Assembly (NCBI GenBank): GCA_001417715.1
Contig: BBRT01000280.1
Span: forward strand, 1-64,000
Direction: 5' to 3'
DNA length: 64,000 nt
Source: Candidatus Symbiothrix dinenymphae
Lineage (GTDB): Bacteria; Bacteroidota; Bacteroidia; Bacteroidales; Azobacteroidaceae
Made by a program: the position numbers and the translations under genes. The notes below the pieces were generated by a model. It had not been told where the DNA came from. It worked only from the letters and a program-made list of their open reading frames with translations, and searched no databases. This document shows positions 1-64,000 of this stretch, one piece after another; position 1 is the first letter of the stretch; every line of letters begins with the position of its first letter.

Positions 1-1025
1 CGTCCGCTCACCCTTAGCTGCATTTTATGAACATACTCTATAAATTTTGATTTGATAATCTCTGCGTTCGCATTGTTCTGTGCGTCAAGTAATTGCAATG
101 CTTCGTTTATACTTGCCGTACTCATGCCATTTTTCTTCATTATTTTTTGTGTCTGATTCATGCTGCAAAGCAATTCGTAAGTCTCTAATATAAAGGTTTT
201 GTATAGAGGCAAAAATTTTAATTTTTCGCATTCGTCTTCTGTTAAACAATTGTTTTCCAAAAGTTTAAGCATCTTTACTCCCCACTTGAAAAGTGGTGTC
301 AGGTTCATGTATCGGGACATTATTCGTTGATTGGGAGGCACGATGCGAGCACATTTACCCATCGAAAGTTTTGCACGCATATCAGATAGTTCTTTTGTGT
401 AATTCTTAAATATTTCATCTTCCTCAAAAAGATGCTGCATCATCCATGAAAATTTGTGATTTATATCTTCTATATGTTTGATATTCAAAATACTAAATGC
501 CTTTGTCAGATTGCTTCCGAGGTCGGATACAGCATATTCAATCTGCTTAATATCTATGGTGTTTTTTATTACTTCTGCAATCTCTTCAGCCTTCCAAGAC
601 GTTGATACTTTTATTTTCAACGGAGTTATATCATTGTATTTCAAGTAACTACCCTTGTTTTCCATTGAAACAGGAACGGCTATTACAAACAATAATTTTT
701 TGTTGCCAAATTGAATACTTTCATCGGCTATCAAAATCCATTTTTGGGTGTTAAAATATTCCTTTTCCCGAAAATTTCCTACACCTTGTTTTTTAGTCCA
801 AAGCAGTATGGTAGTATGTGTTGGAGTCCCAAGATTTAAATGCAAGCAAAGATGAAGCTCGCAAAATATCTTACTCGCAGCCCTGAAACTAACACCAACA
901 CGCAATACTAACGATAATGCAAGTTGTATTATAAAATCGTCATAACGATGATATTTTGGACGATTTTTACAAGGCAATAATACTACGCTGTTATCTCGTT
1001 CAGTTTTTTTTTTATCTGCGACAAA
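1..1025 (-). CDS. DDE-type transposase, second frame (orfB), C-terminus beyond the window edge
   Basis: Read on the minus strand, a frame stays open from a TGA just upstream of 1025 to the left edge (341 codons) and has no obvious start of its own. It contains strings typical of a DDE transposase core: WILIADES, with the first candidate Asp, and YAVSDLGSNL, with a second. A short region rich in basic and hydrophobic residues precedes the core. It lies in the -1 frame relative to the small upstream orf ending at 983, and the two frames share a run of ten A. The product is therefore probably a fusion made by programmed -1 frameshifting. I do not recognise the IS family, and neither element end can be fixed here. 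Confidence 0.7.
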
Positions 1026-1195
1026 TCATTTTCATACCTGTCTGCACGCTCTTTATTTGCAAAAGATTTTTCTTTCCAACTATCGCGACTGTGTTCTATT
1101 TCTTTAATTCGCTTTTTTAGTCGCTTAATCGCTTTGGAACGCTCAATTGATTTGGCTTTCCATAATTCAATACTTTGTTGCTCTTTTGTATCCAT
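983..1195 (-). CDS. Transposase-associated small orfA, coiled coil
   Basis: A 70-aa, strongly charged helical protein beginning MDTKEQQS. It is rich in Lys, Glu and Arg in a pattern typical of a coiled coil. I chose the ATG at 1195 because a TATCTTTG promoter lies about 20 bases upstream of it; a longer in-frame start at 1309 would lie upstream of that promoter. The end of the gene overlaps the transposase frame at an A10 run (T10 on the plus strand, 1004-1013), the usual place for -1 slippage. It is likely the N-terminal part of a frameshifted transposase, or a partner protein made alone when slippage does not occur. Confidence 0.6.
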   Translation of the reverse strand: MDTKEQQSIELWKAKSIERSKAIKRLKKRIKEIEHSRDSWKEKSFANKERADRYENDLSQIKKKLNEITA

Positions 1196-1216
1196 ATTTA
1201 TTATTCTTTTTGGCTG

Positions 1217-1224
1217 CAAAGATA
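1217..1224 (-). promoter_or_regulatory. TATCTTTG -7 promoter element of the transposase
   Basis: An exact match to the Bacteroidota -7 consensus TAnnTTTG on the minus strand, about 22 bases before the ATG of orfA. Confidence 0.6.
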
Positions 1225-1275
1225 CATATTTAGAACGAATAAATAATGAAATTTTACAATCTTTTTTACACCCCA

Positions 1276-1323
1276 CCCTACGGGATAAAAACAAATGATG
1301 AACGAACAATATTCATAAAACAT
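1276..1323. repeat. 48-bp host repeat, copy 1
   Basis: Identical over 48 bases to 61699-61746. It begins CCCTACGGGATAAAAAC and lies in host DNA just outside the prophage. A second, diverged start of the same repeat (caccccaccct) follows at about 1337, then the short motif ctaaactctaa repeated up to the attachment site. Nothing in 1196-1403 looks coding. Confidence 0.85.
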
Positions 1324-1403
1324 CCATCTTTTTAACACCCCACCCTGAGGGGGGCTGGGGGGCGACTAAACTCTAAACTCTAATAACTAAACTCTATCAA
1401 ATG

Positions 1404-1434
1404 CCGTGGAGCTGGAGGGACTCGAACCCTCGTC
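1404..1434 (-). other. attL (duplicated 3' end of ssrA)
   Basis: A 31-bp copy of the last part of tmRNA (ccgtggagctggagggactc followed by gaaccctcgtc). Identity with 46570-46600 stops exactly after the last C. The sequence beyond 1434 is phage DNA and bears no further resemblance to tmRNA. This is the remnant side; the intact gene is at the other end. Confidence 0.93.
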
Positions 1435-1562
1435 AATTCCGACCGAAATTTAAATTTTTAACTCACTGTTTTTCAATTATTTATATTTTAAAAATCTCTC
1501 TTTTTTTTGCCTTTTTTGTTGCGTATCTGTTGCGGGAAACTCTCAGTCTAAAATTTCTAACC
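1435..1562. other. Left phage end with candidate integrase arm sites
   Basis: Noncoding, T-rich. It carries TTTGTTGCG at 1515-1523 and TCTGTTGCG at 1526-1534. TCTGTTGCG recurs at 46496-46504 and TTTGTTGCT at 46524-46532, in the same orientation near attR. This spacing and repetition at both ends suits arm-type binding sites of a tyrosine integrase; it is an inference from repetition only. Confidence 0.4.
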
Positions 1563-1880
1563 TCAGCCAGTTACACCTAATTTTTTATTCAATAAAGCTA
1601 TTCTTTTTTCAGAATTTTCAGCGTTTATGAAATCATCTACCTCTTTTTTAGCATCTGCATTATCTGAATTAAAACTGGCATAAAACATCTCATCTATATC
1701 ATCTCTTTGATAATTTCTATAGCAAACATCTATCTCACCACTTTTAGATTTTTTGAGTTGAACAAACTCCCCGGAAGATAGATACAATTCGTAATCACAT
1801 GGTTCTAACTCATCCGTACTTTTTTTGAATGCAGGATACTTCGCACGCAAATATTCAAGAGATTTATTATTATCAATCAC
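1563..1880 (-). CDS. Hypothetical prophage protein
   Basis: A 105-aa acidic soluble protein with no family I recognise. It has no signal peptide or membrane segment. It is the last gene of the leftward repressor operon, lying 12 bases after the 81-aa gene, and would be expressed in the lysogen along with the repressor. Genes in this position often serve superinfection exclusion or lysogeny maintenance, but the sequence itself gives no direct indication. Confidence 0.7.
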   Translation of the reverse strand: MIDNNKSLEYLRAKYPAFKKSTDELEPCDYELYLSSGEFVQLKKSKSGEIDVCYRNYQRDDIDEMFYASFNSDNADAKKEVDDFINAENSEKRIALLNKKLGVTG

Positions 1881-1892
1881 GAGGTTTGTAAA

Positions 1893-2138
1893 TTAATTAA
1901 CATCATCATTTATGAACCCGCAACACTCTACAATTCCCCAAATTCCGTCCCTGTCAATTGTTTCATAACGATGGATAGTTAATACTTTAAATTTGTTACC
2001 AATTTCTATTGTTAACTCTCCATTTTCGTGTGTAATAGACTGATACAACTGAACTGTATCTCCAATATTTCCCAATAATGGAGCTTCAAATTGGAATGAA
2101 AACTGACCATCTTCTACTTCGTACAAAAAATTTTCCAT
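1893..2138 (-). CDS. Hypothetical prophage protein
   Basis: An 81-aa protein beginning MENFLYEVEDGQ. It has alternating hydrophobic and polar residues that suggest a small beta-rich fold, ends ECCGFINDDVN, and has no recognisable domain. It starts three bases after the repressor stop, so it is probably co-transcribed and translationally linked with it. Confidence 0.7.
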   Translation of the reverse strand: MENFLYEVEDGQFSFQFEAPLLGNIGDTVQLYQSITHENGELTIEIGNKFKVLTIHRYETIDRDGIWGIVECCGFINDDVN

Positions 2139-2141
2139 ATC

Positions 2142-2453
2142 TTATTTTTTTAATTTAGTCTTTTTTAGCAAACCAATATACTCGTTCAAACTTTTTATGA
2201 TTGCATCTTTTTCTTTGCAAGTTTCACATACCACAGATTCCGGCACATACCGTTGCGGGTAGGCAATTAAATCAATGATAGACATCTCAAATTTATTGGC
2301 TATTTCCAATAATTTTCCATACTTGATGTCCTGATTTTGGGTAAGCCAACCGGAATATGTCCCTTGTGTTACCCCAAGCATTTCTGCCATCACTTCTTGT
2401 TTGAAACCCTTCTCCTTGCGAATTGTCTCAATGTTCTCAACAATACTTTTCAT
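2142..2453 (-). CDS. XRE-family prophage repressor (CI-like)
   Basis: A 103-aa protein with an N-terminal helix-turn-helix of the XRE/Cro-CI fold (about residues 5-62; MAEMLGVTQGTYSGW covers the recognition region). A short C-terminal helix follows with a CETC pair near residues 75-78. It lacks the peptidase S24 domain of LexA-like repressors, so induction probably does not go through RecA-stimulated self-cleavage. It is divergent from a cro-like gene across a 148-bp control region, the classic lysogeny switch layout. The -7 promoter element ends four bases before the ATG, which implies a leaderless transcript. Confidence 0.85.
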   Translation of the reverse strand: MKSIVENIETIRKEKGFKQEVMAEMLGVTQGTYSGWLTQNQDIKYGKLLEIANKFEMSIIDLIAYPQRYVPESVVCETCKEKDAIIKSLNEYIGLLKKTKLKK

Positions 2454-2457
2454 TATG

Positions 2458-2465
2458 CAAATTTA
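2458..2465 (-). promoter_or_regulatory. Repressor promoter -7 element TAAATTTG
   Basis: Matches TAnnTTTG on the minus strand and is followed by CATA and then the ATG of the repressor gene. With the usual Bacteroidota spacing transcription would start at or next to the ATG. Confidence 0.55.
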
Positions 2466-2528
2466 TTTAATTAGTAATCAATTAGTTGCAATATTTTTGA
2501 AAAAAAAATTGAAAAAAACGCTTGTTTT

Positions 2529-2544
2529 ATTGGAAAAAACCAAT
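2529..2544. promoter_or_regulatory. Candidate operator: perfect inverted repeat ATTGG-N6-CCAAT
   Basis: The sequence ATTGGAAAAAACCAAT sits directly upstream of, and overlaps by one base, the early-promoter -7 box at 2544. That is where bound repressor would block the rightward promoter. Identification rests on symmetry and position. Confidence 0.5.
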
Positions 2545-2551
2545 ACCTTTG
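2544..2551 (+). promoter_or_regulatory. Early rightward promoter -7 element TACCTTTG
   Basis: An exact consensus -7 box 50 bases upstream of the first early gene. It would drive the cro-like gene and the early operon. Confidence 0.7.
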
Positions 2552-2601
2552 CAGCGTTAAACGAGTAAATAACGGTTAAATAAATAAATAATTATTTTAT
2601 T

Positions 2602-2811
2602 ATGAACGAATTAGATGTTTTTTTAGGTTCGCGCGAAGCAAAGGATTATAACAGAATCCGAGCGATTATTAAACAAGAGTGCTACATTAGCAACCCTACG
2701 CTGTGGAATTGGCGCAATGGTAAAAGACCTATTGCCCCAATCTATCAAGATAAAATCAACCAAATAGCCAATCGCGAATTTGGTGTGAAAGTGTTTGAAA
2801 CTAACAATTAA
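2602..2811 (+). CDS. Small Cro-like DNA-binding protein
   Basis: A 69-aa protein, first gene of the rightward operon and divergent from the repressor. The central stretch NPTLWNWRNGKRPIAPIYQ fits a helix-turn-helix recognition helix and its wing, and the length suits a Cro-type antirepressor. Position is the stronger argument; the HTH assignment is by eye. Confidence 0.65.
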   Translation: MNELDVFLGSREAKDYNRIRAIIKQECYISNPTLWNWRNGKRPIAPIYQDKINQIANREFGVKVFETNN

Positions 2812-2823
2812 GCATAAGCAAAA

Positions 2824-3054
2824 ATGGAAAAGACAAGTATGCAAAAATTACAGGCGGCAGGATATGTATTCCTGCGCACCGGCGAAGTCGTAGGCAAAAA
2901 GATGGTGAAGTCATTTATCATCAAGCAATCCAAAGAATTTGGATTCTGGACCACTCGTGAGAAGTTCCCAACGAAAGTCGCCCGCAATCGCCGATTGAAA
3001 GAGTTGCTGGAGGAGCCTTGGTTTATTTGTGAATCTTACGAACAAAGTATATGA
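2824..3054 (+). CDS. Hypothetical early phage protein
   Basis: A 76-aa basic protein (MEKTSMQKLQAAGYVFLR...), no recognised domain. It follows the cro-like gene by 12 bases and its stop overlaps the next start (ATGA), so it belongs to the early operon. Confidence 0.7.
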   Translation: MEKTSMQKLQAAGYVFLRTGEVVGKKMVKSFIIKQSKEFGFWTTREKFPTKVARNRRLKELLEEPWFICESYEQSI

Positions 3055-3332
3055 TACGCGAAGACATCCAAATTATCCAGCGTAAGCACTGCACGATTAT
3101 CGCTAGCGCAGAAAACATGTTCTCGTTTTCGGAGTGCCATGCTTTTAAAATTAGTGCATTTTCAAGTTTCCCGTACACCATGCCGATGCTTGAGGAGTTA
3201 GAGGCTTCCGGAATTATTGAAATAGAATCATGCAACGAAGATGGATGCTTGATGATGATACCCAGATTTGGTTATGATACGAAAAAGATGACGGATTTGG
3301 TTGTGTTTTTATTTGAAAAATATAATTTATAA
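3051..3332 (+). CDS. Hypothetical early phage protein
   Basis: A 93-aa protein of mixed alpha/beta character. It starts inside the stop codon of the preceding gene, a sign of translational coupling. No family recognised. Confidence 0.7.
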   Translation: MIREDIQIIQRKHCTIIASAENMFSFSECHAFKISAFSSFPYTMPMLEELEASGIIEIESCNEDGCLMMIPRFGYDTKKMTDLVVFLFEKYNL

Positions 3333-3343
3333 AATAAACGACA

Positions 3344-3655
3344 ATGAAAACAATTAATGAAGCGGCAAAAGAAGCCACACAAAAGCGTTCATTCAGCACA
3401 CTTGACACTCCAATGCTAAAAGAAAAGTTTTATGACGGATTTTTAGATGGGGTGGAATTTGCCCAACGGTGGAGAAGTGTTGATGATGAAATGCCTGAAA
3501 ATGACGAGTATGTTTTACTATTATGTAAAACGGCAACCGAAGGACCATTTATGGCTGTGAGACGGAAGGACAACTTTTGGATTACTTCATGCTGGAGAGT
3601 TATATTCGAGAAAATGGTAGATGTTACCCATTGGCGACCAATTGAATTGAATTAA
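3344..3655 (+). CDS. DUF551-type protein
   Basis: A 103-aa protein whose C-terminal half has the DUF551 pattern: WRSVDDEMPENDEYVLL near residues 43-60 and VTHWRPIE at the end. The N-terminal half is helical (KTINEAAKEATQKRSF). DUF551 proteins are common, functionally unassigned genes of phages and other mobile DNA, typically in early operons as here. Confidence 0.75.
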   Translation: MKTINEAAKEATQKRSFSTLDTPMLKEKFYDGFLDGVEFAQRWRSVDDEMPENDEYVLLLCKTATEGPFMAVRRKDNFWITSCWRVIFEKMVDVTHWRPIELN

Positions 3656-3667
3656 AATAAAACGACA

Positions 3668-4213
3668 ATGAATAGACTAACAAACATCATCGGAATAGTC
3701 GCATTGTGCGGCATCCTACTCAAACTGTGCTACGTGTTTGTGTTCCTGTTTGGGGAACTTGATACTAACAGTTTTATTTCGCGCATCACCGGTGTCACGT
3801 TTGCTTTTGTGAGCATCTATTTTGTGATGAAATCGCCTGCTATGTGGCTCAAAATAGTGATGATTATGTTGGACGTTGCCGCCATCCTATTTTTCTACCT
3901 GCACCAAGAATGGAACATACCGATTGTGTATTCGAGTTTCATCATCGCCGCCTATTCGGCGTTGGTGATTTTTCATTTGCCGCGCATCGTGAACGAGAGC
4001 ATCAATTCCGGCAACGAATCGTTAGCGGACCGTTGCCGAGAATTGGAAGCCCGTTTACGAGCAAAAGACGAAATCGCCAAATTGGAAACGGACGTAAAAC
4101 GGATGCGCCGCCGCGTGAAGGATAGCAGAACGGACAGCACCCGAAAGGATAACGAGCACGCGCTCGCAGAGATGGAACAGAGGTATAACGAATTGATAAA
4201 GACAGCAGCATGA
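3668..4213 (+). CDS. Membrane protein with C-terminal coiled coil
   Basis: A 181-aa protein with four predicted transmembrane helices (about residues 5-27, 38-55, 61-80 and 86-105). A long charged helix rich in Arg, Glu and Lys follows to the C-terminus, presumably cytoplasmic. Expressed with the early operon, it could be a superinfection-exclusion or host-takeover membrane protein. No family recognised; the role is inference. Confidence 0.7.
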   Translation: MNRLTNIIGIVALCGILLKLCYVFVFLFGELDTNSFISRITGVTFAFVSIYFVMKSPAMWLKIVMIMLDVAAILFFYLHQEWNIPIVYSSFIIAAYSALVIFHLPRIVNESINSGNESLADRCRELEARLRAKDEIAKLETDVKRMRRRVKDSRTDSTRKDNEHALAEMEQRYNELIKTAA

Positions 4214-4755
4214 TACAGAATAATGAGAAAATCATAGAAAAACTTCAAAAAATCAAAGCACTTTCTGAGCGCGGCGAATGCGGTGAAGCGATGAATGCAA
4301 AGCGGATGCTCGAAAAATGGTTGTTAAAATACAATATTACGCTTGATGATTTATCATCGGATGAAAAGAAGCGACAGTGTTTCAATGTAAACCATAGTAA
4401 CGGTTCTTTGGGTGTGTTTCTTATGTGTGCTTTGAAACTTTTTGGTATGAGTAGGAGTAAAGATATATTCTACTATAAAGGACAAAAGAGTAAAATATAT
4501 ATTGAATTGACAAATTTAGAGTATTCTGAAATGATGCAATTCTACGATTTTCACAAAAAAAACTTTGAAAAAGAAAGAAAGAAAATGCTTATTGAATTTG
4601 AACAGGCTTATCAATATAAACATGATTTATATGCTACCGATAACGAAGATGGCAAAAAATCTGAACGAAAACAATCGGAAGAAGAAATAATGAGAATTAT
4701 TCGTTTAGTGCAGAGTTTAGAAGATGTGACTTACCATAAACAATTGACCCAATGA
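4210..4755 (+). CDS. DUF2786-like protein
   Basis: A 181-aa protein. Residues 6-45 (KIIEKLQKIKALSERGECGEAMNAKRMLEKW in two pieces, then LLKYNIT) match the DUF2786 pattern of a helical repeat found in phage and plasmid proteins. The rest is highly charged and helical. The start overlaps the preceding stop by four bases. Function unknown; association with replication or recombination genes is the usual context. Confidence 0.65.
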   Translation: MIQNNEKIIEKLQKIKALSERGECGEAMNAKRMLEKWLLKYNITLDDLSSDEKKRQCFNVNHSNGSLGVFLMCALKLFGMSRSKDIFYYKGQKSKIYIELTNLEYSEMMQFYDFHKKNFEKERKKMLIEFEQAYQYKHDLYATDNEDGKKSERKQSEEEIMRIIRLVQSLEDVTYHKQLTQ

Positions 4756-4943
4756 AAACATACAACAACAAGCAGCTAATGCGCCGCAAAAACATAATCT
4801 ACAAACTCCGCCGAAAAGGCATCGGCGTAAACACGCAACAAAAAACAATTTTTGTCGCGCATAACGCCGACCCTAATTTGCATATACAAATCGGGCGGCT
4901 AAGGGCTGAGTATCATTTTGAAGTTCAACGTACAATCACATAA
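4752..4943 (+). CDS. Small basic hypothetical protein
   Basis: A 63-aa protein with many Arg, Lys and Asn residues. It overlaps the DUF2786-like gene by four bases and precedes the primase gene. Its size and charge would suit nucleic-acid binding, but nothing specific is visible. Confidence 0.6.
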   Translation: MKTYNNKQLMRRKNIIYKLRRKGIGVNTQQKTIFVAHNADPNLHIQIGRLRAEYHFEVQRTIT

Positions 4944-4954
4944 AAATCAAGCCA

Positions 4955-7900
4955 GTGTATATCCCAGAAGACATAAAAAACAAAATCTTATCCGTTTCGG
5001 AAGACAAACTCAAGGAAGTAGTTGAGGACTTTGCCCCGTTGCACAAATCCGGAGTGAGCTGGGTGTGTGACTGCCCTATATGCAATGCAGAGCGGATGCT
5101 AACGGTCACGCCGGGGAAGAACATTTTCAAGTGCTTCCGGTGCAACGACTTTTCCGGCAAAGGAGCGGTTGCCTATCTGATGAAAGGGCATAACAAAACC
5201 TTTCCCGAAGCATTGGAATATCTGGCAAAGAAGTTTGACATTTTCATCGACGAGCCGAAACCCGTGCCAAAACCCAAGTCGACGAAGAAAGCAAAGGGCA
5301 AAGCCGGAGCGGATGCCAATTCGTTTTGCGCCCGAATGCTGGCGGAATCCGGACTGACCGCCGCCGATGTCACCGCCTGTGTTTATCGCACCGATGACAA
5401 CTCTGCCCACTTTGAATCGCGCACATTCAAGCCCGGCACGCTTGACCAATACAACAACATCGTGCCCGGCGATGACGTGATTATTGAATACTACGACTTG
5501 GACGGCAACCCCGTCACCTACGAGCAAAAGGACAGCCGGGGCAAACTCACCGGCAGGCAAAAAGAATACTTCCGCGTGCGTTGGCAATACCCGCCGGAAC
5601 ACCTCGACAAAGAGGGCAAACCGCAGAAATACAAATCGCCCTACGGCTCATTTGCCAACATCTACATTCCCGAAAAGATACGCGCTACCTACAAGGCAAA
5701 AGAAAAACTGCCACGCCTCTACATTCAAGAGGGAGAAAAGAAAGCCGAAAAAGCCACCAAACACGGTTTGCCGTCTATTGCCATCTCCGGCATTTCGGCG
5801 TTGGGGCATGGCGGACGATTGCCGGAAGATTTAATCCGCATCATTCAGACCTGCCAAGTCGAAGAAGTAATTTTCCTGCTCGATGCGGATTGGGACGATT
5901 TGTCGGCAACGCTTCGCGTTACTGACCAAGTCGAGCGTCGCCCGCGTAACTTCTTCTTTGCCGTCAAAAACTACAAAGAGTACATGCGTACGCTCAAAAA
6001 CCGCGACCTGTACGTTGAAATCTATTTTGGGTACGTTCTGAAAAACGAAAAAAACGACAAAGGCATTGATGACCTGCTGGCAAATTTGCTTGCCGGCAAC
6101 GAGGCGGAACTGTCGGCAGACATCGAACATCTTATCAATGAAAAAGACCTGAAAGGCAAATACATCCAACTGCATAAAATCACAACATGGACAGACCACA
6201 AATTGGAGGAAATTTGGGGACTAAACAACCCGCGCGTGTTTGCCGAACGGCACAAATCCATTCTGAAAGACATGCCGGAGTTCGTCATCGGTCGCCACAA
6301 ATGGCACATCAATGACGCCGGCGAACTCGAAAGCTCACAGCCGGTCGAAAGCGACGAACAATTTTGGATTGAACGCGAAAAGCACGACAAACAGGGCAAC
6401 CCGTTCACCGTTTACGACTTCAACTACAACCGGTCGCTTCGCTTTTTGCAAAACCGCGGCTTCGGTCGCCATCGCCGATTAGACGGCACGTTTGAATACA
6501 TCCACCTCACGCCGCCATCCGTGCGCACGGTCGAAACATGGGAAGTCCGCGACTTCCTGTTTGAGTTCACCAAAGCCAACTGCAAAGAGGACGTGTTGGA
6601 AATGATTTTGCGCGGCGGTACCCAATACCTTGGACCGGACAAAATCTCGCACATGGAATTTATCGACCCCAATTTCAAACCCGCAGAGCGCGACCGGCAA
6701 ATATTCTATTTTGCGAACAACTGCTGGGAAATTTCGGCAGACAAAATTTCAGAGATGGATTACGCCAACGTCACGCACCACATCTGGAAAGAGCAGCGCA
6801 AAAAGTTGCCGGCACAACTCACCGTGCCATTGCTCCACGTGACAAAAACGGATAACCGGTTTGCCTACAAACTGACAGCCTTAGGCACCCAATGCCACTT
6901 TTTGCAATTCCTAATCAACACCTCCAATTTCACATGGCGCAAAGAAGAATTGCAGAAAACGCAGCCCGATTTCATCATCCCGGAAGATGAACTCTACGAA
7001 AACACGGAACACCTGATTGCGAAACTGTGTGCCATCGGCTACATGCTGATGGAGTGCAAAGACCGCAGCAACTCAAAGGCAGTGGTCGCGATGGACGGGC
7101 GACAGTCCGAAGTGGGAGCGAGCAACGGACGTAGCGGCAAGTCCATCATCGGCGAATTGTTTAAACACGTGATGTCCACAGTCTATATCAACGGCAAAAA
7201 ATCTGACCTTGGTACCGACAATTTTTTGTGGGACGAACTGGTTGAGAAAACAAAAGCCGTCTTCATCGACGACGTTCGCCCCGGCTTCGATTTTGAAAGT
7301 CTGTTTGCCAACATCACCGGCGACTGGGCGGTGAACTACAAAGGCGGACGGCGCTCGACATTCCCGTTTGCCACATCGCCCAAAATCTACATCACCACCA
7401 ACCACGCCCTCAATGGCGAAGGCTCATCGTTTCGCGACCGGCAATGGCTCATCGCATTTTCCGACTACTACAACGACCAGCGCAAGCCCATCAACGATTT
7501 TGGCGTGATGTTTTTCGACGAATGGGATTTTGAACAATGGAACCTCACATGGAACCTGCTGGCAGCCTGCGTGCAACTCTACCTGAAATTCGGCGTAGTA
7601 GAAAGTCCGGGCGAACGCTTGGCACAACGCCAATTACGCCAGTTCATGGGCGAAGAATTTATCTCCTGGGCAGAAGAATACTTCTCTGCCGAAGAAAAGT
7701 TAAACACACGCATCGCCCGCAAAGATATGTTCGACACATTCCTTGCTTATGCCCCCGACCAGCGAAAATGGTGCAAAGCAACAACGTTCAAAAAGCGCAT
7801 AATCAAATATTGCGACTGGAAAAATCTGAAATTCAACCCGCACCGCTACGACCCGCTAACCGGACTGCCCATGTATCACGACAAAGAAGGCAAGCCGGAC

Positions 7901-8041
7901 ATCGACGACAAATCCGGCGGCGTAGAATATTTCACCATCGGCGATGCCAACTTCCGCAGTTCCGGCGCGGATGGCGGCGGCGAAGTCGATGCCGTCAATG
8001 TAGATTTATTCAAGAAAGAAACAAAAGGGTGTCCATTTTAA
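4955..8041 (+). CDS. Phage primase-helicase (CHC2 zinc finger, Toprim, SF3-like helicase)
   Basis: A 1028-aa replication protein combining priming and unwinding. The N-terminus has a CHC2-type zinc site, CPIC at residues 40-43 and CFRC at 60-63. A Toprim-like segment follows at about 250-320, with IQEGEKKAEK supplying the Glu and FLLDADWDD the acidic pair. The C-terminal third is a P-loop helicase with Walker A NGRSGKS near 722-728, Walker B AVFIDDV near 767-773 and sensor YITTNH near 812. The first in-frame start is GTG at 4955; no ATG lies nearby, so this start is likely but not certain. It is the only clear replication gene and marks the end of the main early block. Layout resembles P4 alpha-type and other phage primase-helicases. 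Confidence 0.9.
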   Translation: MYIPEDIKNKILSVSEDKLKEVVEDFAPLHKSGVSWVCDCPICNAERMLTVTPGKNIFKCFRCNDFSGKGAVAYLMKGHNKTFPEALEYLAKKFDIFIDEPKPVPKPKSTKKAKGKAGADANSFCARMLAESGLTAADVTACVYRTDDNSAHFESRTFKPGTLDQYNNIVPGDDVIIEYYDLDGNPVTYEQKDSRGKLTGRQKEYFRVRWQYPPEHLDKEGKPQKYKSPYGSFANIYIPEKIRATYKAKEKLPRLYIQEGEKKAEKATKHGLPSIAISGISALGHGGRLPEDLIRIIQTCQVEEVIFLLDADWDDLSATLRVTDQVERRPRNFFFAVKNYKEYMRTLKNRDLYVEIYFGYVLKNEKNDKGIDDLLANLLAGNEAELSADIEHLINEKDLKGKYIQLHKITTWTDHKLEEIWGLNNPRVFAERHKSILKDMPEFVIGRHKWHINDAGELESSQPVESDEQFWIEREKHDKQGNPFTVYDFNYNRSLRFLQNRGFGRHRRLDGTFEYIHLTPPSVRTVETWEVRDFLFEFTKANCKEDVLEMILRGGTQYLGPDKISHMEFIDPNFKPAERDRQIFYFANNCWEISADKISEMDYANVTHHIWKEQRKKLPAQLTVPLLHVTKTDNRFAYKLTALGTQCHFLQFLINTSNFTWRKEELQKTQPDFIIPEDELYENTEHLIAKLCAIGYMLMECKDRSNSKAVVAMDGRQSEVGASNGRSGKSIIGELFKHVMSTVYINGKKSDLGTDNFLWDELVEKTKAVFIDDVRPGFDFESLFANITGDWAVNYKGGRRSTFPFATSPKIYITTNHALNGEGSSFRDRQWLIAFSDYYNDQRKPINDFGVMFFDEWDFEQWNLTWNLLAACVQLYLKFGVVESPGERLAQRQLRQFMGEEFISWAEEYFSAEEKLNTRIARKDMFDTFLAYAPDQRKWCKATTFKKRIIKYCDWKNLKFNPHRYDPLTGLPMYHDKEGKPDIDDKSGGVEYFTIGDANFRSSGADGGGEVDAVNVDLFKKETKGCPF

Positions 8042-8053
8042 AATTGAAAATAT

Positions 8054-8395
8054 ATGAATCTATCACATCACAAACTTGAAAAGTTACAGGAACTCTGGGA
8101 TTTATCCGATGAAATAGGGCGGGATAAATTCGAACCGTTTCAGGATGCCGTGTTTAAAATCTGCAAAGGTTTACACCCCGGCGACACTTACAACATCGTC
8201 GAGAAAGTAAAAGAGGCAAACAAAAGCATTTTCATCAAATGTGTGTGCCACTACATCCGGTTAAACGCTCCGAAAGGTGACTGCAATGTTGAATTTTCTG
8301 AAAACTATTGCATAGTCAAAGGTATCCAGACGTGGAATGACCAGCAAAGAGAAAAACAATCACAGAATAATAAGAAAGGAGGTTTTTATGTATGA
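8054..8395 (+). CDS. Hypothetical early phage protein
   Basis: A 113-aa protein, MNLSHHKLEKLQELWDLSDE..., predicted soluble and mainly helical. It lies 12 bases after the primase-helicase gene and overlaps the next gene. No family recognised. Confidence 0.7.
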   Translation: MNLSHHKLEKLQELWDLSDEIGRDKFEPFQDAVFKICKGLHPGDTYNIVEKVKEANKSIFIKCVCHYIRLNAPKGDCNVEFSENYCIVKGIQTWNDQQREKQSQNNKKGGFYV

Positions 8396-8639
8396 AAGTC
8401 GCTCTGATATAGAAGCCGAAGCATGGCGTAGTTTAAATTTCAAGTATCATTCTCTTTTGCTTGTTATGGAAAAACACCTTGTTTCTGAAAAAAACAAGAT
8501 GTTAAAAAGGATGGAAAAATTAGAGGGCTTGAAAGAAATTGGTCGTATAACTGAAAAGCAGTTAGATGAACTTTGGACTTTAAGTGAAAATGATATGTTT
8601 TCAACTTGGAAAGCAGACCTAAAAAAACTAAATTCATGA
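8388..8639 (+). CDS. Hypothetical helical phage protein
   Basis: An 83-aa helical protein with the start set at 8388 (MYESRSDIEAEAW) because a strong Shine-Dalgarno, AAAGGAGG, lies six bases before it. A longer in-frame start at 8337 has none. Such a strong Shine-Dalgarno is uncommon in Bacteroidota and suggests high or independent translation. It overlaps the genes on both sides. Confidence 0.65.
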   Translation: MYESRSDIEAEAWRSLNFKYHSLLLVMEKHLVSEKNKMLKRMEKLEGLKEIGRITEKQLDELWTLSENDMFSTWKADLKKLNS

Positions 8640-8968
8640 AAAAGTCCAACAAAATCATCGTAGCCGTAAGCCCAGATCGAAGCCAACGCATCGCCATGGT
8701 GCAGCGCATCGCTGTGAATTTAGGCTTTGCCAAAACGCAAGGCGACGCCGGCAAAATCATTCGACAAACGCCGTATGACTTCGACCTAAGCAACTGCTAT
8801 TTTGTGCTGGCAGAAACCTACAACCTGCACGAAAGCCCTATGACCACCCAACGGCTGTACGAACTGGCAGCCATCGGCATCGCCGTAATAATAGGCGCGA
8901 AGCGCATCCCGCCGGAGATGGAGTTCTTTTGCGACGTTTACACCCCGCAAAATTTTCACAAAATATAA
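8636..8968 (+). CDS. Hypothetical phage protein
   Basis: A 110-aa protein starting MKKSNKIIVAVSPD. I prefer the start at 8636, where the ATGA overlap couples it to the preceding stop, over a longer frame from 8606. The alternation of beta strands and helices (IIVAVSP, ELAAIGIAVIIGAKRIP) suggests a small Rossmann-like fold. Last gene of the early operon; function unknown. Confidence 0.65.
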   Translation: MKKSNKIIVAVSPDRSQRIAMVQRIAVNLGFAKTQGDAGKIIRQTPYDFDLSNCYFVLAETYNLHESPMTTQRLYELAAIGIAVIIGAKRIPPEMEFFCDVYTPQNFHKI

Positions 8969-8977
8969 TTGCGAAGC

Positions 8978-9048
8978 CGCTCGCGTAAGCGAGCGTAAAA
9001 ACTCAAAAAATAAGTGGTAAGTAAAAACCGTGCCTTGCACGGTTTTTA
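8978..9048 (+). terminator. Hairpins ending the early operon
   Basis: There are two hairpins. CGCTCGC-gtaa-GCGAGCG spans 8978-8995. A perfect 11-bp stem then spans 9023-9033 and 9037-9047 (AAAAACCGTGC, loop ctt), with its 3' arm ending in T5. The second is a good intrinsic terminator and, with A5 on the other arm, could work in both directions. Confidence 0.75.
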
Positions 9049-9640
9049 TTTGCCGCTTATTTTTTACCGCTTAAAAGCCTCCCTTTTCGCGGGCGCGTTT
9101 TCTCCCCGCACCCCTCAATTTGTTAATATAATAAAATTTTGGAACAGTTGTACCAAAATCGAAAAAAAATCAAAAAGGAAGCGCAGCGGCAAAGGTACCT
9201 GTAAAAATCGAACGGTTGCCGTGATAAAATGTAAAAAGTAAATTCGTTATCCGGGGGGAAAAACTTTCAAAATGACAGGCATATATAATATTTCTTTTTA
9301 TATATTTTTAACTTTTTGAAAAATGACTACTATAAAAATAGTAAAAAAAAGTGTGCAACTGAACAGATGCCTTTTTTTCTTCGCTTATTTTGCTGATTAT
9401 CAAATAATAATGTTCCGTACTATTTTCGTACTTTTATGCACTTTTCGCACTTTTAGGGGTATGCACTGTTTTTTGTGCCGGTTTTAAAAATAGTACGGCA
9501 GTTTGAACAAAAAAGTACGGTATTTAATATATTGATAATCAATAATATAGAAACTCCAAATTTACCAAAAGTTCACGCGCACACTTTATTTGGTACCAAA
9601 TAGCAAGGGGGTATGTTTACGCCATATCGAATAAAATCAC
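9049..9640. other. AT-rich intergenic region with repeated GTAC/GCAC-TTTT motifs, candidate phage origin
   Basis: No convincing gene. A 12-bp perfect inverted repeat, CCGTACTATTTT at 9415-9426 and its complement at 9487-9498, encloses several near copies of (C)GTACTTTT and GCACTTTT, and another AAAAGTACGG lies at 9511-9520. A 14-bp palindrome, ATTTGGTACCAAAT, is at 9588-9601. Dense short repeats in very AT-rich DNA between the replication and structural modules suit an origin or a regulator-binding array. Confidence 0.45.
9588..9601. promoter_or_regulatory. Palindrome ATTTGGTACCAAAT, candidate operator
   Basis: A perfect 14-bp palindrome 40 bases upstream of the -7 box at 9641. Its half-site ATTTGGTA is the same as that of the inverted repeat at 20785-20803, so one regulator may act at both. 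Confidence 0.45.
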
Positions 9641-9648
9641 TACCTTTG
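9641..9648 (+). promoter_or_regulatory. TACCTTTG promoter element
   Basis: A consensus -7 box 22 bases before the ATG at 9670. It shows that the earlier in-frame start at 9613 would lie upstream of transcription. Confidence 0.65.
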
Positions 9649-9669
9649 CTACTCAAATCAATCACAGCT

Positions 9670-10128
9670 ATGCAATACTACATCTATCTCAAAACTCAAC
9701 CCTATTTGGCAGAGTTCGTCAAGCACTCGTTTGGCAATCCCGTCCAATTAGACCGCGACAGCCCCGAATCGCGCATCATTCGCGAATACATCACCAAACT
9801 GCCAGCCAACAATCAGCCGGACATGGGCGAAGATGCCAACCTCGCCGTTCAACTCCCATTTTTCAAAGAAGCCGACCCGCGCGTGTATAACCATTTGGGA
9901 GTAGCCGCCAAATCCGCCCTCGTTGAGAGTTTCAACCAACTTTTTGAAAAGTGCATGCTCAAGGAAATAGGCAGCATCGAAAACGTGCACCGCGGAAAAA
10001 TTTCAGACCTCATTTATGCTTGGATGGAAAAACACGGAATTCCGGACAACGACGTGAACTGGGAAACCATCCGGCAAAAATATTATCGCCTCCGGAAGAA
10101 GTATCGGAAAAATAATGTAAATTTGTAA
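9670..10128 (+). CDS. Hypothetical phage protein before the head module
   Basis: A 152-aa protein, MQYYIYLKTQPYLAEFVKHS... The N-terminal third looks beta-rich. The C-terminal part is basic (IRQKYYRLRKKYRKNN), suggesting nucleic-acid contact. The start was chosen downstream of the -7 box at 9641. It may be a transcriptional or packaging accessory factor; I do not recognise the family. Confidence 0.75.
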   Translation: MQYYIYLKTQPYLAEFVKHSFGNPVQLDRDSPESRIIREYITKLPANNQPDMGEDANLAVQLPFFKEADPRVYNHLGVAAKSALVESFNQLFEKCMLKEIGSIENVHRGKISDLIYAWMEKHGIPDNDVNWETIRQKYYRLRKKYRKNNVNL

Positions 10129-10192
10129 AAAATCTTTCGACTTTCACCCCCGAAAAAAAACAGAGTGTAACAACGCAAACAAACGCAAACAG

Positions 10193-10639
10193 ATGACACA
10201 AAAAACATTACCCGGATTCAAAAGCATTGGATGGGCTGACGTTCAAAAAATGCAAGCGGTCGCCACCGAACTCATCCACGAAGGTGTAGAAGTGGAAGCC
10301 TTCGGTGACTTTCAAAACATCCCAATCGTAGGAATAGCAGGCGCAACCGTCAAATCGGAGCGCGTAAACGGTGAATTGGTTTACACCACAGTCGTGCAGT
10401 TGCTCGTGAAAGATTGCGGAACCGCCACTCGCCAATTGCTGCATACCCTCACCACTACGAACTGTGCCTTCCGGCTGACCGACGTAACCGGACAAAAATA
10501 CCTGCTAGGCACAGACTCCAAACCGCATCCCACCGTAACCACATCCTTTGAATCGGCAAACAAGCCTAACGGCACACGCGCCTTTGCCGCTGAAATTCAA
10601 TACATAAACACGCATTCGCTACTAATCATCTCAAATTAA
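10193..10639 (+). CDS. Hypothetical phage protein, probably head-associated
   Basis: A 148-aa mainly beta protein (MTQKTLPGFKSIGWADVQ...) with many Thr, Val and Asn residues and no membrane segment. It lies directly before the head protease gene, separated by a late-type promoter. Its composition suits a structural or decoration protein, but this is inference from position. Confidence 0.65.
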   Translation: MTQKTLPGFKSIGWADVQKMQAVATELIHEGVEVEAFGDFQNIPIVGIAGATVKSERVNGELVYTTVVQLLVKDCGTATRQLLHTLTTTNCAFRLTDVTGQKYLLGTDSKPHPTVTTSFESANKPNGTRAFAAEIQYINTHSLLIISN

Positions 10640-10641
10640 AG

Positions 10642-10679
10642 GTCTTTTTGCACGCTATATAATAGGTATAAATTTGCAC
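10642..10679 (+). promoter_or_regulatory. Candidate late promoter, copy 1
   Basis: A 38-base element starting GTCTTTTT, with a central TATATAATAG, then three bases and a TAAATTTG -7 box at 10669-10676. The same arrangement with identical spacing recurs at 32797-32834 before the fibre gene. It lies just upstream of the protease/scaffold gene. Confidence 0.6.
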
Positions 10680-10702
10680 CATAATAAAAGTGCACCTGTT
10701 TT

Positions 10703-11785
10703 ATGGCAACTAAAAAATACGACATTGAGATTGACGGCTACATTGGCGACTGGTACAACAGCAAGCGCCACGTCAAAAATCATATACAAGGCAAAGATAA
10801 AGTCATTGTCCGCGTTAATTCCCTTGGTGGAAACGTGGATGATGCCATTGACATTGCCGCACAGTTTGAAGCTCACGGAAATGTCACCTGCGAACTGTTT
10901 GCGTTCAACGCATCGGCAGCAACGGTTCTGACATTGGGCGCAAAAAACATTCGTATGCACGCCAACTCCATGTATTTCATTCACAAGGCACTCTCTTGGG
11001 TAGATACTTGGGGCTATATGAATGAGGATGAGATAGAAGCGGCAATCGCCGAGCTTCAAAAAACGAAAAACAACAGCGCGACCATCACGCTGACGTTAGC
11101 AAAAATGTTTACCAAAAAATCGGGCAAACCGGTAGCCGACATTCTCAATCTGATGAAAGAAGGAAAGTGGTTGACGGCAGAGCAGGCAAAGGAATGGGGA
11201 TTTGTGGACGAAATTTTTGAGGACGCAACCATTCAGCCTGCCAATGCCGCAAACCCCGAAGTTATAAATCTGCTAAATGTAGCAGGACTGCCGGTACCAA
11301 CGTTTCCAACAAACACCGGCGCGCCATCGCTACCGACCACGAACGACAAAGGAATAATCGCCGGCGTTTTAGCCGGCATGAAAGACTTTTTTAATTCACA
11401 AAATAAAACAACATCCGAAATGAACAAAACGTATGTATCCATCAACGCCTTACTCAATGTAGAGGGTATTGAAGTAAAAAACGACAAAGTCGAACTGACC
11501 GAGGCACAGGTTAAAATCCTGAACGATGCCATCGACAAAGCCAACGCCGACAAAAAAACGGCGGAAGACGCTCTCACGGCTGCGAACATCGCAGAGAAGG
11601 ACAAAAAAATTACAGACAAGGACAAGCAAATTGCAGACCTGACAGCCGAAGTTGCCAAACTGAACAAAAAGCCGGGCGACGAAACCCAGCCTGTTGCCAA
11701 GCCCGCTGATACCCCGCCTGCCGAACCAACGGACAAAGTGGACGTGGAAGCCGTGCGCAATTTGTACAACCAAATTCCTGATTAA
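10703..11785 (+). CDS. Head maturation protease (ClpP-like) fused to a scaffold-like tail
   Basis: A 360-aa protein with two parts. Residues 1-180 are a ClpP/SppA-type serine protease: RVNSLGGNVDDAIDIA forms the oxyanion-side loop, FNASAATVL holds the candidate nucleophile Ser71, and MYFIHKA the candidate His94. Residues about 250-345 are a charged Lys/Glu/Asp-rich coiled coil of the kind that forms an internal scaffold and is removed during capsid maturation. The next gene encodes the likely capsid protein, the normal order for this arrangement. Confidence 0.88.
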   Translation: MATKKYDIEIDGYIGDWYNSKRHVKNHIQGKDKVIVRVNSLGGNVDDAIDIAAQFEAHGNVTCELFAFNASAATVLTLGAKNIRMHANSMYFIHKALSWVDTWGYMNEDEIEAAIAELQKTKNNSATITLTLAKMFTKKSGKPVADILNLMKEGKWLTAEQAKEWGFVDEIFEDATIQPANAANPEVINLLNVAGLPVPTFPTNTGAPSLPTTNDKGIIAGVLAGMKDFFNSQNKTTSEMNKTYVSINALLNVEGIEVKNDKVELTEAQVKILNDAIDKANADKKTAEDALTAANIAEKDKKITDKDKQIADLTAEVAKLNKKPGDETQPVAKPADTPPAEPTDKVDVEAVRNLYNQIPD

Positions 11786-11817
11786 CTCAAAACGAACAAT
11801 TAAAAAATTATAACACA

Positions 11818-12780
11818 ATGGGAAAAGTAATCATCACCCCCGACGAACTTGCAAAATCGGCACAGAAATTCCGTAAGGAATTGCTGGTAATGGCAATTAT
11901 TGGATTGGACACTTCGCTTCAGCACATGCGCCTTCGCTCCGGTGTGCGCTACAAAGAAACGGTAGGGCAACTTACCGGCGGCATCGAAATTGGTCCGTAC
12001 AGCGAAACGCGCATCGACGACAGCGACTTGCAACTCGTTGGTCGCACGCTCGAAACCTTTTTTGGTTCCGTGGTCAAAAAGTTTTCGCCCAATGCAGTCT
12101 ATCAAAGTCTGTATGGCGACTCCATCATCAAAGGCGACGGACTGAAAAACGTGCCAATCACCCAAGCCGTGGTCGCCTATCTGATGAAGCAACTGTCTAA
12201 ATCGTTGAACGCCAATCTGTGGAGCGCCGTTCGCAATAACGCCGGCACAACCACCGCAGAGTTGTTTAATGGCTTCGACACCATCGCCGCCACTGAAATC
12301 ACAGCCAACAAAATTTCGGCTGCCAACAAAAATCTCTATCAATTTAGTGCCGCCATCACGTCCGCCAATGCCGTAGATGTTTTGAAGGCATTTTATCGCG
12401 CCGCAAGCGATGAATTGCAGAACGAACAGGTGAAACTGTTTTGCTCCAAAGGCATCTACAACGCTTATGTAGATGACTATCAAGCCACTGTTGGAAGCGT
12501 GCCTTACAACCGCGAGTTCAAAAAAACCTTCCTTGAGGGGTCAAGTGATATGTGCGAATTTGTGGCATTGCCCAACAAAAAAGGTTCGCCATTCATGCAG
12601 CTTACTACCAAACAAAACATGTTGGTAGGCACTGATTTGGAAAGCGACTTGGAACAAATCACGATTGAAAAACACGAAGCGTTCGTGCTTCAATTCATCT
12701 GTGCCATGTTCTTTGGTTGCCAGTATGAGACCATTGACCCCACAAAGCTTTTGGTTGGAAAATTATATGTTGCACCATAA
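11818..12780 (+). CDS. Probable major capsid protein
   Basis: A 320-aa protein directly downstream of the protease/scaffold gene. Its length, its position and its mix of long helix (residues about 5-45) and beta segments fit an HK97-fold capsid protein. I see no diagnostic motif. A less likely alternative is another abundant head protein. Confidence 0.7.
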   Translation: MGKVIITPDELAKSAQKFRKELLVMAIIGLDTSLQHMRLRSGVRYKETVGQLTGGIEIGPYSETRIDDSDLQLVGRTLETFFGSVVKKFSPNAVYQSLYGDSIIKGDGLKNVPITQAVVAYLMKQLSKSLNANLWSAVRNNAGTTTAELFNGFDTIAATEITANKISAANKNLYQFSAAITSANAVDVLKAFYRAASDELQNEQVKLFCSKGIYNAYVDDYQATVGSVPYNREFKKTFLEGSSDMCEFVALPNKKGSPFMQLTTKQNMLVGTDLESDLEQITIEKHEAFVLQFICAMFFGCQYETIDPTKLLVGKLYVAP

Positions 12781-12800
12781 AAAATTAGGAGGACAAAAAA

Positions 12801-13379
12801 ATGGCAATAGTATGTACAGGGCTTAGTCCCACGAGTTTGGAATGGTGCTTCGGAAAGAGAAATCTTCCCGGAGTGCGCGACCGTATTTATTTCATCCCGA
12901 AGCGCGACATCGTGGCTTGGCCCACTTTGCCGGACACGTTTGTGGATAACATGGGAGAGTTGGCAACTTACGTTGGCGATTTTGAATTGGCAGACGGCAA
13001 AAAGTGGCACCCGATGGATATTCTCGTTGAAAAATCGCCCGTAACGAGCGAAAGTCAAGGCGCGAAGCCGTCCAAATCATCGCTCAACAAAGCGACTTTC
13101 ATTCATCCGGGAACAGAAGAAGAGGCAACCGGCTTTTGCAGTTTGGCAAACAACGATGACTATGTGTATATCGTTCAAACCAAGCCCGGCAAATACCGCG
13201 TGATTGGCAACGAGATGTATCAGACGGAAACCAACCCAAGCCAAAACTTGGGCAGTTCGGCAACGGACGAAATGGGCACCACGCTCGAAGTGTCCGTAAC
13301 CGACTTCACCCCGGCACCGTTCTATAACGGCATCATCGAAACCGACGACGGCGACATCAACGCACCGATAATTCCTTAA
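12801..13379 (+). CDS. Probable phage structural protein
   Basis: A 192-aa beta-rich protein, MAIVCTGLSPTSLEWCFG... A strong Shine-Dalgarno, TTAGGAGG, precedes it, suggesting abundant synthesis. It follows the capsid gene by 20 bases. Composition and position suit a tail-tube or head-decoration protein; I cannot choose between them. Confidence 0.65.
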   Translation: MAIVCTGLSPTSLEWCFGKRNLPGVRDRIYFIPKRDIVAWPTLPDTFVDNMGELATYVGDFELADGKKWHPMDILVEKSPVTSESQGAKPSKSSLNKATFIHPGTEEEATGFCSLANNDDYVYIVQTKPGKYRVIGNEMYQTETNPSQNLGSSATDEMGTTLEVSVTDFTPAPFYNGIIETDDGDINAPIIP

Positions 13380-13390
13380 AACGAAAAAAA

Positions 13391-14179
13391 ATGGACACAA
13401 ACGCAAACAAAATCACGCCGGAAGAAATCAAAATCATTCTGGACACCCCGGACGAGCAAATCGACATTGATGCCGCCGCATTGCTTTTGCTGAAAATCAA
13501 TCGCAACCGCATCCTGCATCAAAACATCGTGCGCCGCCGGGACATTGCCAAACTCAAGTATGAGTTGCAGAAGCATTACAATTTTCGTTCGGCAGAACAG
13601 GCGGCAGCTGAACACGCCGCGTTGGAACAAAAAGCAGCCGTAATCCTGAAGACTACGCTGCCAAAAATCGAAAAGATAGAAAAATCCGCATCGGCAGGCA
13701 AACGCGCCGACCACGACGAACTGCCCGACGAAATCAAAGCCAAACTGCTCGAAAATCAAAACATCTACCCTATGATGCGTAAACTCCACGAGCAATTGAA
13801 GTTGCTGAAGATGCCCTGCGACCGCTATGGATTTCTGAAGGAACTAACGAAGTTGGACGAAACGGTGCGCAAAAATTGGGACGAATACGATGCCTTTGTG
13901 CCCGGTCTGCAGCCCGATGCGCCGGCAGTTCCCGCGCCATCGGATGCGCCGACTCCGGCATCGGCAAAAGAAATTTCAGCGGCGCGCAAATATCTGAGCG
14001 ACAACAAAAAGAAACTCCAAGGCATGACCGTAGGCGAAGAAGACGAGGAAAGCAAGCAGCAATACGCCGCTTTACTCGCCGATATGCAAACGCGCCTTGA
14101 CTTGCTCATTGGCTCCAATGCGGGTATTTCAGACAGGCAGCTGGCAGAACTCAAAGCACTGGGACTGGATGCACAGTGA
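13391..14179 (+). CDS. Hypothetical helical phage protein
   Basis: A 262-aa protein, mostly helical, with a Pro/Ala-rich linker (PDAPAVPAPSDAPTPAS) at about residues 176-192 between two helical regions. It lies between the structural and terminase genes. No family recognised; a head-assembly or completion role is possible. Confidence 0.7.
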   Translation: MDTNANKITPEEIKIILDTPDEQIDIDAAALLLLKINRNRILHQNIVRRRDIAKLKYELQKHYNFRSAEQAAAEHAALEQKAAVILKTTLPKIEKIEKSASAGKRADHDELPDEIKAKLLENQNIYPMMRKLHEQLKLLKMPCDRYGFLKELTKLDETVRKNWDEYDAFVPGLQPDAPAVPAPSDAPTPASAKEISAARKYLSDNKKKLQGMTVGEEDEESKQQYAALLADMQTRLDLLIGSNAGISDRQLAELKALGLDAQ

Positions 14180-14651
14180 AGCCGTACATCGGATAAAGCC
14201 TGTGCGGGAAAATCCCACACAGGCTTTTTACACGGATAAATTTCAGTTATTCGACACCATCGAAGTGCTGCTTAATCAATTATCCGGGAAATGTGATGCG
14301 CTCTACATGACCTCATTCAGCATATCTGAAGAATTTATCCGGAAGATATTCAAATTCAAAAAGGAAATGCAAATCGGGCGCATCATCCTGATTTTAGACA
14401 CCAAAGCCGCCATCGGAGTGACAAAAATATTGCCGTTTGCAAAAAACGTATTCGACGAGGTCTATTTGACAAACAACCACGGCAAAGTCATTCTATTTGA
14501 AACCGAAGAACTCAATATCTCAATAGGCACGAGCCAAAATCAAACTCGTGGAAATCGTCGGGAAGCAACGCTCATAACAACAGACCCTGATTGCTTCAAT
14601 TCTTTCCGGTCAGAGGTCGCGATTATGATGAAAAACGGCGTGAAACTATGA
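14169..14651 (+). CDS. Phospholipase D-like domain protein
   Basis: A 160-aa protein from the ATG at 14169, overlapping the previous stop. It has one PLD-like half site: NNHGKVILF gives the HxK motif and ISIGTSQNQTRGNRRE supplies the following Gly, Ser and Asn. PLD-fold enzymes need two half sites, so a dimer is expected. It may be a nuclease linked to packaging, since the terminase genes follow with ATGA overlaps. A terminator-like hairpin at 14195-14227 lies within its first codons, so the true start may be further downstream. Confidence 0.65.
   Translation: MHSEAVHRIKPVRENPTQAFYTDKFQLFDTIEVLLNQLSGKCDALYMTSFSISEEFIRKIFKFKKEMQIGRIILILDTKAAIGVTKILPFAKNVFDEVYLTNNHGKVILFETEELNISIGTSQNQTRGNRREATLITTDPDCFNSFRSEVAIMMKNGVKL
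14195..14229 (+). terminator. Terminator-like hairpin inside the start of the PLD-like gene
   Basis: The arms AAAGCCTGTGCGGG (14195-14208) and its complement (14214-14227) form a 14-bp stem with one C.A mismatch, loop AAAAT, ending in T5. It would end the capsid transcript just after the 13391-14179 gene and limit read-through into the terminase genes. Confidence 0.7.
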
Positions 14652-14911
14652 CAGCACAAATCAAAGAATATGCCGCGCTACTCATGACAATTTCCGACAT
14701 CGCCGTGCTCATCGGCGCGGATGAAGACGACCTCAAAGAAAAAATCGCTGACAAAACCACTCAGGAGTCCAAAGCCTACCACCTTGGACGAGCCGAAACA
14801 ACCCTTGAAATTCACCGGCAGGAAATAGACTTGGCAAAAGCCGGTTCACCCATGGCAGTAGAATTAGTGCAAGAATATCTAACCGACCAATTACTCAACG
14901 AAAATGCCTAA
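14648..14911 (+). CDS. Small helical phage protein, possible terminase-associated
   Basis: An 87-aa protein with the start at 14648, in the ATGA overlap with the preceding gene. SDIAVLIGADEDDLKEKI resembles a helix-turn-helix of the sort found in small terminase and packaging regulators. The next gene is a second candidate for the small terminase subunit. Confidence 0.6.
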   Translation: MTAQIKEYAALLMTISDIAVLIGADEDDLKEKIADKTTQESKAYHLGRAETTLEIHRQEIDLAKAGSPMAVELVQEYLTDQLLNENA

Positions 14912-15518
14912 GCCAAACACATTAGAGATATGCCGCCTACACCTCTTTGACGACAAAGACAAACTGACGACCACCGGCATCCCGCAGATGCTAATAGACC
15001 GCATCGTGCGCATCAGGGCGGCTTACACCCTTTGGCTGGAGCACCCCCGCAAAAAAGATGCCGAAATTCGCGACCACCTCGTAACTTTCGGCATAAACAA
15101 AAGCCAAGCCTACGAAGACATCCAAATAATCAAACAACTGCTGGGCGACCTCACCGAAACTTCCAAAGCCTTCCACCGGTGGAAGTTCAACGCGATGATA
15201 CAGGCAACCGCCGAACTCGCAGAAAAGAAAAAAGATTACAAAACCATGGGCGCGGCATGGGCTGCTTATGCCAAATACAACCAACTCGACAAAGAAGATG
15301 CCCTCAAAATCCCGTGGGACGAAATCATACCCCAAATATTTGAGCCATCCAGCGACCCCACAATAATAGGCATCAAGCCCATCGCCAACATCAAAGAACG
15401 CATCGCCGCGCTCAAAGACAAATACGGCAAAGACATAGCCGAAGACATCGACTACGAAGTGGTAGATTACAACGAAGACGAACTGTTTAATGCGCCAATG
15501 GCAATTGACAACGCATGA
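14904..15518 (+). CDS. Probable terminase small subunit
   Basis: A 204-aa helical protein. The segment EIRDHLVTFGINKSQAYEDI near residues 52-71 fits an HTH DNA-binding region. It overlaps both the upstream gene and, by four bases, the large terminase gene. This coupling to the motor gene is the main argument; the sequence is too diverged for a firm family call. Confidence 0.7.
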   Translation: MPKPNTLEICRLHLFDDKDKLTTTGIPQMLIDRIVRIRAAYTLWLEHPRKKDAEIRDHLVTFGINKSQAYEDIQIIKQLLGDLTETSKAFHRWKFNAMIQATAELAEKKKDYKTMGAAWAAYAKYNQLDKEDALKIPWDEIIPQIFEPSSDPTIIGIKPIANIKERIAALKDKYGKDIAEDIDYEVVDYNEDELFNAPMAIDNA

Positions 15519-17155
15519 AAGAAACAAAGCCCATATATTTCAACGCCCCGCAGCAAGAAGTGATGTTCACGGCAGCGCACACCACCGTGTTTGTTGGCGG
15601 TCGTCGATTAGGCAAAACACACGGCATTGCCGCGCCGTTTTTCCTGCGCAATGTGCAGCGCATGCCCCGCAGTTCCGGCGCGTTCGTGGTCAGCACCTAC
15701 AAGCGCGGCTTGACCAACACACTGCCCGGCACACTGGCGGCATTGGATTCATTCGGCTACAAGCGCGACCTGCATTATTACATCGGCAAAAAGCCACCAA
15801 AGTCCGCCGGCTTCGCAAAACCATTCATCGAACCTGCCGAATACGAACACGTCATCTCATTCTACAACGGCTCCATCGCCTACATCATCTCCCAAGACCG
15901 CCCGGGCACATCCAACTCCCTGACGCTCGACTACATAATCGGCGACGAAGCCAAGTTCCTTGACTTCGAGAAACTCAAAGACGAAACCTTTCCGGCAAAC
16001 GGCGGCTTCAAAGGACACTTCGGCAATCGCTCATACCACCACAGTATGCTCTTTATCAGCGACATGCCCACCACCAAAAAAGGCAGTTGGTTTCTGAAAT
16101 ACGAAAAAGAGTGCGACCCCGAACTAATCGCCACCATCCAAGGCATAATCTTTGAAATCTGGCGCATCAAGGACCGGATAAAGAACGACATAGCCGCCGC
16201 CAAAACCCCACCGGCATACCTGCGAAACACACTCAAAAAGTTGTACAAAGACCTCGCAGAACTGCGCTCAATAGCCGTCTATTACAAGGAATTTTCCAGC
16301 ATCGACAACCTGCTCGTTCTGGGCGAAAACTACATCAAACAGATGAAGCGCGACCTGCCCCCAATGGTATTCCAAACGTCAATCCTGTGCAAAAAGGTAG
16401 GCGTACTCAAAGACGGCTTCTACAACAACATGCGCGAATCCATCCACTACTACACAATGAACGACAACAGTTATCTCGACAGCCTCGAATACCACTTCGA
16501 CAAACTGAAAGAAGAAAGCTGCTTAGGCGATGCCGACCTTGACCGCGACCAACCCATCTGCATAGCAATGGACTACAACAGCAACATCAACTGGATAGTA
16601 GCCGGACAGCAGCAAGGTCGCACCATGCGCGTACTCAAATCATTCTACGTCAAATACGAGCGCAAACTGCGCGAATGTATCCAATACTTCTGCAAATACT
16701 ACCGGCACCAACGCATCAAAACGGTAGTCTATTACTACGACACCACCGCCCTCAATGGCAACTACGCAGTGAACGACCAAGACTTCAAGACAGTAGCAAT
16801 CCAAGAGTTTGAAGCTCACGGCTGGTCAGTAGTGGACGTATATATAGGACAGCCAATGCACCACATCGAAAAGCACATGTTAATCAACCAAGGCTTCAGA
16901 GGACAATCCGGCTTAATGCCAATGCTAAACAGCAGCAACAACGAAGAACTGCTATTGGCAATGGAGCAAACAGGCACCCGCAACACCACCGAAGGTTTTA
17001 AGAAAGACAAGTCAGGCGAGAAGCTCGCAGAAACGGAAGAAGACAAACTCGAATACCGCACAGACGGCACGGATGCGTTTGATACACTCTACATTGGTAT
17101 GAATCACTTCCAGCGGTTGGCATCCGTAGGTTTCGTTACGTCTGCATTCGTATAA
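15515..17155 (+). CDS. terL: Terminase large subunit
   Basis: A 546-aa DNA-packaging motor. The N-terminal ATPase has a Walker A-like GGRRLGKTH near residues 28-36 and a Walker B plus catalytic Glu in YIIGDEAKF near 144-152. The C-terminal RNase H-like nuclease begins with IAMDYNSN near 350. It would cut and pump the genome into proheads through the portal. The portal gene is unusually far away, about 11.8 kb downstream and beyond the accessory island, whereas most tailed phages place the two side by side. Confidence 0.9.
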   Translation: MKETKPIYFNAPQQEVMFTAAHTTVFVGGRRLGKTHGIAAPFFLRNVQRMPRSSGAFVVSTYKRGLTNTLPGTLAALDSFGYKRDLHYYIGKKPPKSAGFAKPFIEPAEYEHVISFYNGSIAYIISQDRPGTSNSLTLDYIIGDEAKFLDFEKLKDETFPANGGFKGHFGNRSYHHSMLFISDMPTTKKGSWFLKYEKECDPELIATIQGIIFEIWRIKDRIKNDIAAAKTPPAYLRNTLKKLYKDLAELRSIAVYYKEFSSIDNLLVLGENYIKQMKRDLPPMVFQTSILCKKVGVLKDGFYNNMRESIHYYTMNDNSYLDSLEYHFDKLKEESCLGDADLDRDQPICIAMDYNSNINWIVAGQQQGRTMRVLKSFYVKYERKLRECIQYFCKYYRHQRIKTVVYYYDTTALNGNYAVNDQDFKTVAIQEFEAHGWSVVDVYIGQPMHHIEKHMLINQGFRGQSGLMPMLNSSNNEELLLAMEQTGTRNTTEGFKKDKSGEKLAETEEDKLEYRTDGTDAFDTLYIGMNHFQRLASVGFVTSAFV

Positions 17156-17594
17156 AATTCACACAATTACTTTTTAAATATGGTATTCTGCATGTTTACC
17201 GCGCACTTTTTATTTCAAAATTGCGCTATCATATAACGCTATTTTGAAAGGCGGTAATTACAAAAAGCGGAGAGGGCGTGGCGGGGTCTTTATCAAGACA
17301 ACCGGAAATTTTGCCGTTTGGGGACTGGCTAAATTTCCGATTTTCAGCGTTTTAGTTTTTTGAAAGCCGGAAAAGTTTATGAAAGTTTAACTTTTCTTAG
17401 CGTTTTTATACGGTAATGGATTGAATAACAGCGTTTTAAGCGCATTACTTGCAAATTTGGCTTTGCAAGTTAAAAAAGTTTTTTAATGGCAGTGGAAAAG
17501 CCGTTTAAATGTGAGGATGCCGTTACATTTTTGGGGTGCATATTTAGCACTGTTTTTGTCGTAATTGCCTATTGCACAGTTAAATAAATAGTTG
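17156..17594. other. Noncoding junction between the terminase gene and the accessory island
   Basis: About 440 bases without a plausible gene. It ends in a hairpin of nine pairs (ACTTGCAAA at 17447-17455, TTTGCAAGT at 17462-17470) followed by an A/T-rich run, which would isolate the late operon from the island. A GC-richer patch at about 17265-17300 (gagagggcgtggcggggtct) stands out but matches nothing I know. Confidence 0.5.
17447..17483 (+). terminator. Terminator after the terminase operon
   Basis: A 9-bp perfect stem with a six-base loop, followed by taaaaaagttttttaa, which could extend the structure and provides a T run. It lies upstream of the first island promoter. Confidence 0.6.
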
Positions 17595-17602
17595 TATCTT
17601 TG
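17595..17602 (+). promoter_or_regulatory. TATCTTTG promoter of the first island gene
   Basis: A consensus -7 box 58 bases before the ATG at 17661. The transcript would carry a small GGGG-ctgcaa-CCCC hairpin (17619-17632) in its leader. Confidence 0.6.
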
Positions 17603-17660
17603 TGGTGTGATAGAACAAGGGGCTGCAACCCCGAACATTAACAATTTAATTTTTAGACTT

Positions 17661-18068
17661 ATGTCAAGAAATGGTAGTGCAGTTTTGAAGACTGCGGATG
17701 TTGCGGAAACGCACGAGGTGAAAATTATTCCGTTGCAAGGTAGCACGGAGAGTATTAACAACACAGTTGGCGACACGCCAACCGGGGCAATCGGAAATCT
17801 TCCCATCGAAGATTTGAAAAACAGGGCGGTCGCTCTGACTTTGCTCAATCAAAAAAATGACGATTTAACGGAAAAGCGCAAGCGGTTAGACCGCTTCGCC
17901 ATTGTTCACGACCAGAACAATGCGAAAATTTCCGTTATTGATGCGCAGGGCGAGGAGTTTGTGAGCAATTCCCCGAAGTCGATTAAGAAACTAATCGAAT
18001 TTTGGCAGGAAGAGTTTAAAGAAGCCATCGCAGAGAATGAAACGCAAATCAAGGCAATGTTTGCCTGA
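17661..18068 (+). CDS. Hypothetical accessory-island protein
   Basis: A 135-aa protein with the start at 17661, downstream of its promoter (an earlier in-frame start at 17592 overlaps the -7 box). The N-terminal half is polar. The second half is helical with KRKRLDRFAIVH and a run of Glu and Lys (IEFWQEEFKEAIAENE). It resembles small orfs of Bacteroidota mobile elements in context only. It is monocistronic: own promoter, and a strong hairpin immediately after. Confidence 0.65.
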   Translation: MSRNGSAVLKTADVAETHEVKIIPLQGSTESINNTVGDTPTGAIGNLPIEDLKNRAVALTLLNQKNDDLTEKRKRLDRFAIVHDQNNAKISVIDAQGEEFVSNSPKSIKKLIEFWQEEFKEAIAENETQIKAMFA

Positions 18069-18086
18069 TTGGAAAACAATTTAAAA

Positions 18087-18114
18087 CCCCTGCAAGGCTG
18101 CAACCTTGCAGGGG
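18087..18114 (+). terminator. Strong hairpin after the 17661 gene
   Basis: A perfect 11-bp stem, CCCCTGCAAGG with loop CTGCAA. It lacks a T run, so it may act as a stabilising 3' end or a leader structure for the next orf rather than an intrinsic terminator. Confidence 0.55.
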
Positions 18115-18153
18115 CAAAATTGATTAACAATTTATTTTTAGAACTACAAAGGT

Positions 18154-18297
18154 ATGAAAACAAATTCAAAGTTACAAGAAAAAAGAGAATATTTAAAAGG
18201 TTTGAGCAAAGATTTTAAACGGGTTTTACTTCATCAAATCGCTAACAATCAAACAATTATGCCAAAAAAGCTGCATTTTGTAGCAACTAATATTTAA
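18154..18297 (+). CDS. Small ORF, possible 5' remnant of a gene split by the IS element
   Basis: 47 codons, MKTNSKLQEKREYLKG... to ...FVATNI, basic and helical. It ends just before the IS1634-type element. The ArdC-like fragment on the far side (20164) lacks a normal N-terminus, so the two may be halves of one gene. That link is inference; the small ORF could also stand alone. Its leader (attaacaattta followed by tttttaga) repeats the leader of the 17661 gene. Confidence 0.4.
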   Translation: MKTNSKLQEKREYLKGLSKDFKRVLLHQIANNQTIMPKKLHFVATNI

Positions 18298-18341
18298 GTA
18301 TTTTTAACATTTAATTATTTGGTTGATAATAAAATAATGTG

Positions 18342-18349
18342 TACTTTTG
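18342..18349 (+). promoter_or_regulatory. TACTTTTG promoter of the IS transposase
   Basis: A TAnnTTTG match 28 bases before the preferred ATG at 18370. TTGATAAT upstream at about 18323 lies at -33 distance. Confidence 0.5.
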
Positions 18350-18369
18350 TAGCCTCAAACGAAATTGAT

Positions 18370-20091
18370 ATGTATATACAACGCAATCGTACGAAAGGGA
18401 AGGCAGGGAAAATCTATACTGCCACGCTTCTTTGCCATAAATATCGCGAAGAAGGCAAGGTGAAAACGAAAGTTCTTTGCAATCTTTCGCTACTTCCGGA
18501 AGAAACAATAGTGGGCATTGAACGGATGTTAAAGTCTGATAAAGAGGGACTTATACCGATTAAAGAAGTTGCTGTCGGCAAGTGTACTGATTACGGCTAT
18601 CTGTTTTTTGTGCACCAAATAATGAAACAATTGCGGATAGACGAGGTGCTGGAAAAGACACTTCCGAGCACGCATGCCGCCCTTGTGATGAGCATGATTT
18701 TGGGCAAATTGGTTACCGGAGGCAGCAAATTGAACATCTACAACTGGCTGAATCGGGAGCCGTATATTGCTGATTTACTTGGATTTAACAAGCCAAATAT
18801 GAAAGTGGACGATTTGTACAGTGCTTTGGGTGCACTTGCGTTTCGCCGAACAAAGGTGGACAAAAAGTGGTTTCAATATCACAAGGTCGCCGGTCGCCGC
18901 ATCTACCTGTACGACATCACCAGCACCTATTTTGAGGGTACGCAGAATGAATTGGCGGCGTTTGGGTACAATCGGGATAAGAAAATGGGAAAAATGCAGA
19001 TTTGCATTGGTTTGATTAGCGATGCGAATGGTTTTCCGCTCAAAGTGGAGGTTTTCAAGGGCAATACAGCCGATAGCACCACGGTTCCCGAGCAGATAAA
19101 GTTGCTAAAAAATGAATTTGGCGTTGATGAGGTCATCTTTGTTGGCGACCGCGGCATGCAAATTATTCACCATCTGAATGCAAATGAGGAGTTAAAAAAA
19201 CTGGATATTAATTTCATCACCGGACTTACTCGCTGCGCAATAGAGGAACTGTTGGAGCGTAAAATCATCCAATTAGATATGTTCAGCAAGGAATTGGCCG
19301 AAGTTGAAGACGGAGATATGCGTTATGTTTTGTCGGTCAATGAAGAGTTGGAAACTTCCGAAAAAAATTACCTCCATCTTCACAAAACAAGAGTGGAAGA
19401 CTTGCTCACATGGATAAAAAGTTCGTGGGAAGGGCGTAGAGATAGGAATATAGAAAATTACAATAAAATTCAAGAAGGCAAAACAAAAAACAAAAATTTG
19501 AAAACAGCCTTCACCGAAACGGACATTGAACGCTATAAGAAAAGGGTGGAAAAAACGATTGAAAAATGTCGGATGTCAAAATATTTTTCTATCAAAGTAA
19601 TTGATAATGAGAGTTTTGAGATAGAGTTTAATCAGCTTGCGTTCGAGCAAAGCGAAAGTTTGTGCGGGAAATATGTGGTCTGTTCAAATGTAAAACCGGA
19701 TATTTTGACAACAAAAGAAGTGCGTGGACAATACAAAAATCTACAATGTGTAGAGCATGCATTTCGCGATTTAAAGAGTGATAATATACATATCAGACCT
19801 GTTTTTCATCGTAACGAAGCGCAAACAAGAGGACATGTACAAGTCTGTGTATTTGCATACGCTATAATTAAAGAAATGGAAAATAAACTGTATCCATTGC
19901 TAAAAGAATACAATGAAAATCACCAACAACAGCTATCGTTCAACGACCTGATTGCAGAGATAAACAACGTCAAACGCTGCGAACTGAAAATAGGAAAAGC
20001 CGCCCCGATATTAACGTATCCCGAGCTTACCCCATTGCAAAAAAAAATATTTCAATTGTTTAATATAAACCCAAAAGATATGATAAAGTAG
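18370..20091 (+). CDS. IS1634-family transposase
   Basis: A 573-aa protein starting MYIQRNRTKGKAGKIYT; a longer frame from 18319 would start upstream of the IS promoter. The N-terminal charged beta region, SMILGKLVTGGSKLNIYNWL, the catalytic-domain strings YDITSTYFEG and FVGDRGMQI, and the late VEHAFRDLKSDNIHIRPVFH segment are all typical of the IS1634/IS4-like DDE transposases. The three acidic residues of the triad fall in these strings. The gene is full length and could be active. Confidence 0.88.
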   Translation: MYIQRNRTKGKAGKIYTATLLCHKYREEGKVKTKVLCNLSLLPEETIVGIERMLKSDKEGLIPIKEVAVGKCTDYGYLFFVHQIMKQLRIDEVLEKTLPSTHAALVMSMILGKLVTGGSKLNIYNWLNREPYIADLLGFNKPNMKVDDLYSALGALAFRRTKVDKKWFQYHKVAGRRIYLYDITSTYFEGTQNELAAFGYNRDKKMGKMQICIGLISDANGFPLKVEVFKGNTADSTTVPEQIKLLKNEFGVDEVIFVGDRGMQIIHHLNANEELKKLDINFITGLTRCAIEELLERKIIQLDMFSKELAEVEDGDMRYVLSVNEELETSEKNYLHLHKTRVEDLLTWIKSSWEGRRDRNIENYNKIQEGKTKNKNLKTAFTETDIERYKKRVEKTIEKCRMSKYFSIKVIDNESFEIEFNQLAFEQSESLCGKYVVCSNVKPDILTTKEVRGQYKNLQCVEHAFRDLKSDNIHIRPVFHRNEAQTRGHVQVCVFAYAIIKEMENKLYPLLKEYNENHQQQLSFNDLIAEINNVKRCELKIGKAAPILTYPELTPLQKKIFQLFNINPKDMIK

Positions 20092-20163
20092 CAACAAACA
20101 GAAAAAAAATAGTGCATTAACTTATTGAAAATGAATGAAATGATGAAGTAAAATCCGTTTAAA

Positions 20164-20439
20164 ATGCTCAAGAAAGAGGGGGCTATAAACACTATCAACG
20201 AGGGGTTGAGGGATTTATATGCAAGTCAGGGACACATCGACCTAAAAACATTGCCGCAGTGGAACTCTGTGGGGAAGAAAGTAAGGAAAGGCGAACACGC
20301 CCTGTTATTGTGGGGCAAACCGCAAAAAACAATGCCTAAGCCGGAACTTCAACCCGACACAGATAAAGATGTGGACGAGATGAATTTTTTCCCGCTGTGC
20401 TTCGTATTTTCAAACTTACAAATACAGGAGGCGCAATGA
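20164..20439 (+). pseudogene. ArdC-like antirestriction/ssDNA-binding domain fragment
   Basis: 91 codons. The string LPQWNSVGKKVRKGEHALLL, then WGKP and FFPLCFVFSNLQI, is the pattern of the N-terminal ArdC-type (DUF1738-like) domain of Bacteroidota plasmid and transposon proteins. There it reads as roughly the middle of the domain. Upstream in frame, NPFKM continues the similarity but is cut by a TAA at 20149-20151, and the IS element follows shortly before. The gene is therefore probably a 3' remnant. A short functional form starting at 20164 cannot be excluded. Confidence 0.65.
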
Positions 20440-20555
20440 TGGAAAAAAATTTGAATGAAGCGAAAACAGGTGCTTCCGGCAAGTTGTCTGAAATGACAAA
20501 GAAAAATCCGATTTTGTCGAAATTGATTGATACGTTTGATTTAATCCCTGTTTAA
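20436..20555 (+). CDS. Small ORF following the ArdC-like fragment
   Basis: 39 codons, MMEKNLNEAKTGASGKLSEM... ending DTFDLIPV, overlapping the previous stop by four bases and preceded by CAGGAGG. Its regular composition and coupling favour a real small protein. I have an unverified impression that similar small proteins accompany ArdC-like genes on Bacteroidota plasmids. Function unknown. Confidence 0.5.
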   Translation: MMEKNLNEAKTGASGKLSEMTKKNPILSKLIDTFDLIPV

Positions 20556-20599
20556 AGCGGTTGTGGGTGGACTCTCAATAGGGGGTTCACTCGCGCCGA

Positions 20600-20631
20600 C
20601 TACTTTTCTTTGACGGAGCAAAGAAAAGTAG
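20600..20631 (+). terminator. 13-bp perfect hairpin
   Basis: CTACTTTTCTTTG (20600-20612), loop ACGGAG, and its exact complement (20619-20631). Without a T run it is probably a 3'-end or processing structure separating the ArdC-like unit from the eight-gene operon. The rest of 20556-20784 holds only short inverted pieces (tacgcaata repeats at about 20652 and 20679). Confidence 0.6.
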
Positions 20632-20784
20632 CAAAAGAAACTCCTTCTGTTGGAATATTTTTTTACGCAATACGATTGCGGGTTTTTTACGCAATAAAAT
20701 TGCGATTTTTATTTTGTTGTTAATCAGTGTTTTATGAAAAACATGAAAAATAATCTCAAAATTTAACTTTATTTAACTAAAAAT

Positions 20785-20803
20785 ATTTGGTAATATACCA
20801 AAT
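20785..20803. promoter_or_regulatory. Candidate operator ATTTGGTA-ata-TACCAAAT
   Basis: A perfect 8-bp inverted repeat with a three-base spacer located at the -33 position of the promoter at 20810. The half-site is the same as in the palindrome at 9588. The XRE protein encoded at the end of this operon is an obvious candidate to bind it. Confidence 0.55.
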
Positions 20804-20809
20804 TTGATA

Positions 20810-20817
20810 TACATTTG
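20810..20817 (+). promoter_or_regulatory. TACATTTG promoter of the eight-gene operon
   Basis: A consensus -7 box with an operator-like repeat over the upstream element. The leader to the ATG at 20912 is about 90 bases. Confidence 0.65.
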
Positions 20818-20911
20818 CACCGTCAAAGAACAACAAGTAGTTCTGCCGACCATAGCAGGCTTGAAGTTCAAGACAAAAAAAGTGAGACACACTTAAAACT
20901 GTCCGGTCAAA

Positions 20912-21607
20912 ATGACTACAATTGAACAATTAGCAGAGAAACTTGGAAAGCAAGTTTGGGTAAAAGGAGATTTTAAACGCATCTATCTGAATGATGCAGG
21001 TTGGAACACAAAAAAAATGTCCACTAAGACATTTATTTTCCAAAATGAAAAAGGCGACTTCGTTGTAAGTTGCAAAGTTGATTGCCCTTCGCAAGGTGAT
21101 AATTGGATTGCTTCGCAGGAAGAGGCGGTAAAGGAAAGGTTTTATTCCAAAATCGAAGAAGCATTGAAAGAATTGTCCACAGAAATTTCAACAGAAGAAG
21201 TTAAAAGCGATGTTGAGTTTATTGGCAATGAGGAATTGCTTACTGAGTATGTAAATTGCCTTAAAGAATCTGAATCTAAAAATCCCGGAAATGGAAGAGT
21301 AGAAGCTGAAGGACAACCTTGCAGGACTATTTGGCTTCCTGTTAGGACAAGTAACAGAACAGTAACTACTGACCTCAATCATACAATCAACGGTTTTGAT
21401 AAGCAAGGTTTATGGGGTGAAAATGGCAATTGTGGAACTCCCTATATCATTATAGATGCTCCGTTATCTGTTACAGATACTGACAGGCAGAAGATTGGCG
21501 AAGAAGTTAATCGTCGATTAGGTAATATCTATCCACAGTGGTATAATGCTATGCGGGCTTCCGAAGCAAAAACTGTGAGAGAGGTTGTTTATGATTTATT
21601 TAAATAA
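20912..21607 (+). CDS. Unknown protein, first gene of the SNF2/IbrAB-like operon
   Basis: A 231-aa soluble protein in two parts. The N-terminal part (1-90) is beta-rich with GDFKRIYLNDAGWNTKKM and FVVSCKVDCPSQGDNWIAS. The C-terminal part contains TVTTDLNHTINGFDKQGLWG and ends in a helix. No family recognised. It begins an operon whose following genes encode an SNF2 helicase and an IbrA/IbrB-like pair, so a substrate-binding or structural role in that system is possible but unproven. Confidence 0.7.
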   Translation: MTTIEQLAEKLGKQVWVKGDFKRIYLNDAGWNTKKMSTKTFIFQNEKGDFVVSCKVDCPSQGDNWIASQEEAVKERFYSKIEEALKELSTEISTEEVKSDVEFIGNEELLTEYVNCLKESESKNPGNGRVEAEGQPCRTIWLPVRTSNRTVTTDLNHTINGFDKQGLWGENGNCGTPYIIIDAPLSVTDTDRQKIGEEVNRRLGNIYPQWYNAMRASEAKTVREVVYDLFK

Positions 21608-21613
21608 TTGATT

Positions 21614-21898
21614 ATGAATAACACAGTCCGCATAAAATTCGATAAGTTCTACTCGGAAACGAGTAGGGCTTATCTTATAAGCATTTACAATCAGGAAGTT
21701 TGGCTACCAAAAAAGATGTGCCGGAGTTTCATCACTAACAAGAAACTCGGCGGCAATGTGGTGATACCTGAATGGCTGTACAAGGAAAAATTTGGCTGTG
21801 AGCCATCTGATGAAATGTACGAAACCATCGTGGAGCATCACACCCCCGAAAAAATGCAACCCGTTGAAAACAACCTCATTAAAGAATTAGACAGATGA
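21614..21898 (+). CDS. Unknown small protein upstream of the helicase
   Basis: A 94-aa protein, MNNTVRIKFDKFYSETSRAY... The ATG at 21614 is preferred to an upstream TTG. It is mainly beta in the first half, then VVIPEWLYKEKFGCEPSDE. Its stop overlaps the helicase start by four bases. No family recognised; it may be a partner of the helicase. Confidence 0.7.
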   Translation: MNNTVRIKFDKFYSETSRAYLISIYNQEVWLPKKMCRSFITNKKLGGNVVIPEWLYKEKFGCEPSDEMYETIVEHHTPEKMQPVENNLIKELDR

Positions 21899-23118
21899 AC
21901 CTACTACCCAATCAATCAATCGCCCGCCGCCACCTATTGCCTCGCAAAGTCGGTGCCCTGTTCATGAAAATGGGCACAGGCAAAACCCGCGTAGCCATTG
22001 AGTTGGTCAATTCTGTAGCTGATTTGGACTTAGTGGTGTGGGTTGGTCCTTTGCGGACGATAGAGCCGATTGCTTCCGAGATTCCTACAATCAAAGAAGA
22101 AATCGCTAAATGGGGAGGGTTTTTGGCAAAGGAAGTGCTGTTTATAGGAGCCGAAACCATCGGACAGAGCGACCGGAAGTATCTGCAACTCTACAACCGA
22201 TTGCGCACGGCTTGGAAGGCTTTCGTGGTGATTGACGAAAGCATCAAAATCAAAAACCTGACAGCAAAACGAACGCAACGCATGATCGAACTCTCTGAGA
22301 TGACAGAATACAAGTTAATCCTGAATGGCACTCCGATGACACGCGACTTGCTTGACCTCTACCCGCAAATGAATTTCCTTTCGCCGAAAATTCTCAATAT
22401 GTCGCTGCCCGAATTTAAGGACACGTTTTGCAAATATACACGCATCACAAAGCGTTTTAACGGCTACAAAGCCTTTCAAAAGGAATTTATCACCGGCTAC
22501 GAAAACATTGACTACCTCTATTCGCTCATTGGGCACTATATCTACGAGTGTGATTTAGACTTGCAAGTACGCCAACTCTATTCGGAAAAGCATTATACGA
22601 TTGGCGATGACGAAAAGGCTGAATATTACCGATTGAAAGGCAAATACCTTGATGATGAAAAGTTGATGATGCTGAACAACAACATTTTCCTTGAGATGAC
22701 TATGAAAATGCAGCACGAATATTGTTGCACTGAAAGTAAGTTTGAGGCAGTTGCCGAATGGCTCAAAGAATATGACGAAAGCAAATCAATCATTTTTTGC
22801 AAGTACATCAACAGCGCGGACGAGTGTCGCCGGCGTTTTCCAAAAGCAACTGTTTTGAACTACAAAACAGGCTCTCTAAGCCTTAATTTGCAGCATCTGC
22901 CCTATACGGTCTATTTCGATAAAACGTTTGACTACGGTGATGTGGTGCAATCTTCGCACCGAAACTATCGCACAGGGCAGGAATATGATTGCCGGTATCT
23001 CGACCTAACCGGCGATGTAGGGCTTGAAACGCTTATCAAAAACAACAATGATAAAAAGATTTCCATGACGGAATATTTTAAGAAAATAAGTAAGGAACAA
23101 TTAAAGGAAATATTATGA
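21895..23118 (+). CDS. SNF2-type DNA helicase/translocase
   Basis: A 407-aa protein with the SF2 motifs in order: Walker A MGTGKT at residues 26-31, motif II VVIDESIKIKN near 118, motif III LNGTPMTRD near 149, and motif VI QSSHRNYRTGQEYD in the second RecA domain (QxxxRxxRxGQ type, specific to SNF2 proteins). It is compact, lacks extra domains, and would translocate on duplex DNA using ATP. Similar short SNF2 proteins occur in phages. Here it sits third in an operon with IbrA/IbrB-like genes, a context more like an accessory system than core replication. Confidence 0.85.
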   Translation: MNLLPNQSIARRHLLPRKVGALFMKMGTGKTRVAIELVNSVADLDLVVWVGPLRTIEPIASEIPTIKEEIAKWGGFLAKEVLFIGAETIGQSDRKYLQLYNRLRTAWKAFVVIDESIKIKNLTAKRTQRMIELSEMTEYKLILNGTPMTRDLLDLYPQMNFLSPKILNMSLPEFKDTFCKYTRITKRFNGYKAFQKEFITGYENIDYLYSLIGHYIYECDLDLQVRQLYSEKHYTIGDDEKAEYYRLKGKYLDDEKLMMLNNNIFLEMTMKMQHEYCCTESKFEAVAEWLKEYDESKSIIFCKYINSADECRRRFPKATVLNYKTGSLSLNLQHLPYTVYFDKTFDYGDVVQSSHRNYRTGQEYDCRYLDLTGDVGLETLIKNNNDKKISMTEYFKKISKEQLKEIL

Positions 23119-23516
23119 TAAAAAAGCCTAAGATAGGAGAGCCGTGCAACGGCTGTGGTGTCTGCTGCCTCATTCAGGTGTGCCGGAATGGGAGCTATGT
23201 TTTGAAGCTCGTACAGAATTTGGGTGAGTATGTTCCGGGACCATGTCCGGCTATCATCCGCGCTCCGGATGGGAAAATTACCTGCGGGATAGTCGCCTAT
23301 CCGAACCGGTATCTGAAAAAATCACAGTATCCGCCGCATATTCTGAGCAAATATTTTGCGCATCTCATTGGCTCCGGCACTGGTTGTGACGAACTCCTGT
23401 CCGACGACACGCCGGAAGAAGAAGCCAAATTAGATGCCACTATTGCGCAGAGGATCAGCGATAGCGAGTGGCTTGAAAAGTCAAAAAAAGCAATGAGAAT
23501 TATTCATGGCGTATGA
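23115..23516 (+). CDS. YkgJ-type cysteine-cluster protein
   Basis: A 133-aa protein with GEPCNGCGVCCLIQVC at residues 9-24, the CxxCxxCC signature of YkgJ-type (UPF0153) zinc or iron-cluster proteins, and further Cys in GPCPAI and KITCGI. Eight or more Cys could bind a metal centre. It overlaps both neighbours by four bases. Function of the family is unknown; beside a PAPS-reductase-like protein a redox or metal role is an attractive inference. Confidence 0.75.
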   Translation: MIKKPKIGEPCNGCGVCCLIQVCRNGSYVLKLVQNLGEYVPGPCPAIIRAPDGKITCGIVAYPNRYLKKSQYPPHILSKYFAHLIGSGTGCDELLSDDTPEEEAKLDATIAQRISDSEWLEKSKKAMRIIHGV

Positions 23517-24724
23517 AACAATACAACAGAAATAAAAACGTATATGAAGCCGCCATTGAGCGATACGAGTTCATTTTCAATGAATTTGATCGCGTATGTA
23601 TTTCGTTCTCGAATGGGAAGGATAGTGGCGTATTGCTTAACCTTGCCATTGATGTAGCCAGACGTTTGAATAAACTTCCGGTACATGTATTATACATCGA
23701 CATGGAGGCGCAATATAAGCACGCCATCGACTTCACGGAGCGAACTTTCAATCGACCTGAAGTAAAAGCCTATTGGGTCTGTCTTCCAATCCATTTGCGG
23801 AATGCAGTTTCACAATTTCAACCCCATTGGCTTTGCTGGGATCCGGATAAAAAAGATGCCTGGGTACGCGAAATTCCGGAGCACAAGTCTGTTATTTCGG
23901 ATGAAGCGTTTTTCCCATTTTTCCGGCGTGGAATGGAATTTGAAGAATTTGTACCGGAATTTGCCAAATGGTTTGCCTTCGGCAATAAAACATGTTCGGT
24001 AGTTGGAATCAGAAGCGACGAAAGCCTAAATAGGTTTCGGACGATAGCAAGTGAAAGCAAAATTACCTATTGCGATAAGCAATGGACTACAAAGCTATTT
24101 AGAGAGGATGAAACAAGCCAAATATACAATGCCTATCCGATTTATGATTGGCGTGTAGAAGATATTTGGACAGCCAATGCAAAATTTAATTGGGATTATA
24201 ATAAAATATACGATTTGATGTATTTGGCAGGAGTTTCATTGCCGAAACAAAGGCTTTGCCAACCTTATGGCGATGACCAGCGGCAAGGATTATATCTTTT
24301 CAAGGCATTGGAACCGGAGACGTGGGCAAAAATTGTAAACAGGGTGGAAGGTGCTAACTTCGGAAACCGCTACACGGAAACCGATAAAACTACCCTTGGC
24401 AATTACAAAGTAAATCTTCCTCCCGGACACACGTATGAAAGTTACGCTCATTTTCTACTCGAAACCATGCCGCCATATTTGGCGGAACATTACAGAGAAA
24501 AAATAAATAAGTTCCTGAATTGGTGGAAAAATGAGGGCATAAAAGTAATACCGGACAAAGACGATCCAAAATTGGAGGCACTTAAAAAGGTACCCAGCTG
24601 GAGACGAATTTGCAAAGTGCTTTTAAAAAATGACTACTGGTGCAAAGGTTTATCCTTTACGCAAACAAAGCGAGATATGGAAAAACAAGTAGAAATTATA
24701 ACAAAATACAGCGAAATATTATGA
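23513..24724 (+). CDS. PAPS reductase-like PP-loop protein (DUF3440/IbrA type)
   Basis: A 403-aa protein. Residues 23-38 contain SFSNGKDSGVLLNLA, a PP-loop variant (SGGKDS) that binds ATP-like nucleotides. CSVVGIRSDESLNRF follows in the middle, and the C-terminal half has the long helical region and WRRICKVLLKNDYWC typical of DUF3440 proteins such as E. coli prophage IbrA. The catalytic Cys of true PAPS reductases is not evident, so sulfate assimilation is unlikely. DndC, which phosphorothioates DNA, is a relative in the same superfamily. It is coupled to the ParB-like gene, as IbrA is to IbrB. Confidence 0.82.
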   Translation: MKQYNRNKNVYEAAIERYEFIFNEFDRVCISFSNGKDSGVLLNLAIDVARRLNKLPVHVLYIDMEAQYKHAIDFTERTFNRPEVKAYWVCLPIHLRNAVSQFQPHWLCWDPDKKDAWVREIPEHKSVISDEAFFPFFRRGMEFEEFVPEFAKWFAFGNKTCSVVGIRSDESLNRFRTIASESKITYCDKQWTTKLFREDETSQIYNAYPIYDWRVEDIWTANAKFNWDYNKIYDLMYLAGVSLPKQRLCQPYGDDQRQGLYLFKALEPETWAKIVNRVEGANFGNRYTETDKTTLGNYKVNLPPGHTYESYAHFLLETMPPYLAEHYREKINKFLNWWKNEGIKVIPDKDDPKLEALKKVPSWRRICKVLLKNDYWCKGLSFTQTKRDMEKQVEIITKYSEIL

Positions 24725-25326
24725 TTGAAAATTTATTGAAACAAGATTTAAATTTTGAGGAGAAGGTTGCAATTTACAACCAAATCAGTCAAGAGTTATA
24801 TGAATGGATGGGCGTGAAGCATCCCTCCCTAAACATTCAATTAGTGAAAGTAGATGAAGTGGAAGGAAACGACTACAACCCCAATAAAGTAGCCCCGCCT
24901 GAAATGCGCCTCTTAACGTTATCAATTCAAAAAGACGGCATAACGATGCCTGTTGTAGTGTGCGATCAAGACAAAAAGGAGTTTCCCTACGTAGTAGTAG
25001 ATGGTTTCCATCGCCGGTCAGTAGTCAAACAAAACAAGCAGATAAACGAAAGTTTACACGGTTATTTACCGGTATCGAAACTAAACAAGTCAATCGAAGA
25101 CCGCATTACTTCCACGGTCAGGCACAACATGGCGCGCGGAACGCATCAGGTAGAACTATCAGCAAAGCTTGTAGCAATGCTTAAAAAACACAATTGGACA
25201 AATGAACGCATTGGTATAGAATTAGGCATGGATGCCGACGAGGTATTACGTTTGAAACAAATAACAGGATTGGCAGAATTATTTAAAGACAAAGAATTTT
25301 CAAACTCATGGGAAATAGAGAAATAA
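24721..25326 (+). CDS. ParB/sulfiredoxin-fold protein, IbrB-like
   Basis: A 201-aa protein. The start at 24721 uses the ATGA overlap; an earlier frame from 24640 runs inside the previous gene. Residues 35-105 form a ParB-type domain: NPN near 49, LSIQKDGITMPVVV near 65, and VVDGFHRR near 92, which is the conserved G-H-R-R nucleotide-contact box. A C-terminal HTH-like helical region (WTNERIGIELGMDADEVLRL) follows. The IbrA/IbrB pair is known as a prophage-borne regulator of immunoglobulin-binding genes in E. coli; the biochemical role is unknown. Confidence 0.8.
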   Translation: MIENLLKQDLNFEEKVAIYNQISQELYEWMGVKHPSLNIQLVKVDEVEGNDYNPNKVAPPEMRLLTLSIQKDGITMPVVVCDQDKKEFPYVVVDGFHRRSVVKQNKQINESLHGYLPVSKLNKSIEDRITSTVRHNMARGTHQVELSAKLVAMLKKHNWTNERIGIELGMDADEVLRLKQITGLAELFKDKEFSNSWEIEK

Positions 25327-25529
25327 GCAAATTCACAATCTACAAAAAAGACGGCAAACAATACATTGAAAGGCTTGTTTACCCCCGTTTCGTTGGGGAA
25401 ATTACAATGGGGCTGCTGTCTGACGTTGAGAATATACAGCTGATTGATAATTGCACCGATTTGGCAGAACTCGCAAGAGCAATGCATGCGGCGGCAGAAT
25501 ATATGGTGAAAGGGCATCAAATAAAATGA
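25308..25529 (+). CDS. Small protein of the IbrAB-like operon
   Basis: A 73-aa protein (MGNREISKFTIYKKDGKQ...), overlapping the ParB-like gene by 19 bases and the regulator gene by four. Beta-rich start, helical end with ELARAMHAAAEYM. Unknown family. Confidence 0.65.
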   Translation: MGNREISKFTIYKKDGKQYIERLVYPRFVGEITMGLLSDVENIQLIDNCTDLAELARAMHAAAEYMVKGHQIK

Positions 25530-25756
25530 ACGAAAGAGAACGAATAGGCAAGCGCATCCGCGAATTAAGGATGCAAAAAGGATTATCGCAGTTGCAACTG
25601 GCAGAACTGGTAGGGCTAAGGCAGCCACACATTGCCCGGATAGAACTCGGAACATACGCCACAGGTATTGATATTCTATCCAAAGTGGCTAATGCTTTGG
25701 ACTGCGATTTAGAAGTTATCGAAAGAAATAAAAAAAAATATTTCGTTGATAATTAA
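25526..25756 (+). CDS. XRE-family regulator of the operon
   Basis: A 76-aa protein consisting of little more than a helix-turn-helix domain: RIGKRIRELRMQKGLSQLQL, then VGLRQPHIARIELG as recognition helix, and a dimerisation end. The start at 25526 is in the overlap; a longer frame from 25451 is a shadow. Placed last in the operon, it probably controls the promoter at 20810 and perhaps the similar palindromes at 25801 and 9588. Small regulators of this kind often keep potentially harmful systems quiet. Confidence 0.8.
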   Translation: MNERERIGKRIRELRMQKGLSQLQLAELVGLRQPHIARIELGTYATGIDILSKVANALDCDLEVIERNKKKYFVDN

Positions 25757-25800
25757 GCACTTATGAAAAATATGTTGTAAAACACAAAAAATAATCATTA

Positions 25801-25825
25801 AAAAGTTTGCAATATGCAAACTTTT
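25801..25825. promoter_or_regulatory. 25-bp operator candidate AAAAGTTTGCA-ata-TGCAAACTTTT
   Basis: A perfect 11-bp inverted repeat with spacer ATA, ending five bases before a TACCTTTG -7 box, so it covers the upstream promoter element. Same geometry (spacer ATA, same promoter position) as the repeat at 20785 but different half-sites, pointing to a second or related regulator. Confidence 0.6.
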
Positions 25826-25829
25826 ATAT

Positions 25830-25837
25830 TACCTTTG
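25830..25837 (+). promoter_or_regulatory. TACCTTTG promoter
   Basis: A consensus -7 box 51 bases upstream of the ATG at 25888. Confidence 0.65.
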
Positions 25838-25887
25838 CGGCGTATTTAGAACTGCCGGGTCAGCAGGATAAAAACGACACAAGGTCT

Positions 25888-26223
25888 ATGACAAATTTAT
25901 TTGAAGCGATTAAAACAATCGCGAGCGAAAATCCAGACGGATTCACTGTTAAAATTCCGGAATTGGAGTTTGTAACAAGTGGTTACATTGCTGCTTACAT
26001 TGAAACGCAAAACTGTTTTGGAGATGAAGGATTGCGGAAAGTAATCGAACATGCTGAGCATCACGACAAAATCGTGGGAGGATGGCTGAACGAACAAAAC
26101 AAACAATTCTACTTCGACAGCAGTCAAGTTTTTCAAACCAAAGACGAAGCAATCGAATTTGGGAAACAGCAAAAGCAACTTGCTATTTTTGACATGAATA
26201 CATTTTCGGAAATTCGGTTGTAG
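25888..26223 (+). CDS. Hypothetical accessory protein
   Basis: A 111-aa acidic protein, MTNLFEAIKTIASENPDGF..., with VTSGYIAAYIETQNCFGDE and GGWLNEQNKQFYFDSSQVF. I do not recognise the family; the pattern suggests a mixed alpha/beta fold. It has its own operator-promoter upstream and a strong terminator downstream, so it is an independent island unit. The start at 25888 is downstream of the promoter. Confidence 0.7.
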   Translation: MTNLFEAIKTIASENPDGFTVKIPELEFVTSGYIAAYIETQNCFGDEGLRKVIEHAEHHDKIVGGWLNEQNKQFYFDSSQVFQTKDEAIEFGKQQKQLAIFDMNTFSEIRL

Positions 26224-26229
26224 GTCGCG

Positions 26230-26254
26230 GGGGAGGGTTAATCCCCTCCCTTTT
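26230..26254 (+). terminator. Intrinsic terminator
   Basis: Perfect 8-bp stem GGGGAGGG / CCCCTCCC with loop TTAAT followed by TTTT. Confidence 0.85.
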
Positions 26255-26286
26255 ATAAATGATAACAAGCATAAAATTAAATAGTT

Positions 26287-26796
26287 ATGAAAGGTATAGA
26301 TTTGATTTCAACGCTCACTAAGGAGCAAAGAGAATTGTTAGAAACGTCTGAATTTAATTACAGGCGGTTCGCGCGCATTTACTTCAAAATTCTTTCTTCC
26401 TCAGAAAATGAATTGGTAGTAAAAGTTTGGCAACAGGAAAATCCGGCAGGAAAGTATTTGTCCGGGAAAGAACTTGTAGAACGTGCTAAAGGTGTGTTTG
26501 ACGTGATTATTCCGGCAAATGTAAAGTTGTATGTGCGTCCGGTTCCGTTCGCCAAAATTGAATTGGAAGATTTTTCTAAAGAAAAAGCCGTCAAAAAAAT
26601 GGAACAGTTAGGGCTTCAGCCCAAAGACCTTGTTAAGATGCTTGACATAGATAAGTCGTCTATCAGTTCGATGCTGAGTGGGGAACGAAATTTGTCGAAG
26701 CCGGGACGTGCCATGCTCTACTATTTTTTCAAATACATGGAAGAGCATCCCCAAAAGGAAACGGTTCACAGTGTAAGTCAGGCGCAACTCGTTTGA
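26287..26796 (+). CDS. HTH protein with N-terminal extension, antitoxin-like
   Basis: A 169-aa protein whose C-terminal part (about 100-150) is a helix-turn-helix: LQPKDLVKMLDIDKSSISSM followed by LSGERNLSKPGRAML. The layout resembles the HigA/MqsA type of antitoxin or a stand-alone regulator. The N-terminal 90 residues are unassigned. No toxin-like gene is adjacent; the 110-aa lipoprotein that follows has its own promoter. Confidence 0.65.
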   Translation: MKGIDLISTLTKEQRELLETSEFNYRRFARIYFKILSSSENELVVKVWQQENPAGKYLSGKELVERAKGVFDVIIPANVKLYVRPVPFAKIELEDFSKEKAVKKMEQLGLQPKDLVKMLDIDKSSISSMLSGERNLSKPGRAMLYYFFKYMEEHPQKETVHSVSQAQLV

Positions 26797-26804
26797 TTTT
26801 TCAC

Positions 26805-26812
26805 TAACTTTG
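26805..26812 (+). promoter_or_regulatory. TAACTTTG promoter of the lipoprotein gene
   Basis: A consensus -7 box 27 bases before the ATG at 26839, just after the preceding stop. Confidence 0.6.
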
Positions 26813-26838
26813 CAGCCTAATTCAAAAATTAAAAAGTC

Positions 26839-27171
26839 ATGAAAAAGTTAGTATTATTGTTTGCAACAGCATTATTCCTTGTTTCCTGCAGCAATTCTCC
26901 CAAGTCGGCACCATCCGACAACGGTCATAAGACCATCGAAGGTGTTGAATGTTATCTGTTTAGAAGCACGGATATATACACGCAGGTGGTCACATTACAG
27001 AAACTTGACAAAAATAGCCTTGCTTCAATTGTTGATTCTTTTGATATACAAACAAATACGATACATTTTTCTTTGAAAGAAGAAGCGTTGAATAGAACCT
27101 ATTATGCTTCTATAATAGGCAATGAGTTATATCTGTACGAAGAAAACATTATTGAAAGTATAAATCGTTAG
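26839..27171 (+). CDS. Prophage-encoded small lipoprotein
   Basis: A 110-aa protein with a typical lipoprotein signal (MKKLVLLFATALFLVSC, Cys17 in lipobox LVSC) and a short mature domain with no recognised family. Lipoproteins expressed from their own promoter in a lysogen often alter the envelope, for instance by blocking phage adsorption. That role is inference from context; the signal peptide is plain in the sequence. Confidence 0.75.
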   Translation: MKKLVLLFATALFLVSCSNSPKSAPSDNGHKTIEGVECYLFRSTDIYTQVVTLQKLDKNSLASIVDSFDIQTNTIHFSLKEEALNRTYYASIIGNELYLYEENIIESINR

Positions 27172-27189
27172 TTTTTCCAAAATTCTTCC

Positions 27190-27197
27190 TACCTTTG
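27190..27197 (+). promoter_or_regulatory. TACCTTTG promoter before a structured leader
   Basis: A consensus -7 box. Transcription would start at about 27203, the very beginning of the inverted repeat at 27201-27284. Confidence 0.65.
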
Positions 27198-27200
27198 CAT

Positions 27201-27284
27201 CGCAAAAAACAATCTATGTGCAACTGCCTAATCGGCGGTTGTACTATTCCTCATTTTTGTGCTTGCACATAGATTGTTTTTGCG
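27201..27284 (+). ncRNA. Structured leader or small RNA: long stem with inner hairpin
   Basis: The arms 27201-27223 and 27263-27284 pair over 22 bases with a single bulged A (core CAATCTATGTGCAA). An inner hairpin, CAACTGCC (27221-27228) with GGCGGTTG (27234-27241), sits just inside. The structure begins at the predicted transcription start. It could be a self-contained RNA or a 5' leader controlling the 84-aa gene at 27338. A further ATGTACA / TGTACAT pair lies at 27293-27317. No known riboswitch class recognised. Confidence 0.55.
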
Positions 27285-27337
27285 AACGGGAAATGTACAG
27301 CCGTTTTTGTTGTACATAAGTCAAAAACAATTCTAAA

Positions 27338-27592
27338 ATGAACGACTTCAACAACAACTGGAAAATCCTAATCTTGCAACGCTACGCCGGCGAGTTCCCG
27401 CCAGCAGGCGAAGCACCCAACCCCATCCGGAAAAGCAGCGAAGACATCGCACTCGACTTGAGCGAAATGGGCGACATCTCTGCCAATGAGATTTCTGCCT
27501 TTTTGGCTGTATCCGGCTACGAGATAGCCTTTGATGACAGCAAACCCGTTTGGTTGCTCAAACGAACTGCCGGAAACGAACTGCCGGAATAA
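27338..27592 (+). CDS. Hypothetical small acidic protein
   Basis: An 84-aa soluble protein, MNDFNNNWKILILQRYAGE..., with a helical centre (SSEDIALDLSEMGD). It has its own promoter with structured leader and a terminator immediately after, so it is the last accessory unit before the portal and tail operon. Unknown family. It might be a regulator of late genes or an anti-defence protein, but nothing in it shows this. Confidence 0.7.
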   Translation: MNDFNNNWKILILQRYAGEFPPAGEAPNPIRKSSEDIALDLSEMGDISANEISAFLAVSGYEIAFDDSKPVWLLKRTAGNELPE

Positions 27593-27599
27593 CGACACG

Positions 27600-27632
27600 C
27601 CGCCTGCTCAACCCGCAGGCGGTTGTCTTTTT
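27600..27632 (+). terminator. Intrinsic terminator ending the accessory island
   Basis: Perfect 8-bp stem CCGCCTGC / GCAGGCGG with loop TCAACCC, followed by TTGTCTTTTT. Confidence 0.85.
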
Positions 27633-27651
27633 GCGCCTACCCCCGCCTCAC

Positions 27652-27659
27652 TATCTTTG
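27652..27659 (+). promoter_or_regulatory. TATCTTTG promoter of the portal and tail operon
   Basis: A consensus -7 box 21 bases before the ATG at 27680. A longer in-frame start at 27623 lies upstream of it and was discarded. Confidence 0.65.
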
Positions 27660-27679
27660 CACAAAAAAAAACAGCAAAG

Positions 27680-28690
27680 ATGACTATCTCACAGCAGCCG
27701 CATTTATTCAACCCCAATTTATTGGCAGACCTGAAGGATATAGTTATTCGGGCTACCGACAATGTGGTTGTTACTTTTCAAACCGGAGGAAAAATATTTT
27801 TGACGGAGACATACGCGCCGGACAACGATGGTGTCATAAATATCCGCGAAATGTCTAAGTTGCTGTCAGACTACATTCCGTATTACGACCCTACGACATT
27901 CACCATATCAATGAAAGAAGGTAATTCGGCACCTGTTACGAGCACCTTCCTTGTTTTATATTCTACAAGAAAGGTGAATACATTTAACAATATTTGGTTG
28001 AAAAATCACTTTTTAACAGCCACTCAACGTGAAAGAATCATTTGTCCAAACCAACTACTACAACTATGCTTTTACGCAGACGAACCAACGAGCAGAAAAA
28101 TCACAATAGTTGCAAAAGACGGTAGTCGCACTGAGTATCCTTCTCAAGAAAATGACATTGGATTATCATGGATGTATGTTGATACAGCATCTGAAACAAC
28201 CGCTTATATAATCGCTACAGCCGGTTCACGCTCAATTGTTTTCTACGTTGCGCCGCCATCGCCGCCAAACACGCCACAATTTTGGTTTAGAAACAGTTTT
28301 GGACAGGAGGAATCATTTATCCCTTTTGCAACCACCAACACCGAAAACAAGTATGAAAACAACTTTGGCACCTTTAACGGCGACTACAAAAAATACAATT
28401 CCAACTTCACAAAGGAGCACACCACTCACACCGGAGTTCTCACCGAAGACATGGCGGATTGGCTCGAAGACCTTTTTGTGAGCAAAGAAGTCTATCTGCT
28501 GTCACCGTACGGCAGTATACAACATGAAATAACCATCACGGACGTGACGGTAAAAAAAAGCACTGCCCCCGACTTCCTGCCCTCTTACGAGTTTAAGTGG
28601 CGACTGTCCGAAAAAAATCATCTGCTCTACACGGACAGAAGCAAGACACATTTATTCACACGCCCACCATTTGACACTTCATTCAACTAA
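27680..28690 (+). CDS. Probable phage structural protein
   Basis: A 336-aa beta-rich protein, MTISQQPHLFNPNLLADLKD..., with a Pro-rich hinge APPSPPNTPQFWFR near the middle and many Thr, Asn and Tyr residues. No enzyme motif. It heads the operon with the portal gene. Composition suits a head-tail or tail-tip component; I do not recognise the family. Confidence 0.65.
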   Translation: MTISQQPHLFNPNLLADLKDIVIRATDNVVVTFQTGGKIFLTETYAPDNDGVINIREMSKLLSDYIPYYDPTTFTISMKEGNSAPVTSTFLVLYSTRKVNTFNNIWLKNHFLTATQRERIICPNQLLQLCFYADEPTSRKITIVAKDGSRTEYPSQENDIGLSWMYVDTASETTAYIIATAGSRSIVFYVAPPSPPNTPQFWFRNSFGQEESFIPFATTNTENKYENNFGTFNGDYKKYNSNFTKEHTTHTGVLTEDMADWLEDLFVSKEVYLLSPYGSIQHEITITDVTVKKSTAPDFLPSYEFKWRLSEKNHLLYTDRSKTHLFTRPPFDTSFN

Positions 28691-28691
28691 T

Positions 28692-28928
28692 ATGGCACAA
28701 GCAATCCACATATCCACAGCCCGCAAAATCATCCATTCAGGTGATGCTTTTTCCGTGAAGTTTTGGCGATTGGAAGATGCCGAGATAATCACGATGGACA
28801 ACGTTATTTGCACATCGAGTTTTCACCATGGCAACACCATCAACGTGAAATCGCTCGTGAGCAAGCAATTTCGCAAAATTAGAGTTATCACAATATTTGA
28901 AATCAACGATTTGGAGGTATATATATGA
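28692..28928 (+). CDS. Small phage protein before the portal gene
   Basis: A 78-aa protein with the start at 28692, two bases after the preceding stop's A, and a four-base overlap with the portal gene. Beta-rich (GDAFSVKFWRLEDAEIITM). Function unknown. Confidence 0.7.
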   Translation: MAQAIHISTARKIIHSGDAFSVKFWRLEDAEIITMDNVICTSSFHHGNTINVKSLVSKQFRKIRVITIFEINDLEVYI

Positions 28929-30274
28929 ATCAGACAGAAGACATAATGAGTTCCGGTTATGGCATTTATGAATTTGCCATCAACGAAAAAGTGCACGCTA
29001 TCATGAATGAGGTGGGCGACAGTGCAGCGATTTTCGATGACACGGACAGTAGCCCGGTGAAACTTCCGGGCAAATTGGCAAACAAATATCGCGGTTATGT
29101 GCCTTGGGGCAATGACAATCAGTTGCCCTACGAGGTGATGCAAAAAATCCGCAAGGACGAAGTGATGAGCCAAAACAAGCAATTCAACACCCTCACCTGC
29201 TATGCTTCCGGCATCCGCATAGAGCCGGAAACCGAAGGCGGTACCCTGAGCGATGAAATTCGCAACTTTTTCAAATACAACCGTCTGCCCCGCTACTTTT
29301 TGGAGCAATGCAGCGACATGAAACACTTCCTGTTTAGCGTGTCGGTCATCATTCTGAGCAAGGACGGGAAAAGCATCGTGAAGCTCCGCCACAAGGAAGC
29401 CATACACACCCGCTTTGAAACCTGCGACCCCAAAACGGGCAAAATAGAACACCTCTACTATGCCAACTGGGAAGACAACACGCCCAAAGAGGATGAAATA
29501 GAAATCATCCCCGTGCTCGACATTTGCGACCCCATCGGTGACCTCGAAGAGCGAATAAACGAACAGCACACCAAGGAACGCAAATTTGCCATTGTAAACA
29601 CCTTCCCCACGGCGGGCAATAAATATTACCCGTTTCCTTACTACTGGTCGGTGTTCCTATCCGGCTGGTACGACATCAAGCGAATGATACCGGCAGGCAA
29701 AAAAGCAAAATTAAAAAACCAATCCGGCATCAAATACCACGTGGAAGTAAACAGGGACTACTGGGAGAGCATTTGCCGCGAAGAGAAAATCACCGACCCC
29801 GAATTGAAAGCCGCCCGCATCAAAAAGGAGCGCGAAAACATCAAAAACTTTTGCACCGGCATCGAAAACAGCGGCAAGGTTTGGATTTCCGGCTTCTATC
29901 AAGACCCCACCGGAAAGGAAACGCGCATGGTGCGCATCAACCTCGTGGACACCACCAAAGAGGGCGGCGACTGGCTCGAAGACAGCGAAGAAGCCGCCAA
30001 CCTGATTTGCTATGCCGACAACATCCACCCCAATCTGGTGGGTGCAGCACTTGGCAAATCAAAAAACAACATGAGCGGCTCCGACAAGCGCGAACTCTTC
30101 ACAATCAAACAGGCATTGGAAAAGCCCTACCACGACATCCTGCTGGAGCCGCTCTTTGTCATCAAAGAGTTCAACGGCTGGGATGATTTCAAATACGACG
30201 TGCCGGTGATTACGCTCACCACACTTGACAAGGGCAAGGATGCCGAAGAAAACACATTAAGAAAGGAGGAGTAA
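28925..30274 (+). CDS. Portal protein
   Basis: A 449-aa protein with the features of a phage portal: early YVPWGNDNQLPYEVMQKIR, a long central region of alternating strands, and the C-terminal part with HPNLVGAALGKSKNNMSGSD and ELFTIKQALEKPYHDILL (conserved helix before the stem). It forms the ring through which TerL packages DNA and to which the tail connects. It is followed directly by a DUF6712-like adaptor gene. The large distance from terL is unusual. Confidence 0.75.
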   Translation: MNQTEDIMSSGYGIYEFAINEKVHAIMNEVGDSAAIFDDTDSSPVKLPGKLANKYRGYVPWGNDNQLPYEVMQKIRKDEVMSQNKQFNTLTCYASGIRIEPETEGGTLSDEIRNFFKYNRLPRYFLEQCSDMKHFLFSVSVIILSKDGKSIVKLRHKEAIHTRFETCDPKTGKIEHLYYANWEDNTPKEDEIEIIPVLDICDPIGDLEERINEQHTKERKFAIVNTFPTAGNKYYPFPYYWSVFLSGWYDIKRMIPAGKKAKLKNQSGIKYHVEVNRDYWESICREEKITDPELKAARIKKERENIKNFCTGIENSGKVWISGFYQDPTGKETRMVRINLVDTTKEGGDWLEDSEEAANLICYADNIHPNLVGAALGKSKNNMSGSDKRELFTIKQALEKPYHDILLEPLFVIKEFNGWDDFKYDVPVITLTTLDKGKDAEENTLRKEE

Positions 30275-30275
30275 T

Positions 30276-31106
30276 ATGGCAATTCTAACAGACATCTCAC
30301 AGTTCACAAACTACATCCCCACAGCTACCGGCTCAAACTTGGACGACCTGCAATCATTCCTGTCCGAAGCCGAGCAATGGTTTGAATCCGAAATCGCAGG
30401 CACAGACCTGTACGAATACATCGCCGCTTCTGCCGAAACAACGCCTGTGCGCAAACAGGCGCAAACCGCCATTTGCCTCAAAGCCTACCTCACGGCAATT
30501 CCGTTTGTGGACTTAATCCAAACTGATAACGGATTCGCGGTGGTAAACAATGCCAACCACGCCCCCGCCAGCAAAGAGCGCGTGGACAAACTTTTGCGCA
30601 ACGTGGAGCATCGCCTGACCGTGTCGCTTGATATGCTTTTCACATGGTTTATGAAGGACGATGTGTTGCGCGGGGAGTGGCAAAAAGCAATCTTTCTGTT
30701 TGACAGATTTACCGAAACGGTCTATCTCACCACCCAAGAGTTGGAGCACCACGCCGCCAGAAGCAGTGTCACGTTCAGTGAGCTGCAAGGCATGCACCCG
30801 CTCATTTTGAAAGAACAAACCGACATTGCCCGCTTCATCAGCGGCGAGTATATGCAGGAACTGCTCGACAAACGCCGCAATGCCACCCTCACGGAAGCCG
30901 ATGGAAAAGCATTTGCCGTCGTGCAAAACATCATCGGATTGAGATTGCAAGGCATCGACACCTACCATCTAATCGAAAGGCTAATCAATTGGATGACAGC
31001 AAACCCCGATGAGTTTCCCACCTACATGCAATCCACCGCCTACGCATTAAAAACAGCCCCCAAATATGAAAACAAAAAACGCGACAGCACCTATTTCTTC
31101 GGTTGA
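30276..31106 (+). CDS. DUF6712-like head-tail adaptor protein
   Basis: A 276-aa helical protein, MAILTDISQFTNYIPTATGS..., with a repeated helical arrangement (FLSEAEQWFESEIAG and ARFISGEYMQELLDKRR). The N-terminal pattern recalls the DUF6712 proteins of Bacteroidota phages, which resemble head-tail connectors. It begins one base after the portal stop. Confidence 0.65.
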   Translation: MAILTDISQFTNYIPTATGSNLDDLQSFLSEAEQWFESEIAGTDLYEYIAASAETTPVRKQAQTAICLKAYLTAIPFVDLIQTDNGFAVVNNANHAPASKERVDKLLRNVEHRLTVSLDMLFTWFMKDDVLRGEWQKAIFLFDRFTETVYLTTQELEHHAARSSVTFSELQGMHPLILKEQTDIARFISGEYMQELLDKRRNATLTEADGKAFAVVQNIIGLRLQGIDTYHLIERLINWMTANPDEFPTYMQSTAYALKTAPKYENKKRDSTYFFG

Positions 31107-31881
31107 GCTAACAGCCCCGCGCTCATGGTCGGAACTCACTCCCCGGGAACTGCTTTACGTCAGTTGGCTGATGACCAACATGAAGCTCACACCCGCCGAA
31201 TTTCAGGCGTATGCCTTTGTGCGCTTCACCGGCATCACGGTAAAAAACCAAGCAGCCAAAGCGTGGCGGTGCCGGTTAGGCAAAACGCGCTTCAACCTGT
31301 CCCCGGAGCAAGTGCTATCATTCTGCAAGCAAATGGAATACCTAACTACCGGCATTGACCGAATCACACCCTTACCCATTTTACAAAACCGCATCCACGT
31401 CAATGACTTGCTTTATGGCGTACCATTTAACCAATACCTTTTCTGTGAAAATAATTATCAAGCGTTCATCCACACCAAAGAGCCGCTCTATTTGCAGCGA
31501 TTAGCCGCCGGATTCTACACCAACGATGACGAATACACCGAAACAAATGCTCTTGCCGCCGCAAAAGAATTTGCCGAAGTGCCGTTCTACGAACTGCATA
31601 CCGTTTTTCTGTGGTACTACGGGCTGAAATCGGTGTTTCAAAAGCGATTTCCCCACTTTTTTCAAAAGGTGGAGCGCATCCTCGAAGACGACGAACCGCA
31701 AGCCCCCAACTTCGGCGAGCAGTCAGACAACATGGTGCGCGCCCTCACCGGCGGCGACATCACAAAAAACGCCCAAGTATATGCCTCCAACACATGGGAT
31801 GCCCTCGCAGAACTGGATGCCAAAGCCAAAGAGAACAAGGAACTGGAAGCAAGAATGAATAAATTAAAAATTAAGAATTAA
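31066..31881 (+). CDS. Hypothetical phage protein
   Basis: A 271-aa helical protein. It overlaps the upstream gene by 41 bases. Contains PRSWSELTPRELLYVSWLM and ends in a charged coiled coil (KAKENKELEARMNKLK). Position between adaptor and neck genes suggests a connector or tail-assembly chaperone; not recognised. Confidence 0.65.
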   Translation: MKTKNATAPISSVELTAPRSWSELTPRELLYVSWLMTNMKLTPAEFQAYAFVRFTGITVKNQAAKAWRCRLGKTRFNLSPEQVLSFCKQMEYLTTGIDRITPLPILQNRIHVNDLLYGVPFNQYLFCENNYQAFIHTKEPLYLQRLAAGFYTNDDEYTETNALAAAKEFAEVPFYELHTVFLWYYGLKSVFQKRFPHFFQKVERILEDDEPQAPNFGEQSDNMVRALTGGDITKNAQVYASNTWDALAELDAKAKENKELEARMNKLKIKN

Positions 31882-31886
31882 AAATT

Positions 31887-32378
31887 ATGTTTGACGCTTA
31901 TACTTATTTTTCGGAGATTTGTGAAAAGAACAAAATCACGTCGGCAGGCAATTACAAGTTTTGCCGCGTATCCGGCTTGAGCTACATGGAAGAGGTGATT
32001 CAGCACTTCAAATCAGAAAACGCCTATTTCTGTGTGGACGACACCGAAGACGGTACGTTGATGAACATGGACAAAGGACCGGTCGAACGCCGCCAATACA
32101 CCGTGTTTTTACTCAAAAAATACCCGCTAAGAACGGACGACAGCATGACACGCCAGCACGAAGCCCTGAACGAATGCCGCGAAATATACCGACAAATCGC
32201 AAAAAAACTAATCCGGGACAAACGTTTTCTCGAAAACGACTTAGTCTATTTGCATCTCGACCGAATCCCGTTTTACGAAATCCCCGGCTACTTCATATCC
32301 GGTTGCACCGGCTTATATTTCATGCTCACAGTAGATAACCCCATAGACTTGTGCTACGATGGCAACGAATGGAACTAA
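31887..32378 (+). CDS. Hypothetical phage neck or tail-completion protein
   Basis: A 163-aa protein. YFCVDDTEDGTLMNMDKGPV followed by YTVFLLKKYPL resembles the beta-sheet of tail-terminator-like proteins of Bacteroidota phages. Overlaps the next gene by 20 bases. Assignment by position and fold impression only. Confidence 0.55.
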   Translation: MFDAYTYFSEICEKNKITSAGNYKFCRVSGLSYMEEVIQHFKSENAYFCVDDTEDGTLMNMDKGPVERRQYTVFLLKKYPLRTDDSMTRQHEALNECREIYRQIAKKLIRDKRFLENDLVYLHLDRIPFYEIPGYFISGCTGLYFMLTVDNPIDLCYDGNEWN

Positions 32379-32763
32379 CACCAATTTCAATCAATACGCC
32401 GATGCGTGGGCGCAAATGATGCTCACCATCTGGGCAGAAAAGATGATCCAATACGGCATCCACGACACCGGCGCGCTCGAAAATAGCCTAAAAGCAAAAG
32501 TAACCTTGGATGCCAAAGGCAACGCCGCCAAAATAGAACATTTCTACAACTATTATGGCAATTACGTGGCACGAGGCGTGGGCACCGGCTACCGAAAAGG
32601 CAACGGCGGCGCACTGCCCTTCACGCCCAAGCGCGAAAAGCGACCATGGATGTCCGGCAAATACTGGCACAGCAAAAACAAGTTGCTGATGGAGATGCTC
32701 GAGCAAACAGGCAAAAACTACCTAAAATCAATCGCCGGCGCGCTGACAAAAACAAACTCATAA
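32359..32763 (+). CDS. HK97 gp10-like neck protein
   Basis: A 134-aa protein. The pattern IHDTGALENSLKAKV followed by YGNYVARGVGTGYRKG and KYWHSKNKLLMEMLE fits the HK97 gp10 family of neck and tail-completion proteins (D-T-G-x-L-x-x-S segment, then a beta region and a long C-terminal helix). Confidence 0.65.
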   Translation: MATNGTNTNFNQYADAWAQMMLTIWAEKMIQYGIHDTGALENSLKAKVTLDAKGNAAKIEHFYNYYGNYVARGVGTGYRKGNGGALPFTPKREKRPWMSGKYWHSKNKLLMEMLEQTGKNYLKSIAGALTKTNS

Positions 32764-32796
32764 CTCATAACTCATAACTCATAACTAAAAAGACCT

Positions 32797-32834
32797 GTCT
32801 TTTTACACAATATATAATAGCACTAATTTCGCAC
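32797..32834 (+). promoter_or_regulatory. Candidate late promoter, copy 2
   Basis: A 38-base element aligning without gaps to 10642-10679: GTCTTTTT, CAC, TATATAATAG, three bases, then TAATTTCG (-7 with one mismatch), then CAC. It lies 17 bases before the fibre gene ATG. Confidence 0.6.
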
Positions 32835-32850
32835 AAAAAATTAAAACATC

Positions 32851-35838
32851 ATGGCAAAAAATATAAACGTAATCAAGACCGAAGCGACGACCATAAGAGA
32901 TGAAGTTGTACCGGAACAAAATACCTCCTTAAGAATTGGAACGGTATTGCTTGACATTATAGATTGGGTTAACGACACTGTATGGGCAGGAGTTCAAACC
33001 ACGCTGAACTCTTGGGTATCATCTATACAGACGGCTATTAGCACTGCTAACACAGCAGCCACAACAGCCAACAATGCAGCAACTTACGCCACCAATAAAG
33101 CAAATGCCATTGATACGTCAGCTTCTTATGCTAATGCTGCCGGCGGTGCAGCTGCTAATGCCGCCATCAATGCCAATGCAGCGGCAGCAGAAGCCAGATC
33201 AGCCGCCAATAGTGCTAACAGCAAGATAAATGCTGCCAATTCAGCAGCTAATGCTGCTAATGCAGCAGCTAATGCTGCTAATGCAGCAGCTAATGCTGCT
33301 AATTCAGCCGCCATCAATGCCAATGCAGCGGCAAGTACAGCTAATGCTTCCGCTGCAAATGCTAACAGCAAAGCCGCTGCCGCTAATTCAGCGGCTAATG
33401 CTGCCAATGCTGCAGCTCAAAATGCCAACAATAAAGCAAATGCCATTGATACGTCAGCTTCTAATGCTAATGCGGCTGCCAATGCAGCTAATAATGCCGC
33501 CATCAATGCCAATGCCGCGACAAGTGCAGCTAATGCTTCCGCTGCAAATGCTAACAGTAAAGCCGATGCCGCTAATGCCGCGACAAGTGCAGCTAACACT
33601 GCTGCTACAAATGCCAACAGTAAAGCCGCCGACGCTAATGCCGCAACTGCCGCCGCAAATACAGCGACAGGTACAGCCAATGCCGCCGCTACAAATGCTA
33701 ATTCAGCGGCACAAACCGCTGTTGAAACAGCTAATTCAGCGGCACAAACCGCTGTTGAAACAGCTAATTCAGCGGCACAAACCGCTGTTGAAACAGCTAA
33801 TTCAGCGGCACAAACCGCTGTTGAAACAGCTAATTCAGCGGCACAAGAAGCTGTTAATACAGCTAATTCAGCAGCACAAGAAGCTGTTAATACAGCTAAT
33901 TCAGCAGCACAAGAAGCTGTTAATACGGCTAATTCAGCAGCACAAGCAGCTGTTTATGCGGCTAATTCAGCAGCACAAACCGCCAATGTCGCCGCTGAAA
34001 AAGCGAATATCAAAGCAAACCGCGCCGAAGAAGTCACCAATCAGATAGAAGAGGCGTTTGATTTTTACGCTAAAAACACGCTAAACAATGTATTCTATCT
34101 GTTCACAACCATGCCAGACCTAAACAAGGTAGAAAAATTCAACCACACTTTCTTCAACAAAAAAGGAGGTTTGTTGCGCGTTGCGACCTTAGTGTATGGC
34201 ACCGATAAACAAGGCAACCCTGCAACGGGCATCATATTGGCTATCGAAGATGACAGCGTGTATCTGAAAACCACCATGATAGGAATCCCCGAAGCCATTA
34301 TCAGCGCTACTCAATCGGTAGTTATTCCAAGTGGAGCGACCATCCCTGTTGTGATTGACGGGGCGGATGCCTCTGCCCGAACAATCGTTGAAGCCGTTGC
34401 CACTCGCGACGGTGTGAGCGTAGGCATCACAATCGACATTATCAACCACGACGGCAAACTCATTGCTATCGAAACCAAGCGGGTAAGTTCCGGTAACACA
34501 AACAACGGATTGACCGTAGCACCCCAATTGGTGGCAAACACGCTTCGACTTTCAGCGGATACGGCTTCAATAACATTTACCTACACTGTGAGGAATATCG
34601 TTGGCAATATGCCCGGCTCTTACAAGCCGGTTATCATCTCCGGCGGACAATCGAAGAAGATAAGTATTCCGAATTTGAGTACCAACATCCGTACATTGAT
34701 TGAGTATGTGGCTATTCATAACTGGGTGAGTGTTGGTGGAACAATTGATATTGTGAACGGCAGTGTGAGCGAAACCAGGCGCGTAACCGATGAAGACACC
34801 AACAACGGATTGGTGATTGCACCCACACTGACAGGCAATGCCATCACTGTATCTGCTGACGATGCCGGAGATATACTATTTGTTTACTCATTAGAAGCAC
34901 TTAATGAGCCTGTTGTGAATATTCCGGCCGGACAAATCGTAGCGGTGCCAATCGACAAGGCGGTTATCAGCAAGCGAAGCATCGTTCACTATATAGCCCG
35001 GCGCGATGGTGCAACCATTGGGGGAACACTTGAAATCATCTACAACAATGGCATACACCAGATTATTGAGAGCCGCATAAGTGACGGCGATTCGGAACTT
35101 GGGTTTGAAATTGAGCCTGCGTTAGTGGATGGTGCCATTGTGATTTCGGCAGACAACTCTTCGGCATCCGATTTGGAATTTATTTGCACAACTCAAAATT
35201 TGGTTGTGACAGCCACCCCCAACGAGCAGGTAGTTATTCCGCGCGGACAATCGCTCAGCATCAACATCCCTAATTCAGACCTGAGTGCACGCACGATTGT
35301 GGAATACGAGGCGACTCGCAACGGTGAGATTGTATTGGGAACGATTGATATTTTGAACGACAACGGCAAGCGCATCGCCATCGAAACCAAACGCACCGCT
35401 GAGGGCGACACAAACAACGGCTTGATAATTGAACCATTGCTGACGGGCGATTATCTCACCATGTCGGCTGATATGTCCGGCGATGACGATATATTATTGG
35501 ATTATACCGCTCGGAACATCGAAGACAGTCCCAATTCGCCGGTGCTCGTGTCTGCCGGAACATCGGAGCAAATCGCCATAGGAAATTCTGAAAACAGTGC
35601 GCGTACAGTAGTTGAGTACGCAGTTACACGCAGCGGCAAAACGATGGGCGGCACCATCCAAATTGTGAATGAATCCGGCACCTACAATGTGTTTGAAACC
35701 AAGCGCGTGAACGACGAAGATACCGACTTTGGCTTTGCAATCAGCGACACACTCGCAGGCGATGCAATCACCATTTCGGAAACAACAGGTGATTCGGATA
35801 TAGAATTTGTCTTTTATGTCGCAAATCAGGAAGCGTAA
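32851..35838 (+). CDS. Tail fibre with Ala/Asn-rich coiled coil and five beta repeats
   Basis: A 995-aa protein built from three parts. An N-terminal helical domain (1-60) probably attaches to the tail. A very Ala/Asn-rich stretch (about 60-380) includes 11-residue units such as ANSAAQTAVET, which suggest a long trimeric coiled coil. The C-terminal part (about 480-995) has five repeats of about 90-100 residues sharing the pattern ARTIVEY..TR.G..GGTI.I followed by ETKRV and a SAD segment. These would be beta domains and probably contact the host surface. Its own late promoter suggests high expression. Confidence 0.75.
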   Translation: MAKNINVIKTEATTIRDEVVPEQNTSLRIGTVLLDIIDWVNDTVWAGVQTTLNSWVSSIQTAISTANTAATTANNAATYATNKANAIDTSASYANAAGGAAANAAINANAAAAEARSAANSANSKINAANSAANAANAAANAANAAANAANSAAINANAAASTANASAANANSKAAAANSAANAANAAAQNANNKANAIDTSASNANAAANAANNAAINANAATSAANASAANANSKADAANAATSAANTAATNANSKAADANAATAAANTATGTANAAATNANSAAQTAVETANSAAQTAVETANSAAQTAVETANSAAQTAVETANSAAQEAVNTANSAAQEAVNTANSAAQEAVNTANSAAQAAVYAANSAAQTANVAAEKANIKANRAEEVTNQIEEAFDFYAKNTLNNVFYLFTTMPDLNKVEKFNHTFFNKKGGLLRVATLVYGTDKQGNPATGIILAIEDDSVYLKTTMIGIPEAIISATQSVVIPSGATIPVVIDGADASARTIVEAVATRDGVSVGITIDIINHDGKLIAIETKRVSSGNTNNGLTVAPQLVANTLRLSADTASITFTYTVRNIVGNMPGSYKPVIISGGQSKKISIPNLSTNIRTLIEYVAIHNWVSVGGTIDIVNGSVSETRRVTDEDTNNGLVIAPTLTGNAITVSADDAGDILFVYSLEALNEPVVNIPAGQIVAVPIDKAVISKRSIVHYIARRDGATIGGTLEIIYNNGIHQIIESRISDGDSELGFEIEPALVDGAIVISADNSSASDLEFICTTQNLVVTATPNEQVVIPRGQSLSINIPNSDLSARTIVEYEATRNGEIVLGTIDILNDNGKRIAIETKRTAEGDTNNGLIIEPLLTGDYLTMSADMSGDDDILLDYTARNIEDSPNSPVLVSAGTSEQIAIGNSENSARTVVEYAVTRSGKTMGGTIQIVNESGTYNVFETKRVNDEDTDFGFAISDTLAGDAITISETTGDSDIEFVFYVANQEA
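33697..33993 (+). repeat. 33-bp tandem repeat in the fibre gene, nine copies
   Basis: Unit gctaattcagcggcacaaac plus 13 more bases, encoding 11 residues. The first four copies are nearly identical, the next three share a variant (ANSAAQEAVNT), and the last two diverge. Identity between copies makes slippage or unequal recombination likely, changing fibre length in steps of 11 residues. Confidence 0.9.
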
Positions 35839-35868
35839 ATTTGCATAAAAATTTTAATTTATAAAAAT

Positions 35869-37458
35869 ATGAAAAAGAAAATGTGTTTTTTGATGCTTTT
35901 CAGCATCGCAGTGATTGGTTTAGTTGCGCAAAGCGCAAAAGTGGATTTACTTAGGTCGGGCAATAAGCCGCCTATATCGGTACAAATCAGAGGTGACTCT
36001 GCCTCATTAAATTTAGGGACATCCACAATCAGAGCCGTAGGTAGCAATCTGAATTTGAACGGCGTGAGTATCGACAACACCCTGTTGAAAGCGAGCGACA
36101 GTACGCAAACGCTTAATTCAAACGTGTCCGTTGCCGAAGGAAAACAAATTTTGTTCAACGACGGCAGCGTGGACGAAGCCTTAATCGGCTATCACGATTA
36201 TGGCGGTTGGACAGCGGTAGAAGTGGGAGCCGAAGAAAAGGGTTTAACGCTAAACACCTACAACCGAGGGGATGGAACTGTAAATGAAAACATCCTCGTA
36301 AATTACAAAAGCCACGATGGCACAGAGGGACAATATGTATTGCCCAAAAAGAGCCAAGTAGATAGTTTGGCAGTAGGAATCAATTACAACGCCGACAACA
36401 AATTAGTAACCTACCTATCCGGTGGCACTCCCGACACCACCCTCATCCCTGAAGCCAGCAGCACACAAAACGGATTGATGCCCGCCGCCAGCTTCAATCA
36501 AATAGATGCCAACACGCAGGCGATTGGTGCGCTTATAGGGGCGGTGAGTTATCTTCCGGCAAATGATTTTGGAAGTGCCACACCAACACAAGACACGCTG
36601 AACACTTATGCCTTGCAATACAGCAACCCAATCACAAACGCCTGTATCGTGCTGAACACAAACAATAACCACGAGTGGATTTACAATCTGTCAAACACCA
36701 CTTGGATAGACAACGGTATTGGTACGGTTAATCCGGCAACAAACACCTCATTAGGTATCGTGAAAGGCTCCACTGTTGGCAACAATGGCAAAGTTTTTGT
36801 TGAAAATGACGGCTCTATGTCTGTGATTGGGTTTGACGGCAAAGCAGACAAAGTGACAGCAACAGCCGGCAAAGGGCTTGCCACTATCAATTCGCAGGGG
36901 ATAACTACCGGTGTGAGTGCTATTGCTAATAGCGATTTGCCGAGTGATGTGCAGACTTCGCTGGGATTGGCTAATACTGCATACCAGAAGCCATCAACAG
37001 GTATTTTGTTTAATGACATGAGAAATTCTAATGTGACCTATAGTCATCCTACAAATTCAATAACCAAATATCTATTGATAAGCGGGTTTCCAAAAGCCCT
37101 ATATAAATTAACCCTTTTTAGCGGACTTTTTATGCCTTATGGGTATTTGAATCAGATATATGGTCACCGCTTAGAATTAACTATTAAAGATTCTGAAAAA
37201 GTTTTAGCCATATTAACCGGTCATGTTTCGGATATTGAATATATCCAATACATGTCAGGCACTTCTGACAATAAAATATTGATAAAATATAGCGGTGAAA
37301 ATCCAGTAGGCGTAGAATTGATTGACGCTAAATGTTGGGCATCGTTTGAATGGTCAAATAGAAATACTCCTGGATACACAATTTATCCGAATATAGTAAT
37401 CACTCAAGAGAGTGAAGTTCCAAGTGGTTGGACGGGTACGAATGTTCAAATAAACTAA
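35869..37458 (+). CDS. Fibre-like protein with an apparent Sec signal peptide
   Basis: A 529-aa protein. Residues 1-24 look like a Sec signal: MKKK, a hydrophobic core CFLMLFSIAVIGLVA, then QSA. The rest resembles a tail fibre, rich in Asn, Thr, Ser and Gly, with AGKGLATINSQGITTG and a C-terminal globular region. A signal peptide is unexpected on a virion part. Either it is exported to act outside the cell or at the envelope, or the N-terminus serves as a membrane anchor. It follows the main fibre gene by 30 bases. Confidence 0.7.
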   Translation: MKKKMCFLMLFSIAVIGLVAQSAKVDLLRSGNKPPISVQIRGDSASLNLGTSTIRAVGSNLNLNGVSIDNTLLKASDSTQTLNSNVSVAEGKQILFNDGSVDEALIGYHDYGGWTAVEVGAEEKGLTLNTYNRGDGTVNENILVNYKSHDGTEGQYVLPKKSQVDSLAVGINYNADNKLVTYLSGGTPDTTLIPEASSTQNGLMPAASFNQIDANTQAIGALIGAVSYLPANDFGSATPTQDTLNTYALQYSNPITNACIVLNTNNNHEWIYNLSNTTWIDNGIGTVNPATNTSLGIVKGSTVGNNGKVFVENDGSMSVIGFDGKADKVTATAGKGLATINSQGITTGVSAIANSDLPSDVQTSLGLANTAYQKPSTGILFNDMRNSNVTYSHPTNSITKYLLISGFPKALYKLTLFSGLFMPYGYLNQIYGHRLELTIKDSEKVLAILTGHVSDIEYIQYMSGTSDNKILIKYSGENPVGVELIDAKCWASFEWSNRNTPGYTIYPNIVITQESEVPSGWTGTNVQIN

Positions 37459-37461
37459 ATC

Positions 37462-37719
37462 ATGTTTGAAACCATCATCATAGCAGTAGCGACATCGTGC
37501 ATCCCGCTTGTTTTGAAATTTGGGATGAATAGGATGGAGAGGAATCAGAAGAAACTTCATCTGGATGTGAAGCGGTTGGAATTGCTTCACCTCATCGACC
37601 ATAATCCCAATAACGGCATATCTATTCATAAGGAATATGATGCGTATAAAGAGATGGGTGGAAACAGTTACATTGATGTTGTGTATTTGGATTGGTGTAA
37701 AAAGTTTGATAATAAATAA
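37462..37719 (+). CDS. Small membrane-anchored phage protein
   Basis: An 85-aa protein with an N-terminal hydrophobic segment (FETIIIAVATSCIPLVLKF) and a charged helical C-terminus. It lies at the start of the lysis gene group, so it may be a holin accessory or antiholin. Confidence 0.6.
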   Translation: MFETIIIAVATSCIPLVLKFGMNRMERNQKKLHLDVKRLELLHLIDHNPNNGISIHKEYDAYKEMGGNSYIDVVYLDWCKKFDNK

Positions 37720-37736
37720 TTAAAAATAATTAAGTT

Positions 37737-38042
37737 ATGGAAAATGTATTTGATTTTATTCAGCCGATTATTGCAGTGCTCGACAGCATCAATATCTATT
37801 ATTCGGTGGTGGTGGTGCTGTTTTCGAGTTGGCTCATCAAGGTGATACAGGGCGAAACGACTTTGCAAAAGCAGATGATTGTGTTTGGCGTTGCATTCGT
37901 TGCCGGTTGTTTCTTTTGGATAGCCGGCTGGATTACCGGCAAAGAGCTTGTGCTTTCGTTCACGGTGTCCGTTGCGCTGTATGAGTATGTTTTGAAGCAT
38001 ATTATGCGGGCGATTGGCAAATATAAGGAGGATAAGGAATGA
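37737..38042 (+). CDS. Candidate holin
   Basis: A 101-aa protein with three likely transmembrane segments (about 22-39, 47-66 and 69-88) and a charged end (IGKYKEDKE). Immediately followed, with a four-base overlap, by a peptidoglycan peptidase gene. Size, topology and coupling to the endolysin fit a phage holin. Confidence 0.7.
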   Translation: MENVFDFIQPIIAVLDSINIYYSVVVVLFSSWLIKVIQGETTLQKQMIVFGVAFVAGCFFWIAGWITGKELVLSFTVSVALYEYVLKHIMRAIGKYKEDKE

Positions 38043-38449
38043 AAATCACGGCTAATTTTGATTTGGAAGAGTTTGTGAAGTCGCCAACGGCTTCCCGATT
38101 GGGCATTGATAACACTCCGGGCGAAGCCATCACTGAAAACATCAAAAAGGTAATCACGGAAGTGATGCAGCCTATACGGGATTTGATTGGTGAGCCGGTA
38201 TATGTCAATAGTGGCTATCGGTGTCCGGCATTGAACGCAAAAGTGGGCGGAGTGAAAACATCCAAACATCTTCAAGGTTTGGCGTGCGACTTCACGCTTG
38301 GAAGTTGCGCGAAAAACAAAGCTGCTTTCAAAAAGATTGCGGCAATGGGATTGCAGTTTGACCAACTTATAGATGAGTATGATTATACTTGGATACATAT
38401 TAGTATATCAGAAACGCCTTACAGGCAACAAATTTTACATTTACGATGA
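38039..38449 (+). CDS. Endolysin, peptidase M15A type
   Basis: A 136-aa protein of the M15 (D-Ala-D-Ala carboxypeptidase / L-Ala-D-Glu endopeptidase) fold. Motifs: VNSGYRCPALNAKVGG, then SKHLQGLACDF (SxHxxGxAxD, two zinc ligands) and WIHISI (third ligand). No signal peptide, so it needs the upstream holin for release. It would cleave peptide bonds in peptidoglycan during lysis. Confidence 0.88.
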   Translation: MKITANFDLEEFVKSPTASRLGIDNTPGEAITENIKKVITEVMQPIRDLIGEPVYVNSGYRCPALNAKVGGVKTSKHLQGLACDFTLGSCAKNKAAFKKIAAMGLQFDQLIDEYDYTWIHISISETPYRQQILHLR

Positions 38450-38997
38450 AAAGAACAATTTATAGTGCGGTAGCCACTTTCTTCGTGCTACTATGGTTCA
38501 GTTCGTGCAAGACGGCACAAACGGAAGTGTTGAAAACAGACTACGAGGCTGTGAACAAAACAAAGGCAGACGTGACATCTGATGTGACGGCAACGAACGA
38601 CACAAAGTATGAACTCGAAAATCGGGTTGATTTTCTCCAAAATCAACTGACAGAGATTTGGCTGAAGCAAAACACAGTCACATTGCAGACCGATTACGAC
38701 ACGGAAAAGCCCATCGTGCCCGCAACAGGCAAGCCGCCCGTGAAAAGCGAAATCAGCACAAAAACAAGTAGCGAACTCTCGGAGGTGAAGCAAACCACCG
38801 ACCAACTCTGCCAACAATTAAGTATCACCATGGAGGAGGTGGACAGCATCAAAGCAGTGCTAAAAGATTTGAGCGATTACAATGAAAAAATAAGTGCGGA
38901 ATTAGAGCAAAAAGAGAGTTCTGTATTTTGGAGTTTTTCCATTGTGATTGCCGTACTTTCAATTGCAATGATTATTTACATAAAATTCAAAAAGTAA
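38446..38997 (+). CDS. Candidate unimolecular spanin (lipoprotein with C-terminal TM)
   Basis: A 183-aa protein with a lipoprotein signal (lipobox WFSSC, Cys21), a periplasmic coiled-coil region, and a C-terminal transmembrane helix (about 160-180, SFSIVIAVLSIAMIIYI) ending in KFKK. This places one end in the outer membrane and the other in the inner membrane, the architecture of u-spanins such as T1 gp11. It overlaps the endolysin gene by four bases. That is the expected position for a protein disrupting the outer membrane in the last step of lysis. Confidence 0.72.
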   Translation: MKRTIYSAVATFFVLLWFSSCKTAQTEVLKTDYEAVNKTKADVTSDVTATNDTKYELENRVDFLQNQLTEIWLKQNTVTLQTDYDTEKPIVPATGKPPVKSEISTKTSSELSEVKQTTDQLCQQLSITMEEVDSIKAVLKDLSDYNEKISAELEQKESSVFWSFSIVIAVLSIAMIIYIKFKK

Positions 38998-39590
38998 TGT
39001 ATTACGAATCACACAACAGTTTCACTTATTTATCGCCGCGCCAATGGTGGCTAAAGCCGTTCGCCATCTTCGCGAAGTGCCAATCGCTTGATTTCAAACA
39101 GCAGTACGCGGCTGGCGTGCGCTGCTACGATGTGAGGATACGCTTCGATGACTTTTGGAGACCCATCGTGTGCCACGGTATTGTAGAGTATCAATTTCCG
39201 AAAGGTGAGAATATCAATACTGCGCTTGCATGGTTAGCAGATGTGTCCGCAAAGGATGTTCAAATAGCCTTCCGGCTGGAGGAGCGTCGCGATGACGGCA
39301 CCGACTTCCAAGAACAACGCATGGTAGAGTTCGTCAAGCGCGTAATTGCCAAGCACGGCGACCGACTGCTTTTCGACAAAGTATATCGCCAACGCGATAT
39401 GACCATGATTTATGACCCGCAAAGCGCGACATTGCCCTACAAAACGTTTATCGACTTTGGCTCATATACTTACGAATGTAAGCCAAGTTGGTATGGTCAA
39501 TGTCTGCCAATCTTATATGCTTTAATCAATAATCGGAATCCGATTGATGAGAGTGTGTATCAGATGCGGATGATGGATTTTGTGAAATAA
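38997..39590 (+). CDS. PI-PLC-like phosphodiesterase domain protein
   Basis: A 197-aa protein with the start at 38997 (TAATG overlap). It has the order typical of PLC-like TIM-barrel phosphodiesterases: SHNSFTYLSP at the start with the first catalytic His, AAGVRCYDVRIRFDD with the conserved G-R-x-D, and IVCHGIVEYQF with the second His. No signal peptide is seen. Located between the lysis genes and the tape measure gene, it may act on membrane lipids during lysis or entry. The fold is plausible; the substrate is unknown. Confidence 0.65.
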   Translation: MYYESHNSFTYLSPRQWWLKPFAIFAKCQSLDFKQQYAAGVRCYDVRIRFDDFWRPIVCHGIVEYQFPKGENINTALAWLADVSAKDVQIAFRLEERRDDGTDFQEQRMVEFVKRVIAKHGDRLLFDKVYRQRDMTMIYDPQSATLPYKTFIDFGSYTYECKPSWYGQCLPILYALINNRNPIDESVYQMRMMDFVK

Positions 39591-39605
39591 CTATAACTCA
39601 CAAAA

Positions 39606-42600
39606 ATGGCATCACAGCAAGAAACAGCAGTCCTAACCGTCCTGCTTAACGGACAAGCCGCCCAGTCGGAAATTGACGTCTTGACGAAAAAAGCCGACAG
39701 CCTGCGCGATGCCATCACTAAAGCCGCCAAAGACGGCAACACCGCCTTAGCACAATCCCTGCGCAAAGAACTGTCCGAAAATGTCAAAACCACCCAAGCC
39801 TTGCAGCGCGGCGTGGTGGACGTGGGCAAAGTGCTCAATAACCTGTCCACGGCTAAGCCCAAAGAACTCCGCGCTACGCTTTTGCAACTCAATAAGCAGC
39901 TGCAGTTTTCCGACCTCAAACGCGGCTCCGCAGAGTGGAACCAATTGCAAGCCAACATCCAGCGTGTGAAACTTGAAATGAAAACCATCTCTGCCGAATC
40001 GCAAATTGCCGAATCACGCCTTACCCGTTTATCCAATGGCTTTAACAAATATTTCAGTATGGCTGCTACCGGAGTGGCAGCCATCACCGGATTGTCTATG
40101 ACCTTCCGGAAACTCGCCGAAGATGTAGCCAAAATGGACGACACGTATGCCGATGTGATGAAAACAACCGGCTTAACGCACGAGCAAGTCAAAGACCTGA
40201 ACGAAGAATTTAAAAAACTCGATACGCGCACATCGCGCGAAGAGTTGAACAATCTGGCGCGTGATGCCGGTAAATTGGGCATCACCGGCAAAAAAGACAT
40301 CCTCGATTTTGTAGAAGCCGGTAACCAAATCAACGTCGCCTTGGGCGAAGATTTGGGCGAAGGTGCTATCAAAAACATTGGCAAACTCACGGAAGTTTAC
40401 AAGCAATCGACACAGGAACTCGACAAATTAGACCTCAAGGGAAAAATGCTCTCCATCGGTTCGGCAATCAATCAGCTGGGGCAATCATCCACCGCATCCG
40501 AATCCTATCTCGTGGACTTTTCGCAACGACTTGGAGGTGTTGCTTCGCAGGCAGGCATTTCCATTCAAAACATCCTGGGCTACGCATCCGCGCTTGACCA
40601 ATCCGGACAGAAGGTAGAAATGTCCGCTACAGCTTTGCAAGGCTTCATTATGAAACTGATGGGCGACCCGGCAAAATTTGCAAAAATAGCCGGATTGGAA
40701 GTGAGCAAATTTACAGAATTGCTGAAAACAGACACCAACCAAGCCATTTTGACCGTTTTGGATGCCCTTTCGAAAAAAGGAGGTTTACAACAGTTAATAC
40801 CCATATTCAAAGATATGCACCTTGACGGTGCACGTGCCGTTGGCGTATTATCTTCGCTTGCAACCAACATCAGCATGGTGACGGAAGCTCAAGACATATC
40901 CAACAAATCATTTGCCGAAGCCACCAGCCTCACAAACGAGTACAACGTCAAGAACGAAAACCTGATGGCAAAGCTCGAAAAAGCCCGCAAAAACTTCAAA
41001 GACATCTCAATGGCATTGGGCGAAAAACTAAACCCCATCCTATTGCACAGCACCAACCTCACATCAACGATTATCCGCGTGCTGTCATCGTCAATTGATT
41101 TTTTCTCCAAATACGGCGGCGCAATCGTGAAAACAGCAGCGGTGTTAGCCGCCTACACCCTTGTAATGAAGGCATATATCATTGAACAAAAATTGATGGC
41201 ATTTTGGAACAACACCCTGATAGCCGGATGCAAAAAACTTTGGGCAACGATGGCAGCAAATCCGTGGGGTGCCGTGCTCGTGCTTGCAACTGCCCTCTAC
41301 CAAGTTTACAAGGCAATCAATTCCGAAATGTCCACAATGGAAAAAAAGCAAAAGGCATTGAACGACGTGAATTTAACCGCCAATAAAAACATATCTGAAC
41401 AAAAATGGCAGCTGGAGCAATTACTCAAAACTGCACGGGATGAAACAAAGTCGAAAGATGAACGGTTGGCTGCCGTTAAACGCCTGAATGACCTCTCTCC
41501 TGAACATCTGGGCAACCTCAAATTAGAAGAAATTAACACTGAAAAAGCCAAAACAGCTGTTGACAATTATGTTAAAAGCCTTTTGGATGCTGCAATTGCA
41601 CAAGCAGCGTATGACAAAATCGTAGAACTAAACAAGCAAAAATTAGACTTGCAGGCAAAAGACAGTAAATCCATCTATGACGATAATACCAACATCTTCC
41701 AAAAATTTGCAGCCGGATTCTCACACGGATTTATGGGATTATTTGGAGCCGAACAAGCCATTTATGATAAAGCATGGGCAAAACACAAAAAAACCATCAC
41801 GGACATTGATGCCCAAATATTATCTTTAGCAGAGATAAGCAAAAACAATACATCAACCATCAAAGGTGACGGCACGGCGGAAACCACTATAACAGGCGGC
41901 GAAGACCTTGATGAAAAAGCCGCAAAAAAAGCACTCGCTGCCAAACTGAAAGCAATTGAAACGGAAGCAGCCAAACAGCGAATCGTTGCGATGCAATCAT
42001 ACAAAGACAAAAAGTCTTACGAAGAAGAACTGCTACGCATCGAACGGGAAATGCTATCAAAAAAGCAATTGCTTTACCAAAAAGGTTCAAACGAATACGT
42101 CAAGTATGAGGAAGAAATAGAAAAGGTAACCCTTGATGCCAAACAAAAAGCCGAGAAAATAGAATTGGACCGGCAGGCAAAAATAAAAGCCCTCATTGCA
42201 AAATACAACAAAGAAGCCGCTAAAACAGATGCTCAAAAAAAGGCTGAAGAATTGAAAACCCTGAACGATTTATTTACTGAAGAATTGCGGACAACGGAGC
42301 AATACTATATTCTCAAACAAGCAATAGAAGACAAATACGACCCCGAAAAGAAAAAGAACAAGGAAGCCGCCGAGCAATTAGTCAAAGACAACCCAAACCA
42401 AACTCACAAAAAGAAAGACCTGAAAAGTTTGCTCGATGACGACAAACTCAGTTCCGGCGCAAAGGACACACTTATAAACGATTCGGAAGCCGCCGAACTT
42501 AAACAATTAGATGCGCTTCAATCGTTGCACAATGCCGAGATTGACGAGATACTCAATTACGAAGAACTCCGCACAGCGATTGCCCAAAAATACAACGACC

Positions 42601-43493
42601 TCAGGGAAACCAACGACAAAGAGTCGTTTGCCCGAAAAATGCAACTCACCCAATTTGCGCTGGAGCAAATCAATACGCTATTGTCGGCAGCATCCAACTA
42701 TGTGCAAGCCGCCAACCAAGCCGAAGAAGCCGCCATAACCAAAAAGTATGATGCCGAAATAAAAGCCGCCGGCAACAACCAAAAGAAAATCAAAAAAATA
42801 GAGGAAAAGCGCGACAAGGAATTAGCCGAAAAACGTGCCGAAGCCGCCGAACAATCATTCAATATCCAAGTGGCTATGGCATTGGCACAAACGGCACAAG
42901 CCGCCATTAATGCCTATTCGTCGGCAGCCGCAATCCCTGTTGTGGGCACAGTTCTTGCCCCAATCGCCGCCGGCGTAGCCATAGCCGCCGGAATGTTGCA
43001 AGTGGCAACAATCAAAAAGCAAGCCGAAGCCGCCAAAGCCGGCTACGCCTCCGGCGGCTTCACCCCATCGGGCAGATGGGACAAAGAACAGGGCGTGGTG
43101 CACAGCGAAGAGTTTGTCGGCAACCGCTTTGCCGTTCGCAACCCCGCCGTGCGCAAGGTGTTCAACATCGTGGACGAGGCGCAGCGGAATAACACGGTGA
43201 GCGCGCTCACCGATAAAGATTTTGCCCGCGCGCTCGACTACCGAGAAGCGGAAAACCGCGCCGTAGTGAGCGGCATAAGCAACGCCCTCAGCACGTCAGG
43301 CGGCGCATCGGACGGCACGGCTGCCGCGATGGAGAGCGTCGCCGCGTTTCTTTCCCGGAATGCGGAAGTGACGGACCGGCTGAACACGCGACTCAACGAA
43401 CCATTCGTCGGCGAAGTCAGCATCACCGGCAGAAAAGGCATCAAAGAGAACATGGACCTGTACAACAAAATGGTAAAAAACGCTAACCGATGA
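39606..43493 (+). CDS. Tail tape measure protein
   Basis: A 1295-aa protein with the features of a TP901-type tape measure: long helical coiled coils, the conserved domain at about 140-400 (FRKLAEDVAKMDDTYADVMK, then ALDQSGQKVEMSATALQGF), and hydrophobic segments near 505-525 and 565-580. The C-terminus has an Ala/Gly hydrophobic stretch (PVVGTVLAPIAAGVAIAAGM). Length suggests a tail of roughly 190 nm using 0.15 nm per residue, an estimate from helix geometry. It controls tail length and is ejected during DNA delivery. Confidence 0.88.
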   Translation: MASQQETAVLTVLLNGQAAQSEIDVLTKKADSLRDAITKAAKDGNTALAQSLRKELSENVKTTQALQRGVVDVGKVLNNLSTAKPKELRATLLQLNKQLQFSDLKRGSAEWNQLQANIQRVKLEMKTISAESQIAESRLTRLSNGFNKYFSMAATGVAAITGLSMTFRKLAEDVAKMDDTYADVMKTTGLTHEQVKDLNEEFKKLDTRTSREELNNLARDAGKLGITGKKDILDFVEAGNQINVALGEDLGEGAIKNIGKLTEVYKQSTQELDKLDLKGKMLSIGSAINQLGQSSTASESYLVDFSQRLGGVASQAGISIQNILGYASALDQSGQKVEMSATALQGFIMKLMGDPAKFAKIAGLEVSKFTELLKTDTNQAILTVLDALSKKGGLQQLIPIFKDMHLDGARAVGVLSSLATNISMVTEAQDISNKSFAEATSLTNEYNVKNENLMAKLEKARKNFKDISMALGEKLNPILLHSTNLTSTIIRVLSSSIDFFSKYGGAIVKTAAVLAAYTLVMKAYIIEQKLMAFWNNTLIAGCKKLWATMAANPWGAVLVLATALYQVYKAINSEMSTMEKKQKALNDVNLTANKNISEQKWQLEQLLKTARDETKSKDERLAAVKRLNDLSPEHLGNLKLEEINTEKAKTAVDNYVKSLLDAAIAQAAYDKIVELNKQKLDLQAKDSKSIYDDNTNIFQKFAAGFSHGFMGLFGAEQAIYDKAWAKHKKTITDIDAQILSLAEISKNNTSTIKGDGTAETTITGGEDLDEKAAKKALAAKLKAIETEAAKQRIVAMQSYKDKKSYEEELLRIEREMLSKKQLLYQKGSNEYVKYEEEIEKVTLDAKQKAEKIELDRQAKIKALIAKYNKEAAKTDAQKKAEELKTLNDLFTEELRTTEQYYILKQAIEDKYDPEKKKNKEAAEQLVKDNPNQTHKKKDLKSLLDDDKLSSGAKDTLINDSEAAELKQLDALQSLHNAEIDEILNYEELRTAIAQKYNDLRETNDKESFARKMQLTQFALEQINTLLSAASNYVQAANQAEEAAITKKYDAEIKAAGNNQKKIKKIEEKRDKELAEKRAEAAEQSFNIQVAMALAQTAQAAINAYSSAAAIPVVGTVLAPIAAGVAIAAGMLQVATIKKQAEAAKAGYASGGFTPSGRWDKEQGVVHSEEFVGNRFAVRNPAVRKVFNIVDEAQRNNTVSALTDKDFARALDYREAENRAVVSGISNALSTSGGASDGTAAAMESVAAFLSRNAEVTDRLNTRLNEPFVGEVSITGRKGIKENMDLYNKMVKNANR

Positions 43494-45274
43494 CAGAACT
43501 GCTAATCGACAACCAAAGCGTGACACTCCCCAACGAATTTCAGTTGGAAATCCTGAGCGAAAACCCGTTTTTCACCAAAAACGGACAATACACCTACGAC
43601 GTAACCTTGAGCCTCGAAGACGCGCAAAACGCCCGCATCTACAAGCACTACAACCGCCTGAACAACGCCGACCCCATCGCCTCCAAACGCACAGCAACGC
43701 TAATCGTGGACAACCGCGTGCTACTGCGCGGCACCGAAATCATCCTCGAAATAACCGAAAAGCAAGTGAAAGTTCAACTCGTGAGCGGCGAGAGCGAACT
43801 CAATTACTTCATCGGCGGCAACAGGAAACTCAATGAGTTGGATTTGGATATTGTGCATGCTATTGATATTTCCGGAACTAAATTTCATTTTGCACCTTTT
43901 TATTCAAAAACCCATGAAAAGGTCATAAATTCGGCAATTGTTAATTTTTATGGCGATGACATAAACTCCAATTATCCACCTAATGGGATAGTAAAAAAAA
44001 ATGAAATAGCACAACCCTATTTATATTTTATTATCAATCAAATAATCAATGCAATTGGTTATACGGTTAATGCCAATTTTATTGAAACAAGTCTTTATAA
44101 ATCGCTTTATATTGTAAATGGAATTAACACGATTAGGTATAATAGAATGCTTCCTGATTGGACTGTGAGTGAGTTTTTTGAAGCAATAGAAAAGATGTTT
44201 AATGTTGCCATTGTGATTAATGAATCTGCCCAAAAAATAAGCATTCTACAAAAAGGAAATTTTTACCAAAACACGCAAAAACACTATATTCGTGAGGTGT
44301 TAGATGAATTTGTACAAACATTAGACGAGGAAAATATTGACGATTATGCCGGGGCTAATATTGGATATGACCTGCCTGACGATGACTATTTTAAATGGCA
44401 GGATATTGATAGAACCATATTAGATAAAGTTGAATATGTGCATAAGCTTGATGAACGGGCTATTATGAATTATATTAGTTCTTTTCCGGGAGACAACAAG
44501 AAATTAAAAAATAAAATATTCATCTCTGACGAATCCGGTAACGAATATGTTCATGTGAATTTTACCGAAGAGATTCGATATTTTATAAAAAGGGTAAATA
44601 TGTTCAAACCAATTTTGAGTAATCCTCAAAAAACCGACCTTGATATTGAATTTAAAATTACACCTGTGGCAATGAAAGTTGTAGATGTGGAAACGTGGCA
44701 TTATTGGGATGACCGAAGTGGAGAAAGTGGTGGAGTTGTGCATCAGAAGATGAAAGGATATCCAATGAGTACACAAATGCCTGTTATTGAATCTGATGAT
44801 TTTGAATTTAATAATGAATTAGATAACTCATTTGTAGATATTCAGGAAGAAATAGAAGGAAATATAAAAAAAAGCAAAACAGATAACATCCAATTGGCTT
44901 TTTATACAGGTTATCATACCATACATACTACCGAAGGTAATCCTACTTATTATATGGACTATCCGGTGCCTTTTGTGGATTACTTTTGGGAAGATATGTG
45001 GGAATATAACATTCAGAAAATAGACCCGAATAATTTGACACTACGATTGGACGACCCCAATGGTTTGAAAAAGTTGTATTTCAATGCCAACAGCCTCGCC
45101 ATCAACACCACCCGCGAATACACCTTCAAATTCATCAGCAAAGAAAAACTCGACCCCAAAGCCATTTTCGTCATCAACAACAAGCAATTTGCCTGCAAGC
45201 AACTCAAATACAACATCGACGAAAACGGCATGGATTCCATCATACAGGGCGTGTTTTATCCGGTGGCGGGTTAG
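43490..45274 (+). CDS. Tail-tip / baseplate protein
   Basis: A 594-aa beta-rich protein coupled to the tape measure gene by a four-base overlap, the position of distal-tail and hub proteins. The first 110 residues (LPNEFQLEILSENPFFTKNG, then YTYDVTLSLEDAQNARIY) resemble a distal-tail-like domain of Bacteroidota phages. From about 43850 to 45030 the base composition shifts to clearly lower GC than the flanking parts of the same gene. This suggests that the middle part was exchanged by recombination, as happens with receptor-contacting domains. Confidence 0.72.
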   Translation: MTELLIDNQSVTLPNEFQLEILSENPFFTKNGQYTYDVTLSLEDAQNARIYKHYNRLNNADPIASKRTATLIVDNRVLLRGTEIILEITEKQVKVQLVSGESELNYFIGGNRKLNELDLDIVHAIDISGTKFHFAPFYSKTHEKVINSAIVNFYGDDINSNYPPNGIVKKNEIAQPYLYFIINQIINAIGYTVNANFIETSLYKSLYIVNGINTIRYNRMLPDWTVSEFFEAIEKMFNVAIVINESAQKISILQKGNFYQNTQKHYIREVLDEFVQTLDEENIDDYAGANIGYDLPDDDYFKWQDIDRTILDKVEYVHKLDERAIMNYISSFPGDNKKLKNKIFISDESGNEYVHVNFTEEIRYFIKRVNMFKPILSNPQKTDLDIEFKITPVAMKVVDVETWHYWDDRSGESGGVVHQKMKGYPMSTQMPVIESDDFEFNNELDNSFVDIQEEIEGNIKKSKTDNIQLAFYTGYHTIHTTEGNPTYYMDYPVPFVDYFWEDMWEYNIQKIDPNNLTLRLDDPNGLKKLYFNANSLAINTTREYTFKFISKEKLDPKAIFVINNKQFACKQLKYNIDENGMDSIIQGVFYPVAG

Positions 45275-46446
45275 AACTCCGGTGCGCGCTCGTAGATGAT
45301 GTTCGAGAGATTGGGGTCGTGGTGGTTGGCATACATCGTGGTCATTGATAAATCGTGATGGTCGGCATGTTGCATCACGCTCAGGTCATCAATTCCCGAT
45401 TTCAGCATTTCATTTATGCCGGTGTCGCGAAAACTGTACAGCTGCATTTCTTTTGGCAATTTCAGCGTATCCCGTATCTTATCCCATTCCTTACGAAATC
45501 GCGAATCGGTACAATGCCTTTTATCAGGAGTTAAAGATGGACCAAAGAGATAGTATTCGGGATTGTATTTTTCCAAGTGCATAGCCGTTAAATCATCAAT
45601 AACAGCCTGATTCATAGCAGAGTGTCGCTCCTTACCATTCTTTGCGATGTTTGCCGGAATGCAGATATATTTTTCCTGAATATGGATGTGTTTCAATTGG
45701 ATGTTCAGGATTTCCTTTGGGCGTATCAGGCTGGTATACATCAATTTGCAAACAAGTAAGAAGTTGGAATTTTGTTGTCTTAAACAGGTAATGATTTGCG
45801 CCCGCGTTTCTTTTGGTATCAGAATGCGCGTTTTTTCCTGCTTTTTCTTCAGTTTTATGCGATTGAAAGGGTTGTGTTTGGCATAAAATTTTTCTATCAG
45901 CCAGTTGAACAGCGACCTGAAAAATTTGACTTCATTGTTATAGCTTCGTGCACTCACTTTGCGCTCGTTGTAAACGTAATCCATAAATTTAGCAGCCATT
46001 GCATCGGAAAAAGTGGATGCATAGATATTGGGATTGGTCTTTTCGACCCATGTCATGAGGATAGAAGTGAATGAAACATAAGAAACAATCGTGGCTCTAC
46101 GGCTTTCTTTGGTTTTTTCTTCGATGAATTTTTTAATAGCATCACCAATAGGCGTGTACAAGCGCGCATCATCGCCTTCAAAAAAAGGATTCCATCCGGT
46201 GGAAAGTTGCACATTGATATCGGCAATCATGCGATTGATGTGTGCAATAGCTTCCTTTTGAGTATGATAACGGTCGGCAAGCCGGTTCAACTTGATTTGC
46301 TTACGCTGGAGTTTCTTAGAGAGTGGATTCTCGGCATAATACTCAATCAACCACCCCGACTTGTTTTTCTTAAAAACAGCCGGAAGATAATTCACCACCG
46401 TGTAACTACGTGCCTGAGAGGCAATGTTTTCTTGAATTACGGACAT
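45271..46446 (-). CDS. int: Phage integrase (tyrosine recombinase)
   Basis: A 391-aa protein with an N-terminal arm-binding region, a SAM-like core-binding domain (about 95-195), and a catalytic domain. Candidate residues: Arg242 (SLIRPKEI), Lys269 region (NIAKNGKERH), Arg340 (LYSFRDTG), His363 (ADHHDLSMTT) and nucleophile Tyr372. The usual first His of the HxxR box is replaced by Tyr337, a variation seen in Bacteroidota integrases. It recombines attP with the ssrA attB. Gene lies immediately inside attR, transcribed away from it. Confidence 0.92.
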   Translation of the reverse strand: MSVIQENIASQARSYTVVNYLPAVFKKNKSGWLIEYYAENPLSKKLQRKQIKLNRLADRYHTQKEAIAHINRMIADINVQLSTGWNPFFEGDDARLYTPIGDAIKKFIEEKTKESRRATIVSYVSFTSILMTWVEKTNPNIYASTFSDAMAAKFMDYVYNERKVSARSYNNEVKFFRSLFNWLIEKFYAKHNPFNRIKLKKKQEKTRILIPKETRAQIITCLRQQNSNFLLVCKLMYTSLIRPKEILNIQLKHIHIQEKYICIPANIAKNGKERHSAMNQAVIDDLTAMHLEKYNPEYYLFGPSLTPDKRHCTDSRFRKEWDKIRDTLKLPKEMQLYSFRDTGINEMLKSGIDDLSVMQHADHHDLSMTTMYANHHDPNLSNIIYERAPEF

Positions 46447-46452
46447 TTTTTT

Positions 46453-46480
46453 TTACGCTGCTTTGTGAAAAACAGCGTAA
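46453..46480 (-). promoter_or_regulatory. Hairpin directly upstream of the integrase start
   Basis: TTACGCTG and CAGCGTAA pair across a 12-base loop, extended by T and A runs on the outside. It ends just before the ATG of int. It could hide the translation start or serve as an operator. Confidence 0.5.
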
Positions 46481-46495
46481 AAAACTTGTTTCGTT

Positions 46496-46569
46496 TCTGT
46501 TGCGATTTTTTTCAAAAAAACAATTTGTTGCTGTCGTAACTAACTGATTTTTAATGAATTAAATAGCAT
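46496..46569. other. Right phage end with candidate integrase arm sites
   Basis: TCTGTTGCG (46496-46504) and TTTGTTGCT (46524-46532) match the pair near attL (1515-1534). The rest of the interval up to attR is AT-rich with no gene. Confidence 0.4.
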
Positions 46570-46600
46570 CCGTGGAGCTGGAGGGACTCGAACCCTCGTC
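46570..46600 (-). other. attR (3' end of intact ssrA)
   Basis: The same 31 bases as attL, here joined to the rest of the tmRNA gene, so insertion leaves ssrA complete. Confidence 0.93.
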
Positions 46601-46970
46601 CAAACGAGGAATTAACTTGCTTTCTACATGCTTGTCTTCGCTTTAGTTTTCGACTCTGCACAAGACCGAAGCCACCAATGCCGAGCTTATTTCCTTAGTT
46701 TCATCTGCGATTCGGAACTTCCCGCAGACTATCTCCGATATTGCCGCACCACCGTATCTGATTGCTTCGAAGCCAGAGCTTCAGGGTGATGTATGGTCCC
46801 CTCTCCTTGAGTGGGGATAAAGCCAAATAATCTACTATACTTCGATTAGGCAGCCATAGCGTAAGTATTTTCGCCAGTTAAATTTGTATCATCCGAGATT
46901 AAGGTGCCGAACAACGACGCACCGCATGCTTACAAATCACTTCTGCCCGCTGTCAAAACCGGTCAACCCC
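46573..46970 (-). ncRNA. ssrA: tmRNA (ssrA)
   Basis: About 398 nt. The 5' end GGGGUUG (46970 downward) pairs with CAGCUCC at the 3' end (46573-46580), forming the tRNA-like acceptor stem. The T-arm GGUUCGAGUCCC is plain. The tag reading frame at 46849-46875 encodes GENTYAMAA followed by TAA at 46846-46848. It closely resembles the GE(N/T)NYALAA tags of Bacteroidales but ends AMAA rather than ALAA. It rescues ribosomes stalled on broken messages and marks the product for proteolysis. CCA is not encoded. The 3' end serves as prophage attachment site. Confidence 0.96.
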
Positions 46971-46983
46971 ATGATTCATTGTG

Positions 46984-46991
46984 CAAAGGTA
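46984..46991 (-). promoter_or_regulatory. TACCTTTG promoter of ssrA
   Basis: A consensus -7 box on the minus strand 13 bases before the tmRNA 5' end. Confidence 0.7.
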
Positions 46992-47033
46992 CAACATTTT
47001 TTTGAAACTATTGACAATTCAGGAAAAAAAGAC

Positions 47034-47041
47034 TACCTTTG
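47034..47041 (+). promoter_or_regulatory. TACCTTTG promoter of the first PAP2 gene
   Basis: A consensus -7 box 20 bases before the ATG at 47062, divergent from ssrA. Confidence 0.65.
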
Positions 47042-47061
47042 TGCTCAAGAAATTCTCTGAC

Positions 47062-47823
47062 ATGGGTTTACTCGGGCGTGCGTTTTTTTTCTTTTCTGTG
47101 CTTACCGGCTATCCGGCATCCTTGCTGGCTCAGGATAGCGTTTCGGTGCCTGTTGTTGATGCAACCACCAAGTTTTCCGGCAAACAGTTGGTTGTTCCGC
47201 TCTCTTTAATCACGGTTGGGGCGGTTGTGGCGGCGAGCGAGCCGGGCAAATCTTTCAACCGGTATGTAAAAGGGGAAGTTGCCGAAATTCGGACACGGCA
47301 TATTGTAGCCGATGATTATCTGCAATATATGCCTGCCGCGTTTTTTCTTGGGTTCGATTTGATTCCCGGCACATCGAACTCGAAGCATGATTTTTACGAC
47401 CGTGCGTTTATCATGGCTACTGCCTATTTGACGGAGGTTGTGCTGACACAAACTGTCAAACATGTCGTTCATTCGCCCCGTCCGGATAATCCTTTGGAGA
47501 CCAATTCGTTTCCATCCGGTCACACGGCAACGGCATTTGTGGGGGCTGAACTTGTGCGGCGGGAGTATTGGGACGATTCGCCCGTTTATGGCATCACGGC
47601 TTATGTCGTGGCAACGGGTGTGGGTGTGTTGCGGGTCTATAACGAGCGGCATTGGGCTACGGACGTCATTGCCGGTGCCGGTTTTGGCATTCTGAGTGCG
47701 CAAATAGGGTATTGGCTGTTGCCGATTAACAGGCGACTTTTCCGCTCCAAAGACAGACAATTGGCATTTATACCTTATTATACAGGGCAGCAAGGAGGCT
47801 TGAGCTTGTCTTATCAATTTTAG
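47062..47823 (+). CDS. PAP2-family membrane phosphatase
   Basis: A 253-aa protein. The three motifs of the PAP2 superfamily are present: KHVVHSPRP (motif 1), FPSGHTATAF (motif 2, catalytic His) and YNERHWATDVIAG (motif 3, second His). An N-terminal signal (FFFFSVLTGYPASLLAQ) directs it to the envelope. It would remove phosphate from lipid substrates such as undecaprenyl or phosphatidylglycerol phosphate, or from lipid A. The start at 47062 follows the promoter; longer frames begin upstream of it. A second PAP2 gene follows 62 bases later. Confidence 0.88.
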   Translation: MGLLGRAFFFFSVLTGYPASLLAQDSVSVPVVDATTKFSGKQLVVPLSLITVGAVVAASEPGKSFNRYVKGEVAEIRTRHIVADDYLQYMPAAFFLGFDLIPGTSNSKHDFYDRAFIMATAYLTEVVLTQTVKHVVHSPRPDNPLETNSFPSGHTATAFVGAELVRREYWDDSPVYGITAYVVATGVGVLRVYNERHWATDVIAGAGFGILSAQIGYWLLPINRRLFRSKDRQLAFIPYYTGQQGGLSLSYQF

Positions 47824-47885
47824 AACCCAAAGAAGAACAGTAATTAAAAAAAAATGCCTAAATTTGTACCCAATTTCAAAGAAAA

Positions 47886-48920
47886 ATGAATGAGCAAAGT
47901 TATCAACAGGTTATCCCCCCCCCCCCTCCACCACCTAACTCACTGATTATCAATAAGTTAAAGTGGCATTTTTCAGGCATATTCAAGGTTAGAGCCTTGT
48001 TGTGGCTGTTTTTGTGTGCAAATACTTTGCAGGCACAAGGCAATGACACGGTGCTCTACACTGCCCCGAATTGGCACGAGAGCATCACCAACATCCCCGG
48101 CGATTTTGCAACGGCAGGAAAAACACTGTTCAGCACGAAAAGCATTGTGCCATTGGGCATTATAGCCGGTTCAACCGCTGTTTTGTATCTCCTCGACAAG
48201 CCTTTGGTGGATGGCGTGCAGCAATTCAGCCGCTATATTGGATTAGACCGCACGAATAAATTTGAGCCGGTGATTCAAATCGGCGATGTGAAAGTGATGG
48301 AACGCCCCGGAAATTTGAACACCGGATTTTACTTTATCGGCGAAGGGTGGACAAGCATCCTGATTTTCGGCGGCATAGGCATCCATGGCGCGGTTACGGA
48401 TAATACCAGGGAGGTGCGAATGCTGAGCCAGGCATTAGAGGGATGGATTGAAATAGGCGTTGTGTGTCAGCTACTTAAACGTTCATTTGGGCGCGAAACA
48501 CCGCAACAGGCAACCACAGACCGAGGTACATTTCGACCGTTCCCGGCACTTTCCGACTACCAAAAGCAAGTCTCCAAATACGATGCGCTACCATCGGGGC
48601 ACATGGCTACGATGGCGTTTACGATTACTTTGCTTGCCGAACATTATCCTGACAACCGCTTAATTCGCCCCGTAGGTTATTCACTGATAGGCATTTGCGC
48701 ACTTTCGATGTTGAACAACGGTGTGCATTGGGCGAGCGATTATCCGCTGGGCTTCGGCATCGGTTATTTGTTTGCCAAAATAGTTGCCCAACGCGGGCGT
48801 GTGCTGCAAAGTGGTGCCACGTCCAATAGCCTGCTGAATCGCATGGATGTGTCGCCCACAATACTGTTTGACGGCTATAGCGGCGGCAGCGCAGGGCTAA
48901 AACTGTCGCTGACATTGTAA
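47886..48920 (+). CDS. PAP2-family phosphatase with poly-C tract near the start
   Basis: A 344-aa protein. After the first 10 residues comes a run of seven Pro encoded by C12 and CCT/CCA codons, then a signal-like segment (ALLWLFLCANTLQAQ). PAP2 motifs are visible as LLKRSFGRE, LPSGHMATMAF and NNGVHWASDYPLG, though motif 1 is poorly conserved. The homopolymer precedes the signal peptide, so loss or gain of one C would abolish the protein. It could be a phase-variable lipid phosphatase modifying surface lipids. Confidence 0.82.
   Translation: MNEQSYQQVIPPPPPPPNSLIINKLKWHFSGIFKVRALLWLFLCANTLQAQGNDTVLYTAPNWHESITNIPGDFATAGKTLFSTKSIVPLGIIAGSTAVLYLLDKPLVDGVQQFSRYIGLDRTNKFEPVIQIGDVKVMERPGNLNTGFYFIGEGWTSILIFGGIGIHGAVTDNTREVRMLSQALEGWIEIGVVCQLLKRSFGRETPQQATTDRGTFRPFPALSDYQKQVSKYDALPSGHMATMAFTITLLAEHYPDNRLIRPVGYSLIGICALSMLNNGVHWASDYPLGFGIGYLFAKIVAQRGRVLQSGATSNSLLNRMDVSPTILFDGYSGGSAGLKLSLTL
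47915..47926 (+). repeat. C12 homopolymer in the 5' coding region
   Basis: Twelve consecutive C at codons 10-14 of the second PAP2 gene. Tracts of this length slip during replication. Confidence 0.9.
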
Positions 48921-48923
48921 AAC

Positions 48924-50378
48924 TTACCGGTTTTTCTCAAACACCGGCGTTTGAAATTTGGAACTTGCCAGGATGCGCTCCACCTTGTTGATTTCGAGGA
49001 ACGATGTGCCGCTGCCTGCGCCCAAACTGCCGCTGAGGTATGCCACCAAGTCAGTACGTTCAATCATCTTTTTGTCAAGCAGCTTGTTTAGCGCGTCCAA
49101 CAAATATTGCATGGGGTCGCTGTTTTCTTTTTGATATTTTGCCCACACGCCGTAGGAGAGGGACAATGCGCGGGTGGTTTCTTCTTTGTAGCAGATTGCC
49201 AAAACGGGGGCTTTGCCGCGAAAAGCGGCGAGGTTGCGCACCGTGCGACCGCTGTAAGAATCTGTTACAATGGCTTTTACGCCCAATTTGGTGCTGGATG
49301 TTACCGCCTGTTTTGCCAAAAACGAAGTTACGTCCAAATCGTCGTCGGGAAATGGCACGCGGATGTCGTTTTCCAGCAGTTTTGTCTTTTCGGCTTCGCG
49401 CGCAATGTTCGCCATCATGCGCACCGACTCCACAGGGAATTTGCCGTAAGCCGTTTCGCCGCTCAGCATGATGGCATCGGTGCGGTAGTAAATGGCATTG
49501 GCAACATCTGTCACCTCCGCGCGGGTGGGTCGCGGGTTGTTAATCATCGAATGAAGCATCTGTGTTGCCACAATCACCGGTTTTTTTGCGGCAATGCACT
49601 TGCGAATCAGCACGCGCTGCAAGCCGGGGATTTTTTCCTGTGGCACCTCAATGCCCAAGTCGCCCCGTGCAATCATAATGCCGTAAGCCACTTTCAGAAT
49701 CTCGTCGATATTGTCCACGCCCTCCTGATTTTCGATTTTCGCGATGATTTTGATGGGGCTATTATGCTCATCCAAAATCTTTTGAATGTCCAGCACATCC
49801 TGCCGGGTGCGTACAAACGAATGGGCGATGAAGTCGATTTTATTTTCGATGGCGTAGAGGATATTCGCGCGGTCTTTTTCCGTCAGCGAGGGCAAACTGA
49901 TGCGCACACCGGGGATATTCACACTCTTGCGACTGCCGAGCACGGCATCGTTTAACGCCTCTATTGTCAGGTAGTTGGCATCTTTTTTGATGACCTTAAA
50001 TTCGAGTTCGCCATCGTCAATCAGCAGCACATCGCCAATTTTCAGGTCGTCCGTGAGATTGGTGTAATTGACGGAGATAATCCGCTTCGTTGTTTTTTGG
50101 TTGGGTGCGCCCTGAATACGTAGCACATCGCCCGTTTTGAACGCAATCGGCTCGTCGCACACGGTGGTACGCACTTCGGGACCTTTGGTGTCCATCAAAA
50201 TGCCGATTCGGTTGGAAACGGCACGCACAGCGGCAACAATTTTGTCAAAGCCCTCCTGAGCGAGATGCGCCGAATTCATCCGCACCACATTCATACCGGC
50301 TTCAAATAAATCGCGCATAAAGTCCACATCGCACCGTTTGTCGGACACAGTGGCTACTATTTTCGTCTGTTTTAACAT
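48924..50378 (-). CDS. pyk: Pyruvate kinase
   Basis: A 484-aa glycolytic enzyme: phosphoenolpyruvate and ADP to pyruvate and ATP. Seen: TKIVATVSDK at the N-terminus, GMNVVRMNSAH, ILMDTKGPEVRT (B-domain entry), KIIAKIENQEGVDNI with the catalytic Lys/Glu region, IMIARGDLGIEVP, and VATQMLHSMI and RAEVTDVANA, which are signature segments. The C-terminal allosteric domain is complete. Length is normal. Divergent from the O-methyltransferase gene. Confidence 0.97.
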   Translation of the reverse strand: MLKQTKIVATVSDKRCDVDFMRDLFEAGMNVVRMNSAHLAQEGFDKIVAAVRAVSNRIGILMDTKGPEVRTTVCDEPIAFKTGDVLRIQGAPNQKTTKRIISVNYTNLTDDLKIGDVLLIDDGELEFKVIKKDANYLTIEALNDAVLGSRKSVNIPGVRISLPSLTEKDRANILYAIENKIDFIAHSFVRTRQDVLDIQKILDEHNSPIKIIAKIENQEGVDNIDEILKVAYGIMIARGDLGIEVPQEKIPGLQRVLIRKCIAAKKPVIVATQMLHSMINNPRPTRAEVTDVANAIYYRTDAIMLSGETAYGKFPVESVRMMANIAREAEKTKLLENDIRVPFPDDDLDVTSFLAKQAVTSSTKLGVKAIVTDSYSGRTVRNLAAFRGKAPVLAICYKEETTRALSLSYGVWAKYQKENSDPMQYLLDALNKLLDKKMIERTDLVAYLSGSLGAGSGTSFLEINKVERILASSKFQTPVFEKNR

Positions 50379-50400
50379 ATCATCATTCCTTTGAGGGTGG

Positions 50401-50408
50401 CAAAGGTA
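50401..50408 (-). promoter_or_regulatory. TACCTTTG promoter of pyk
   Basis: A consensus -7 box on the minus strand, 23 bases before the ATG. Confidence 0.7.
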
Positions 50409-50421
50409 CGCTTTTTTTTAA

Positions 50422-50429
50422 TAACTTTG
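50422..50429 (+). promoter_or_regulatory. TAACTTTG promoter of the O-methyltransferase gene
   Basis: A consensus -7 box, back-to-back with the pyk promoter. The 14-bp sequence attcacggaaCgac is present twice in tandem (50439-50466, second copy with T) and the second copy covers the ATG at 50462. Confidence 0.65.
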
Positions 50430-50461
50430 CCGCCCATTATTCACGGAACGACATTCACGGA

Positions 50462-51097
50462 ATGACATTAGACGACTACATATTGGCTCACATCGACCCT
50501 GAGGGCGAGCTTTTGGCACAACTTAACCGCGAGGCGCATCTCCGGTTGCTTCGTCCGCGTATGATTTCGGGGCATTTGCAGGGGCGGATTCTCAAGATGC
50601 TGGTGCGCGTTCTTCGTCCGAAGCGTATTTTGGAGATTGGCACCTACACCGGCTATGCCACGCTGTGTTTGGCGGAGGGGCTTGCGGCGGACGGCGAAAT
50701 TCACACCATCGAAAAAGACGATGAAATGGAGGATTTCATTCGCCAAAACTTCGAGAAATCGCCGCTTTCTCCGAAAATTCACTTGCATCTCGGCGATGCA
50801 CTGGATGTAATTCCAACGCTGGGTGGCATGTTTGATATGGTGTTTATTGATGCCGACAAGCGGTTGTACTGCGAATATTACGATTTGATTTTCGACCGTG
50901 TCAATGCCGGCGGACTGATTGTGGCGGACAATACGCTGTGGGGCGGCAAAGTGCTCGAACCGCCGCCTCATTCGGGCGACAAGCAAACGCAAGGCATCAT
51001 TGATTTCAACGAAAAAATCAAACAAGATACGCGCATTGAAAAAATTATCGTACCTTTGCGTGACGGATTGACCCTGATTTACAAGGGAACATCCTAA
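50462..51097 (+). CDS. SAM-dependent O-methyltransferase (CCoAOMT-like)
   Basis: A 211-aa protein of the bacterial catechol/caffeoyl-CoA O-methyltransferase family. Features are RILEIGTYTGYATLCLAEGL (SAM-binding motif I), IHTIEKDDEME (motif II), FDMVFIDADKRLYCEYYDL with metal-binding Asp, and GGLIVADNTLWGGKV. It transfers a methyl group from SAM to a hydroxyl substrate that cannot be read from the sequence. Usual length for the family. Confidence 0.92.
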   Translation: MTLDDYILAHIDPEGELLAQLNREAHLRLLRPRMISGHLQGRILKMLVRVLRPKRILEIGTYTGYATLCLAEGLAADGEIHTIEKDDEMEDFIRQNFEKSPLSPKIHLHLGDALDVIPTLGGMFDMVFIDADKRLYCEYYDLIFDRVNAGGLIVADNTLWGGKVLEPPPHSGDKQTQGIIDFNEKIKQDTRIEKIIVPLRDGLTLIYKGTS

Positions 51098-51130
51098 AAA
51101 AGGCGACTAATTATTAAATTAGATAGTTAT

Positions 51131-53161
51131 ATGAACAAAAAATTTATTTATTTAACACTCATAAGTATTATGGTGGTTACAACAGGTTGTAAAAACAACA
51201 GAGTGAACGGTATTGAAGTGTCTAATTTGGACACGACAGCGATACCCGGCGATGATTTTTACCGGTTCGCGTGTGGCGGCTGGATGGATTCTCACCCCTT
51301 GGAAGCACAGTATGCACGCTTCGGCACGTTCGATGCGATGGGCGAGAAAAGTAAGGAGCAAGTGCGCACCTTGATTGATGAGATTTCGCAAAAAGAGAAT
51401 GCACAGGGTACTGTGGCGCAGAAAATTGGCGACCTCTACAGCCTCTCCCTGGACAGTGTGCGGCGCAACGCAGAAGGTGTGAACCCTCTCTGTCCCTATC
51501 TGGAGCAGGTGAACAGCCTCACCGACAAGAAAGCCCTCGCCGCTACTTTGGCGTGGATGAATCACAACGGTTATGCCGCGTTTTTCTACGATGGCGTGAG
51601 TGCTGACGACAAAAACAGCGACCTCAACATCTTCCACATCGTGCAGGGCGGTATTTCGCTCGGCGACCGCGACTATTATCTGCAACAGGATGCGCGGATG
51701 CAGGAAATTCGCACCAAGTATGTGGAAGCAATCGAAAAATTGTTCGCCCTGGCTGGCTACACGCCCGAAGATGGCAAAAAAGCATCGGCTGCCGTGCTGA
51801 AAATCGAAACGCAGTTGGCACAAGCCGCGTTCCCCCGTGAAAAACGCCGCGACCCGGAGGCTAACTACCACAAAATCAGCACCGCCGAATTGGCAAAAAT
51901 AGCCCCCGAATTGGATTGGACAACCTATTTCAAAGAACTCGGCATCCCCGAAATCGAAAGTTTGGATTTGGGACAGATTGAGCCGCTGGAAGAAGTCAAT
52001 AAAATCATCCAAAAGACTGATTTGCAGGATATTAAATACTACCTTTCGTGGAAAGTCATTTCCGGCTCGGCAGGTGCTTTGAGCGATGACTTTGCAGATG
52101 CGAGTTTCGACTTTTTCGGCAAAGTGCTGCAAGGCAAAGAAGCACAACCGGAGCGTTGGAAACGCGCTGTGAATGCCATCAACGGCAATTTGGGCGAAGC
52201 AGTAGGGCAACTGTATGTTGAAAAACACTTCCCGCCCTTCGCGAAAGAGAAAATGCTCGGATTGGTCAAAAACCTGCAAACGGCATTGGGAGAACGCATC
52301 ACCAACTTGTTTTGGATGAGCGAAGACACCAAAGTCAAGGCGCAGGAAAAATTGGAGAATTTTCATGTGAAAATCGGCTACCCGGACAAGTGGCGCGACT
52401 ATTCCGAACTGAGCATCGACAAGTCAAAATCCTATCTGGAGAACCTCATAGCGGCGGATAATTTCCATTTCAACTACGAAATCAACAAGTGGAACAAGCC
52501 CGTGGACAAGGACGAATGGCACATGACCCCGCAAACGGTGAACGCCTATTACAACCCCAGCACCAACGAGATTTGCTTCCCCGCAGGGATTTTGCAACCG
52601 CCGTTTTTCAATATGGATGCGGATGATGCGGTGAACTACGGTGCCATCGGCGTGGTGATTGGTCACGAGATGAGTCACGGCTTCGACGACCAGGGTCGCA
52701 AGTTCGACAAAGATGGCAACCTGAACGACTGGTGGGCACCCGGAGATGCCGCGAATTTCAAGAATCAGGCTCAAGTGCTGGTAGATTTCTTCGACAACAT
52801 CATCGTTTTGGACGACACGCACGCCAACGGGCAATTCACATTGGGCGAAAACATAGGCGACCAAGGCGGGCTGCAAATAGCCTGGCAAGCCTATCAAAAC
52901 ACCCGAAAAGGCAAGCCCACCCCCGCCCCAATTGACGGATACACCGATGCGCAACGCTTTTTCATAGCCTACGCCACCGTGTGGGCAGGCAACATCCGCA
53001 ACGAAGAAATCCTCCGCCGAACAAAAACCGACCCCCACGCACTGGGACGTTGGCGCGTAAACGGAGCCTTACCCCAAATAGACGCATGGTACGAGGCATG
53101 GAATGTGACGGAGGAAAACAGCTTGTATGTCCCGAAGGAAAAGCGAGTAGCAATCTGGTAG
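51131..53161 (+). CDS. pepO: M13-family metallopeptidase, lipoprotein (PepO-like)
   Basis: A 676-aa zinc endopeptidase. The N-terminus is a lipoprotein signal (lipobox VTTGC, Cys20), so it is anchored in the envelope. The large helical lid domain is followed by VIGHEMSHGFDDQGR (HExxH zinc site) and ENIGDQGGLQIAW (ENxxDxGG, third ligand). The C-terminal AYATVWAGNIRNE and RVNGALPQIDAW are M13 signatures. Length and order match neprilysin/PepO homologues. Degrades oligopeptides, probably for nutrition. Confidence 0.94.
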   Translation: MNKKFIYLTLISIMVVTTGCKNNRVNGIEVSNLDTTAIPGDDFYRFACGGWMDSHPLEAQYARFGTFDAMGEKSKEQVRTLIDEISQKENAQGTVAQKIGDLYSLSLDSVRRNAEGVNPLCPYLEQVNSLTDKKALAATLAWMNHNGYAAFFYDGVSADDKNSDLNIFHIVQGGISLGDRDYYLQQDARMQEIRTKYVEAIEKLFALAGYTPEDGKKASAAVLKIETQLAQAAFPREKRRDPEANYHKISTAELAKIAPELDWTTYFKELGIPEIESLDLGQIEPLEEVNKIIQKTDLQDIKYYLSWKVISGSAGALSDDFADASFDFFGKVLQGKEAQPERWKRAVNAINGNLGEAVGQLYVEKHFPPFAKEKMLGLVKNLQTALGERITNLFWMSEDTKVKAQEKLENFHVKIGYPDKWRDYSELSIDKSKSYLENLIAADNFHFNYEINKWNKPVDKDEWHMTPQTVNAYYNPSTNEICFPAGILQPPFFNMDADDAVNYGAIGVVIGHEMSHGFDDQGRKFDKDGNLNDWWAPGDAANFKNQAQVLVDFFDNIIVLDDTHANGQFTLGENIGDQGGLQIAWQAYQNTRKGKPTPAPIDGYTDAQRFFIAYATVWAGNIRNEEILRRTKTDPHALGRWRVNGALPQIDAWYEAWNVTEENSLYVPKEKRVAIW

Positions 53162-53303
53162 CAGTTACCAGTTATCAGTTACCAGTTACCACAAAAAAAA
53201 TTGGAGATTCAAAAAAAAACTGTACCTTTGCAGTCACAATTGGTAACTGGTAACTGGTAACTGGTAACTGAAAACTGGTAACTGAAAACTGGTAACTGAA
53301 AGA
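53162..53303. repeat. GTTACCAGTTACCAG arrays in inverted arrangement
   Basis: To the left of the tRNA promoter are about four copies of agttacc(agtt), at 53163-53191. To the right are about seven copies of the complement ggtaact(gg) at 53241-53299. The two arrays could form a long cruciform or RNA stem around 53192-53240. Such heptamer arrays are scattered in Bacteroidota genomes; function unknown. Confidence 0.8.
53223..53230 (+). promoter_or_regulatory. TACCTTTG promoter of tRNA-Gln
   Basis: A consensus -7 box about 75 bases before the mature tRNA, between the two repeat arrays. The primary transcript would start with the ggtaact repeats. Confidence 0.6.
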
Positions 53304-53306
53304 AAT

Positions 53307-53377
53307 TGTCTTGTGGTGTAACGGTAGCACATCAGATTCTGGTTCTGCTTGTCTGGGTTCAAATCCTAGCAAGACAA
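53307..53377 (+). tRNA. tRNA-Gln (CTG)
   Basis: 71 nt. The acceptor stem TGTCTTG / CAAGACA is perfect, discriminator A follows. D-arm GTG...CAC, anticodon loop TTCTGGT (anticodon CTG), T-arm with GGTTCAAATCC. The outer anticodon-stem pair is a T.C mismatch. CCA is not encoded. Confidence 0.92.
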
Positions 53378-53410
53378 CAAAATTCCTGAAAAACTCGTAA
53401 AATTACGCTT

Positions 53411-53962
53411 ATGCAGACTACACATACAAAGGAGAACTATATCTCTGACATTCGCACCGGCACCGGAGTGAATGTCAATCGGTGCTATCAGTGCGGCAAA
53501 TGCTCTGCCGGATGCGCTGTGGCGGCGGAAATGGATTATCCGCCCAGTTTGGCGATGCGCATGCTCCAGACGAATGATGTTGGTAATTACAACAAACTGC
53601 TTGCTTCGGAGGCGATTTGGCTGTGCGCTTCTTGTCAGAACTGCCTGACGCGCTGCCCGATGGAGATTGATATTCCTAATTTGATGGACTATTTGCGCGG
53701 GCAATCCATTAAGGGAAAGAAGGTTAGCAAAAAAGCAAGCAACATTATTTCGTTCCACAAAGCGTTTCTTGATTCGGTCAAATACACCGGTCGCCTCTAC
53801 GAAATCGGGCTGGTGGGTGGCTACAAGCTGCGGACACTCCATCTCGTGCAAGATATGGATGTGGCACCTAAAATGTTTCTCAAAGGGAAACTCCCGCTGA
53901 TTCCGGAGCTGGTGAAAGCCGGGAAGCAAATAAAAACAATCTTTTCAAAAACAAAAGCATGA
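53411..53962 (+). CDS. hdrC: Heterodisulfide reductase subunit C-like (HdrC)
   Basis: A 183-aa ferredoxin-like protein with two [4Fe-4S] sites: CYQCGKCSAGC and CASCQNCLTRCP. The first of four genes-worth of motifs that make up an HdrCBA set, it overlaps hdrB by four bases. It passes electrons between the flavin subunit HdrA and the active site in HdrB. In Bacteroidota the physiological disulfide is unknown since coenzymes M and B are absent. Confidence 0.9.
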   Translation: MQTTHTKENYISDIRTGTGVNVNRCYQCGKCSAGCAVAAEMDYPPSLAMRMLQTNDVGNYNKLLASEAIWLCASCQNCLTRCPMEIDIPNLMDYLRGQSIKGKKVSKKASNIISFHKAFLDSVKYTGRLYEIGLVGGYKLRTLHLVQDMDVAPKMFLKGKLPLIPELVKAGKQIKTIFSKTKA

Positions 53963-54807
53963 AAACAGGATTTTATCCGGGCTGTTCGTTGAAAGGTACT
54001 TCTGCGGAATACGCTCAATCGACATTGGCATTGGCAAAGGCGTTCGATATAACTCTCGAAGAATTGGTCGATTGGAACTGCTGCGGGGCAACGGCGGCGC
54101 ACAATCTCAATCACGAACTCGCAATAGCACTGCCCGCTCGTGTGTTGGCATTGGCTGAAAAACAGGGATTTACGGAAATTGTGGTGCCCTGCGCCGCCTG
54201 CTACAACCGCTTATCGGTGACTCAACACGAACTGAATGCGAATGCCGAGTTGAGAGGGGAAGTTTCCAAACTGCTCGAAATGCCGCTGAGCGGTAAGTTG
54301 CAGATAATGAACGTGATGCAGTTTATCGACAAATACATCGCCGACAAAATAGAAGCAAAAGTGGTGAACCCGTTTGAGCAAAAGGTGGTGTGCTATTACG
54401 GCTGCCTGCTGGTGCGCCCACACGACATCCTGCAATTCGACCGCCTGGAAGACCCGCAATCAATGGACGAGCTGATGCGAAAAATCGGAGCAACCGCCCT
54501 CGACTGGGGCTACAAAACCGAATGCTGCGGAGCCGGATTTTCCGTGTCGCGCACCGACATTGTAGCCAAACTGTCGGGCAAAATAGTAAAAGATGCCACA
54601 GACAGAGATGCAAAGGCAATCATAGTAGCCTGCCCCATGTGCCAATCCAATCTGGACATGCGCCGCTCACACATCAACAGCTACCTGCACCAAAAAACAG
54701 ATATTCCGGTGCTGTTCATCACGCAGGCAATCGGTTTGGCAGTAGGGCTGAGCGAGCAGGAATTGGGGTTGCAAAAGTTGTTCGTGGTGCCAAAGTTTGT
54801 GAAATGA
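53959..54807 (+). CDS. hdrB: Heterodisulfide reductase subunit B-like (HdrB)
   Basis: A 282-aa protein with two CCG-type domains. FYPGCSL, NCCGATAAH and VPCAACYNR belong to the first. CYYGCLLVRP, TECCGAGFS and VACPMCQSN belong to the second. These bind the noncubane iron-sulfur clusters that reduce disulfides in HdrB enzymes. Organisation hdrC-hdrB-hdrA is compact and co-directional. Confidence 0.9.
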   Translation: MKTGFYPGCSLKGTSAEYAQSTLALAKAFDITLEELVDWNCCGATAAHNLNHELAIALPARVLALAEKQGFTEIVVPCAACYNRLSVTQHELNANAELRGEVSKLLEMPLSGKLQIMNVMQFIDKYIADKIEAKVVNPFEQKVVCYYGCLLVRPHDILQFDRLEDPQSMDELMRKIGATALDWGYKTECCGAGFSVSRTDIVAKLSGKIVKDATDRDAKAIIVACPMCQSNLDMRRSHINSYLHQKTDIPVLFITQAIGLAVGLSEQELGLQKLFVVPKFVK

Positions 54808-54831
54808 GATGGGGAATATAATTAAAGCATT

Positions 54832-56805
54832 ATGTCAAAAATAGGAGTATTTGTTTGTCATTGCGGCGAAAACATCAGCGCCACTGTGGATTGCGAGAAA
54901 GTCGCTAAGGAGGCGTTGAACATTGAGGGGGTGGCGTTGGCTACCGACTATAAATATATGTGTTCTGAGCCGGGGCAAGCTACGATTAAGGATGCCATTC
55001 GCGAGAAAGGTTTGGATGGCGTGGTGGTGGCTGCCTGTTCGCCGCGGATGCACGAGCCTACTTTTCGCAAGGCTTGTGCTGAAGCCGGGCTTAACTCGTT
55101 TATGTGCGAAATTGCCAACATCCGCGAACATTGCTCGTGGGTGCACGAGAAAGGCGATGCCACTACGGACAAGGCTTTGGATTTGGTGCGTATGTTGGTG
55201 GAAAAGGTCAAATACGACAAGCCTTTGAAGCCCATCAAAGTGCCCATCACGAAAAAAGCCCTGGTCATTGGCGGCGGCATTGCCGGCATACAGGCGGCGT
55301 TGGACATTGCCGATGCCGGTCAGAAGGTCATTCTTGTGGAGCGCGACCCGTCTATTGGCGGACACATGTCGCAACTTTCGGAAACGTTTCCCACGCTCGA
55401 CTGCTCGCAATGTATCCTCACGCCGCGCATGGTGGAGGTGGCGCAACATCCGAATATCACGCTCCACACCTATGCTGAATTGGAAAAGTTGGAGGGCTTC
55501 ATCGGCAATTTCACGGCAACTATTCGTCTGAAAGCCAAGAGTGTTGATTTCAAAACCTGCACCGGTTGCGGAGCCTGCACGCTGAAATGTCCGAGCAAGA
55601 AAATCCCCAGCGAGTTTAACGAAGGTTTGGGGATGCGCACCGCTATCTATACACCTTTCCCACAGGCAGTTCCGAACAAGCCCATCATCGACCGTGCGAA
55701 TTGCCGCTACTATCAGACGGGCAAGTGTCAGGTCTGTCAAAAAATATGCCCTACAGGTGCCATTGAGTTCGACAAGCCGGACGAATTTATCACCGAAGAG
55801 GTGGGTGCTATTGTGCTTGCCACCGGATTTGATGTGTTGAAACCCGATTTTTTCCCCGAATATGGCTATGGCAAATATGCCGATGTGCTCACCGGCTTGC
55901 AATTTGAGCGTTTGGCTTCGGCTTCCGGACCCACTTTGGGCGAGATACGCCGCCCGTCAGATGGCACCGTTCCCAAGAAGATTGTGTTTATAGCCTGCGC
56001 AGGGTCGCGCGACCCCGCCAAAGGCATTCCCTATTGCTCCAAAATTTGCTGTATGTACACCGCCAAACATGCGATGCTGTATCAACACAAAGTGCACGAT
56101 GGCGAATCGTATGTTTTCTACATGGACGTGCGGGCGGGTGGCAAAAACTACGAAGAGTTTGTGCGTCGCGCCATCGAAGAAGACGGAGCCAACTATGTGC
56201 GCGGACGAGTGGCGCGGGTGTACGAAAAAAACGGCAAACTGATAGTCTGTGGAGTGGATACCCTGATGGGTGCCGAGCAGGTGGAGATAGAAGCCGACAT
56301 GGTGGTGCTTGCCTCAGCGGGCGTTTCCAACTGCGGCGCGGAAGAGCTGGCGCAAAAATTGCACGTGTCCTACGACCCCTACAAATTCTTCGCCGAAGCC
56401 CACCCAAAATTGAAACCTGTGGAAACAAACACCGCAGGCATCTACCTGTGCGGAGCCTGCCAAGCCCCCAAAGACATTCCCGACACGGTGAGCACGGCAT
56501 CGGGCGCAGCAGCAAAGGTCATCGGACTGTTCTCCAACGCCGAACTGACCCGCGAGCCAACCATTGCAGTGGTCAATGGTTCAGACTGCGTAGGCTGCTT
56601 TATGTGCCAAACAGCCTGCCCCTACCAAGCCATTGAATGTGAGGAAATTAAGAACCGCGCAGGCGAAGTAATTAGGAAAGTAGCGAAAGTCAACCCCGGC
56701 TTGTGTCAAGGTTGTGGCACCTGCGTGTCTTTCTGTCGCTCCAAATCCATTGATATGCAAGGGTTTTCTAATGAGCAGGTATTTGCGGAAGTAATGTCTT
56801 TTTAG
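54832..56805 (+). CDS. hdrA: Heterodisulfide reductase subunit A-like (HdrA), FAD and Fe-S
   Basis: A 657-aa flavoprotein. N-terminal FVCHCGENIS Cys motif; FAD-binding ALVIGGGIAGIQAALDIAD near residue 144; CTGCGACTLKCP and a Cys-rich partner at CRYYQTGKCQVCQKICP in the middle; IACAGSRDPAKGIPYCSKIC in the catalytic-side domain; and two C-terminal ferredoxin clusters, CVGCFMCQTACP and CQGCGTCVSFC. HdrA can bifurcate electrons. No hydrogenase, FloxABCD or formate dehydrogenase gene adjoins it, so its electron donor is not shown here. Confidence 0.92.
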   Translation: MSKIGVFVCHCGENISATVDCEKVAKEALNIEGVALATDYKYMCSEPGQATIKDAIREKGLDGVVVAACSPRMHEPTFRKACAEAGLNSFMCEIANIREHCSWVHEKGDATTDKALDLVRMLVEKVKYDKPLKPIKVPITKKALVIGGGIAGIQAALDIADAGQKVILVERDPSIGGHMSQLSETFPTLDCSQCILTPRMVEVAQHPNITLHTYAELEKLEGFIGNFTATIRLKAKSVDFKTCTGCGACTLKCPSKKIPSEFNEGLGMRTAIYTPFPQAVPNKPIIDRANCRYYQTGKCQVCQKICPTGAIEFDKPDEFITEEVGAIVLATGFDVLKPDFFPEYGYGKYADVLTGLQFERLASASGPTLGEIRRPSDGTVPKKIVFIACAGSRDPAKGIPYCSKICCMYTAKHAMLYQHKVHDGESYVFYMDVRAGGKNYEEFVRRAIEEDGANYVRGRVARVYEKNGKLIVCGVDTLMGAEQVEIEADMVVLASAGVSNCGAEELAQKLHVSYDPYKFFAEAHPKLKPVETNTAGIYLCGACQAPKDIPDTVSTASGAAAKVIGLFSNAELTREPTIAVVNGSDCVGCFMCQTACPYQAIECEEIKNRAGEVIRKVAKVNPGLCQGCGTCVSFCRSKSIDMQGFSNEQVFAEVMSF

Positions 56806-56846
56806 AGTTTAGTTATTAGAGTTTAGAGTTTAGATGTTGGTGGGCA

Positions 56847-59150
56847 ATGGGTAGCATTAAACGACAGTTCGATATTACCGGCATGAGTTGCGCTGGGTGT
56901 GTTGCTCATGTGGAACATAGCGTGGCTCGGTTGGGTGGTGTGCAGTTGGTGCAAGTTAATTTGCTGACTCACAGTATGATGGTTGAGTTCGATACGGCGC
57001 AAATCACTGTCAATGCCATTGAGCAGGCGGTGTTTGATGCGGGATATCAGGCGTATGTTCGCCCTGCCGATGCTCGCTCTGCCGATGCTCGTGCGGTGAA
57101 AAGCGGTGGCATTGATTTTGTGCGGCAGGAGCAGCGTGCTATGCGGCGGCGTTGGTGGGTGTCGTTTGCGTTTTTGCTGCCGTTGCTCTATGTTTCGATG
57201 GGCGATATGCTGTTTGGGCATGGGGGTGTGCCCGCTGTTTTGCATGAGAATTTTTGGCTTCAGTTGGTGCTTGTTGTGCCCGTCGTCGTTGTCAATCGCA
57301 ATTATTTTGTGGGTGGGTTCAGGGCTTTGTTTCGGTTCGCGCCCAACATGGATTCGCTGATTGCTGTGGGGTCGTCTGCTGCCCTCGCGTATGGGCTTAT
57401 ATATAATGGTGTGTATTTTGAGTCGGCGGCTACCATTTTGTCGTTGGTCACGTTGGGCAAATATCTTGAGAGCCGTTCCAAAAGTCGCACGTCTGCCGCC
57501 ATCACCAAGTTGATGGATTTAGCACCTAAAACAGCCATTGTTGTTAGAGGCGACAAGGAGCAGGAAGTGCCTGTTGAGGATATTGTGGTGGGTGATTTGC
57601 TGTTGGTGAAGCCCGGACAGCACATTCCGGTGGATGGCACTGTGACACAGGGCAATGCCACGATTGACGAGTCGGCACTCACGGGCGAAAGCATGCCTGT
57701 GTATAAGCAGGTGGGCGATACGGTGTTTTCGGCAACGTTCAACAAAACAGGTGCGTTCTTTTTTCGGGCGACTAAAGTGGGCAAAGACACTACCCTTTCG
57801 CACATCGTTGCGTTGGTCGAGGAAGCCTCCGCCTCCAAAGCACCTGTTTCGAGATTAGCCGACAAAATCAGTCGCGTTTTTGTGCCGGTGATTATCGGCA
57901 TTGCTGTTTTTGCGGCTGTGGGGTGGTTCATTGCCGGTTATCCGTTCGATTTTGCGCTGTCGATTGGCATTGCCGTGTTGGTGATTTCCTGCCCTTGCGC
58001 GTTGGGGTTAGCCACGCCGGTCGCCATTATGGTTGGCACGGGCAAAGGCGCGGAGCATGGCATTTTGTTTAAATCGGCGGAGGTGTTTGAAAAAGCGGTC
58101 AAAATCAACACTGTCGTGCTTGACAAAACGGGCACCATCACTGAAGGGAAGTTGCGCGTGACCGATATTTACACCAATGGGATGCCTGAGGATGAGGTGT
58201 TGAGCCTTATCGCCTCGCTTGAACGGTATTCGGAACATCCGTTGGCGGCGGCTGTGCTGCAGGAAGCAAAACAACAGTTCATTGATACGGAGGGGGTTGC
58301 GGGTCAAGCCCGCAATGACGAGTCGCTTGACAGGTCGCTTGACAAGTCGCTTGACAGTGCTTTTGACAGTGCTCCCTTGCTTGAGGTTGCAAATTTTCAG
58401 GCATTGCCCGGATTAGGCATTGAAGGGCGCATCCGGAATCGCCTGTATTGTGCAGGAAGCCATAAACTGATGGTGCAACGCGGCATTGACATTAGCCATT
58501 TCACCACCCGCTTTGAAAACTTGACAGCCGAAGGCAAAACGCCGTTGTTTCTTGCCGATGAGCACACAGCAATCGGTTTGCTCGCCGTTGCCGACACGCT
58601 GAAGCCCACGAGCCGACAGGCGGTAGAGCAACTCTACGCGATGGGCATGGACGCTATCATGCTGACGGGCGACAATCGACAAACGGCAACTGCCATTCAA
58701 CGCGAGGCGGGCATACACAGCCTGATAGCCGAAGTGCTACCGCAAGAAAAAGACCGCGAAATTGTGCGCCTGCAAGCGGCAAACCGCAGCGTGGCGATGG
58801 TCGGCGACGGCATCAACGATGCACCCGCCCTGACGCGTGCCGATTTGGGCATTGCCATCGGTAGCGGCACAGACATTGCCGTGGAGTCGGCAGATATTGT
58901 GCTGATGCGCAGCGACTTACTCGATGCCGTTGCCGCATTTCGCTTGAGCCAAGCGGTGATGCGCACAATAAAGCAAAACCTGTTTTGGGCATTTTCCTAC
59001 AATATTATATGCATCCCGCTGGCAGCAGGCGCGTTCTATCCCCTGTTTGGCTGGACGCTCAACCCGATGATTGCCGCGCTGGCAATGAGTTTCAGCTCCG
59101 TGACAGTGGTGCTAAATGCGCTGAGGTTAAACAAAACAGTCTGTCATTGA
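56847..59150 (+). CDS. copA: Copper-translocating P1B-type ATPase
   Basis: A 767-aa cation pump. N-terminal heavy-metal domain with GMSCAGC (Cys15, Cys18). Eight membrane helices, transport motif ISCPCALGLATP near residue 380 (CPC, copper or silver type), phosphorylation site DKTGTITEG near 426, TGDNRQTA and GDGINDAPAL hinge motifs. It exports Cu(I) using ATP. An extra repeat-derived loop lies in the nucleotide-binding domain (about residues 482-512). No CopY or CsoR gene adjoins. Confidence 0.94.
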   Translation: MGSIKRQFDITGMSCAGCVAHVEHSVARLGGVQLVQVNLLTHSMMVEFDTAQITVNAIEQAVFDAGYQAYVRPADARSADARAVKSGGIDFVRQEQRAMRRRWWVSFAFLLPLLYVSMGDMLFGHGGVPAVLHENFWLQLVLVVPVVVVNRNYFVGGFRALFRFAPNMDSLIAVGSSAALAYGLIYNGVYFESAATILSLVTLGKYLESRSKSRTSAAITKLMDLAPKTAIVVRGDKEQEVPVEDIVVGDLLLVKPGQHIPVDGTVTQGNATIDESALTGESMPVYKQVGDTVFSATFNKTGAFFFRATKVGKDTTLSHIVALVEEASASKAPVSRLADKISRVFVPVIIGIAVFAAVGWFIAGYPFDFALSIGIAVLVISCPCALGLATPVAIMVGTGKGAEHGILFKSAEVFEKAVKINTVVLDKTGTITEGKLRVTDIYTNGMPEDEVLSLIASLERYSEHPLAAAVLQEAKQQFIDTEGVAGQARNDESLDRSLDKSLDSAFDSAPLLEVANFQALPGLGIEGRIRNRLYCAGSHKLMVQRGIDISHFTTRFENLTAEGKTPLFLADEHTAIGLLAVADTLKPTSRQAVEQLYAMGMDAIMLTGDNRQTATAIQREAGIHSLIAEVLPQEKDREIVRLQAANRSVAMVGDGINDAPALTRADLGIAIGSGTDIAVESADIVLMRSDLLDAVAAFRLSQAVMRTIKQNLFWAFSYNIICIPLAAGAFYPLFGWTLNPMIAALAMSFSSVTVVLNALRLNKTVCH
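58297..58370. repeat. Inverted repeat and 12-bp tandem repeat inside copA
   Basis: TTGCGGG-tcaag-CCCGCAA (58297-58315) is followed by four 12-bp units like cgcttgacaggt (58324-58370), reading SLDR, SLDK, SLDS, AFDS. All are in frame. The palindromic unit resembles short dispersed repeats elsewhere in Bacteroidota genomes. Confidence 0.75.
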
Positions 59151-59245
59151 GGGGCAAGGTTAGGAACAAAAAATATAATGACTATCCGCAATCATACCAC
59201 TAAAACTCATAACTGCATAGCATCCAACAGATTACAACATAAAAT

Positions 59246-59280
59246 GAAACCCCCGACCACCCAATGTGGTCAGGGGTTTC
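59246..59280. terminator. Bidirectional terminator between copA and the lipoprotein gene
   Basis: GAAACCCC and GACCAC pair with their complements (one C.A mismatch), loop CCAAT. It lies between convergent genes, with A/T-rich ends on both sides. Confidence 0.8.
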
Positions 59281-59301
59281 TGAGTTAATTATGAAAAGAA
59301 T

Positions 59302-59976
59302 TTACTTGTTGTAAAAAAAGTTCATACCTGCGCTTGAGGTGGTTGCAGTGTAACTGGCTCCGTTCCCATTGTCTCTGTAGTAGAGCACATTCCATCCTTG
59401 TTTCAAAGATATTTTGGGGAAGGTGATGGTGTACATATCAGCCGTCCCCTCCACATCAACAGGTTTATCAACATAGATGATTCCAAGTCGGTTCCGTTCT
59501 AAACTGTAAACAGTATTGAAGTCAAATATCCCAACCTTTGTCCCCGCCAGGTAAGCCTCAACTTCGCTAAAAGATCTGGATCTTACCGTTTTGTCACTTA
59601 CCAGTTTTTCATCCAATGCGAAAATTTCCCCTACCGGATATAAACAACCATCAGGAACCGCACCGAAAGTGAGTGTAAAGACGTTATCTTTGTACACTCC
59701 TTCGGCAACTGTTACCTTATCCTTATCACTACTGTTCGCATCATACGCTGTCAATTTCACAGCATCAACAGTAGTATTTGCAGGACCACTGCTGAGGGTT
59801 ACTTTAAATTTGTTGCCATCAAGGACAATACCAGGCACAGTGGTGCCACCATTATTGTTACCGCCGTTTTCCTCTGTTTCCGGTGTGTTGTCTTTATCAT
59901 CATCACCGCAAGAGGTAACGCACACTGCTGAAACAGCCATTACTGCCAGCAAAAATACATTTTTAAACTTTTTCAT
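59302..59976 (-). CDS. Surface lipoprotein, unknown family
   Basis: A 224-aa protein with lipoprotein signal (lipobox VTSC, Cys23) followed by GDDDKDNTPETEENGG, a run of acidic residues. In Bacteroidota an acidic run right after the Cys is the known signal for export to the outer face. The rest is beta-rich without recognised domain. Second gene of an operon with the beta-barrel gene (11-base gap). Confidence 0.8.
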   Translation of the reverse strand: MKKFKNVFLLAVMAVSAVCVTSCGDDDKDNTPETEENGGNNNGGTTVPGIVLDGNKFKVTLSSGPANTTVDAVKLTAYDANSSDKDKVTVAEGVYKDNVFTLTFGAVPDGCLYPVGEIFALDEKLVSDKTVRSRSFSEVEAYLAGTKVGIFDFNTVYSLERNRLGIIYVDKPVDVEGTADMYTITFPKISLKQGWNVLYYRDNGNGASYTATTSSAGMNFFYNK

Positions 59977-59987
59977 CTTTTAAAATT

Positions 59988-60467
59988 TTAAAATTTATAA
60001 ATTAGATTAATGGCGGGAATAATACTGCCTTGAAAAGCAGTACGATATTTCGCTTCTAATCCGAGAGCAATGCGGTCGGTTAAGTCATAACCTAAACCTG
60101 CACCAAGATTAACGCCAATCTCGGACATGCTCATGCTCATGCTCACACCTCCTTCAGATGATGACATAGACATTGATGCATAAGTTACTCCAACCAACGG
60201 ATACACTTTGAAGTTGTCTGCAACATTAAACAAGTAATGAACATCGGCATTGATTTCCCAACTGCTAATGTCGCCCAAAAAGTAATTAAAGGATGGCGAC
60301 ACTCTGAGGTGGTCGGTAATCCCATAATTAAATTTAGCACCAACAGCAAATGCCGATCCATCAACATCATACCCTAAGTTTAAGCCAACGGCCATCTCTC
60401 CCTTTTGAGCACTAACGCTCACTCCACATACTGCAATAAGCAGTAACGATAAAAAAATCTTCTTCAT
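59988..60467 (-). CDS. Small outer-membrane beta-barrel protein
   Basis: A 159-aa protein: signal peptide (MKKIFLSLLLIAVCGVSVSA), then eight amphipathic strands and a C-terminal aromatic (IYKF), as in OmpX/OmpW-like porins. The stretch SMSMSSSEGGVSMSMSMSE forms an unusual Ser/Met loop near residues 98-116. A long structured leader precedes it. Confidence 0.82.
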   Translation of the reverse strand: MKKIFLSLLLIAVCGVSVSAQKGEMAVGLNLGYDVDGSAFAVGAKFNYGITDHLRVSPSFNYFLGDISSWEINADVHYLFNVADNFKVYPLVGVTYASMSMSSSEGGVSMSMSMSEIGVNLGAGLGYDLTDRIALGLEAKYRTAFQGSIIPAINLIYKF

Positions 60468-60483
60468 TTTTGAAAATTTTTAC

Positions 60484-60502
60484 GTCCGTTCCTTATACGG
60501 AC
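60484..60502 (-). promoter_or_regulatory. Hairpin upstream of the beta-barrel gene
   Basis: GTCCGT-ttccTTAT-ACGGAC inverted repeat about 17 bases before the gene, position suitable for translation control or as the 3' end of an upstream RNA. Confidence 0.4.
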
Positions 60503-60603
60503 AATTAAATTATTAAACTAATTCCTACTCTAAAAGGCTTTGTAGGGCTTGCCCCAATTTTATGTCAGTTGTTGGTCAACCTATTCGTCTTTCATCACCA
60601 TAC

Positions 60604-60926
60604 ACACATAAAAAAACGCGGACAAAATCTAATATCTTCTATCCGTTACATGAGGTTCTGAACTACCTAACAACCAAACAAAAATGAATTATCCACGCCA
60701 CAACGCGCGAACGTCATCACTCCCACCCTTGGTTGTTTTTTGAAATTGTTCAGATTTCATGTAACCAGAATAATAAGCTAAACGTTTTTTCTCTTAAAAT
60801 GTGCGTATCACCGCTGTCATGCTTTCATATCTCCTATAATTTTAAAAGTTTATCACTTCCGTATCGCTCATTCATTCGAGCCAATACCGGTCCGATATTT
60901 GCCTATTCATTACTTAGCGCAAATTC
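60604..60926 (-). ncRNA. Structured noncoding RNA or long leader
   Basis: On the minus strand a TACCTTTG box (60932-60939) would start a transcript at about 60926. The 3' part folds into a long three-step stem: GTTACATGA (60757-60765) with TCATGTAAC (60645-60653), TCTGAAC with GTTCAGA, and AACAACCAA with TTGGTTGTT (60729-60737 and 60669-60677), with internal loops. A T7 run at about 60611 could terminate it. The long bulged hairpin recalls 6S RNA, but no sequence identity can be shown by eye. No open frame fits. Confidence 0.55.
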
Positions 60927-60931
60927 GGGCG

Positions 60932-60939
60932 CAAAGGTA
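60932..60939 (-). promoter_or_regulatory. TACCTTTG promoter of the structured RNA
   Basis: A consensus -7 box on the minus strand. Confidence 0.6.
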
Positions 60940-61139
60940 AGGTTTTCTTTTAAGCAATCTTCATGCTTTTGACCATTTTAGCGTTAAACTATGTTAATAA
61001 CAGTGTTAAATGTTCTTAAATTAGTAAAAATGTGTTATGGAAATACCATATACGGTGGTATGGTTGCGGATAGTCATTAAAAATATCTTTTCCTGGGGCT
61101 CGCTTATCTTTTGCGTTTTGGCAATTCAAAAATTAGGTG
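60940..61139. other. Intergenic DNA, nothing supported
   Basis: AT-rich and without a coding pattern; separates the divergent promoters at 60932 and 61140. Confidence 0.6.
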
Positions 61140-61147
61140 TACCTTTG
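61140..61147 (+). promoter_or_regulatory. TACCTTTG promoter of the broken DUF4160 gene
   Basis: A consensus -7 box 27 bases before the ATG at 61174. Confidence 0.6.
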
Positions 61148-61173
61148 CGGGATAAATTTATAAATGTATTATC

Positions 61174-61324
61174 ATGCCTGCAATTTTTGTGTTTTTCGGT
61201 TTGCGATTCATGTTTTTCAGCAATGACCACGAGCCTATACATATTTCATGTGGTAAAGGGGCGAGGGAAAGTGGTTGAATATGCCAAATTCCAAGTTGTT
61301 CCGGAGATAAAGTTATTGGGCTAA
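61174..61324 (+). pseudogene. DUF4160 gene, frameshifted and truncated
   Basis: The start reads MPAIFVFFGLRFMFFSNDHE followed by PIHI, the DUF4160 N-terminus. One extra T near 61246 shifts the frame; in the next frame HVVKGRGKVVEYAKFQVVPE continues the family and ends at 61324. The C-terminal 20-30 residues are missing, and the repeat cluster begins shortly after. Promoter still present. Confidence 0.75.
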
Positions 61325-61395
61325 ATCTTTTTTTTCAGGTGCTATTCTTTCGCAAACGATGCCTTGTACCGCAGGGACAAATATACATAGCCTTT

Positions 61396-61829
61396 TATCC
61401 CGTAGGGATTATAGCTCGGTAGAAAAGCCAATCCTAACCTCCACCCTGCATCCTGTAGGGATGCAACCATAATCCGCAATTGGTTGCATCCCTACGGGTG
61501 GGGTGTCAAACAGATTACAATCGGGTGAAATTTTTGCGTTCTGTTTTTTTATCCCGTAGGGATTGTAGCTCGGTAGAAAATCATACCTCTCCTTCTCCCC
61601 GCATCCCGTAGGGATGCAACATAATCCGCAATCGGTTGCATCCCTACGGGATGCTGAAATGGGGGGCGGGGCGATTCTATTTTCTACCGAGCTACAATCC
61701 CTACGGGATAAAAACAAATGATGAACGAACAATATTCATAAAACATTAATCTTTTTTACACCCCACCCTACGGGATGCAGGAATGGGGGAGACATTCCAT
61801 TTCTACCGAGCTATAATCCCTACGGGATA
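61396..61829. repeat. Cluster of CCCGTAGGG host repeats
   Basis: Four copies of a 30-31 base unit (TATCCCGTAGGGATT, then (A/G)TAGCTCGGTAGAAAA): 61396-61426 and 61550-61580 on the plus strand, 61680-61710 and 61800-61829 inverted. Between them are about five short palindromic GCATCCCGTAGGGATGC-like elements. 61699-61746 is the 48-base match to 1276-1323. The units are irregularly spaced and in both orientations, which distinguishes them from CRISPR. Confidence 0.88.
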
Positions 61830-61908
61830 AAACACCGTTTGCGAAATAATAGCACCTGAAAAAAAGATTTATTTTTTAGCCTTTTTCTCATAACTCATAA
61901 CTTTTTCG

Positions 61909-61916
61909 TACCTTTG
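61909..61916 (+). promoter_or_regulatory. TACCTTTG promoter of the DUF4290 gene
   Basis: A consensus -7 box 23 bases before the ATG. Confidence 0.7.
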
Positions 61917-61938
61917 CCGCCGAGATAAAAAACAAAGT

Positions 61939-62550
61939 ATGAAAGATATGAAATACAACACGCAGCTGAAGCGTTTGCTCCTGCCGGAATATGGAAGGAA
62001 TATTCAAAACATGGTGGACCATTGTGTGTCGCTTCAAAACCGCGCAGAGCGGACTCATTGTGCCAACAGCATCATCGACATTATGGGCAATATGTTTCCC
62101 CATTTGCGCGATGTGAGCGATTTTAAGCATATCCTTTGGGACCATTTGGCGGTTATGGCAGATTTTGCGCTGGACATTGACTACCCCTACGAGGTGGTGA
62201 AACGCGAAGAAATGCACATCAAACCCGACAAATTGCCCTACCCACAGCAAAGGATGGCATACAAACACTACGGTCGTTTTGTGGAAAAAATGATAAAAAA
62301 AACTACTATGGTGGAAGACGGCGAAGCCAAAGACGAACTCATCAGCATGCTCGCCAACCAGATGAAACGCTCATTCCTGACGTGGAACAAGGAAGTGGTG
62401 GACGACCAAAAAATCTTCAAAGACCTGTCGGAACTTTCCGGCGGTCGCATCAATCTGAACGAAGAATCGCACAAATTGACCGCCTCACAAGAATTTCTGT
62501 CCAAGAAAAATCGCAATTTGAGCAAAAGGCAAAATCGAGGCGAGAGGTAA
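61939..62550 (+). CDS. DUF4290 domain protein
   Basis: A 203-aa soluble protein. YNTQLKRLLLPEYGRNIQNM at the N-terminus, then DFKHILWDHLAVMADFALDI and QRMAYKHYGRFVEKMI, is the pattern of DUF4290, a family restricted to Bacteroidota and of unknown function. In many genomes it precedes murA; here it is followed by a convergent gene. A second possible start is at 61948. Confidence 0.85.
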   Translation: MKDMKYNTQLKRLLLPEYGRNIQNMVDHCVSLQNRAERTHCANSIIDIMGNMFPHLRDVSDFKHILWDHLAVMADFALDIDYPYEVVKREEMHIKPDKLPYPQQRMAYKHYGRFVEKMIKKTTMVEDGEAKDELISMLANQMKRSFLTWNKEVVDDQKIFKDLSELSGGRINLNEESHKLTASQEFLSKKNRNLSKRQNRGER

Positions 62551-62566
62551 TTTGCCTTTTGCTCAA
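62518..62566. terminator. Bidirectional terminator between convergent genes
   Basis: Perfect 16-bp stem TTGAGCAAAAGGCAAA (62518-62533) with its complement (62551-62566). The left arm and loop lie inside the last codons of the DUF4290 gene and include its stop. Confidence 0.8.
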
Positions 62567-62577
62567 ATAATGTCTTG

Positions 62578-63132
62578 CTATCTTTTCAACATTATGCCTT
62601 CAAACAGCGTAAATCGGTATCCCACCCCGATGCTTGCCGCTTGCAACTTCATTGCAGCGTTGGTTGCGCTGGCGGGTGCCCAATCGAAAAAACGCCTTTT
62701 GTAGGAAAAATTCACAAAAAAGCCGTTGGCAAATTCGTAGCCGGCAATCACTGCCCCGCCAATAGCCCAATTTTTTGACTGCAAACCGTAATCGGCGTAA
62801 CTTCCCGCGCCTCCAAAGCCCTTTCCGGAACCCATTTTTAGATGCCCCACAACGTATATCGGCACTTCCAAGCCCCAATATTTAACATTTTGAGATGCGC
62901 TGTAATGCAGGTGAAACTCGGCTTGCAGCGCAATGTGTCTGCTGATTTCCAACTTGTCCGAATTGCTCAGCGATGCGCCAAAGCCCGTTTCATTTTTGCC
63001 CGCCAATGTAAAATCCGACACGACGGCATTTGCCGCAAAGCCCTTGCTAAACGCAAATTTCATCTGTGCATTAGCTTCTGCAACGCCAATCATTGACAGC
63101 GTTGCTAATAATACGATACTGTTTTTTTTCAT
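62578..63132 (-). CDS. Outer-membrane beta-barrel protein
   Basis: A 184-aa protein with signal peptide (MKKNSIVLLATLSMIGVAEANA) and alternating amphipathic strands, ending YRFTLFEGIMLKR. Resembles PorT-like and other small Bacteroidota barrels. Precise function unknown. It starts six bases after the membrane-protein gene upstream, so they form an operon. Confidence 0.75.
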   Translation of the reverse strand: MKKNSIVLLATLSMIGVAEANAQMKFAFSKGFAANAVVSDFTLAGKNETGFGASLSNSDKLEISRHIALQAEFHLHYSASQNVKYWGLEVPIYVVGHLKMGSGKGFGGAGSYADYGLQSKNWAIGGAVIAGYEFANGFFVNFSYKRRFFDWAPASATNAAMKLQAASIGVGYRFTLFEGIMLKR

Positions 63133-63138
63133 TTTTCT

Positions 63139-63846
63139 TTATTTTTTATTAAACAATTGATTGATTCGAGGTTGGATAATCCAGATTCCGACAGGCAAAA
63201 TCCAGATTAAGAAAAATTCTTGGGCAAAATCGCGAAACTTCACCGGTCGTTGTAACTCTGCTGTTTTCAACGCTTTAGCAATGAAGTAGAAGCAGTAGAA
63301 AATGCAGAAGGCAGAGCATACATACAAGCAAATGAGCAAGTAGGACATTGCAAACTGTGCCATCAGGTGTGCCACAATCGCAGATACCGGTTGTGCACAC
63401 ACCAACAGAAATGCGCAAATTGTCGGAAAAATCTGCGGAAAGATGAAAAAATGACCATGCGGTTCACTGTTCCAAAATCCGGCAATTAAATCCGGCAGCC
63501 AGATAGCCGTAACCACCTTAAATACTGCCGGAAAGAGCAGGCAGAACCAAAACCCTGCGAGGCTCATTTTTGCCGTCGGCGGAAGTTTTTTGTGGAGACA
63601 CACCGCCATTGCGGAAAACCACACGGCGAGCAAACCGATAGACACCGCCGTCAGGCACGGAAGCACGGCAAGCATTTTTGCCAGATAATTGTTCCCGATG
63701 TCCATCAGGCTGGCGGTGGAAACTGTTGTCAGTCTGCTATTTGCGACTACCTGACAAAAGACGGCAAGCGGGGCAATCACCGGGACGCCCATTAAAATTG
63801 CAAATACTTGCCAATGTTTGAGATTCATTAATTTAACCATTTTCAT
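63139..63846 (-). CDS. Hypothetical polytopic membrane protein
   Basis: A 235-aa protein with six likely transmembrane helices and no recognised family. A second possible start is at 63828. Co-transcribed with the beta-barrel gene downstream. Confidence 0.7.
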   Translation of the reverse strand: MKMVKLMNLKHWQVFAILMGVPVIAPLAVFCQVVANSRLTTVSTASLMDIGNNYLAKMLAVLPCLTAVSIGLLAVWFSAMAVCLHKKLPPTAKMSLAGFWFCLLFPAVFKVVTAIWLPDLIAGFWNSEPHGHFFIFPQIFPTICAFLLVCAQPVSAIVAHLMAQFAMSYLLICLYVCSAFCIFYCFYFIAKALKTAELQRPVKFRDFAQEFFLIWILPVGIWIIQPRINQLFNKK

Positions 63847-63914
63847 TTTATTTTTATTTTAAAATTAGTATTCTTAAAAAACAGAGCAAACACTCTGTGC
63901 GTGATAAAAAAAAA

Positions 63915-64000
63915 TTATGTCTTCAACATTTGATAAAAATCATTCCACAACGTCCTGATTCTGCTTTTCAGCAATTTAAAATCTTTTTCCACGACATAAT
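63915..64000 (-). CDS. C-terminal end of a gene cut by the window edge
   Basis: An open minus-strand frame of 27 codons ending FYQMLKT and a TAA (63915-63917). Charged helical sequence (VVEKDFKLLKSRIRTLWND) looks like a protein end. Too short to identify. Confidence 0.4.
   Translation of the reverse strand, partial: YVVEKDFKLLKSRIRTLWNDFYQMLKT

Follow-up and report, generated by a model that had tools for sequence, protein, structure and literature searches.

A recurrent B-SNF2-IbrA-IbrB gene module in a prophage of Candidatus Symbiothrix dinenymphae and its possible role in DNA modification

The operon and its prophage

The DNA analysed (the window) comprises positions 1 to 64,000 of contig BBRT01000280.1 of Candidatus Symbiothrix dinenymphae. 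As read from the sequence, eight ORFs in the same direction span 20912-25756. A first-pass annotation had described eight one-direction genes, most of them with four-base overlaps, ending in an XRE regulator and lying inside a prophage, and this description holds. All frames are present, five of the seven junctions are ATGA-type overlaps (B/C, C/D, D/E, E/F and G/H), H is the last gene, and the surrounding element of about 45 kb lies at a tmRNA gene and is bounded by direct repeats. The A/B junction is a 6-base gap and the F/G junction a 19-base overlap. The features are as follows, with the stop codon included in gene coordinates:

1404-46600 (no strand): host prophage, with 31-bp direct repeats at both ends
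20785-20803 (no strand): operator-like palindrome ATTTGGT-AATAT-ACCAAAT upstream of A, with 7-base arms and a 5-base loop
20810-20818 (+): TACATTTGC box, 3' of the first palindrome, fitting the Bacteroidota -7 promoter consensus TAnnTTTG
20912-21607 (+): A, 231 aa, conserved N-terminal domain of about 90 aa and variable C-terminal half; optional partner
21614-21898 (+): B, 94 aa, predicted small, mostly-strand domain with a conserved C-terminal HxP tail; partner of SNF2
21895-23118 (+): C (SNF2), 407 aa SNF2-type SF2 ATPase; Pfam PF00176 2.7e-11, PHROG 62 4.2e-68
23115-23516 (+): D, 133 aa cysteine-rich protein, CxxCxxCC...C; optional
23513-24724 (+): E (IbrA), 403 aa, PP-loop (PAPS-reductase-like) and DUF3440
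24721-25326 (+): F (IbrB), ParB/sulfiredoxin-like with a DGFHR motif; PHROG 2159 2.3e-63
25308-25529 (+): G, 73 aa small protein, with relatives only in copies of the same prophage
25526-25756 (+): H (XRE), 76 aa XRE/HTH_3 regulator; Pfam HTH_3 2.9e-15
25804-25822 (no strand): second palindrome AGTTTGC-AATAT-GCAAACT, directly 3' of the XRE gene

One direct repeat of the prophage lies at 1404-1434; the other, which overlaps the tmRNA gene, is at 46570-46600. The integrase gene (45271-46446) adjoins this tmRNA-side repeat, and TerL is encoded at 15515-17155.

Regarding the palindromes, the operator-like repeat reported upstream of A is indeed present. The motif TTTGSNAATATNSCAAA, which was drawn up post hoc from this very site, occurs once in the window when one mismatch is allowed, versus 0.07 occurrences expected, and perfect 7-base arms with loops of 3-7 bases are not rare as a class (56 in the window). 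The second palindrome has the same build as the first and is followed by TACCTTTGC at 25830-25838. We predict that the XRE protein H probably represses the operon in this prophage from the palindrome at 20785-20803.

The conserved core and its companions

We defined the module as an SNF2 gene of profile A1 that has both IbrA and IbrB on its own strand at a distance of up to 3.5 kb, an arrangement that the window operon shows. The SNF2 search returned 80 genome loci, 19 of them too near a contig end, which left 61 testable; it also returned 80 viral loci, of which 19 were too near a contig end and one was a fragment, leaving 60. Both IbrA and IbrB were adjacent to the SNF2 gene in 60 of the 61 genome loci, belonging to several phyla, and in 59 of the 60 viral loci, including this prophage (L052), and the gene order was mostly constant. 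Furthermore, 46 of the 60 viral and 28 of the 61 genome loci had B next to SNF2. B-SNF2-IbrA-IbrB forms the conserved core. Since this core survived the co-occurrence test, mostly in one order and across phyla, it is a module rather than a chance set, and it probably acts on nucleic acid. The eight genes had been proposed as one unit, with both the helicase and the cysteine-cluster gene expected beside ibrAB. This stands for B-SNF2-IbrA-IbrB and fails for the full set of eight, D and G being rarely or nowhere shared: D lies near SNF2 in one of the 60 viral loci, which is this prophage itself, and in none of the 61 genome loci.

Among 159 loci with distinct SNF2 proteins the commonest families were IbrA (151), IbrB (140) and B (89), while clusters read as integrase-like (18) and TerL-like (17) were rarer; thus the association is not explained by hitchhiking on a single phage backbone. 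Some copies are chromosomal and lie among housekeeping genes, in Listeria and others, with no phage genes in the stretches read. Flavobacterium phage FCL-2 carries the module too, and its genome is reported to be devoid of integrases and repressors (PMC4541368). The remaining SNF2 proteins encoded in this genome (G000) have no IbrA, of which the genome encodes just one.

A, the XRE gene, D and G are optional to the module. The A family, detected by HMM, stood next to SNF2 in 15 of the 60 viral and 4 of the 61 genome loci, and in 20 of the 159 distinct loci; a SNF2 protein from a congeneric genome also carries an A-like domain N-terminally. Of the 60 viral and 61 genome loci, 28 and 12, respectively, have an XRE family gene no more than 5 kb from SNF2. 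The name 'YkgJ-like' given to D is backed by its CxxCxxCC motif and by no Pfam family at E 0.1. Relatives of D occur in two other modules (L003 and L041) and in Rhodobacter phages, where the single record viewed has no IbrA or IbrB annotated within 5 kb. We found no relatives of G outside copies of this prophage.

The core consists of two co-varying pairs, B-SNF2 and IbrA-IbrB, which have been swapped yet are nearly always together. In Mantel tests on 68 loci the correlation was 0.447 for B-SNF2 and 0.704 for IbrA-IbrB (p 0.001 in both), versus 0.048 for SNF2-IbrA (p 0.245) and -0.072 for SNF2-IbrB (p 0.807). Likewise, 131 of the 316 locus pairs with SNF2 more than 62% identical have IbrA less than 40% identical.

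The encoded proteins

The SNF2 domain name given to C is supported by the Pfam match listed above. Its ATPase motifs are intact in the window (GTGKT, DESIKIKN and RNYRTGQ), its profile matches SNF2/Rad54 proteins of solved structure, e.g. 1z63 (2.7e-28), and it resembles the ZorD, DpdE and DrmD domains in PADLOC and equivalog models. The structure model of B has a pLDDT of 87.4 and matched no solved fold, the best Foldseek E being 0.29. In 27 loci neither arginine of motif VI is left in SNF2 (R356 and R359, each 0/27), and the other SNF2 sequences keep them (136/136 and 135/136, respectively). Having lost its ATPase motifs, SNF2 of this lineage is still under purifying selection, with a dN/dS of 0.075 (median of 19 pairs), and the IbrA beside the motif-less SNF2 keeps SxGKDS in 27/27. 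The retention of a motif-less SNF2 beside an intact IbrA suggests that the catalysis of the module sits in IbrA/IbrB.

The DUF3440 and PAPS reductase names of IbrA also hold, in terms of family: DUF3440 (PF11922) matches at 2.5e-38 (132.1 bits, cut-off 25), the PAPS-reductase PP-loop (PF01507) at 3.6e-11 (43.8 bits, cut-off 22.5) and PHROG 2302 at 7.7e-95, and the structure model has a pLDDT of 88.3. SxGKDS, D63, E65 and GxRxxExxxR are invariant in 70/70 sequences. No cysteine is invariant among these 70 aligned IbrA sequences (best column 60/70), which argues against sulfur transfer by IbrA. Among solved structures the profile matches FAD synthase (9.6e-7) and CysD (1.2e-6), then PAPS reductase (2.3e-5). 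Annotations often call IbrA a 'PAPS reductase' and its neighbour a 'ParB partition protein', and these labels are probably misleading. The ParB-like nature claimed for IbrB is borne out by its PHROG match, with Pfam ParB_N at just 0.0019, under the cut-off; DG[FY]HR is present in 25/25 sequences, and in 26/26 and 152/154 of wider sets. Against the PDB its profile matches Noc (3.2e-6) and ParB (4.4e-6), behind two designed helical-repeat chains.

In the IbrA-profile search a ParB/Srx-like IbrB lay within 3.5 kb of IbrA in 52/52 testable loci, the two genes overlapping in the window, and this SNF2 was absent from 46 of the 52; therefore DNA tracking is inessential to the IbrAB pair. Genes of the IbrA type are found in hundreds of phage records and also in bacteria: the window IbrA matched in 217 of 50,697 phage records, two control genomes out of 14 (those of E. 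coli and Lactococcus lactis) carried such genes, and DUF3440 is sporadic in the phylum (4/296 genomes, three above the cut-off).

Further enzyme-like genes accompany IbrA in some versions. Of the 239 distinct IbrA loci, 18 have a GNAT-like gene adjoining IbrA, as do two further loci read by hand (L315 and L316); methylase-like genes occur in nine of the 239, seven of them with DPPW. The family matches fall below the curated cut-offs for L136 (Pfam GNAT, 0.0055) and L209 (Pfam N6_N4_Mtase, 5.6e-4); L315, L316 and L126 matched no GNAT or methylase family in Pfam, and PHROG gave no match for two of the seven GNAT-like proteins searched. These additions suggest that IbrA/IbrB make an activated intermediate, which a third enzyme may complete.

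Function and relation to known systems

We propose, with a probability of about 45%, that the core is a two-part, DNA-directed enzyme module that installs or processes a DNA modification; here we infer that the substrate is DNA, as well as the chemistry, what SNF2 and B do and the benefit. SNF2 and B would bind duplex DNA, track along it and bring the enzyme to its target. IbrA would be a PP-loop enzyme for ATP-driven activation of a phosphate or other group, adenylyltransferase-like rather than reductase-like, with IbrB as its obligate, NTP-binding partner of ParB/sulfiredoxin fold. Both parts together would install or process the modification, and a GNAT acyltransferase-like or DNA-methylase-like enzyme may complete the intermediate in some versions. 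The benefit would most likely be protection of phage DNA, or DNA marking for gene control. There are precedents: the SNF2-methylase protein DarB protects phage P1 DNA (PMC5512222), and phage ParB folds fused to DNA methylases are described (PMC12704722). Against the proposal, the ATPase-dead SNF2 lineage speaks against tracking as a general need, IbrAB is usually without this SNF2, the GNAT-like and methylase-like genes are a minority with weak family matches, B matches no solved fold, and the wording used for IbrAB is transcriptional (PMC4490671). A more specific version is possible, and we advance it tentatively: a previously undescribed DNA-modification system of phages and bacteria, with an exchangeable SNF2-B motor/adaptor, a cysteine-independent IbrA-IbrB adenylation pair, optional GNAT or methylase finishers, a mark other than phosphorothioate, and one bacterial lineage whose ATPase-dead scaffold keeps the chemistry. 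Once recognised, the SNF2-B-IbrA-IbrB unit is a testable biochemical system of four proteins with clear active sites for mutation, a natural dead-motor lineage is available for comparison, and it may hold a new chemistry where phage DNA meets the host.

Several other explanations were weighed. The genes may instead control transcription, IbrA/IbrB co-activating phage or host genes, IbrB binding DNA nucleotide-dependently like ParB/Noc and SNF2 remodelling RNA polymerase or promoter DNA as RapA does. The annotation 'co-activators of prophage gene expression' (PMC4490671, PMC5736727), the Noc and ParB matches and the retained ATPase-dead SNF2 favour this, as does E. coli ybdNM, a DUF3440/ParB pair that adjoins ybdO and is repressed by the LysR regulator YbdO (PMC9068703). 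Nevertheless, IbrA has invariant polar residues in its PP-loop and elsewhere, and GNAT/methylase-like genes are added in some loci; both point to an enzymatic function that goes further than DNA binding, and we consider this explanation rather unlikely. Anti-phage defence or superinfection exclusion, on prophages and chromosomes, is improbable: the chromosomal copies, the sporadic distribution and the resemblance to ZorD, DpdE and DrmD agree with it, but the PADLOC matches of the eight proteins are shared domains only, FCL-2 carries the module as well, and no nuclease or abortive effector was recognised among the core genes. We regard a toxin-antitoxin pair as highly improbable. It was suggested by the listing of lmo1309/lmo1310 as an antitoxin/toxin candidate through guilt by association, with co-evolving residues (PMC7020466), which agree with any stable pair; the core has three to four genes, IbrA has a conserved active site, and one carrier phage is without integrase or repressor genes. 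Finally, the variable A, D, G and XRE genes might recall a chance collection of morons, or hitchhiking on a single backbone; for the core this is rejected by the 60/61 and 59/60 association with reassorted partners, across phyla and on chromosomes, and by the SNF2 proteins that lack IbrA.

A sulfur-based modification akin to Dnd/Ssp is very unlikely. The PP-loop domain of IbrA is of the PAPS-reductase type common to DndC and BrxP (PADLOC 1.6e-6 and 1.3e-4), as in Dnd, Ssp and BREX-4, and the ParB-superfamily partner DndB parallels IbrB (PMC10853773). However, the DndC link raised in the first-pass annotation proved weak, with an equivalog score of 17 bits versus a cut-off of 290.4, and the 70 IbrA rows (DndC itself being outside the alignment) have no invariant cysteine, whereas DndC has a cysteine dyad (PMC10853773), expected for sulfur relay. 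Moreover, the module has an SNF2 motor in place of DndD/E, SspB or DUF4007 partners: DndD/DndE, as well as the DUF4007/SspB and BrxC/SspC of BREX-4/Ssp, are absent among the eight genes. Membership of DISARM (DrmD equivalog 28 bits, cut-off 950) and Zorya (ZorD equivalog 20.4 bits, cut-off 1500) was also rejected. In the Dpd system of 7-deazaguanine DNA modification, too, an SNF2 protein (DpdE; PADLOC match across one domain at 7.7e-8) accompanies the modifying enzyme, and DpdB is ParB-like; the base-exchange enzyme DpdA is absent among the eight genes.

As in our proposal for the core, DarB couples an SNF2 motor to a DNA-modifying enzyme (PMC5512222), whereas here the genes are separate and PP-loop/ParB chemistry would replace the fused adenine methylase. 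The IbrA/IbrB pair of E. coli (ybdN/ybdM in K-12) likewise combines a PP-loop protein of the DUF3440 family with an adjacent ParB/Srx-like one; here it is joined to a dedicated SNF2 and the small partner B, with no known eib-type target. For the E. coli pair, function is taken from general background and annotation wording. The claim that no system with this gene set had been described also stood: our literature search found the trio listed in Listeria, with no system described and no published function for lmo1309-lmo1311. These L. monocytogenes genes (IbrB, IbrA and SNF2) are the same trio, on the chromosome between pyrH and tkt and without XRE, D and A. The order in one L. monocytogenes record is hypothetical-SNF2-DUF3440-ParB-SAM methyltransferase, and the gene that occupies the position of B is a match to the B family in L. 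farberi and L. immobilis.

The operon and its prophage

The eight-gene operon that the first-pass annotation had described is borne out in the window sequence. Its genes, and two other genes of the prophage that are needed below, are the following:

4955-8041, primase-like protein with a CHC2 zinc finger, separate from SNF2
20912-21607, gene A
21614-21898, gene B
21895-23118, SNF2 gene
23115-23516, gene D, cysteine-rich protein (CxxCxxCC)
23513-24724, IbrA, PP-loop (PAPS-reductase-like) and DUF3440 protein
24721-25326, IbrB, ParB/sulfiredoxin-like protein
25308-25529, gene G
25526-25756, XRE regulator
39606-43493, minor tail protein, a late structural gene of the prophage

At five of the seven junctions neighbouring genes share four bases, in an overlap of the ATGA type. 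The palindrome at 20785-20803 reads ATTTGGT-AATAT-ACCAAAT and has a TACATTTGC box 6 bases further on, and a second one, built alike (25804-25822) and followed by TACCTTTGC, lies downstream of the XRE gene. Both palindromes may be operators of the XRE protein.

The operon is located after the large terminase gene (15515-17155, PHROG) and before the late structural genes. The prophage ends are 31-bp direct repeats (1404-1434 and 46570-46600), the second of which overlaps the tmRNA gene (46572-46970), therefore the phage integrates at tmRNA; the integrase adjoins this end repeat. IMG/VR has, as a 46,444-base contig, a prophage identical across these genes, except that IbrB and the IS transposase each differ by single residues. 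This transposase gene, of the IS1634 family (18376-20091, NCBIfam 3.9e-80), has the terminase on one side and the operon on the other, and it is followed by a short ArdC-N-like ORF (20164-20439; Pfam 0.014, below the cut-off).

Regarding the protein identities, Pfam matched SNF2 to PF00176 (2.7e-11), IbrA to DUF3440 (2.5e-38) and PAPS_reduct (3.6e-11) and XRE to HTH_3 (2.9e-15), and gave no above-cut-off match for A, B, D and G. IbrB was ParB-like by PHROG (2.3e-63), its Pfam match being weak (0.0019). The SNF2 motifs GTGKT, DESIKIKN and RNYRTGQ are all intact in the window protein. Against solved structures, the SNF2 profile matched SNF2/Rad54 proteins (1z63 at 2.7e-28), and the IbrA profile matched FAD synthase (9.6e-7), CysD (1.2e-6) and PAPS reductase (2.3e-5). 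For IbrB two designed repeat chains ranked above Noc/ParB, and there was a weak match to free serine kinase; the B profile found designed proteins only, at E 0.27 and above. The AlphaFold models of B and IbrA had a mean pLDDT of 87.4 and 88.3 respectively. Strands predominate in the B model, and Foldseek found nothing in the PDB at E <=0.001 for it (best 0.29), the top rows including SH3-like small barrels (all E >=0.29).

Association of SNF2 with IbrA and IbrB

We examined the best 80 of 490 SNF2 relatives in viral sequences (IMG/VR) and the best 80 of 174 in GTDB genomes, counting IbrA and IbrB as associated when both were at most 3.5 kb from SNF2 on the same strand. Loci near a contig end (19 of the 80 in each set) and one viral SNF2 fragment were excluded. 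The resulting counts come from a search that under-samples distant SNF2 proteins, since the SNF2 family profile (A1) was built from loci already with IbrAB, and the viral and genome loci overlap in part.

Table. Neighbours of SNF2 and gene order in the testable loci (viral; genome)
IbrA and IbrB: 59/60, including the window's prophage; 60/61
Order SNF2-IbrA-IbrB: 46/59; 59/60
Order SNF2-IbrB-IbrA: 9; 1
Order IbrA-IbrB-SNF2: 4; 0
B: 46/60; 28/61
XRE: 28/60; 12/61
A: 15/60; 4/61
D: 1/60, the window's own prophage; 0/61

The two misses were L055, where IbrB is slightly past the set distance, and L174, with neither IbrA nor IbrB. By their record titles, the genome loci belong to Bacteroidota, Listeria, Lactobacillus, clostridia, Opitutales, Spirochaetales and Alpha- and Gammaproteobacteria. 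The first-pass annotation had named a scarcity of helicase and cysteine-cluster genes beside ibrAB as one finding that would speak against its module. The co-occurrence of the SNF2 helicase with ibrAB held, and among the testable loci the cysteine-cluster gene was near SNF2 in the window's own prophage only; D was therefore rejected as a core part. Relatives of D occur in Rhodobacter phages, where the one record viewed had no IbrAB annotated within 5 kb, and a scan of IMG/VR for such relatives found none besides the window's prophage. No A relative was found by tblastn in phage records at 1e-3.

When one locus was taken per distinct SNF2 sequence (159 loci), the commonest families within 6-7.5 kb were IbrA (151), IbrB (140) and B (89), followed by XRE (38), a CGHEG-motif protein (22) and A (20), and genes named by reading as integrase-like and TerL-like appeared in 18 and 17 loci. 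IbrA, IbrB and B are thus far commoner than the integrase-like and TerL-like genes, therefore it is the module that is shared and not the phage backbone. A PHROG tally of the neighbours (103 of the 140 listed genes) was informative for integrase, terminase and endolysin only. Among named phages, Flavobacterium FPSV-F7, Flavobacterium FCL-2 and Lactobacillus AQ113 carry the set. In the SNF2 search of phage records 300 of the 559 matched were Pseudomonas phages, the listed ones at about 24% identity over at most two thirds of the query; in the IbrA-matched phage list Pseudomonas is outside the ten commonest names, with single records present.

As a control, none of 17 ordinary SNF2 loci (L298-L314) had IbrA, a weak comparison with about 2-4 kb of sequence per locus. 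A stronger one is the window's own genome, which has one IbrA, yet further SNF2 matches on three other contigs. The association counts reject, for the core, a chance collection of morons, and from them we consider the core, B-SNF2-IbrA-IbrB, to be a functional unit with a probability of about 0.95. The SNF2 protein could also have been the replication helicase of the phage; this was rejected because the prophage has the separate primase-like protein and because the association with IbrAB is over-strict for such a role.

Some loci showed additional genes. In L297, from a genome of the window's genus, a second, divergent SNF2 with motifs that look degenerate by reading lies upstream of an IbrA gene. 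A family of about 290 aa is found between SNF2 and IbrA in six Clostridia/viral loci (L119, L126, L199, L206, L209 and L210), without a Pfam or PHROG match in the one tested (L199). The CGHEG family is zinc-ribbon-like and lies about 1.1 kb upstream of SNF2 (for example L208:6826-7971, phrog_16123).

The B-SNF2 and IbrA-IbrB pairs

Mantel correlations of sequence divergence over 68 loci, which are simple estimates on non-independent pairs, linked B with SNF2 (r 0.447, p 0.001) and IbrA with IbrB (r 0.704, p 0.001), and left SNF2-IbrA (0.048, p 0.245), SNF2-IbrB (-0.072, p 0.807) and B-IbrA (0.077, p 0.067) unlinked. IbrA was less than 40% identical in 131 of the 316 locus pairs whose SNF2 was more than 62% identical. 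The two pairs thus reassort, as can be seen in the window: its SNF2 is 71-72% identical to loci with IbrA 30-35% identical, and the window IbrA is 80-82% identical to loci with SNF2 59% identical. Of the 112 B proteins encoded upstream of SNF2, 76 have an HxP tail, a pattern defined post hoc from the alignment itself; among the other ORFs of 80-150 aa it is present in 74 of 4522. L315, from a genome of the window's genus, has an SNF2 that begins with a fused A-like domain (hmmsearch in a set of three sequences with two profile versions, 5.1e-9 and 2.1e-6; hhalign probability 92%); L297, in the same set, was not matched.

Starting from IbrA, IbrB was present in all the testable loci (52/52 from 79 loci; 13/13 from 25 loci, the window's prophage included), and SNF2 of the module family was limited to 6/52 and 6/13 of them. 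The SNF2 form is one branch of a wider IbrAB system; in Streptococcus phage CHPC1230, IbrAB is not accompanied by SNF2. Of 239 IbrA loci, 36 have close to IbrA a small gene (L253:765-1271 and relatives) that is similar, by reading, to the extension at the C-terminus of longer IbrB proteins, L014 for example.

The module was also found in chromosomes. Listeria farberi (L151) and L. immobilis (L152) have B-SNF2-IbrA-IbrB and a methyltransferase-like gene flanked by pyrH and transketolase, and the 17 kb of sequence examined there showed no phage genes. In unannotated loci, gene names (pyrH, tkt, integrase and TerL among them) were given by reading; the Listeria ones also come from an annotated L. 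monocytogenes record, where the same place reads hypothetical-SNF2-DUF3440-ParB-SAM methyltransferase. The IbrA of L151 is split in two frames (9190-10492), and that of L152 is one intact frame. The 407-kb record NZ_LR134403.1 (L318), which bears the label Listeria plasmid 6, carries frr, pyrH and tkt and seems to be part of a chromosome entered as a plasmid.

The ATPase-dead SNF2 lineage and a possible mechanism

In 27 loci of alphaproteobacterial type, five of them labelled 'proteobacterium' only, SNF2 has lost its ATPase motifs (L175-L192, L194, L195, L197, L198, L200, L203, L204, L205 and L207; chromosomal context was read for three, L179, L187 and L192). Each motif VI arginine is kept in 0/27, versus 136/136 and 135/136 in other SNF2 proteins, and the Walker A threonine in 1/27. 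The lineage is findable only through the DES..KN search pattern, hence its retention of DES..KN is uninformative. The IbrA SxGKDS is intact in 27/27. By Nei-Gojobori, likewise a simple estimate on non-independent pairs, the median dN/dS of these SNF2 genes was 0.075 (19 pairs), which is purifying selection, compared with 0.069 for IbrA (81 pairs) and 0.055 for IbrB (89 pairs). Having lost the motifs under purifying selection, this SNF2 seems to be kept for a role other than movement driven by ATP, and the catalytic part of the module would then be IbrA/IbrB.

Regarding IbrA, no cysteine is invariant across 70 rows (best column 60/70). Sulfur transfer was therefore rejected as its default reading and a Dnd-like sulfur relay is unlikely; DndC has a cysteine dyad (PMC10853773). 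We put forward a DNA-directed modification instead, as a tentative mechanism with somewhat less than even chances as a whole. SNF2-B would recruit IbrA/IbrB to duplex DNA, where IbrA would use ATP to activate a group through its invariant PP-loop and GxRxxExxxR residues, and IbrB would bind NTP through the ParB/Srx motif. The GxRxxExxxR residues bind phosphate in PAPS-reductase-like proteins. The product would be modified DNA, sometimes finished by a GNAT or a methylase.

Genes resembling these two kinds of enzyme are operon neighbours in some of 239 distinct IbrA loci, and they fit a nucleic-acid modification operon, as circumstantial evidence. A GNAT-like family was found in 18 (immediately downstream of IbrA in ten, immediately upstream in seven and two genes upstream in one), with two further loci, L315 and L316, found by manual reading; PHROG gave acetyltransferase for five of the seven proteins tested, one of them at E 0.012 only. 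A methylase-like family was found in nine, seven with the DPPW motif; that of L209 matched N6_N4_Mtase at 5.6e-4, below the cut-off, and a PHROG methyltransferase at 3.8e-4.

The window operon fell outside Dnd, Ssp/BREX-4, Dpd, DISARM and Zorya by the membership tests of each, and it has the sequence and neighbourhood features of the IbrA/IbrB pair. The module is real and widely distributed, and in the literature searched, which took in few subscription papers, none was found that describes SNF2-IbrA-IbrB as a system. Parts of it have been reported: lmo1309-1310 (IbrB, IbrA) and lmo1311 (SNF2) are tabulated among Listeria genes (PMC5736727), lmo1309-1310 is a toxin-antitoxin candidate with co-evolving residues (PMC7020466), and FCL-2 has IbrA and IbrB with two upstream ORFs (PMC4541368). 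CitR/YbdO has been shown to repress ybdNM (PMC9068703).
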